A stretch of 24,596 nt of DNA from Phycisphaerales bacterium UBA1845 (GTDB taxonomy: Bacteria > Planctomycetota > Phycisphaerae > UBA1845). Location of the stretch: contig DDIR01000134.1 in the NCBI GenBank assembly GCA_002338715.1, forward strand, positions 1 through 24,596, read 5' to 3'. Positions 1-24,596 of the stretch are shown here, piece after piece. The translations under genes and the position numbers were made by a program. The first letter of the stretch is position 1. Each line of letters begins with the position of its first letter. Under the pieces are notes generated by a model, which was not told where the DNA came from, searched no databases, and worked only from the letters and a program-made list of their open reading frames with translations.

Positions 1-20
1 TTCAAATCCTCTCGCCCCGA
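1..20 (+). tRNA. 3' end of a tRNA gene, probably tRNA-Pro (cut by window start)
   Basis: The first 20 bases fit the 3' part of a tRNA: T-loop TTCAAAT, T-stem 3' strand CCTCT, acceptor 3' strand CGCCCCG and discriminator A. No CCA is encoded. The 5' half lies outside the window, so the anticodon cannot be read. A C1-G72 pair with A73, implied by the acceptor strand, is typical of bacterial tRNA-Pro, whose 5' acceptor often begins CGGGG; this identity is inferred. Confidence 0.7.
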
Positions 21-44
21 TTTTTGCCCGCAAGCGGGCAAAAA
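21..44. repeat. Perfect 10-bp inverted repeat directly after the tRNA
   Basis: TTTTTGCCCG and CGGGCAAAAA pair perfectly around a CAAG loop, starting at the base after the tRNA discriminator. The T-run precedes the stem and the A-run follows it on both strands, so it is not a canonical intrinsic terminator, which needs the T-run after the stem. It may still stop transcription or guide tRNA 3' processing. Confidence 0.75.
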
Positions 45-598
45 TAGAGCAGGTGAGCACAGGATCAGGTGAGCAGGTGAAACGACAATCACTTGGGCAT
101 CTATCGTGTTCAATGCTCGATTCCCTCACCTGCGGTCCCCCGCTCAACTGATCACCTGCTCTGTCGTTGCCGTTCATCGGTGTCGTTTCGCCATCCGGCC
201 GAACTTCGCCAAGTCATTCGCGTTCCCAATGCCAGAGGTTTATCGAAAGTCGCTTCATCTGGCAGACGGCATCGTTCGGCTGATTCGAGCGGTGTCTTCT
301 TCGTCGCTGACTGAACCGCGATGCGAATGTCACCGTCCGTCAGCGCATGATTCCGCGCGAGCGGGTGGCGTCGTTGATTGGGATTGGTTGTACCGTTACT
401 GCTGGACGTGCCCGCGCGCACATCAGCCGATCCTTGACCGTCCGTATTCGGAAACTCTTTCGGCTTGGCGTGCTCCTCGTCCGCGCTAGGAAGGTGTCAT
501 TGGTGGGTCAGATGTTACGCATGTGGAGCACCAGCCACGAACCGAACGTCGCTCAAACCGATCGCACGCCACCATGAGTCATCCGACTACCTACCAGG
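45..598. other. About 550 nt with no convincing gene
   Basis: Open frames of up to 127 codons exist on both strands here, but they overlap each other, have compositions typical of chance frames in GC-rich DNA and show no recognisable domain. Apart from the short repeats at 47-161, I see nothing I can name. It could be decayed coding sequence next to the tRNA. Confidence 0.4.
47..161. repeat. Short repeat cluster of GAGCAGGTGA, direct and inverted
   Basis: The 10-mer GAGCAGGTGA occurs at 47-56 and 71-80, and its exact reverse complement TCACCTGCTC at 152-161. CAGGTGAGCA is also repeated at 50-59 and 66-75, and a further inverted TCACCTG sits at 126-132. The function is unknown; it could be a structured RNA, a protein-binding array or a remnant of a recombined region. 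Confidence 0.5.
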
Positions 599-613
599 TG
601 TGATTCAATCACA
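599..613. promoter_or_regulatory. 15-nt perfect dyad TGTGATTCAATCACA, operator-like
   Basis: Seven-base arms TGTGATT and AATCACA flank a single C. The TGTGA-N5-TCACA form resembles sites of the CRP/FNR family, although E. coli CRP uses N6. Its centre (606) lies about 63 nt upstream of the start point suggested by the promoter candidate at 634-662, a place where such activators commonly bind. The regulator is unknown. Confidence 0.4.
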
Positions 614-633
614 ATACCGAAGTACCCACTGAC

Positions 634-662
634 TTGCTACTGTAGGTCGGTTTCCGTATCCT
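634..662 (+). promoter_or_regulatory. Candidate sigma-70-type promoter for the GTPase operon
   Basis: TTGCTA (634-639) and TATCCT (657-662) are separated by 17 nt. Each matches the consensus at four of six positions. A start near 669 would give a leader of about 175 nt before the first gene. A weak match by sequence alone, supported mainly by the flanking dyads. Confidence 0.3.
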
Positions 663-695
663 TATATGTAAGGAACCACACATGTCCTTCATGTG
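659..695. promoter_or_regulatory. Two adjacent inverted repeats in the operon leader
   Basis: TCCTTA-TATG-TAAGGA (659-674) overlaps the candidate -10 box, and CACATG-TCCTT-CATGTG (679-695) follows four bases later. Both are perfect, with six-base arms. They could be operators over the transcription start or small hairpins in the leader RNA. Confidence 0.35.
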
Positions 696-787
696 CGATC
701 GGGGGTTTCTGCTGGTTGAGGTGAATCGGTTTCGATTTTATTGCTTCGACGTTAATTCGATTGCACGCTGATAGAAATTGAAAGCGA

Positions 788-817
788 GATTCCGGAATCC
801 ACAACAGGGAACTGTTG
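788..817 (+). promoter_or_regulatory. Palindrome plus GNRA-capped hairpin just before the first operon gene
   Basis: A 12-base palindrome, GATTCCGGAATC (788-799), is followed by the stem CAACAG-GGAA-CTGTTG (802-817), whose GGAA loop fits the stable GNRA class. The ribosome-binding site of the zinc-ribbon gene lies 15 nt downstream, so leader structure could influence translation. Short stems like this also arise by chance. Confidence 0.3.
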
Positions 818-843
818 GCTTTGCGATCGCCAAGGACCAAGCC

Positions 844-1419
844 ATGCCTGCAAGTGCTTTATCGTGCGATGCCTGCAACAAGTCGTTTCGAGTGATCTCG
901 AATCAAGCTGGTCGAAACGTGCGCTGCCCGCATTGCAGCGCCATCATTTTCGTTCCGCCGACGCTGTTTGATGTGCCAAGCGATGACCCTGTCACCGTTC
1001 CCGTTCCGTCGTTTCCGACGACCGAAGTGCCTCAGGAATTCGACCCCATGGAATCTGAACAAGGTGGTCGCGAAGAATCGCTGGAAGAAGTCGCAAGGGC
1101 TGTCCGTGAGTCGGATCGCCAGCGCAGTCGACGTGCCGCCCCGAAAGCCACTTTGGTCTTTACCTATTCAGTGTTGGCGAAGCGCGTCAACTTGATCGGT
1201 AACATCGTGCTTGTCATAGCCGCGTTGGTGGAGATCTATGCGCTTGTCACCATGGAGTGGGGTGTTGTCGCGATGCTGCCCTTCAAGGTGGCGCTGCCCG
1301 CGTTTGCGTTGGCGCATTTTCCGGCCGGCTGGATCGCAATTACAGGTGTGTTTTTGCTGGTTGCGGCGCATCACACTGAATACCTGGCTCGAATCGACGC
1401 ATCGCTGGAATCGCAATGA
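844..1419 (+). CDS. MJ0042-like zinc-ribbon membrane protein, first gene of the GTPase operon
   Basis: This 191-residue protein carries an N-terminal zinc ribbon, C8-x2-C11-x16-C28-x2-C31 with CPHC as second knuckle, like the MJ0042/zinc-ribbon families frequent in planctomycetes and myxobacteria. An acidic, proline-rich linker (about 37-80) and a basic patch lead to two or three hydrophobic segments between about residues 118 and 180. The ATG at 844 is preferred over a TTG at 778 because AAGGA (832-836) sits 7 nt upstream of it. Only 31 nt separate it from the GTPase gene, implying co-transcription. I infer that the ribbon is cytoplasmic and acts as a sensor, adaptor or scaffold for the GTPase; nothing seen proves this. 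Confidence 0.8.
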   Translation: MPASALSCDACNKSFRVISNQAGRNVRCPHCSAIIFVPPTLFDVPSDDPVTVPVPSFPTTEVPQEFDPMESEQGGREESLEEVARAVRESDRQRSRRAAPKATLVFTYSVLAKRVNLIGNIVLVIAALVEIYALVTMEWGVVAMLPFKVALPAFALAHFPAGWIAITGVFLLVAAHHTEYLARIDASLESQ

Positions 1420-1450
1420 CTTATCAACGTTGGGTTTTTGCCTTAACAAT

Positions 1451-2440
1451 ATGATGAACACGGACCCTGCTGCCATTGATCCCGCGTCGCTTCCTCTCGC
1501 CGAAACGATTTTCGACGAAAGCGAAACCCGCGCGCCAAGGGTACGCGACAGGATCGTTATGCTGGGGCGGCGAACCTCAGGTAAAACGGTTTATTTGAGC
1601 GTTCTCTACGAGCAATTCTGGAAGTCGCTTGATGGCTTGACCATGAAAGCCGTCAGCGGTCAGGTGCATTCCGATTGTGTGCGGGTTGTGGAGGGGTTGC
1701 GTGCGGGGCATTGGCCTGCGGCGACGTTGGAGACTCAGCATTGCGACCTGGAGATTGAGTACAAAGGTCAGCGTCATTTGTTGGTTGCACTCGACTATGC
1801 AGGTGAGTTATTTCGACGTGCATTTGTCGAAGACGTTACGGATACGGCTGAGACGATTGAACTGGTCAAGCACATTGATTCGGCGGCGGCTGTGATGATC
1901 CTGATCGACGCGTCCGTCGTACTTGGCAAGGATGTCGACGCGGCTATCGATGATGATTTTGGAATGACGCAAGCAGTCATGCGGATACGCAATTGGCCGG
2001 GCGGGAAAGACATTCCCATCGTGCTTGTCTTTACCAAAGCCGACGAAAATCGCGATGTTATTCGCAACGAAGGTGGGCTTGAAGGGTTCGTCAAACGCCG
2101 GTTGCCCGCGCTGGCTCGCACCGTTAAGCGTGCGGCGATGTTCCAGGTGTCGGCTGTCCAGGTCAACATCCACAGCGACGGCAAACGCACGCCAGTTCCT
2201 AATTCTACACCGTGGCAAATTGAAAAGCCGCTTCGCTTTTGCCTCGACAAGATCAATCTGCAGCGTGAACTCGAACGTCAGCGCGAATTCGCATTGGAGC
2301 AGCGACGATCACAGGAAGCGTATGAACTCGAATTGGAGCGGGCCTCAAAACGCCAGAACAAGACGGCGGTGATTGTCGTCGTTTCGATGGTTGTCGTGGC
2401 CGCGTGTGTCATCGCATTGGTCTGGGCATTCAAATCGTGA
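1451..2440 (+). CDS. TRAFAC-like GTPase with C-terminal membrane anchor
   Basis: The 329-residue product has a P-loop G39-RRTS-GKT46, a Walker B/switch II motif D115-YAG-E119 and a base-specificity motif TKAD (195-198), in the order and spacing of a TRAFAC-class GTPase domain. DxxGE in place of a typical DxxGQ resembles small GTPase-like domains associated with GAP1-type partners. A charged, probably coiled-coil stretch (about 270-302) precedes one TM near 304-326, leaving a two- to three-residue tail, so the GTPase domain should be cytoplasmic and tail-anchored. ATG at 1451 or 1454 is the start; no clear Shine-Dalgarno sequence precedes it, as expected for a coupled internal gene. Its stop overlaps the start of the next gene by four bases (GTGA). 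It could be an ATPase-like relative, but TKAD favours GTP. Confidence 0.82.
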   Translation: MMNTDPAAIDPASLPLAETIFDESETRAPRVRDRIVMLGRRTSGKTVYLSVLYEQFWKSLDGLTMKAVSGQVHSDCVRVVEGLRAGHWPAATLETQHCDLEIEYKGQRHLLVALDYAGELFRRAFVEDVTDTAETIELVKHIDSAAAVMILIDASVVLGKDVDAAIDDDFGMTQAVMRIRNWPGGKDIPIVLVFTKADENRDVIRNEGGLEGFVKRRLPALARTVKRAAMFQVSAVQVNIHSDGKRTPVPNSTPWQIEKPLRFCLDKINLQRELERQREFALEQRRSQEAYELELERASKRQNKTAVIVVVSMVVVAACVIALVWAFKS

Positions 2441-4680
2441 TTGTGAATCTCTCCCGGCATGTTTTTGGCAGTCACCAAGGGTATCGCACGTTGGCGGCGA
2501 GCGAAGATCTAACCGCCGATGAATTGGCGGAGCTTCAATCATTTGTGTTCGGGCAGACGAACAACGCTGAATATCTTGCGACGCTCAAGAGCACACCGGC
2601 TTACTGGTCGCGGCAACTGTCGTCGGGACGACGCGCCGTTACCCGCGTTTTTGTCGGCCCGAAGGATGATCAGGGGCGACAATCGTTGCGATTTGTCAGT
2701 GCTATTCTGTATGCGAAGGACTGGATTTCAGCGATCAACGGTGAAGATGGTGCTTTGGTTGGCGTTGACAAAATATGGTCGTGGGACGGGAAGCCTCGAT
2801 TGCCACGTATTGAAGTTCGAGTGACCAAGCCGGATCTTGTAAACCCGAATGCCGAGCAGCGTCAGCGAATTCTGTCATTGGTTGGGTTGATCGAGTCGAT
2901 GAGCAATTCGCCCAACTCCAGTATCGTTGTTGAGGAACGGCAACTCGCCCCGGCGGAATTCGCGATGGTGCTTGCGCTGTTGCCGGTTTGGTTTCGCCCG
3001 CAGTTCTCGTATGGATTTCGCAGTCTGAGTGAGGCTCTGCCTGTCCAACTCAACTATCTCGCTCCCTGTGCATCACGAGGCAAATCGCGCCGAAAGGTCA
3101 CGCCATGGCGACCCCATGGCGGTTATGCATCTGCAAAATATGCTTCGGGTCTGGCGCATTTTTGGCCCGAGGGCGGTCCGCCGCCGTGGGAGTTTGTGGA
3201 GAACTGCAAAGCATTTGGCGACTTGCTTCCGACGTTTGAAGGGACCGAAGTCTCCAGTGGAACCGTTGCGCCGCCTGCACCAACGCTGAAGCAAAAGCGA
3301 CGCCAGCAACGTCGCCAACCGCGCGTGCCGAGAATTGTCTACTGGCTGACGGCGATGGCATTGATCATTGGCGCAACGACGTATGTGGCTGTCAATACGA
3401 TCATGTCGCGCCGACATGCCGACGCCGTGTTGGATGCGGCTGACGCATTCTTGACTGAGAATGCAGATTCATCGCAACTGCCTGCGGCGGGGCACAAGCG
3501 CAAGAAGATCATCGAGACCGCTCAATCGCACGCGGATGAAGTGGCGGACCTGACAGATTCTTCCCGAGCCGATCGACGTGATGCGGTGGCGACGAAGCTC
3601 AATGACTGGCTTTCAGCCGCTGGTGACAAGGACACGAAGTTGGTCTCGCTGGACGAAATGCTCACCAGTTTCGAGACGTTTGCAAAACCCCTGGGCCTGG
3701 AAAATCCGGAAAGCTTGGTGGAAATTCCCGACGCCACATCGCGATCCGCGGTGGTGGGTTGGAAGAAACGGTTGGAGGACTCCCAGGCAGAAGCTAGCCT
3801 GATGGGCGAACCGTATCCAACCAAGATCGCCAGCGCATTGAATCGCATCCACGATTGGAACGTAAGGATCAAGGAACTTTTGAACCAGTGCGATGCCGGT
3901 CTCGACGGTATTCTCAAGATACTCGGTGGTCCGCTTCCAACGACTTTGACCAATGCAATCGACCGTACTTGGAGCGATGTGCAGTCGCAACTGGCTAAGA
4001 TCGACAAGATATTGCCTGAAGCGCAGGTCGGCGACGTCAGCCCGGCCGATCCCACCACCATCGATGAATACCTTTCGGAACTGATGGAACAAAGGGATTC
4101 CGTTCAGCATCGCGTTGACAGTTGGGCAAAACACATCAACAAGATCAAATCAGAGATGAATGAATTCCTGGATGAGGCGAAGGGCTTGGTTGCTGAACAC
4201 AAGCTCAAATTTGATCCAGTCGATGCGGAGGCTATTCAGAAACCTTGGACAGGTGCGGCAAGTGCCAAGGGGGCTTTGGAGCAGGCGCTTGACTACTGGC
4301 CCGATTCTGAGGAGATGCTTTTGCTTGAGGAAACCGTGGAAAGCTGGATGAACAAAGCCGCCGATCTGGCCATGGCACATTTCAATAAGGCAATTGATCA
4401 GGCGGATTCAATCTGGTACGACGAGAAAAAACGTAGCTCCGTGGACGCTCAATCAAACGGTTTGTCGACTCTTCCCCCAAACCCGACTGAAGCGATCAAG
4501 AGTCTCAACGTGGCTCTCGACTATTGGGACGCGAACAGCTCCGCCATTCGGCACTTCGATGCTCGTATGGCAGATCGGCGGCATCGGCAGGCGGTGTCAT
4601 TGAAGACCGAACTAATCAACGCGAATTCCAACTACGACAAAGTTGTAAATCCGACACCGTCACCAACGCCTAAGCCGTAG
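2437..4680 (+). CDS. GAP1-like GTPase-associated protein with TM and helical ectodomain
   Basis: Residues 1-about 270 resemble the N-terminal and middle domains of GTPase-associated protein 1: an early QGYRTLAASEDLT segment, an RVFVGPKDDQGRQSLRF strand region and a LPVWFRPQFSYGF motif. A very basic stretch (KQKRRQQRRQ) then precedes one TM at about 302-322, giving N-inside topology. The remaining 420 or so residues are charged, Trp-containing and helical-looking, ending in PTPSPTPKP, and would lie outside the membrane. The start is taken as GTG at 2437, which overlaps the GTPase stop (GTGA) and implies translational coupling; GTG 2443 is an alternative. At 747 residues it is large for the family because of the ectodomain. 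Inferred role: GTPase partner transmitting its state across the membrane. The family call rests on motif resemblance only. Confidence 0.65.
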   Translation: MIVNLSRHVFGSHQGYRTLAASEDLTADELAELQSFVFGQTNNAEYLATLKSTPAYWSRQLSSGRRAVTRVFVGPKDDQGRQSLRFVSAILYAKDWISAINGEDGALVGVDKIWSWDGKPRLPRIEVRVTKPDLVNPNAEQRQRILSLVGLIESMSNSPNSSIVVEERQLAPAEFAMVLALLPVWFRPQFSYGFRSLSEALPVQLNYLAPCASRGKSRRKVTPWRPHGGYASAKYASGLAHFWPEGGPPPWEFVENCKAFGDLLPTFEGTEVSSGTVAPPAPTLKQKRRQQRRQPRVPRIVYWLTAMALIIGATTYVAVNTIMSRRHADAVLDAADAFLTENADSSQLPAAGHKRKKIIETAQSHADEVADLTDSSRADRRDAVATKLNDWLSAAGDKDTKLVSLDEMLTSFETFAKPLGLENPESLVEIPDATSRSAVVGWKKRLEDSQAEASLMGEPYPTKIASALNRIHDWNVRIKELLNQCDAGLDGILKILGGPLPTTLTNAIDRTWSDVQSQLAKIDKILPEAQVGDVSPADPTTIDEYLSELMEQRDSVQHRVDSWAKHINKIKSEMNEFLDEAKGLVAEHKLKFDPVDAEAIQKPWTGAASAKGALEQALDYWPDSEEMLLLEETVESWMNKAADLAMAHFNKAIDQADSIWYDEKKRSSVDAQSNGLSTLPPNPTEAIKSLNVALDYWDANSSAIRHFDARMADRRHRQAVSLKTELINANSNYDKVVNPTPSPTPKP

Positions 4681-4695
4681 CTTCAATTACAGGAA

Positions 4696-5928
4696 ATGGG
4701 GTCAATTGTGGCTCAACAACATCTCAATACGTTGATCGCTCAGGCACGCGCGTTCTTGGATGCCCATGAACCTGCGGATGCGATGCGACTTTTGGAGCAG
4801 GCTCGGATGCTTGCCCGCGACGATGTTGATGCCCTTGGGCACGTTCACATTTTGCAAGCCAAGGCGTCTGCGCTGCTTCATCGAGGCGATGATGTTGTTG
4901 TCTATGCGCAGAAAGTCGTGCAACTGGATCGCGCTCATGAGTCGTCGCTGGGCAATTTGATTCAGCTTTGCGAGGAACGGCGTATGGATGACGCAGCCGC
5001 CCGGCTTAAGACGATCGGCGGGTTCGCACAGAATCCGCGAGGATCATCGCCAGGTCTGCGGCGTGTCTTGATGGTTTCGTGTATCAGCATCTTGCTGACA
5101 ACTTTTGTTGTCTTGTGGAAGCTGGACGTGATCTCGTTTGGTTTCTTGAAGGGAAGCGTGCAGAAAGCTGAGCGTTTGGATTTTGAACGCATACGCGAAA
5201 ACGTTGGGCTCGTTGTCGTTTCGGCCAAGTACACCTATCTGGATGGCCACAGTGTGACGCACGCCATTGGAACGGGCTCGTGTTTTGCCGTTTCCGCCGA
5301 CGGGTATCTTCTGACCAATCGCCATGTCACGGAAGCCCGCCACGATGTGCCCAACGAATTGATCGAAAACGATACGCTGTTTGGTCGGCGCGACCATTGG
5401 AAAATCAAAGTCTGCTTCGGTCCGGACGAATCCGAACACTTTGAGGCCAAGCTGGTCTTTGAAAGCCCGTATTTCGACGTCGCAGTCCTGAAGATTGATC
5501 ACACCTTCAGCAATTATCTTAAACGAGCAAAGGGGTGGGCGGCTGGCGATGATGTGTATGCCGCGGGATTCCCCGGCGCAGTCAGTGACGCGATGGCGGC
5601 TAAGAACATCTCCGAAATCGTTCGCAATGCCGTTGCGGAACTCGCCAAGCCCGATGCAGACATCAGCATGATGAAGCTCACGGAAGCCGCATACGATGTC
5701 ACGGTTACTCGTGGCGTCATCAGCGCTACCCGAAGCATCGAAGGTCAAAACCACATTCAAACTGACGCAGCCGTCACTCCGGGCAACAGCGGCGGACCAT
5801 TGCTGACCCGTGACTGCGAAGTTGTGGGTATCAACACTTGGGTCACCACGCAATCGGAGGCATACAACTTTGCCCTCGATCTTGAGGACATGATCGCAGA
5901 GTTAGAGCGATTTGTTGATATCAAGTAA
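4696..5928 (+). CDS. Membrane-anchored trypsin-like serine protease with N-terminal TPR-like domain
   Basis: The C-terminal half is a chymotrypsin/DegP-like protease with a complete triad: His210 in TNRHV, Asp261 in FDVAVLK and Ser365 in TPGNSGGPLL. Residues 1-110 form TPR-like helices (ALLHRGDDVVVYAQKVVQLD is one half-repeat). One TM at about 124-143 follows an Arg-rich turn, so the helical domain should be cytoplasmic and the protease outside. No PDZ domain follows, unlike DegP/HtrA. AGGA lies almost against the ATG at 4696, so GTG 4708 may be the true start (406 instead of 410 residues). Fifteen nt separate it from the GAP1-like gene; it is the last gene of the operon and the likely effector. 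Its substrate is unknown; the intact triad suggests it is active. Confidence 0.85.
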   Translation: MGSIVAQQHLNTLIAQARAFLDAHEPADAMRLLEQARMLARDDVDALGHVHILQAKASALLHRGDDVVVYAQKVVQLDRAHESSLGNLIQLCEERRMDDAAARLKTIGGFAQNPRGSSPGLRRVLMVSCISILLTTFVVLWKLDVISFGFLKGSVQKAERLDFERIRENVGLVVVSAKYTYLDGHSVTHAIGTGSCFAVSADGYLLTNRHVTEARHDVPNELIENDTLFGRRDHWKIKVCFGPDESEHFEAKLVFESPYFDVAVLKIDHTFSNYLKRAKGWAAGDDVYAAGFPGAVSDAMAAKNISEIVRNAVAELAKPDADISMMKLTEAAYDVTVTRGVISATRSIEGQNHIQTDAAVTPGNSGGPLLTRDCEVVGINTWVTTQSEAYNFALDLEDMIAELERFVDIK

Positions 5929-6143
5929 GTCGCAAGGCCACCCCGTTTTTTGCCATGCCTACGACAGTCACGCTTGAATCAACGCATGTGAGTTGATCTT
6001 GAGCAGTCGACCCCCTTATGATGAAAATCTTGCCCCGAAATTGGGTGGATGTGTTGGCCCGTTACCGGGTTTCTTTTTGGGCTTGGGCCGAGGCGGGCTT
6101 TGGCGGGGATTGGCAATTGAAACTTGCGTTGAGGACGAATGGA

Positions 6144-7169
6144 ATGGCACTTCAGAAGAAGTTCACTTGTTGGACATCGGGTATTTTCTTGATCTTGATG
6201 GGCACGGCGGCTGTTCCAGCACGTGCGCAGTTTCTCTGTGAACCCGGCACCGTCAGCCCGAGTGGCTTGCAGCCTTGCTCAGATTGCCCGCCGGGGACTT
6301 TTCAGCCCGACAGCGGTGAGTCGAGCTGCATCCCTTGCAGCCCGGGTCGATTCGCGCCGACGCCGGGTGCTGCGGTTTGTATCCTTTGCGCACCGGGTAC
6401 GTTTGCGTCCAACCCTGGACAGCAATCCTGCCAGCAATGCCAAACGGGAACGTTTGCGGCTGCACCCGGCTCCAACGCTTGTCAGCCGTGTGTGCCCGGA
6501 AGCTATGCGGCGACTCCCGGCCAAACGCAGTGTGATCTTTGCGAGGCTGGAACGGCTCAACCGCAAAGCGCTGCGGACGAGTGCGTCGAATGCTCGCCGG
6601 GTTACTTCGCAGGTAGCCCAGGCCAGCAATCATGTGTCGCGTGTCCTCCTGGAAAGATTCAACCGCTACCGGGGTCTGCCCTCTGTGAAGATTGTCCTGC
6701 GGATACGTTTCAAGATCAGTCTGGGCAAATTGAATGTCTGTTATGTCCATCGTGCGAAACATCGCCAGCTGGCAGCAGCATGTGCTCACTGGCAGACTGC
6801 ATGGACATTGACATGGATGGATTCGGACAGTTCGGTTGTCCGACATGCACGGGTGGGACGGCGATCGACTGCGATGATCTTGATGATACGACCTATCCAG
6901 GGGCTCCCGAAATCTGCGACGATCTGATCGACAACGACTGCGATTTTGCACCCGACTGCGCCGACCCTGAGTGCGCGCTAACTCAAGTATGCGGCGGACC
7001 TGATTCGGATGGTGACGGTGTTGTCGACATCGATGATGTGTGCAACAACACGCCGCCGGGTCTGGCGGTCGATGCGGCGGGTCGCCCACTTGGCGACATC
7101 GATCACGATTGTGATACCGACCTTGCGGACTTTCAACTCTTCGCAAGTGGTTTCAGCGGCCCGCTTTAG
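6144..7169 (+). CDS. Secreted Cys-rich protein with GCC2/GCC3-like repeats and Ca-binding C-terminus
   Basis: A 341-residue exported protein. The signal peptide runs to about residue 28 (PARAQ). Ten units of the form CxPGxFxxxPGxxxCxx, nine of 17 residues and one of 16, follow (from residue 32), resembling the GCC2/GCC3 or ephrin-receptor-like class. Then come a MopRED-like metal-binding motif (DCDDLDD...YPGAPEICDDLIDNDC), a thrombospondin-type-3-like DSDGDGVVDIDD segment and a dockerin-like tail (DIDHDCDTDLADFQLF). ATG at 6144 is chosen over upstream starts because GAGGA lies 8 nt before it and the signal peptide begins there. A terminator follows 27 nt after the stop. Probably a surface or matrix protein; the ligand is unknown. 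Confidence 0.8.
   Translation: MALQKKFTCWTSGIFLILMGTAAVPARAQFLCEPGTVSPSGLQPCSDCPPGTFQPDSGESSCIPCSPGRFAPTPGAAVCILCAPGTFASNPGQQSCQQCQTGTFAAAPGSNACQPCVPGSYAATPGQTQCDLCEAGTAQPQSAADECVECSPGYFAGSPGQQSCVACPPGKIQPLPGSALCEDCPADTFQDQSGQIECLLCPSCETSPAGSSMCSLADCMDIDMDGFGQFGCPTCTGGTAIDCDDLDDTTYPGAPEICDDLIDNDCDFAPDCADPECALTQVCGGPDSDGDGVVDIDDVCNNTPPGLAVDAAGRPLGDIDHDCDTDLADFQLFASGFSGPL
6237..6743 (+). repeat. Ten tandem units of about 51 nt encoding CxPGxF...PG...C repeats
   Basis: The protein reading shows ten consecutive Cys-Pro-Gly units, nine of 17 residues and a first one of 16, each with two cysteines. The DNA between units is clearly diverged, so the repeat is old and constrained at protein level rather than a recent slippage expansion. 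Confidence 0.8.
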
Positions 7170-7195
7170 AAGCCACGCACATCCTGAATGACCAT

Positions 7196-7233
7196 GTCGC
7201 CGTTGCACGCGCACAGTTGCGTTCAACGGCGAC
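7196..7233 (+). terminator. Intrinsic terminator after the Cys-repeat gene
   Basis: GTCGCCGTTG (7196-7205) pairs perfectly with CAACGGCGAC (7224-7233). Inside, ACGC and GCGT add four pairs after one unpaired base on each side. The downstream arm is followed by TTTATTGTT. It begins 27 nt after the stop codon at 7169. Confidence 0.7.
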
Positions 7234-7756
7234 TTTATTGTTCCCCATCTGACATGGCGCTCAATCGTGCTGTCGCCGATCGCTTCGGGCTGTCTCGGGG
7301 TGATGGGTGGTTGAGGTTGCGATTGATTGAACGCATTGAGCGGATTGGTTGGTGTGGCCATGCTGGGTTCCGGATTCGCAACGGTTGGTTTCCGGCCGAA
7401 CGGCGGGCACAACTTGGCAGTGCGGCGGCTGGTGGGGTATTATCGTGGTCAGCCATCGTTGCGCCATACGTCAAATCAGGATCGACGGTATCTGGGGCCG
7501 GCAGTTCTATCGTCTCGATTGACGGGGTGGAACTGCGGGCCTTGTGCAAGAGTTGATGGGCTGTTCATCGGCTGATGGTTCAAATCTCATAAGGCCCCGC
7601 GGGCAGTCGGTAGGTGTTTGCTATCGGTTGGCGACGATGTGTGAATCGGGTTGTTCTTTGCGTTTCACGATTCGCCCGGATTGATCCGGTGCACATCGTT
7701 GACGTCGATCATATCTTCGCGGCAACACAGCCGCCTTAGAAAGGAGGCCTGCAGAC
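7234..7756 (+). other. Upstream region of citrate synthase, one possible leader hairpin
   Basis: No convincing gene is visible in these 520 nt. ACGATGTG (7634-7641) and CACATCGT (7692-7699) can pair, extendable to about ten pairs with one G-T, and GAATCG/CGATTC can pair inside it. This could be a structured 5' leader of the citrate synthase mRNA, but it matches no riboswitch that I recognise. The promoter is not obvious. Confidence 0.35.
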
Positions 7757-9055
7757 ATGGGAACACTCCAAGAGACTCTCCGAGCCAAGATCCCTCAATG
7801 GCGCGAAGAGATTGCAGAAGTCAAAGCGACGATGGGTGACAAAGTCATTTCGGAGGTGACCGTCAACCAGGCGTATGGCGGGATGCGCGGCGTCAAGTGC
7901 ATGGTCTGTGACACGTCGGTTGTCGATCCGGACAAGGGGTTGATCATTCGTGGTCATCCGTTGTTGGAAATCAAAGACCTGCGTCCGGAAGAAATCTTCT
8001 TTTTGCTTTTGACTGGTGAACGGCCCGACGCGGATGCAAAAGCGGCGCTGCAGCACGAGTTCGATCGCCGCTCGCAGGTTCCCGACTACGTTTGGGATTT
8101 GCTGAAGGCGATGCCCCGTGACAGCCATCCGATGTGCATGCTCGACACGGGCATTTTGGTGATGGAGCGCGAGAGCGTGTTTCGCCAGTGGTATGACAAG
8201 GGGATGCGCAAGGAAGACTATTGGATTCCGATGCTGGGCGATGCGCTGAACATTCTCGCAAGGATGCCGGTGATTGCGGCTGGCGTTTATCGCATCCGTT
8301 ATGAGAAAGGAAGCGTCAAGACGTGGACGCACGGTTTGGACTGGGGTGCGAACTTCGCCAACATGCTGGGTATTCCTGACCCGACCGAAGCGTACGCCAA
8401 GTTGATGCGTATCTATTTGAGCTTCCACGCCGATCACGAAGGGGGAAACGTTTCCGCGAACACATGCCACACGGTTGGGTCGTCGTTGTCCGATGCGTAT
8501 TACTCGGTGTCGGCTGGCTTGAATGGGTTGGCCGGTCCGCTGCATGGACTCGCCAATCAGGAATGCCTCAAGTGGGTGCTGGAGTTGATGGCTCGTTTCG
8601 GCGGCTCGCCGACGCAGGAGCAATTGCGCGAGTTTGCATTCGAAACGCTGCGGTCCGGTCAGGTGATACCCGGTTATGGACACGCGGTTCTTCGCGTGGT
8701 CGATCCGCGATTCGCCGGTTTCCTCGAGTTTGGCCGCAAGTACATTGCAGACGACCCGGTGTTCAAAACGGTGTCGGATATTTTTGACGTGGTTCCGAAA
8801 GTGTTGGAGGAGTACTCTGACGAGCGCGTCAAAGCCGGCAAGTCGCCGATCGCCAACACCTGGCCCAACGTGGACGCGGTGTCGGGTTCGCTTCAGTACG
8901 CATTTGGTTTGACCGAATTTCCGTTCTACACGGTGCTGTTTTCGGTGTCGCGGGCGATGGGTATGCTATCGCAACTGGTGCTGAATCGCGCGATCGGAAC
9001 GGCGCTGACGCGACCGAAGTCGGTTTCGACAGCTTGGATCAAGAAGCAGAAATAG
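7757..9055 (+). CDS. gltA: Citrate synthase, mitochondrial-type (type I)
   Basis: Condenses oxaloacetate and acetyl-CoA to citrate and CoA at the entry of the TCA cycle, in the cytoplasm. The 432-residue sequence is close in layout to animal mitochondrial citrate synthase (437 residues mature): SFHADHEGGNVSANT, AGPLHGLANQE with His263 (pig His274), GYGHAVLR with His309 (pig His320), and WPNVDAVSG with Asp373 (pig Asp375). All catalytic residues are present. A nine- to ten-residue insertion before WPNVD explains the changed offset. An ideal Shine-Dalgarno sequence AAGGAGG (7741-7747) lies 9 nt before the ATG. It appears monocistronic and is convergent with the next gene. Most bacteria use a different, NADH-regulated or short-form type, so this eukaryote-like type is notable. 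Methylcitrate synthase activity cannot be excluded. Confidence 0.95.
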   Translation: MGTLQETLRAKIPQWREEIAEVKATMGDKVISEVTVNQAYGGMRGVKCMVCDTSVVDPDKGLIIRGHPLLEIKDLRPEEIFFLLLTGERPDADAKAALQHEFDRRSQVPDYVWDLLKAMPRDSHPMCMLDTGILVMERESVFRQWYDKGMRKEDYWIPMLGDALNILARMPVIAAGVYRIRYEKGSVKTWTHGLDWGANFANMLGIPDPTEAYAKLMRIYLSFHADHEGGNVSANTCHTVGSSLSDAYYSVSAGLNGLAGPLHGLANQECLKWVLELMARFGGSPTQEQLREFAFETLRSGQVIPGYGHAVLRVVDPRFAGFLEFGRKYIADDPVFKTVSDIFDVVPKVLEEYSDERVKAGKSPIANTWPNVDAVSGSLQYAFGLTEFPFYTVLFSVSRAMGMLSQLVLNRAIGTALTRPKSVSTAWIKKQK

Positions 9056-9112
9056 AGCGGAATAGACACCACGTTTTGCGTGGAGCCAAACCGACCTCCA
9101 CATTCGATAACG

Positions 9113-9152
9113 GGCGAGCCCTCATTAGCGCAAGTGCTTGTGAGGGCTCGCC
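9113..9152. terminator. Perfect 12-bp stem between convergent genes, possible bidirectional terminator
   Basis: GGCGAGCCCTCA (9113-9124) and TGAGGGCTCGCC (9141-9152) pair perfectly around a 16-nt loop. No T-run follows on either strand, so termination, if any, would not be classical. The position, 57 nt after citrate synthase and 62 nt beyond the end of the minus-strand gene, suits a shared terminator. It may equally be a copy of a dispersed palindromic repeat. Confidence 0.55.
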
Positions 9153-9214
9153 GCCTGAACGAATTGAATTTGTTCTCACCACATACAGCAGCGACTGAGT
9201 TTCGTGCCGTTCGG

Positions 9215-10720
9215 TCAATTGTCGAGTAGATCGATCCGAATGAAACCAAGTACCCATTCGTCTGATGTGCTGCAACCGAGTCCACTGTCCTCGGTTCGCA
9301 GAGCGCGAAACGCAACCACGTCGTTGGAGCAAGAAACGTCAGTGGCCATCACGCTGCCAGTAATTGGATCATGCTCCGGATCTTCAAAGTCGGTGAATTC
9401 ACCACCGGTACTCATTTGCAGATAGTCCCACTCGTCGTCGATTGGACCGGTGCCGGCGAGAAACCAGCGACTGCCATCGGGAGTCAAGCACATCGATGCG
9501 TAGAAGCCGATCTTCTTGTCGGCGTCGTGGCATTCCGCCTGCGTCAGAGAGGAAAAGTCAACGTTGGAATCACGAAGGTCATACGTGTCAAACTGGCTTG
9601 CCAGCGTGGAACCGGGCGCATCCGACACTTGTCCGATCGCGCTTCGAAAGCTCATGCCCGCGCCGGATTGTGCGTCGAGGTCTTCGCGCCATTGGGCGTA
9701 TCCGAATCGACCATTGTTGAGAACAACCTGGGCGTTGTGGGTCGACGGATTGTTGGTGAAGGTCGTGATGGTGCCGTTATTCAGGTTCAACAAGACCGCG
9801 TTGGTTGTTCCGAGTCCCAGGGGAAAGTCTGGTGGGTCCTGTTGATAAAGAATCCAATCTCCATCGAATTGCATTTGCACGCCGTCATTGATGCAGCACA
9901 TGTCGTTGGCCAAGGTCATCTCGACGAACTGTGGTGCGCTTCCTGGCGAATCAATATCCCAAACATACAGGCCTTCGCCTCCGGCGGCTACGACGCGACG
10001 CGAGCCGGAATCGACTGCAACCTGGTCGAACGTCTCGATGGGCTCATCAATGCTGCTTGTCGGATTGGGAAACGAGATGACTTTCCACGCATTGGGGTCG
10101 CTTCCCGCAACGTCGATCACCTTGATTGCATTTCCGTCTGCGACTTGATTGGTGTCGTTGATGGTGGCGAAAAGATTACCCGACGCCTGCGTCAATCCCG
10201 GCAAACGATCGTCATTCATCTGTGTGTTTCGGAGCAACAGGTCGGATGTGGAAAACTCCTTTGACTGACCCGTGGCCGTGTCATACACGCGCACGTTTCC
10301 CAGGCTGGTCACGAGCGCAATCTTTTTTCCGGCGACTGCGAAGTGAGTCCAGGCAAATCGTTCACCTTCGGGAACCTCGATTCCCGCATCTGTCTCATCA
10401 GACGACTCAGACGGGACGATGTAGTACACCGTTTCTGAATCGCCCCAAACGATCAAGTCGTCGCCGGTTTGGGGACGCATGATCAGCGTGTTGTCGTCCA
10501 TGATGATCCGGGTTTTGACCAGAGTCTCGTCTTGATTGGTATTGCTTCCATTGCTTCCTGTCCCTCCGTTACCGTTTGGATCGTCGCCGTTGGAGTTGCT
10601 GTTGCCATTGGTGTTGCCGCCATTGTCGGTTGGCGCTGGCGGATTACAGGACAAACCAGATGCTGCCAACATGGCGAAAGCCACTCCGATCAATACACGC
10701 CTTGTTTTTGTATTCTTCAT
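9215..10720 (-). CDS. Exported, lipoprotein-like beta-propeller-type protein of unknown function
   Basis: A 501-residue protein starting MKNTKTRRVLIGVAFAML, with a hydrophobic signal and a Cys at residue 25 (SGLSC) that would be the lipidation site, though Gly rather than Leu at -3 is atypical. A Gly/Asn/Ser-rich linker of about 35 residues (NGNSNSNGDDPNGNG) tethers the rest. Beyond it, repeated strands such as GNVRVYDTATGQS, GNAIKVIDVAGSD and GGEGLYVWDIDSPG suggest WD40- or YVTN-like propeller blades. ATG at 10720 is preferred to one at 10756 because the signal peptide begins there. It is divergent from the repeat-protein gene at 11444. No enzymatic motif is seen. Confidence 0.7.
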   Translation of the reverse strand: MKNTKTRRVLIGVAFAMLAASGLSCNPPAPTDNGGNTNGNSNSNGDDPNGNGGTGSNGSNTNQDETLVKTRIIMDDNTLIMRPQTGDDLIVWGDSETVYYIVPSESSDETDAGIEVPEGERFAWTHFAVAGKKIALVTSLGNVRVYDTATGQSKEFSTSDLLLRNTQMNDDRLPGLTQASGNLFATINDTNQVADGNAIKVIDVAGSDPNAWKVISFPNPTSSIDEPIETFDQVAVDSGSRRVVAAGGEGLYVWDIDSPGSAPQFVEMTLANDMCCINDGVQMQFDGDWILYQQDPPDFPLGLGTTNAVLLNLNNGTITTFTNNPSTHNAQVVLNNGRFGYAQWREDLDAQSGAGMSFRSAIGQVSDAPGSTLASQFDTYDLRDSNVDFSSLTQAECHDADKKIGFYASMCLTPDGSRWFLAGTGPIDDEWDYLQMSTGGEFTDFEDPEHDPITGSVMATDVSCSNDVVAFRALRTEDSGLGCSTSDEWVLGFIRIDLLDN

Positions 10721-11443
10721 ATTGCGTTGCCCCAAAAATGTGAAGACCCGCGGCATCCGCGCATTCGTTTGTCAACGTGATTTGGCATGGTCTTCTGAGT
10801 CTTCGTTGCGCCTGCGGAACGCCGACGCTTCAATTCGTGTCGTGATGGAGAGCCTGGACTTGAAGTTATCGCCAAGCCGCCCTTCGCGCGCACCGACACA
10901 CTGATTTCGTATCACAGCCGATGAAATGGGATTCATGGAATGCGGTGGTTCATGGTCCAAGCCGGGCACCTGATGTGCACATGGGCTTTGGCGTTTCACC
11001 TGTGGACCACCCGTTCCGCCAAATGCTCACCACCGGCGGAATCTAAAGTCTACAACATATTTGTGCAGCTGGCGTGGGTAATGGCGCATAGGCCGGGAGT
11101 TGCCAAGTGGTCGGCACTGACCGCAATTGCGATTGTCAGCGTGGATTCCCTCGCTTCCCAATCTTAATGCACGGCATATGCTGGCGATTCATATAACTCC
11201 CAATCACGGCTGGACTTGGGGATTCGGTTGTCGGTCGGGTAGCGGTGGGCGATCCGCGAAGCGATCTCGGCCCACGGACGCCCGGGCGAATTGCAGAAGA
11301 ACCATTAGAATGAGGGCAGGTATGGGCCGGGATCGCCGCGGCAGGCCGTTGCAGACCCAAGCGGCTCGACATCGCTCGAATACTGTTTTCGATTTTGATC
11401 TTGCGGCACTGATCCTTTCGCAAGATGAACTTGGGGGGAAGCC
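10721..11443. other. 723-nt divergent intergenic region without a recognisable gene
   Basis: This gap separates two divergently transcribed genes for exported proteins and should hold both promoters. Short overlapping frames of up to 106 codons are present on both strands without domain signature. I see no strong hairpin, tRNA or repeat. A small RNA or small peptide gene cannot be excluded. Confidence 0.4.
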
Positions 11444-14404
11444 ATGATCAAGCACACGTCAATCGTCTATTCAATCTTCTGCATCGTATCGATTGCTTTC
11501 GCCGATCGGGTGTCTGCGCAATGCGCGTTCTTTGATGACTTCCAGCGGCCCGACAGTACGACGCTGGGTTTTGGATGGGTCGAGGACGAAACGATTGCTT
11601 CTGAAATCCTGCTGACGTCGTTCGGCGAGTTCGGCTACGTCGACATCGTCGGGCAGGGCGTCGCACCAGTCAGCATGACACAATCGAACATCGATACTTC
11701 CAGCCTCACCAATCCGGCGATCACCTTTGTTTGGCAGGGGCGAAACGGAGACGCGGAAGCTGGCGACGTCCTTCAACTGGACTGGCGATTGAGCGGAGGC
11801 ACCTGGGAACAACTCGGTGAATTCGAACTGACCAATACGTTGACGACGGTGACGGAGATTCCGTTACCGCCCGCCGCACTGAATACGAGCATCGACTTTC
11901 GCTTTGTTGTGATCGTCGACACATTTCAGGAAGGCGTCTTGTTGGATGACGTGGGTGTCTGCAATTCCGCCGGGCCTACCGACTGCAATTCCAATGGCAT
12001 CGACGACGGACTCGACATTGCACTGGGGACGAGCCTCGACGAAAACGCCAACGCAACGCCAGATGAGTGTGACGAATGTGTATTCGATGTTGATTGCAGC
12101 AACGGGCTGTTTTGTGATGGCGTGGAAATCTGCCTGGTCGACATTTGTCAGTTTCAGTCACCGCCATGCGTTGCGGGCCAACTGTGCGATGAACTTAACG
12201 ACCTATGTGTCGCCGACGGTGCAGACTGCAACAACAACGGCATCGGTGACGTAGTCGACATTTCTGGCGGCACGAGTGACGACCTGAACGCCAACAATGT
12301 TCCCGACGAATGCGACGAGTGCGTGTTTGACGGTGATTGTGATGACGGCTTGTACTGCAATGGCATTGAAACTTGCAATATTGATACGTGCGTCGCGGGA
12401 ACTGTTCCGTGTGCGGTGGGCCAGGCCTGTGACGACGACACCGACTCGTGTCCGCCCACCGGCACCGACTGCAACACCAACGGCATCGGTGATGCGACCG
12501 ACATTTCAGGTGGATTCAGCGACGACCTTAATGCCAACAACATTCCCGACGAGTGCGACGGGTGTGTGTTCGACGCGGATTGCGACGACGGAATGTTTTG
12601 CAATGGCGACGAGACTTGCGCCGTCGATACTTGTGTTGCCGGCGGCGACCCGTGCAGCGTTGGTGAGATTTGCGACGACACAGAGGACTTGTGCATTGTC
12701 GCGATCGACTGCAATTCCAATGGCGTTAGTGATTTATTCGACATTGCGGGCGGTTCCAGCGACGACGTCAACGCCAACGAGGTTCCCGACGAATGCGATG
12801 AATGCGTGGTCGATGGCGATTGCAGCAATGGACTCTTCTGCGACGGTGAAGAGGTTTGCGACGTCGATCAATGCATTGGCGGAGCGTTTCCTTGTGTTGC
12901 GGGGCAGGAGTGTGACGAAGGTTCCGACGCCTGCTTCCCGATCGGCGCGGATTGCAATTCCAACGCCATCGGTGATGCGGCCGACATTGCCGGTGCAACG
13001 AGCGACGATGCCAACAGCAACGGCGTACCCGACGAATGCGATGCCTGCGTTCTTGATACCGACTGCAACGACGACGTGTTTTGCAACGGCGCGGAAGTCT
13101 GCAACGTCGACACTTGCACCAACGGCGTGATTCCGTGCGAGCTGGGTCAACTTTGCGACGAAGAATTCGATCTATGCCAGCCGGACGGTTCCGATTGCAA
13201 CACCAATGGCGTCGGTGACGCCTACGATATCGCACTTGGCACCAGCGCCGATCTCAACAGCAACGGCGTACCAGATGAATGCGATGCATGTGTGATTGAT
13301 GCCGATTGCGATGACGGCTTGCATTGCACGGGAATTGAAACCTGCAACATCGACACATGCGCGCCGGGCTCGAATCCGTGTCTGATCGGTCAGTCATGCA
13401 TTGAAGAAAGCGATACATGCGCGCCAACGGGGGCTGATTGCAACGCAAACGGCATCGGTGACGCCACCGACATCGCCGCGGGTACCAGCATGGACTGCGA
13501 TTCCAACGGGGTGCCCGATGCGTGCGACATCGCATTCGGTGACAGCAACGACTGCAACCTCAATGCAGTTCCAGATGATTGCGATCTGCTTTTCGGTGAT
13601 GCGTTCGATTGCAATACCAATGGTGCATTGGACGAATGCGACATCGCCGAAAAAATGTCAGATGACTGCGACACCAACGGTGTTCCCGACGAGTGTCAAT
13701 CCGATGGCGATGCCGACGGTGTGATCGATGCTTGTGATCTTTGTCCCGATACACCACCGGGATTGATCATGGGTGATGCCGGCTGTCCGCTTGCACTGGG
13801 ACCGTGCTGCTTCTTTGGCAAAATCTGCATCGACGATCGCCTAGAGAGCGAATGCACCATTCTGGATGGCACGTATCTGGGTGACGGGTTTACGTGTGAA
13901 CTTGATCCGGATGGTGACGGTGTCACCGGCTGCGATGACCGCTGCCCGTTTGATGGTCAAAAATCAGAACCAGGTATTTGCGGTTGTGGGGTGTCGGACA
14001 TGGACTCCGATCAGGATGGTCTGGTGGACTGTGTGGATCGATGTCCAAACACGCCGCTGGGCGATCCAGTCAATGCGTGTGGTTGCAGTGCTTTGGGGGC
14101 ATGCGCTTTCAACCAGGGGTTTTGTTGGGATGAGTTGGACGAGGCCACCTGCACGCTCATCAGCGGATTCTACCTTGGAGATGGATCGCTTTGCGACGAC
14201 GCATTTACCTTTGGCGACTTCGACCTTGACGGTGACGCCGACTTGGTCGACTTCGCGTACTTTCAAGAATGTTTCAACGCATCGAGCGACGGCGAGACAG
14301 ATTGGCCATGCGCTGCGGGAGACTTTGACGGGTGCGGTGACGTTGACATCGCGGACTACGAAGCGTTCTTCCGATTCCTGGACGGTCCAATCGCTGTGCC
14401 ATAA
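11444..14404 (+). CDS. Secreted 986-residue protein of tandem 81-residue Asp/Cys-rich repeats with dockerin-like tail
   Basis: A signal peptide (residues 1-25, ending VSAQ) leads to a beta-rich domain (26-about 175, FFDDFQRPDSTTLGFGW, resembling a jelly-roll). Six tandem units then run from residue 180 to 664. Each starts DCNxNGIGDxxDIAxGTSDD and includes VPDECDEC, a FCNGxExCxxDxC core and CDExxDxC. Four 19-residue short units (CxxNGVPDxCDIAxGxSxD) follow, then thrombospondin-3-like DGDADGVIDACDLCPDTPPG stretches, and finally paired dockerin-like loops (DFDLDGDADLVDFAYFQ and DFDGCGDVDIADYEAFF). The acidic loops suggest calcium binding and a stiff, disulfide-rich rod. ATG at 11444 follows GGGGGGAAGCC. 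Likely a cell-surface or matrix structural protein; the function is not known. Confidence 0.8.
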   Translation: MIKHTSIVYSIFCIVSIAFADRVSAQCAFFDDFQRPDSTTLGFGWVEDETIASEILLTSFGEFGYVDIVGQGVAPVSMTQSNIDTSSLTNPAITFVWQGRNGDAEAGDVLQLDWRLSGGTWEQLGEFELTNTLTTVTEIPLPPAALNTSIDFRFVVIVDTFQEGVLLDDVGVCNSAGPTDCNSNGIDDGLDIALGTSLDENANATPDECDECVFDVDCSNGLFCDGVEICLVDICQFQSPPCVAGQLCDELNDLCVADGADCNNNGIGDVVDISGGTSDDLNANNVPDECDECVFDGDCDDGLYCNGIETCNIDTCVAGTVPCAVGQACDDDTDSCPPTGTDCNTNGIGDATDISGGFSDDLNANNIPDECDGCVFDADCDDGMFCNGDETCAVDTCVAGGDPCSVGEICDDTEDLCIVAIDCNSNGVSDLFDIAGGSSDDVNANEVPDECDECVVDGDCSNGLFCDGEEVCDVDQCIGGAFPCVAGQECDEGSDACFPIGADCNSNAIGDAADIAGATSDDANSNGVPDECDACVLDTDCNDDVFCNGAEVCNVDTCTNGVIPCELGQLCDEEFDLCQPDGSDCNTNGVGDAYDIALGTSADLNSNGVPDECDACVIDADCDDGLHCTGIETCNIDTCAPGSNPCLIGQSCIEESDTCAPTGADCNANGIGDATDIAAGTSMDCDSNGVPDACDIAFGDSNDCNLNAVPDDCDLLFGDAFDCNTNGALDECDIAEKMSDDCDTNGVPDECQSDGDADGVIDACDLCPDTPPGLIMGDAGCPLALGPCCFFGKICIDDRLESECTILDGTYLGDGFTCELDPDGDGVTGCDDRCPFDGQKSEPGICGCGVSDMDSDQDGLVDCVDRCPNTPLGDPVNACGCSALGACAFNQGFCWDELDEATCTLISGFYLGDGSLCDDAFTFGDFDLDGDADLVDFAYFQECFNASSDGETDWPCAAGDFDGCGDVDIADYEAFFRFLDGPIAVP
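11981..13435 (+). repeat. Six tandem repeats, period 243 nt (one 240 nt)
   Basis: Units begin at 11981, 12224, 12467, 12707, 12950 and 13193, each at the codon for Asp before Cys-Asn. Five are exactly 243 nt and the third is 240 nt. The repeats are clear at protein level and moderately conserved in DNA. Confidence 0.9.
13439..13700 (+). repeat. Four and a half short repeats, period 57 nt
   Basis: Immediately after the long units, codons for CxxNGVPDxCDIAxGxSxD repeat every 57 nt, starting at 13439, 13496, 13553 and 13610, with a partial fifth from 13667. The same 19-residue element forms the first part of each 81-residue unit. Confidence 0.8.
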
Positions 14405-14578
14405 ACCCTAGGGGTACTGTTGGCGAAGTCCTGTTTTGTTGACGCGCTTTCAGCATCTATTCGATCTGTGCGGGCTCGATCAAGTCCCGGTAATTCACCC
14501 AGGTTGGATTCCTGTGGCGAGTAGCGTAGACTTCAGCGGGTCGGACGAAATTTCGATACGGCGGTTGCGGTCGGCATA

Positions 14579-16312
14579 ATGCAAAAATCTGTGGACAGCA
14601 TGGTTCGGACAGTTGGTCTGACGGTAAACGACCTTGCGCGGATGACGCATCCGGTTATAGGCCGCGAACCGCTGCGAAACCATGTTAAAAAAATGGTCGC
14701 GGTCGTACGGGATATTCTGCAAGTTGATGGCGCTGCCGCAAGAAAAGTCGAAGGAAATCGCCTGACTTTACTGGCGGCGGCCGGTATTCCCAAAGGACAG
14801 TTGGCCGATGAGATTTCGGTCGGGTCCGGGATATCAAAGCTGATGTTGGAGTCGCGTCAGGCGGTTGTCATTCCAGACGTGGCGGAGCACCCTGACACCG
14901 CGCACCTTGCCGACCGCGCGCGGAGTAATCCTGCCGCTTTTGTTTTCAAATCTTATGCAGGCGTACCGCTACTGATTGATGGCGAAGTCATCGGCATCTT
15001 GGGGGTTTATGCAACCGACCACATGCGCGAGTTTCGTACAGACGAAATCGACCAGTTGCAGGTCCTTGCCAATCACATCGCCGCGTCGGTCGTCAACGAG
15101 CGATTGTATTGCGAACTTTGTGAACGCACTGACAAGTTGCGGTCGGAGATTGTGGAACGCAAACTTGCAGAAGAAAAACACAAGGAACTGGAAGAACAGT
15201 TACGCATCTCGCAGAAGATGGAGTCGCTGGGCCGAATGGCTGGCGGAATCGCGCACGACTTCAACAATCTGCTAACCGTCATGACAGCCGGCGTTGAGTT
15301 CATCGAGCTGGACGTCGACACCCAGTCGAACTTCAAGAATCTCAAAGAGGCCATCCGGACAGCGTCGAACCTGACTGGGCAGCTCTTGGCGTTCAGTCGG
15401 CATCAACCGAGCAGGCCGCGCGCACTGAACCTCGGTGAACATCTGACCGCGGCGATGCCGATGCTGAAGAGCCTGGTGCCATTGGGCGTCGAACTGATCC
15501 CGGACGTTGAATCGCAAGATCTTGTCGTAGAGGTTGATCCCACCCAACTCACCCAGATATTGCTTAACCTGGTGACGAACGCGACGCAGGCGATCCAGGG
15601 AAGCGGCTTTATTCGCGTGGGATGTCGACACCGTTCGGGCGTTGCAGAGGGCGAGGAACTGGATGGGGCATGGGCCGAACTGACGGTTGAAGACAGTGGA
15701 TGCGGCATGCCGCCAGAGATTGCCGGGCAGGTGTTCGAACCCTTCTATACGACGCGCGGCAGCAACGGAGGAACCGGGCTCGGGTTGTCTACGGTCCATG
15801 GCATCGTGGGTCAATTGGGCGGTCAGGTTGTTGTCGAATCGACGCCGGGGTCGGGGTCGGCGTTTCGAGTTCTATTCCCGCAGAGATCCGTGGGGTCGGA
15901 TCAGCGTTCATGGGTCGAGTCTGAAAGCGTCGTACCGAAGCGACGCATTCATCGCATACTCTTGTGTGAAGACAACGAGCTTGTTCGAAGCGTACTCATT
16001 ACGTCGCTTCAATCTGAAGGGTACGAGGTGAATGCGGCTGGTACAGTCAGAGAGGCGTTGGCGCTGGCGGTACAATTCAAAGAAGAGATCGACTTGTTGA
16101 TTACGGACCTCGACCTTCCCGATCAATACGGTGATCATCTGGTTACGCGCGTTCGTGAAATGCGGCCCGAGATTCCGGCTATGCTTATCACAGGATATGT
16201 TCCGGATGCGTCGCTGGAGCGGGTTCGCGAGTTTGACCACGTCCTGCGCAAGCCCATCAGTCGGCAACAATTGCTTGAAGCCATCGCCAGTTGCCAAACG
16301 CCGATGCGGTGA
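14579..16312 (+). CDS. Soluble GAF hybrid histidine kinase with C-terminal receiver
   Basis: The 577-residue protein has a GAF sensor domain (about 30-175), a short coiled-coil linker, and a HisKA domain with His226 in GIAHDFNNLL. The HATPase_c domain carries N box LLNLVTNATQAI, G1 VEDSGCGM, F box EPFYTTR and G2 GTGLGLS. The receiver domain (about 460-575) has Asp510 in LLITDLDLPD and the LRKPIS lysine. The AHDFNN H-box is typical of the family used in many hybrid sensors. There is no TM or signal peptide, so it senses an intracellular cue, perhaps a small ligand bound by GAF. No DNA-binding output or partner regulator is adjacent. ATG at 14579 lacks a clear Shine-Dalgarno; ATG 14600, with GGA 4 nt before it, is an alternative. 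Confidence 0.9.
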   Translation: MQKSVDSMVRTVGLTVNDLARMTHPVIGREPLRNHVKKMVAVVRDILQVDGAAARKVEGNRLTLLAAAGIPKGQLADEISVGSGISKLMLESRQAVVIPDVAEHPDTAHLADRARSNPAAFVFKSYAGVPLLIDGEVIGILGVYATDHMREFRTDEIDQLQVLANHIAASVVNERLYCELCERTDKLRSEIVERKLAEEKHKELEEQLRISQKMESLGRMAGGIAHDFNNLLTVMTAGVEFIELDVDTQSNFKNLKEAIRTASNLTGQLLAFSRHQPSRPRALNLGEHLTAAMPMLKSLVPLGVELIPDVESQDLVVEVDPTQLTQILLNLVTNATQAIQGSGFIRVGCRHRSGVAEGEELDGAWAELTVEDSGCGMPPEIAGQVFEPFYTTRGSNGGTGLGLSTVHGIVGQLGGQVVVESTPGSGSAFRVLFPQRSVGSDQRSWVESESVVPKRRIHRILLCEDNELVRSVLITSLQSEGYEVNAAGTVREALALAVQFKEEIDLLITDLDLPDQYGDHLVTRVREMRPEIPAMLITGYVPDASLERVREFDHVLRKPISRQQLLEAIASCQTPMR

Positions 16313-16338
16313 GTTCGAGGGTTTGCCGGCTGGCTTGG

Positions 16339-18195
16339 TTACCCACCAACCGATGCGCAAAACGATTGATAGTCTTTCAAGTCCACGTCTTGGTCGTCAT
16401 CGAAATCGACGACATTGCATCCTGGAGTGTGGGGCGTGTCTGGACCATCGAGGCAGTCGGTCATGCACAACACGTCACCGGCATCGACCGATCCGCTGTT
16501 GTCGCAGTCGCCGAGTACCGGTTCGGTGATGGTGATGAATTGATTGATGGCGACATCGTTCAGGATTGTTTCGAAACCGCTGATGGGCCAATCCACGCGC
16601 ACTTGGTGAATGGTCGAGATGTCGGTGCCCAAACCGAAATGGGCGACCAGCGGGTTGTGCGACATGAAGTTGCTGCTTGCGGACATTTCGTGCATCTGCT
16701 CCGGTCCACCGGATTCAGCTTGGACATAGACCCGGGCGCCGATGCCGAATGCGTTCGTTGCGCGTCCTTTCAGACTCACCTGCAACCAGTTTTGATCGTT
16801 ACCGCCGATGTTTTGGGCGAGGAGCGGATAGTCGCCGTTGTTGGCGATGTAGATGTCGAGATCGCCGTCGCGGTCGTAGTCGAAGACGACGAAACCTTTG
16901 CCCGAGCGGGTGTCTGCGATGTTGGCGGCTGACGCGATTTCGGTCATTGCGCCACCGCCATCGTTGCGCCAAAGCCTGACCGGATCCATATTGAACTGAT
17001 CTTCAAACGCGGTGAACGGCAGCACGAATCCATTGGTCATACCGAGGTCGAGATCGCCATCGTTGTCATAGTCGAAGAGCGACGTTCCCCATCCCCAGTA
17101 ACCGTGGCGCACATCCCAGTCGTCGGTCGTGTCGGCGAAAGCGAGTGAACCCATGTTCGTGTAGAAGCGGTTGCCGGATGCGCCCCAATTGCAGGATGTG
17201 CTTCCGCAGGTATCGAATGGATCGTAGATCGACGTGACGAACCAGTCGAGGTCGCCGTCCTGATCGATGTCGCCGGTTGTCGCGCCCATGCCGTTTTCAT
17301 CGGTGCCGACATTCGCGGCGGCTGTGATGTCGGTGAATGTACCGTCCTGGTTGTTGTGAAACATGCGCGACTGACCAAAGTCGGCTGCGACCAGAAGGTC
17401 GGGCCAACCGTCGTTGTCGATGTCGGCGAAGCGCGGTGCGAATCCGGGCATGGTCGAAAGGCTCAAGCCAGCAGCCGACGTGACGTTCGTGAAGTGTCCG
17501 GTTCCGTCGTTTTGAAAGAGGGCGTTTTGCGAACCGACCACGCGCCACTCGGTGACGAACATGTCGAGATCGCCGTCGCGATCGTGGTCGCCGAACGCCA
17601 CGCTGGTGTAACTGCGACTTCCATTTGCGCCGACTTGCGGCATGTGTACCCCGCGTGCTACGGCGTCTTCGGTAAACGTGCCGTCACCGTTGTTGATGTA
17701 GAGGTGGTTGCGCTCGATTTGCGAGAAGGTGATGACGTAAAGGTCGAGCAAGCCGTCGTTGTTCACGTCGCCCCAACCGCAGCCGGAGGAGTGGGCAGTC
17801 AGATCGACGCCAGCTGACCCGCCCATTTCGACGAATGCGCCGGTGCCGTCGTTTTGAAAGAGCAGGTTGGGCATGTCGATGCGCGTGACGTAGAGATCGA
17901 CCCAGCCGTCATTGTTGAAATCGCCGGCAGCGACGCCCGCGCTCATGTAGAGCAGTTCGACACTGAAGGTAATGGTGGAGGGAAAGACCGCATCCCACTG
18001 CAATTCGTTTACGCCTGCGCTGGCAGTGGCGTCCGTGAAGTGTGGTTGTGCCAATGCGACAGGGATGAACACCAAAGCAAGGCAGATCAGACCAACCAGA
18101 GATGGTCGAAAGGCGCACCCGTCGGGCAGCGGTTTGCGGTAATTCCTCCGAGACTTGAATCTGCTACTGGAATTCACGGGTGAATGCGTCGGCAT
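16339..18195 (-). CDS. Secreted seven-repeat FG-GAP/VCBS protein with UnbV-like domain and dockerin-like tail
   Basis: Seven Ca-binding loops of the FG-GAP type (DFNNDGWVDLYV, DVNNDGLLDLYV, DHDRDGDLDMFV, DIDNDGWPDLLV, DIDQDGDLDWFV, DYDNDGDLDLGM, DYDRDGDLDIYI) imply a seven-bladed propeller. A UnbV/ASPIC-type region follows (GIGARVYVQ...HFGLG), then a dockerin-like tail (DCDNSGSVDAGD and DFDDDQDVDLKDYQSF). The hydrophobic signal (LVGLICLALVFIPVALAQ) is far from any start: ATG at 18195 gives 618 residues and a signal of about 50, and overlaps the upstream gene by 32 nt. GGAGG on the minus strand (18149-18145) has no usable start codon after it. The ORF is open further to 18279. Probably a surface adhesion or matrix protein, co-transcribed with its upstream neighbour. 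Confidence 0.8.
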   Translation of the reverse strand: MPTHSPVNSSSRFKSRRNYRKPLPDGCAFRPSLVGLICLALVFIPVALAQPHFTDATASAGVNELQWDAVFPSTITFSVELLYMSAGVAAGDFNNDGWVDLYVTRIDMPNLLFQNDGTGAFVEMGGSAGVDLTAHSSGCGWGDVNNDGLLDLYVITFSQIERNHLYINNGDGTFTEDAVARGVHMPQVGANGSRSYTSVAFGDHDRDGDLDMFVTEWRVVGSQNALFQNDGTGHFTNVTSAAGLSLSTMPGFAPRFADIDNDGWPDLLVAADFGQSRMFHNNQDGTFTDITAAANVGTDENGMGATTGDIDQDGDLDWFVTSIYDPFDTCGSTSCNWGASGNRFYTNMGSLAFADTTDDWDVRHGYWGWGTSLFDYDNDGDLDLGMTNGFVLPFTAFEDQFNMDPVRLWRNDGGGAMTEIASAANIADTRSGKGFVVFDYDRDGDLDIYIANNGDYPLLAQNIGGNDQNWLQVSLKGRATNAFGIGARVYVQAESGGPEQMHEMSASSNFMSHNPLVAHFGLGTDISTIHQVRVDWPISGFETILNDVAINQFITITEPVLGDCDNSGSVDAGDVLCMTDCLDGPDTPHTPGCNVVDFDDDQDVDLKDYQSFCASVGG

Positions 18196-19060
18196 CGTTG
18201 AGGTCAACGTCACTATCTTGATCGGCATCGAATGATTCAAGGCAGCCGGTTGGTTGGAGCGGCGGTTGATTGGGACCATTCATGCATTCCGCAAATGCGG
18301 CATAGTCGATCAGATCGACATCGCCGTCGCCATCCGAATCGCCGAGCCGCCGAATGACCACGGTGGCATCGGCGGTTGCGCTGGTGGAGTTGTTCTGGGT
18401 TCCACCGGCAGTCGCCAATTCGGGCGCGGAATTCGCGTAACCAAAAAAGACGAGTTCGGGTGGAGCCGCTCCTGAGGATTGCAGGCTGGTGATCAAGAGC
18501 GGCGAAACGACCAGACGGAGTTCCACCGGTCCAAGCGCTGCGCCTGGGTTGGCGTTGAGAACGAGCTTGCCGAGGTGAACTGCGCCGGTGTTTGAATCAA
18601 CACCGGGATCGGTGGCGGTGGTGGCTGAGCTGAGACCGCCCGCCGGAGCGGGTAGCGTCAAGGGGATGTAGACGGCGCGTTGATCGGAAACGAGTTTTCC
18701 GTCAACGTTCAATCCGCCCGTCAGGGCGGTCCCAGACCAGCGTTGTCCGCTTGTCAGTAGGGGGTTGTCGAATTCGAATTGCAGTGCGGAAAGGTCGGAA
18801 GACCCTGCCCCCGAAGCGACGATGTGGATGCCGATCGAGACCACTGTCTTATTCGCATCGGTGTCGGGAAGCGCCCACAGATGAAGCTCGGTGGTGTTGC
18901 CGGTGCTGACGTAAACCGTCGGGTTGTCGCCTGTCACCGGTCCGTTGAGAACGCCCGAGGTTACGTCGCCCTTGTCCAAAAAGAGCGTGACCGCCTGCGC
19001 TGAAGGAGGAGTCAAAAGACACAGACAGATCAAGACAATGGCTTTGTAAGGCGCTCGCAT
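18164..19060 (-). CDS. Secreted protein with dockerin-like C-terminal tail
   Basis: The 298-residue product has a signal peptide (MRAPYKAIVLICLCLL, cleavage near AQA), then a beta-rich domain of about 200 residues (VTLFLDKGDVTSG, HLWALPDTDANK, LGKLVLNANPG) that looks like a cohesin or carbohydrate-binding-type sandwich, although I cannot assign a family. A dockerin-like tail follows with loops DSDGDGDVDLIDYAAF and DADQDSDVDLNDADAF. ATG at 19060 is preferred because GGAG lies 9 nt upstream; ATG 19066 and a TTG at 19075 are in frame. It lies 55 nt after the upstream PEP-CTERM gene and overlaps the next gene, suggesting one transcript. Confidence 0.75.
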   Translation of the reverse strand: MRAPYKAIVLICLCLLTPPSAQAVTLFLDKGDVTSGVLNGPVTGDNPTVYVSTGNTTELHLWALPDTDANKTVVSIGIHIVASGAGSSDLSALQFEFDNPLLTSGQRWSGTALTGGLNVDGKLVSDQRAVYIPLTLPAPAGGLSSATTATDPGVDSNTGAVHLGKLVLNANPGAALGPVELRLVVSPLLITSLQSSGAAPPELVFFGYANSAPELATAGGTQNNSTSATADATVVIRRLGDSDGDGDVDLIDYAAFAECMNGPNQPPLQPTGCLESFDADQDSDVDLNDADAFTREFQ

Positions 19061-19115
19061 ATTCATGCACTCCAATCACAACATCCTACCAACCAGGAAA
19101 AGGTCATCGCAAGCG

Positions 19116-19841
19116 TTACCGGCGTCGACGCAGGCAAACCAGCCCGCCCATCGCCAGAAGGGCCAGCGATGCGGGTTCCGGCGTGATGCTCATGTCCCAG
19201 GTGGAATCGGCACCGCCGTTGAAGTAGTACGTTTCGCCCAATGCCTGAGCATTGGAAACCGCATGCACCTCAAAGCGATAGTCGCCTGCGAGCAGAGTAT
19301 CCGACACGTTGAACGGCTGATAAAGATCGTTCACTCCACTGGCGATGATCTGCGTGGGGGTTCCACCGATGCCCGTGTTGATGATCGAAACGGTGACCTG
19401 CGACGTGATGCCATTTTCCAATCCGTAGGGATTGATCCAGCCGGTCAGCGTGAAGTCTTCCGACGTGGAAAGCGTGAAGTCGACTGAGAAAAACGCCTGG
19501 GCGTCGCTTGACGGAAAATTAAGCGAGTTACTGGCTGGGTCAACGATCACGCCGGTGTAGATCGTTCCGTAGTAATGGCCCGGTTCGATCGTTGAACTCT
19601 GATACATGTCGGCATCGCTGTAGGGATCGACCGGATTGCCGAACGAACTGATGTAGTCGCCACCAGTCCATGAACCGCTGGCGGGTCCGACCTCGCTGTA
19701 AGGAACCGTGACATTGCTGCCACCGGACAGGCCGTTGTTGACAACGCCATCGACGAATCGACTCGAACCGGTTTCGGTGAGGCCGGCAAACGCTGTGGAA
19801 GCAGCCATCAAAACGGTGAGCGAAAGCATTGTTGATTTCAT
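19116..19841 (-). CDS. PEP-CTERM secreted protein, paralogue of the neighbour upstream
   Basis: A 241-residue protein with signal peptide MKSTMLSLTVLMAASTAFAG, a Ser/Gly/Asp/Tyr-rich beta domain, and a PEP-CTERM signal: TPEPASLALLAMGGLVCLRRRR, that is the PEP motif, a hydrophobic stretch and an Arg cluster. Such tails are recognised by an exosortase (EpsH family) and are linked to exopolysaccharide-rich surfaces; no exosortase is in the window. ATG at 19841 has AAGG 9 nt upstream. Signal peptide and tail are nearly identical to those of the gene at 19981, indicating duplication with a diverged middle. Confidence 0.88.
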   Translation of the reverse strand: MKSTMLSLTVLMAASTAFAGLTETGSSRFVDGVVNNGLSGGSNVTVPYSEVGPASGSWTGGDYISSFGNPVDPYSDADMYQSSTIEPGHYYGTIYTGVIVDPASNSLNFPSSDAQAFFSVDFTLSTSEDFTLTGWINPYGLENGITSQVTVSIINTGIGGTPTQIIASGVNDLYQPFNVSDTLLAGDYRFEVHAVSNAQALGETYYFNGGADSTWDMSITPEPASLALLAMGGLVCLRRRR

Positions 19842-19930
19842 ATCTTTGAACCTTGTTCTCGGTTTACATTGACTTTCTAGAAAGCCACCTTGTCGGATCG
19901 CAGCACGATTGCCCGCCAAGTGGAAACAGT

Positions 19931-19968
19931 GGCCGACCGACACCGGAGGATGGCGATGTCGGTCGGCC
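19931..19968 (-). terminator. Perfect 12-bp stem-loop between the two PEP-CTERM genes
   Basis: GGCCGACCGACA (19931-19942) pairs perfectly with TGTCGGTCGGCC (19957-19968) around a 14-nt loop. It lies 12 nt beyond the stop of the upstream PEP-CTERM gene on the minus strand. No real T-run follows, so it may be an attenuator or an mRNA-stabilising 3' hairpin rather than a full terminator. Confidence 0.55.
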
Positions 19969-19980
19969 TGGACGCCTTCC

Positions 19981-20673
19981 CTAGTTGGTGCGACGACGGC
20001 GAAGGATGGTGAGTCCACCCATCGCGAGCAGTGCAAGTGATGCCGGTTCCGGCGTCAGCGTCATCGTGAAGTTCGTAGCCGCAGTGGTCGTTCCCGTGGG
20101 GCCAAACGCGAAGCCGGCTGTGGCCCTGGCGCGCAGTTCGTAATCACCGGGCAGCAGCGTTCCGTCGGCATCGATGGTGACATTGTTGTTGCCCAATGAG
20201 ATGTTGACGATCGACTGTGAGGGGGTGCCACCAGCACCGACATTGGCGATGCTGATAAACACGCCCGACCCTGAGCCGGTCGTTTCGGCAAGGCCGTCGA
20301 TGCTGAAGTCCATCGATGAATCGAGGGTGAATGCGACGTTGAATTCGGTGGTTGCGTCGGTCGATGCGCCGAAGAATCCGCTGTAATCAAGGAATGCAAA
20401 GGTGTCGAGGTCCGCGTCGTAAGACGCCGGCGCGACGTTGGAGTTCTGGCTGGCATTGGCGTCGGCTGAGTCGGGACCGTCATCCTTGTGAACGATTTGC
20501 GCATCGGTGAAGTTGCCGTAGATCGACGGGCCATCGTTTTGGGTCGGACCAGCCGAGGTGTTGTCCAAACCGATCAGCGTATAGGTAAAGCGTTCGGTGT
20601 TGGTTTCGGTGACGCCGGCCATCGCTGCGGTTGTGAACATCAGAACCGTGAGAGAGAGAAGGGTTGATCGCAT
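19981..20673 (-). CDS. PEP-CTERM secreted protein, first of the tandem pair
   Basis: A 230-residue protein with signal peptide MRSTLLSLTVLMFTTAAMAG, a beta-rich domain with many Asp, Ser and Thr, and the tail TPEPASLALLAMGGLTILRRRR plus Thr-Asn. Start at ATG 20673 is well supported by AAAGAGG 8 nt upstream. The shared elements GGTP(T/S)Q, LL(A/P)GDY and the tails show that it is a paralogue of the gene at 19116. It heads the minus-strand surface-protein cluster; a promoter should lie in 20674-20850 but none stands out. Confidence 0.88.
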   Translation of the reverse strand: MRSTLLSLTVLMFTTAAMAGVTETNTERFTYTLIGLDNTSAGPTQNDGPSIYGNFTDAQIVHKDDGPDSADANASQNSNVAPASYDADLDTFAFLDYSGFFGASTDATTEFNVAFTLDSSMDFSIDGLAETTGSGSGVFISIANVGAGGTPSQSIVNISLGNNNVTIDADGTLLPGDYELRARATAGFAFGPTGTTTAATNFTMTLTPEPASLALLAMGGLTILRRRRTN

Positions 20674-21218
20674 CGTAGTAACCTCTTTCCATGTTTCCCA
20701 GTTAGAGAGAAGAGACCAGCCTCGCGGATCGGGAAACAAGTTCTCGCCGACTGGTATATTTCGCAAAATTCCAAGTTGGCCAGGGACTTCGAGATTGGCC
20801 GGAGACCACTTTTTAATAACTAGGGGCGATTCGCAGGGTGGCATGCGAGAGAGCATTGTATCACCGTGCGATCACCGATGTCACTGTAACAATGCCAGGG
20901 GCGCTTATAGCGCAGGGCAAAGATTCAGACAATCGGCGGCGGAAGCGTTCGTCAAGTCTTTATCGGACTGGCAGATGCGATCAAAAGGTGTCACGCATCG
21001 ACAGTTGCCCGTCGGACTCGATTTGGATTCCCGCCATAGCGACTACTCTCTCCAATTGCATTTATGCGCGGACCGATGGTTTTCTTACCAAATTGCCCAA
21101 AAACATTTTTATGCAAATTGGCGGTAATTTTTCGGGCCCACAGCGCATATATGCAGGTGGAGTCGGAACTGTCGATGCACCGGTCAGCCGTTGATGTTTC
21201 CCCTTTAAGGTCGCTACC
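20674..21218. other. 545-nt divergent intergenic region before the sigma factor gene
   Basis: No convincing gene. Dyads seen are GCATTGT (20853-20859) with ACAATGC (20889-20895), GCGCT-TAT-AGCGC (20901-20913) and the palindrome GCATATATGC (21145-21154). The DNA becomes AT-richer at about 21060-21160, which suits a promoter for the sigma factor, but no consensus boxes can be assigned with confidence. Confidence 0.4.
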
Positions 21219-21842
21219 ATGGACTCATATAGCTTTGCGTACCGACCAAGGGGATCGAAAATGCTTCAACCGGCTGGTTTTCCGGAAACACGTGCTTCGT
21301 TGCTCGCCAAGCTTGGCGACAATTCGTTGGGGCAGTCTGCGTGGCGACAGTTCTTCGACTGCTATGCGCCGGCTGTTTATCGCGTGGCGCGGGCTCGCGG
21401 GTTTGCCGGTCCCGATGCCGACGATGTCGTGCAGCAGGTGATGATGTCGATGGTGTCGCACCTCGGGGATTTCGAGTATGACCGCGATCGGGGTCGCTTT
21501 CGCAATTGGGTGCGAACCGTCGCGGAAAACAAAATTCGTGAAGTGCGGCGGCGAAAGCAGTTGCCACAAGTTGACATCGATCCAAACAACGAGCCAACCG
21601 CTGACAACATTTGGGAAGAGCAATGGCGCTTGCAGGATTTGCTCTGGTGTCTGGATCAGGTTGGTCAGGAAATTTCGCCGAAGCGCCTCGCGATTTTTAA
21701 GCTGTATTCAATCGACGGACTGCCGCCCGCAGAAGTGGCCAAGCAGATGAACACATCCGTCGGATATGTATACGTCACGCGCCACTTGGTGTTGAACCTG
21801 ATACGAAAGAAAGCCAAGGCGCTGGATGAACCGTCGAGTTGA
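21219..21842 (+). CDS. ECF-type RNA polymerase sigma factor
   Basis: The 207-residue protein has the planctomycete ECF N-terminus (FPETRASLLAKL...AWRQFFDCYAPAVYRVAR), region 2 with DADDVVQQVMMSMV and a GRFRNWVRTVAENKIREVRRR segment, and region 4 (EISPKRLAIFKLYSIDGLPPAEVAKQMNTSVGYVYVTRHLVL) with a helix-turn-helix. It directs RNA polymerase to a dedicated promoter set. The start may be ATG 21219 (AAGG 8 nt before) or ATG 21261 (AAGGGGA 6 nt before; 193 residues). The kinase gene follows 45 nt later, a pairing known in Planctomycetes, and the kinase likely controls it. Confidence 0.9.
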   Translation: MDSYSFAYRPRGSKMLQPAGFPETRASLLAKLGDNSLGQSAWRQFFDCYAPAVYRVARARGFAGPDADDVVQQVMMSMVSHLGDFEYDRDRGRFRNWVRTVAENKIREVRRRKQLPQVDIDPNNEPTADNIWEEQWRLQDLLWCLDQVGQEISPKRLAIFKLYSIDGLPPAEVAKQMNTSVGYVYVTRHLVLNLIRKKAKALDEPSS

Positions 21843-21887
21843 TGACGGTCTTATGCGTGAAACATCCAGCCTCCCTGCAACACAATC

Positions 21888-24596
21888 ATGAAGCACACCC
21901 AAACGTGTCCAAATGAAGAGCGCATCGAGCAGTTGTTGCTGTCGCTGACCAGCGAGTCGGAAACGCGCGAACTCACCGAGCACCTCGACGAATGCGAAGC
22001 TTGCCAGAAACGGGCACGGATCATCAGCGAAAACGCCGCGCTTGAAGACGATTTGCATTGGGCTGTCGAAGCAAGGAGCCAAGCCCCTGTGCGCATCGAA
22101 GCCCCGCTACATTCCATGAGCGAGATGCTGCCGGATTTTGAAATCCTCGGCGAACTGGGTCGTGGCGGCATGGGCGTCGTCTATCGCGCCCGTCAGCGAA
22201 AGCTCGATCGATTGGTCGCGGTCAAAGTGCTTCCGGCCCTTCTCGGTACGGTTCGACCCGACGCGCGGGCGCGCTTCCGACGCGAAGCCGAGTTGGCCGC
22301 CAGTCTCGATCACACCAACATCGCGGGCGTGCACGATTTCGGCGAAGTCGATGGGACGCTCTATTACGTCATGCAGTTGATCGAAGGGCGCAGCCTTCGC
22401 GATGTGCTCAATGAAATCGCCGACGCCAAGACCACCGACATCATCGTCGGTCGCGAAGGTTCAAGCTCAAACTCCAAAAGCCGCGTCACTGGTGACGGGG
22501 TCGCATCACGCCCGACGTATTTTCGAAAAGTCGCCACATGGATCGCCGAAGTCGCCGAGGCCATGCAGTACGCCCACGACAAAGGCATCGTCCATCGCGA
22601 CATCAAACCGTCGAATCTGATTCTCGCAGAAGATGGCCGACTGGTGATCTCCGACTTCGGATTGGCGCGGATTTCGCAATCTCAATCACCGGTGGTGACG
22701 CGCGGGCTCGTCGGAACGTGTCGCTACATGTCACCCGAGCAGGTCGAATCAAGCCTCGGGCCGGTCGATGCGCAAAGTGACGTCTACTCGCTTGGCGCCA
22801 CGTTGTATGAACTGCTGACGTTCAAGCCGCTTTACTCTTGTCCGGATGAGCGCGAACTGCTAAGGCAGGTTGTCGAAGTCGATCCGCCACCGCCGAGTCG
22901 CATCGTTCCGCAGGTTCCCAAGGAGCTCGAAACGATCTGCCTCAAAGCCGTCGCCAAAGAGCGCCGCAACCGATATGCCAGCGCCGGGAAGATGGCCGAA
23001 GACCTGAAGCGTTGGCTGCTGGATCTTCCCATCCATGCCCGCAGACAAACGCTGACCGAACGGGCGTGGCGCTTCGTTCGTCGGCGAAAGCTTTACGTGT
23101 TGCTGACGACGATCACGATGGCGTTGACGTTGACAGCCGGCGGTTTGTGGATGGCTTACAACGCGACCGAAAAGCGGGCGGCGATGGCCAACCGTGAAGC
23201 GATGGACAGTCAGATCGCACTTTCACTTCGCGAAGCCCACGCGGCGCTCGATGCCGAAAAAACCGACAAGGTGCTTGAGCACATTCGCAAAGGCTTGGCC
23301 ATCGATCCGAACCACCTGGAGTTGAATCGCCTGAAGGCGATCGTTCTTTTCCGCACCGGTTCACCCAACGAGGCGATGGCCGTCATTCGCGGGGTCATCG
23401 AACGGGAACCGCACGATTGGTCTTCGCATTTTCTGGCTGCATTCGCGATGCGACCATGCATGGCCGACGACTGGACCTGTCGCTGTATCGATCGGACAGG
23501 TCTGCTTGGCGAGAATCCACATGACACCTTGACGCAGCGTTATGAGCAACACCTCGCGGAAGTTCAGGAATGGCGATCGGGCGAGGCGGAGGAGTTCTGC
23601 CTGCTTTCGTGCAAGGAAGAAGACCCGCAACTTGCGATCGCGTTGTTGAATTCGGCGCTGGCCAAGGATCCGACGATGTCGGAAGCGCTGCTTTTGCGCG
23701 CGCTGCGGTATGAGAAAACGGGCGAGTTGGAGAAAATGAAGGTCGATGCGCTGCAGGCCATCGAGTTTCGCAAGGGCGATGACTTGGCCTACGGTGTCCT
23801 GGGAACGGCGCAGTATCTGCTGCATCAATTCACCGATGCCAAGGCGACGCTTTCAGAGGCGATCCGCCGGAATCCGCGAACGGTGTTGTGGTGGTATGAC
23901 CGCGCCGTGGTCAACGGATACCTCGGAGATTTCAACGCGTCGATCGCCGACGCCAACACGGCCATCGGTATCAACGCCAAGTATGCGTTTGCGTATGTTG
24001 CCCGCGCGGTTGCCCAGGTGGGATTGAAGAACCCCGCGGCCGCGATGCAGGACTACAACCACGCGGAAAAGCTCGACCCGCGGATCATCGATATTTACAT
24101 CCAGCGCTGCGAGTTGTTCCTGCTTTCGGGACAGTTCGAAAAAGCGATGGCCGACGCTGACCGCGCGGTCAAGCTTGCGCCGAAGAACGCGGCTGGCTAT
24201 CAACGCCGTGCCCATGCATACATTCTTACAGGCGATTACGAGTCCGCCCTGGCGCCGGTCAACAAATGCCTGGAGATGGACCCGAACGACGCCATATCTT
24301 TGCTGCTGAAAGGAATAATTTACAACCGCGCCGGTGAATATGAGCAGGCCATCATTGCTTTGGATCAGGCGTCGGTCCACGCACCGGCCGATGTGCGCAT
24401 TTACCAGTCGCGAGCCCAGTCGCTATTTCGACTGGAGCGCAATCAGGAGGCGATTGCCGACTACACGCATTGTCTCAACCTGAATTCGAAAGACGCGATC
24501 GCGTTGATGAAGCGGGGCATGATCTACGAAGCCATTGGTGAGTCGCGGTTGGCGCTGGCCGACTATCGGCGCGCCGCCGAGGCACAACCCGCCGTT
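21888..24596 (+). CDS. Ser/Thr kinase with N-terminal anti-sigma-like zinc motif, TM and TPRs (runs off window)
   Basis: The frame stays open for 903 codons to the window end. Residues 1-60 carry H32-x3-C36-x2-C39 (HLDECEAC), the zinc motif of ZAS-type anti-sigma factors. The kinase domain spans about 84-370: GRGGMGVVY loop, Lys113 in VAVKV, catalytic Asp238 in HRDIKPSN, Asp256 in DFGLA and activation-segment end MSPEQ. An IIVGREGSSSNSKSR insertion of about 35 residues lies between the N- and C-lobe helices. One TM (402-424) follows RRRKLY, then at least eight TPR-like units to the end, predicted outside the membrane. No Shine-Dalgarno precedes the ATG. Inferred: it binds or phosphorylates the adjacent sigma factor in response to an envelope signal. 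The true C-terminus is not in view. Confidence 0.9.
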   Translation, partial: MKHTQTCPNEERIEQLLLSLTSESETRELTEHLDECEACQKRARIISENAALEDDLHWAVEARSQAPVRIEAPLHSMSEMLPDFEILGELGRGGMGVVYRARQRKLDRLVAVKVLPALLGTVRPDARARFRREAELAASLDHTNIAGVHDFGEVDGTLYYVMQLIEGRSLRDVLNEIADAKTTDIIVGREGSSSNSKSRVTGDGVASRPTYFRKVATWIAEVAEAMQYAHDKGIVHRDIKPSNLILAEDGRLVISDFGLARISQSQSPVVTRGLVGTCRYMSPEQVESSLGPVDAQSDVYSLGATLYELLTFKPLYSCPDERELLRQVVEVDPPPPSRIVPQVPKELETICLKAVAKERRNRYASAGKMAEDLKRWLLDLPIHARRQTLTERAWRFVRRRKLYVLLTTITMALTLTAGGLWMAYNATEKRAAMANREAMDSQIALSLREAHAALDAEKTDKVLEHIRKGLAIDPNHLELNRLKAIVLFRTGSPNEAMAVIRGVIEREPHDWSSHFLAAFAMRPCMADDWTCRCIDRTGLLGENPHDTLTQRYEQHLAEVQEWRSGEAEEFCLLSCKEEDPQLAIALLNSALAKDPTMSEALLLRALRYEKTGELEKMKVDALQAIEFRKGDDLAYGVLGTAQYLLHQFTDAKATLSEAIRRNPRTVLWWYDRAVVNGYLGDFNASIADANTAIGINAKYAFAYVARAVAQVGLKNPAAAMQDYNHAEKLDPRIIDIYIQRCELFLLSGQFEKAMADADRAVKLAPKNAAGYQRRAHAYILTGDYESALAPVNKCLEMDPNDAISLLLKGIIYNRAGEYEQAIIALDQASVHAPADVRIYQSRAQSLFRLERNQEAIADYTHCLNLNSKDAIALMKRGMIYEAIGESRLALADYRRAAEAQPAV

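What the first reader, a model, noticed from the sequence alone, without database searches (positions are those of the whole stretch)
844..5928. Four-gene membrane operon: zinc ribbon, GTPase, GAP1-like protein and trypsin-like protease
Gaps of 31 nt, a 4-nt overlap (GTGA) and 15 nt bind four genes into one unit. Each product has a TM. Seen: intact P-loop, DYAGE and TKAD in the GTPase, full His-Asp-Ser triad in the protease. Established, from memory: TRAFAC GTPases with GTPase-associated protein 1 have been described computationally as parts of predicted NTP-dependent conflict systems, and trypsin-like domains occur as effectors in such systems. Inference: a cytoplasmic GTPase switch gating an extracytoplasmic protease. 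I know of no characterised system with this exact set-up.
Basis: partly seen in the sequence, partly recalled or inferred. Interest (0 to 1): 0.85.

Follow-up and report, generated by a model that had tools for sequence, protein, structure and literature searches.

The report
Membrane GTPase–GAP1–protease operon
Four neighbouring bacterial genes appear to encode a membrane complex in which a small GTP-driven switch, a partner that crosses the membrane and a protein-cutting enzyme on the outer side are inherited together; it is an unusual version of a family so far described only by computer, and its function is untested.

Summary
In detail: four co-directional genes at 844-5928, with gaps of 31 nt, a 4-nt overlap and 15 nt. 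Gene 2 is a DO-GTPase. Gene 3 is a divergent GAP1-N2 protein: 23.9 bits against a cut-off of 24.0, but all 9 members of its alignment match. Gene 4 is an HtrA-like trypsin behind a TPR-like region and a TM. Gene 1 is a zinc ribbon with 2-3 TMs. This is a member of the GTPase-GAP1 'conflict' systems predicted by Kaur et al. 2020, who already noted trypsin in some planctomycete GAP1-N2 loci.

New here: (i) GTPase, GAP1 and protease behave as a co-inherited cassette. GAP1 follows the GTPase in 32 of 35 loci, and a trypsin-family gene follows GAP1 in 11 of 26. (ii) GAP1 is predicted bitopic, with a variable helical ectodomain. (iii) Its cytoplasmic part resembles TagF, the type VI secretion repressor; both keep a near-invariant Asp-x3-Arg hairpin needed in TagF for partner binding. 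Sequence support alone is not significant. (iv) Four relatives carry MoxR and BatA genes just downstream.

Best reading: a trans-envelope GTP switch controlling an HtrA-like protease. The family assignment is firm; the gating step and the role are inference.

The parts
844..1419 (+). Gene 1: zinc ribbon (residues 6-35) plus C-terminal 2-3 TM protein, 191 aa
   Evidence: homologues directly upstream of the GTPase in L004 and L072
859..948 (+). Zinc ribbon CxxC-16-CxxC of gene 1
   Evidence: TIGR02098 22.5 bits over its cut-off 20.9; Pfam Zn_ribbon_5 25 bits, under its cut-off 29.3
1451..2440 (+). Gene 2: tail-anchored DO-GTPase, 329 aa
1565..1588 (+). P-loop GRRTSGKT (residues 39-46)
   Evidence: G39, G44, K45, T46 invariant in 26 of 26 rows
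1793..1807 (+). Walker B/switch II DYAGE (115-119) with the glutamate that marks DO-GTPases
   Evidence: D115, G118, E119 invariant in 26 of 26 rows
2033..2044 (+). TKAD guanine-specificity motif (195-198)
   Evidence: T195, K196, D198 invariant in 26 of 26 rows
2366..2422 (+). C-terminal TM of the GTPase (tail anchor)
   Evidence: hydropathy and flanking K/R
2437..4680 (+). Gene 3: GAP1-N2-type GTPase-associated protein 1 with one TM and a large helical ectodomain, 747 aa
2437..3231 (+). Predicted cytoplasmic GAP1-N2 plus GAP1-M-like part (residues 1-265), TagF-like fold
   Evidence: Pfam; profile-profile alignment to canonical GAP1-N2/M; TagF 9t0n top structural match
2665..2679 (+). D-x-x-G-R hairpin loop (D77, G80, R81)
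   Evidence: D, G and R each 38 of 38 in window-type GAP1
3334..3390 (+). TM of GAP1 (residues 300-318), preceded by 8 K/R in 15 residues
3403..4677 (+). Predicted extracytoplasmic all-helical domain of GAP1 (323-747), less conserved than the cytoplasmic part
   Evidence: pLDDT mostly 85-96; mean pairwise identity 38% against 66% for residues 1-265 in the nine sequences of A1
4696..5928 (+). Gene 4: TPR-like N-terminus, one TM, trypsin-like (HtrA-type) protease without PDZ, 410 aa
   Evidence: the TPR match is weak (TPR_19, E 0.095)
5065..5121 (+). TM of the protease (residues 124-142)
5275..5832 (+). Trypsin_2 domain with H210, D261, S365
   Evidence: 75.2 bits, cut-off 27.6; triad aligned with relatives

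Best explanation
A membrane-anchored variant of the DO-GTPase/GAP1-N2 systems, working as a trans-envelope switch. Shown by sequence: a DO-GTPase, a GAP1-N2 protein and a trypsin-family protease, each with a hydrophobic TM segment and encoded as one co-inherited unit. Inferred from hydropathy: the GTPase is cytoplasmic and tail-anchored; GAP1 has its GAP1-N2/M part inside and a 425-residue helical domain outside; the protease has a TPR-like part inside and its catalytic domain outside. Inferred mechanism: the TagF-like cytoplasmic part of GAP1 binds the GTPase (or the TPR-like part) through the Asp-x-x-Gly-Arg hairpin. The GTP/GDP state, the ectodomain's ligand state, or both, set the conformation of the GAP1-protease pair and so release or restrain proteolysis outside the membrane. 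The zinc-ribbon membrane protein is a membrane adaptor; the ribbon sits on other partners in relatives. Whether the trigger is a phage or an envelope disturbance is open.
For: Families. Nucleotide-binding motifs and the Walker-B glutamate invariant in 26 of 26 rows. GAP1 directly downstream of the GTPase in 32 of 35 loci (30 by script; L014 and L075 read). Trypsin-family gene directly downstream of GAP1 in 11 of the 26 loci with at least 600 bases beyond GAP1, where the 26 whole genomes hold 2-19 Trypsin_2 matches in 2.2-6.8 Mb. Distance matrices of the three proteins over 10 loci correlate (r 0.78, 0.80, 0.84; 0 of 2000 permutations as high). Topology by K/R flanks. Fold of the G domain and TagF-like fold of GAP1 with a matching D/R hairpin. 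The ectodomain is the more variable part.
Against: No interaction, nucleotide turnover or proteolysis was or could be tested. L066 has the GTPase, GAP1 and a TPR-TM protein whose frame stops before any catalytic domain, and L075 lacks the serine at the aligned position, so proteolysis is not always the output. In 15 of 26 loci no trypsin-family gene was recognised after GAP1 (one of them is L066); four have vWA proteins and one a two-component pair instead. The distance correlation partly reflects shared ancestry of the host genomes, and some of the 35 loci are close relatives. FNIII, usual in GAP1-N2 systems, was not found. The protease's inside/outside signal is weak (3 against 2 K/R). The GAP1 model has pTM 0.44 and low pLDDT at 200-300, and no Foldseek match reached E 0.001.
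Confidence: 0.5

Rival explanations
1. An anti-phage abortive system: cytoplasmic sensing by GAP1 and the GTPase unleashes the protease, or the helical ectodomain, to damage the envelope of the infected cell. (This and the next rival are roles; both are compatible with the switch described above.)
For: DO-GTPase/GAP1 systems were proposed as conflict systems on distribution and effector variability (PMC7159879). Patchy distribution: 20 of 298 genomes of the class and 11 of 114 of the order match, three of each weakly; four other genomes of the genus are listed without a match. Variable ectodomain.
Against: PADLOC models: no match for genes 1 and 2; for gene 4 matches to RT-Protease and candidate (PDC) models over the trypsin region, for gene 3 a weak match to JetC over helical residues 541-710. 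Among ten other long window ORFs scanned, the only PADLOC match (SduA) lies on a response-regulator domain. Within this clade the same protease partner recurs, which is less variable than a typical effector slot.
Confidence: 0.25
2. An envelope-stress or protein-quality device of DegS/HtrA type: the ectodomain of GAP1, or a PDZ partner, senses misfolded envelope proteins; the GTPase sets the threshold; cleaved substrates signal or are cleared.
For: The protease domain is closest to HtrA/DegP/DegS models. PDZ proteins with a TM are encoded directly upstream in L063, L065 and L066. MoxR and BatA genes lie just downstream in L006, L063, L065 and L066, with DUF58 seen in the last three. DO-GTPase genes have been reported in some pspFABC operons (PMC11237479, passages only).
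Against: No PDZ, MoxR or BatA was found in the four proteins or in ten other long window ORFs; the BatA matches of this genome lie on other contigs. The HtrA cut-off is far from met (86.1 against 416.2 bits).
Confidence: 0.4
3. Four ordinary genes that happen to be neighbours, with the protease working alone.
For: The order GTPase-GAP1-trypsin was not recognised in 15 of 26 relatives with room downstream.
Against: Overlapping and tightly spaced genes; trypsin-family gene after GAP1 in 11 of 26 loci and correlated divergence.
Confidence: 0.05

Closest known systems
DO-GTPase/GAP1-N2 GTPase-centric conflict systems (Kaur et al. 2020, PMC7159879; section 29 read)
   Same: DO-GTPase with Walker-B glutamate, GAP1-N2 protein encoded downstream, zinc ribbon, several TM components, GAP1 with a TM, presence in planctomycetes, trypsin as a linked gene in some.
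   Different: No FNIII component and no GYF domains found; the ribbon is a separate membrane protein and not on the GTPase; GAP1 carries a 425-residue helical ectodomain; the protease is TPR-like part, TM, trypsin.
TagF, post-translational repressor of type VI secretion (PMC5995506; abstract, outline and section 8 read)
   Same: Top structural match of GAP1 residues 1-207 (9t0n). Same strand-loop-strand hairpin with D and R: 38/38 and 38/38 in window-type GAP1, 18/18 and 18/18 in canonical GAP1, 38/39 and 39/39 in planctomycete TagF. In A. tumefaciens TagF the S/D/R triple mutant loses binding to Fha.
   Different: No TagF_N Pfam match; sequence profiles do not unite them significantly. No TagF_N match in this genome, so no sign of a T6SS context.
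HtrA/DegS membrane-anchored serine proteases
   Same: Single TM before a trypsin-like domain closest to HtrA models.
   Different: TPR-like N-terminal part, no PDZ; encoded with a GTPase and GAP1.
Rag/Gtr, Arf/Arl and MglA small GTPases
   Different: DYAGE in place of DxxGQ (the latter recalled), C-terminal TM, partner GAP1; a shared fold shows no function.

Membership tests
DO-GTPase (PF19993) | Pfam DO-GTPase2 model over its cut-off | tested here: met
   37.1 bits against 27
DO-GTPase (PF19993) | Conserved glutamate in the Walker B motif | tested here: met
   E119 in 26 of 26 aligned rows, window protein included; criterion from PMC7159879
GAP1-N2 system | GAP1-N2 domain | tested here: met
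   E 4.7e-5, 23.9 bits, 0.1 under the cut-off of 24 for the window protein; 9 of 9 members of A1 (itself included) match at E up to 1, best 1.3e-6; two of eight relatives carry PF20013 in precomputed annotation
GAP1-N2 system | GAP1-M domain | tested here: inconclusive
   No Pfam GAP1-M match. Profile-profile alignment with 18 canonical N2-M proteins: probability 18%, P 2.9e-4 with the nine A1 sequences; probability 54%, P 1.3e-4 with 38 sequences, colinear through the ALLP-R motif
GAP1-N2 system | GAP1-C domain | not tested
   no model at hand
GAP1-N2 system | GAP1 gene downstream of the DO-GTPase gene | tested here: met
   window; 32 of 35 loci
GAP1-N2 system | FNIII-repeat component | tested here: not met
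   no FNIII in the four proteins or ten other long window ORFs; the upstream flank is limited to 843 bases by the contig end
GAP1-N2 system | Zinc ribbons N-terminal on the GTPase (usual, not universal) | tested here: not met
   the ribbon is on the separate gene 1
TagF (PF09867) | TagF_N sequence model | tested here: not met
   not among Pfam matches of the protein or of the A1 members at E up to 1
TagF (PF09867) | TagF fold | tested here: inconclusive
HtrA/DegS | NCBIfam cut-off match and PDZ domain | tested here: not met
   86.1 bits against 416.2; no PDZ
Demonstrated anti-phage system | Phenotype against phage | not testable with these tools
   PADLOC models gave no match to the GTPase or gene 1

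The most novel reading that the evidence does not exclude
GAP1 of the DO-GTPase systems and TagF of type VI secretion share one ancestral regulatory module, whose Asp-x3-Arg hairpin binds a cytoplasmic partner. In this lineage the module has become a transmembrane receptor that couples a Rag/Arf-like GTPase inside to an HtrA-like protease outside: a bacterial GTP-driven trans-envelope proteolytic switch, in some relatives placed just upstream of MoxR-DUF58-BatA genes.
Probability: 0.28. Interest if true: 0.78.

Novelty: new variant of a known kind. Interest (0 to 1): 0.52.

Why it matters
DO-GTPase/GAP1 systems are, as far as I found, known only from computation: of 12 papers in the library with one of the five searched names, only PMC7159879 holds GAP1-N1 or GAP1-N2, and the passages I read there give no experiment on them. 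This operon gives a compact version with single-TM partners, a readable output (proteolysis) and a short, mutable candidate interface (D77/R81), so the basic question, whether GAP1 binds and reads a DO-GTPase, becomes testable. If the TagF link holds, a well-studied secretion repressor and an unstudied GTPase partner would be the same kind of module.

Tried and rejected
Rejected: that the four genes form one conserved four-gene unit. Gene 1 homologues were found only in L004 and L072 among 42 stretches, though other cysteine-motif membrane or protease proteins recur nearby.

Rejected as proof: the sequence link GAP1-TagF. hhalign scores were 17.8, 13.8 and 20.1 (P 0.12, 0.35, 0.054) for three GAP1 alignments against 39 TagF (of 41 genomes matched; two not fetched). 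Decoys: reversed alignments 13.8, 12.0, 15.9; GTPase alignment 17.5, protease alignment 16.6, GAP1 ectodomain 14.5; 40 column-shuffled versions of the combined GAP1 alignment at most 15.5. The three GAP1 alignments all lock on the same hairpin, but one true score barely exceeds, and one is below, the GTPase decoy. Two other TagF entries in the PDB (2qnu, 6iz8) are not among the 50 printed rows, and the tool warns that parts outside residues 395-734 are barely tested.

Led nowhere: PDB sequence search with the GTPase (0 matches), with GAP1 (17 matches up to E 10, best 0.0076, all in the helical part) and with a canonical GAP1 (0); promoters and terminators no more than in shuffles; no tRNA; a paper search for TagF with TssM and GTPase (8 papers, listing only, none with a title or shown abstract start about a TagF-GTPase contact); paper searches that gave no further paper on this family; one for a planctomycete GTPase/HtrA/MoxR link found 0. 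No solved fold is claimed or denied for the GAP1 ectodomain; its rows are generic helical proteins.

Some of the 35 loci are close relatives (L015/L017/L026; L018-L025), so they are not independent. The 38 window-type GAP1 sequences are nine from A1 and 29 from loci; L075, L080 and pieces under 200 residues were left out. Absence of trypsin in 15 of 26 loci rests on my own protease profile and Pfam on some; the match list was capped. In the surveys 3 of the 20 class matches and 3 of the 11 order matches are weak (E about 1e-4), and 23 of the 27 phylum matches are at E 7.6e-7 or worse. The GAP1 profile found 8 of 392 genomes with at most two candidates scored per genome.
Full report
OBSERVATION. 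The window is a complete contig of 24,596 bases (C70) of a 5.2 Mb draft genome in 148 contigs. Within it the operon sits next to ordinary genes: an Ephrin_rec_like/MopE protein, citrate synthase, a hybrid histidine kinase and others.

FAMILIES. Gene 2 passes Pfam DO-GTPase2 (37.1 bits, cut-off 27). Gene 3 matches GAP1-N2 at E 4.7e-5, 0.1 bit under the cut-off. Gene 4 passes Trypsin_2 and Trypsin. All nine members of alignment A1 (the window protein and eight relatives) match GAP1-N2 at E up to 1, best 1.3e-6. An alignment of 38 GAP1 proteins of this type aligns colinearly, through the ALLP-R motif of GAP1-M, with 18 canonical GAP1-N2/M proteins (hhalign probability 54%, P 1.3e-4; with the nine alone 18%, P 2.9e-4). 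GAP1-M is therefore likely but not proven. [quoted passage not shown]

NEIGHBOURHOODS. I examined 35 loci with a GTPase match of E < 1e-20, the window included. GAP1 follows on the same strand in 32: 30 by script, and L014 and L075 by reading, because their stop-to-stop frames overlap more than the script allowed. Of the other three, L072 ends at a contig end, L074 has a truncated GTPase frame running into a protease frame, and L070 has no recognisable GAP1. In 26 of the 32 at least 600 bases follow GAP1. There a trypsin-family gene comes next in 11: the window, L004, L006, L008, L010, L063, L064, L065, L068, L073 and L075. A Pfam Trypsin_2 match supports each. L004 and L064 are cut by contig ends before the serine. 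Of the other nine, eight keep H, D and S, and L075 lacks the serine at the aligned position. In a twelfth, L066, the gene in this place ends after the TPR-like part and TM. Elsewhere the next gene is a vWA protein (L011, L014, L015, L026) or a response regulator and kinase (L009); I did not annotate every remaining case. The 26 whole genomes searched hold 2 to 19 Trypsin_2 matches each, so adjacency in 11 of 26 is far from chance. Pairwise distances of GTPase, GAP1-N/M and protease over 10 three-gene loci (all but L075) correlate at r 0.78-0.84, with 0 of 2000 permutations as high; host relatedness contributes to this.

DISTRIBUTION. A profile of the GTPase finds 20 of 298 genomes in the class (three weak), 11 of 114 in the order (three weak), and 27 of 343 in the phylum (23 weak). 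Four other genomes of the genus are listed without a match. In the phylum sample only two genomes outside the class match better than E 1e-15 (G515, G597). Of the 24 contigs, two bear record titles of Bacteroidota (L016, L024), which I did not check. The system is patchy and, in strong form, mostly seen in one class.

MODULE SWAPPING. Gene 1, the zinc-ribbon membrane protein, has clear homologues only in L004 and L072, directly upstream of the GTPase. In L063, L065 and L066 the upstream gene encodes a TM protein with a PDZ domain, with a RING-like match in L063 and, below its cut-off, in L066. In L010 and L073 a cysteine-pair motif sits at the N-terminus of the protease itself. The ribbon therefore seems to move between partners. 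In L063, L065 and L066 one uncharacterised gene and then MoxR, DUF58 and BatA genes follow the protease gene (or its remnant); in L006 the next ORF carries a MoxR domain in its C-terminal half and a BatA gene follows. Kaur et al. state that MoxR-vWA and DO-GTPase-GAP1 core pairs are not exchanged (passage), and 'DUF58' and 'BatA' do not occur in that text. Here generic MoxR/BatA genes stand beside a DO-GTPase cassette. I claim adjacency, not functional coupling.

TOPOLOGY AND MECHANISM. Positive flanks put the N-termini of GAP1 (8 K/R before the TM, 2 after), the GTPase (4 before, 1 after) and the protease (3 before, 2 after; weak) inside. The cytoplasmic part of GAP1 is conserved (66% mean identity among nine) while the ectodomain is variable (38%), as expected of a constant switch-reading part and a sensing part. 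I therefore favour a trans-envelope device. Shown: domains, order, co-inheritance. Inferred: membrane sides, GAP1-GTPase contact through the D/R hairpin, control of proteolysis. The loss of the catalytic domain in L066 and of the serine in L075 warns that this partner may have a role beyond proteolysis.

ROLE. Defence and envelope stress both remain. For defence: the published proposal and the patchy distribution. For envelope stress: the HtrA-like protease, PDZ partners, MoxR/BatA neighbours, and the report of DO-GTPase genes in some psp operons (PMC11237479, passages). PADLOC models do not recognise the GTPase or gene 1, and no clear defence gene was seen among ten other long window ORFs. 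I lean slightly to envelope surveillance.

VERDICT. A new variant of a known, untested kind. The family call is firm, the mechanism moderate, and the TagF connection is the most novel part.

Noticed in passing
L106 (G000:C23:33000-51000), 5965-16396: A second, canonical GAP1-N2/M system in the same genome: cysteine-motif TM protein, DO-GTPase (28.2 bits), GAP1 (75.2 bits N2, 25.6 bits M), a 980-aa TM protein and a MotA/TolQ/ExbB-family protein.
   Followed up: partly
L079:10243-11139 (+): A third DO-GTPase in the same genome with an N-terminal cysteine motif and no recognised GAP1 next to it; the next frame (11527-12444) has no Pfam match.
   Followed up: partly
L006, L063, L065, L066: MoxR and BatA genes (DUF58 too in the last three) just downstream of the GTPase-GAP1-protease cassette.
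   Followed up: partly
L006:4407-6128 (+): Gene between a zinc-ribbon 4-TM protein and the GTPase with a weak FHA-like Yop-YscD_cpl match (below its cut-off); notable because TagF binds an FHA protein.
   Followed up: no
L066:7081-7545 (-): Protease orthologue that stops after the TPR-like part and TM; no trypsin domain follows in that frame.
   Followed up: yes
L074: GTPase frame truncated and running directly into a protease frame without GAP1: a decayed locus or an assembly fault.
   Followed up: no
L010: Two DO-GTPase genes and two GAP1-type genes flank one trypsin gene in a single run.
   Followed up: no
window 1-268: Dispersed repeat at the contig end, with three further partial copies (78-82% identity) on two other contigs of the genome.
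   Followed up: partly
window 6018-7169 (+): Protein with five Ephrin_rec_like repeats and a MopE copper-binding motif, 89 nt after the protease gene; whether it belongs to the operon was not tested.
   Followed up: no
window 16339-20856 (-): FG-GAP/ASPIC protein, a dockerin-matching protein and one with a PEP-CTERM match just under its cut-off in a row, near a sigma-70 family gene at 21219-21842 (+).
   Followed up: no
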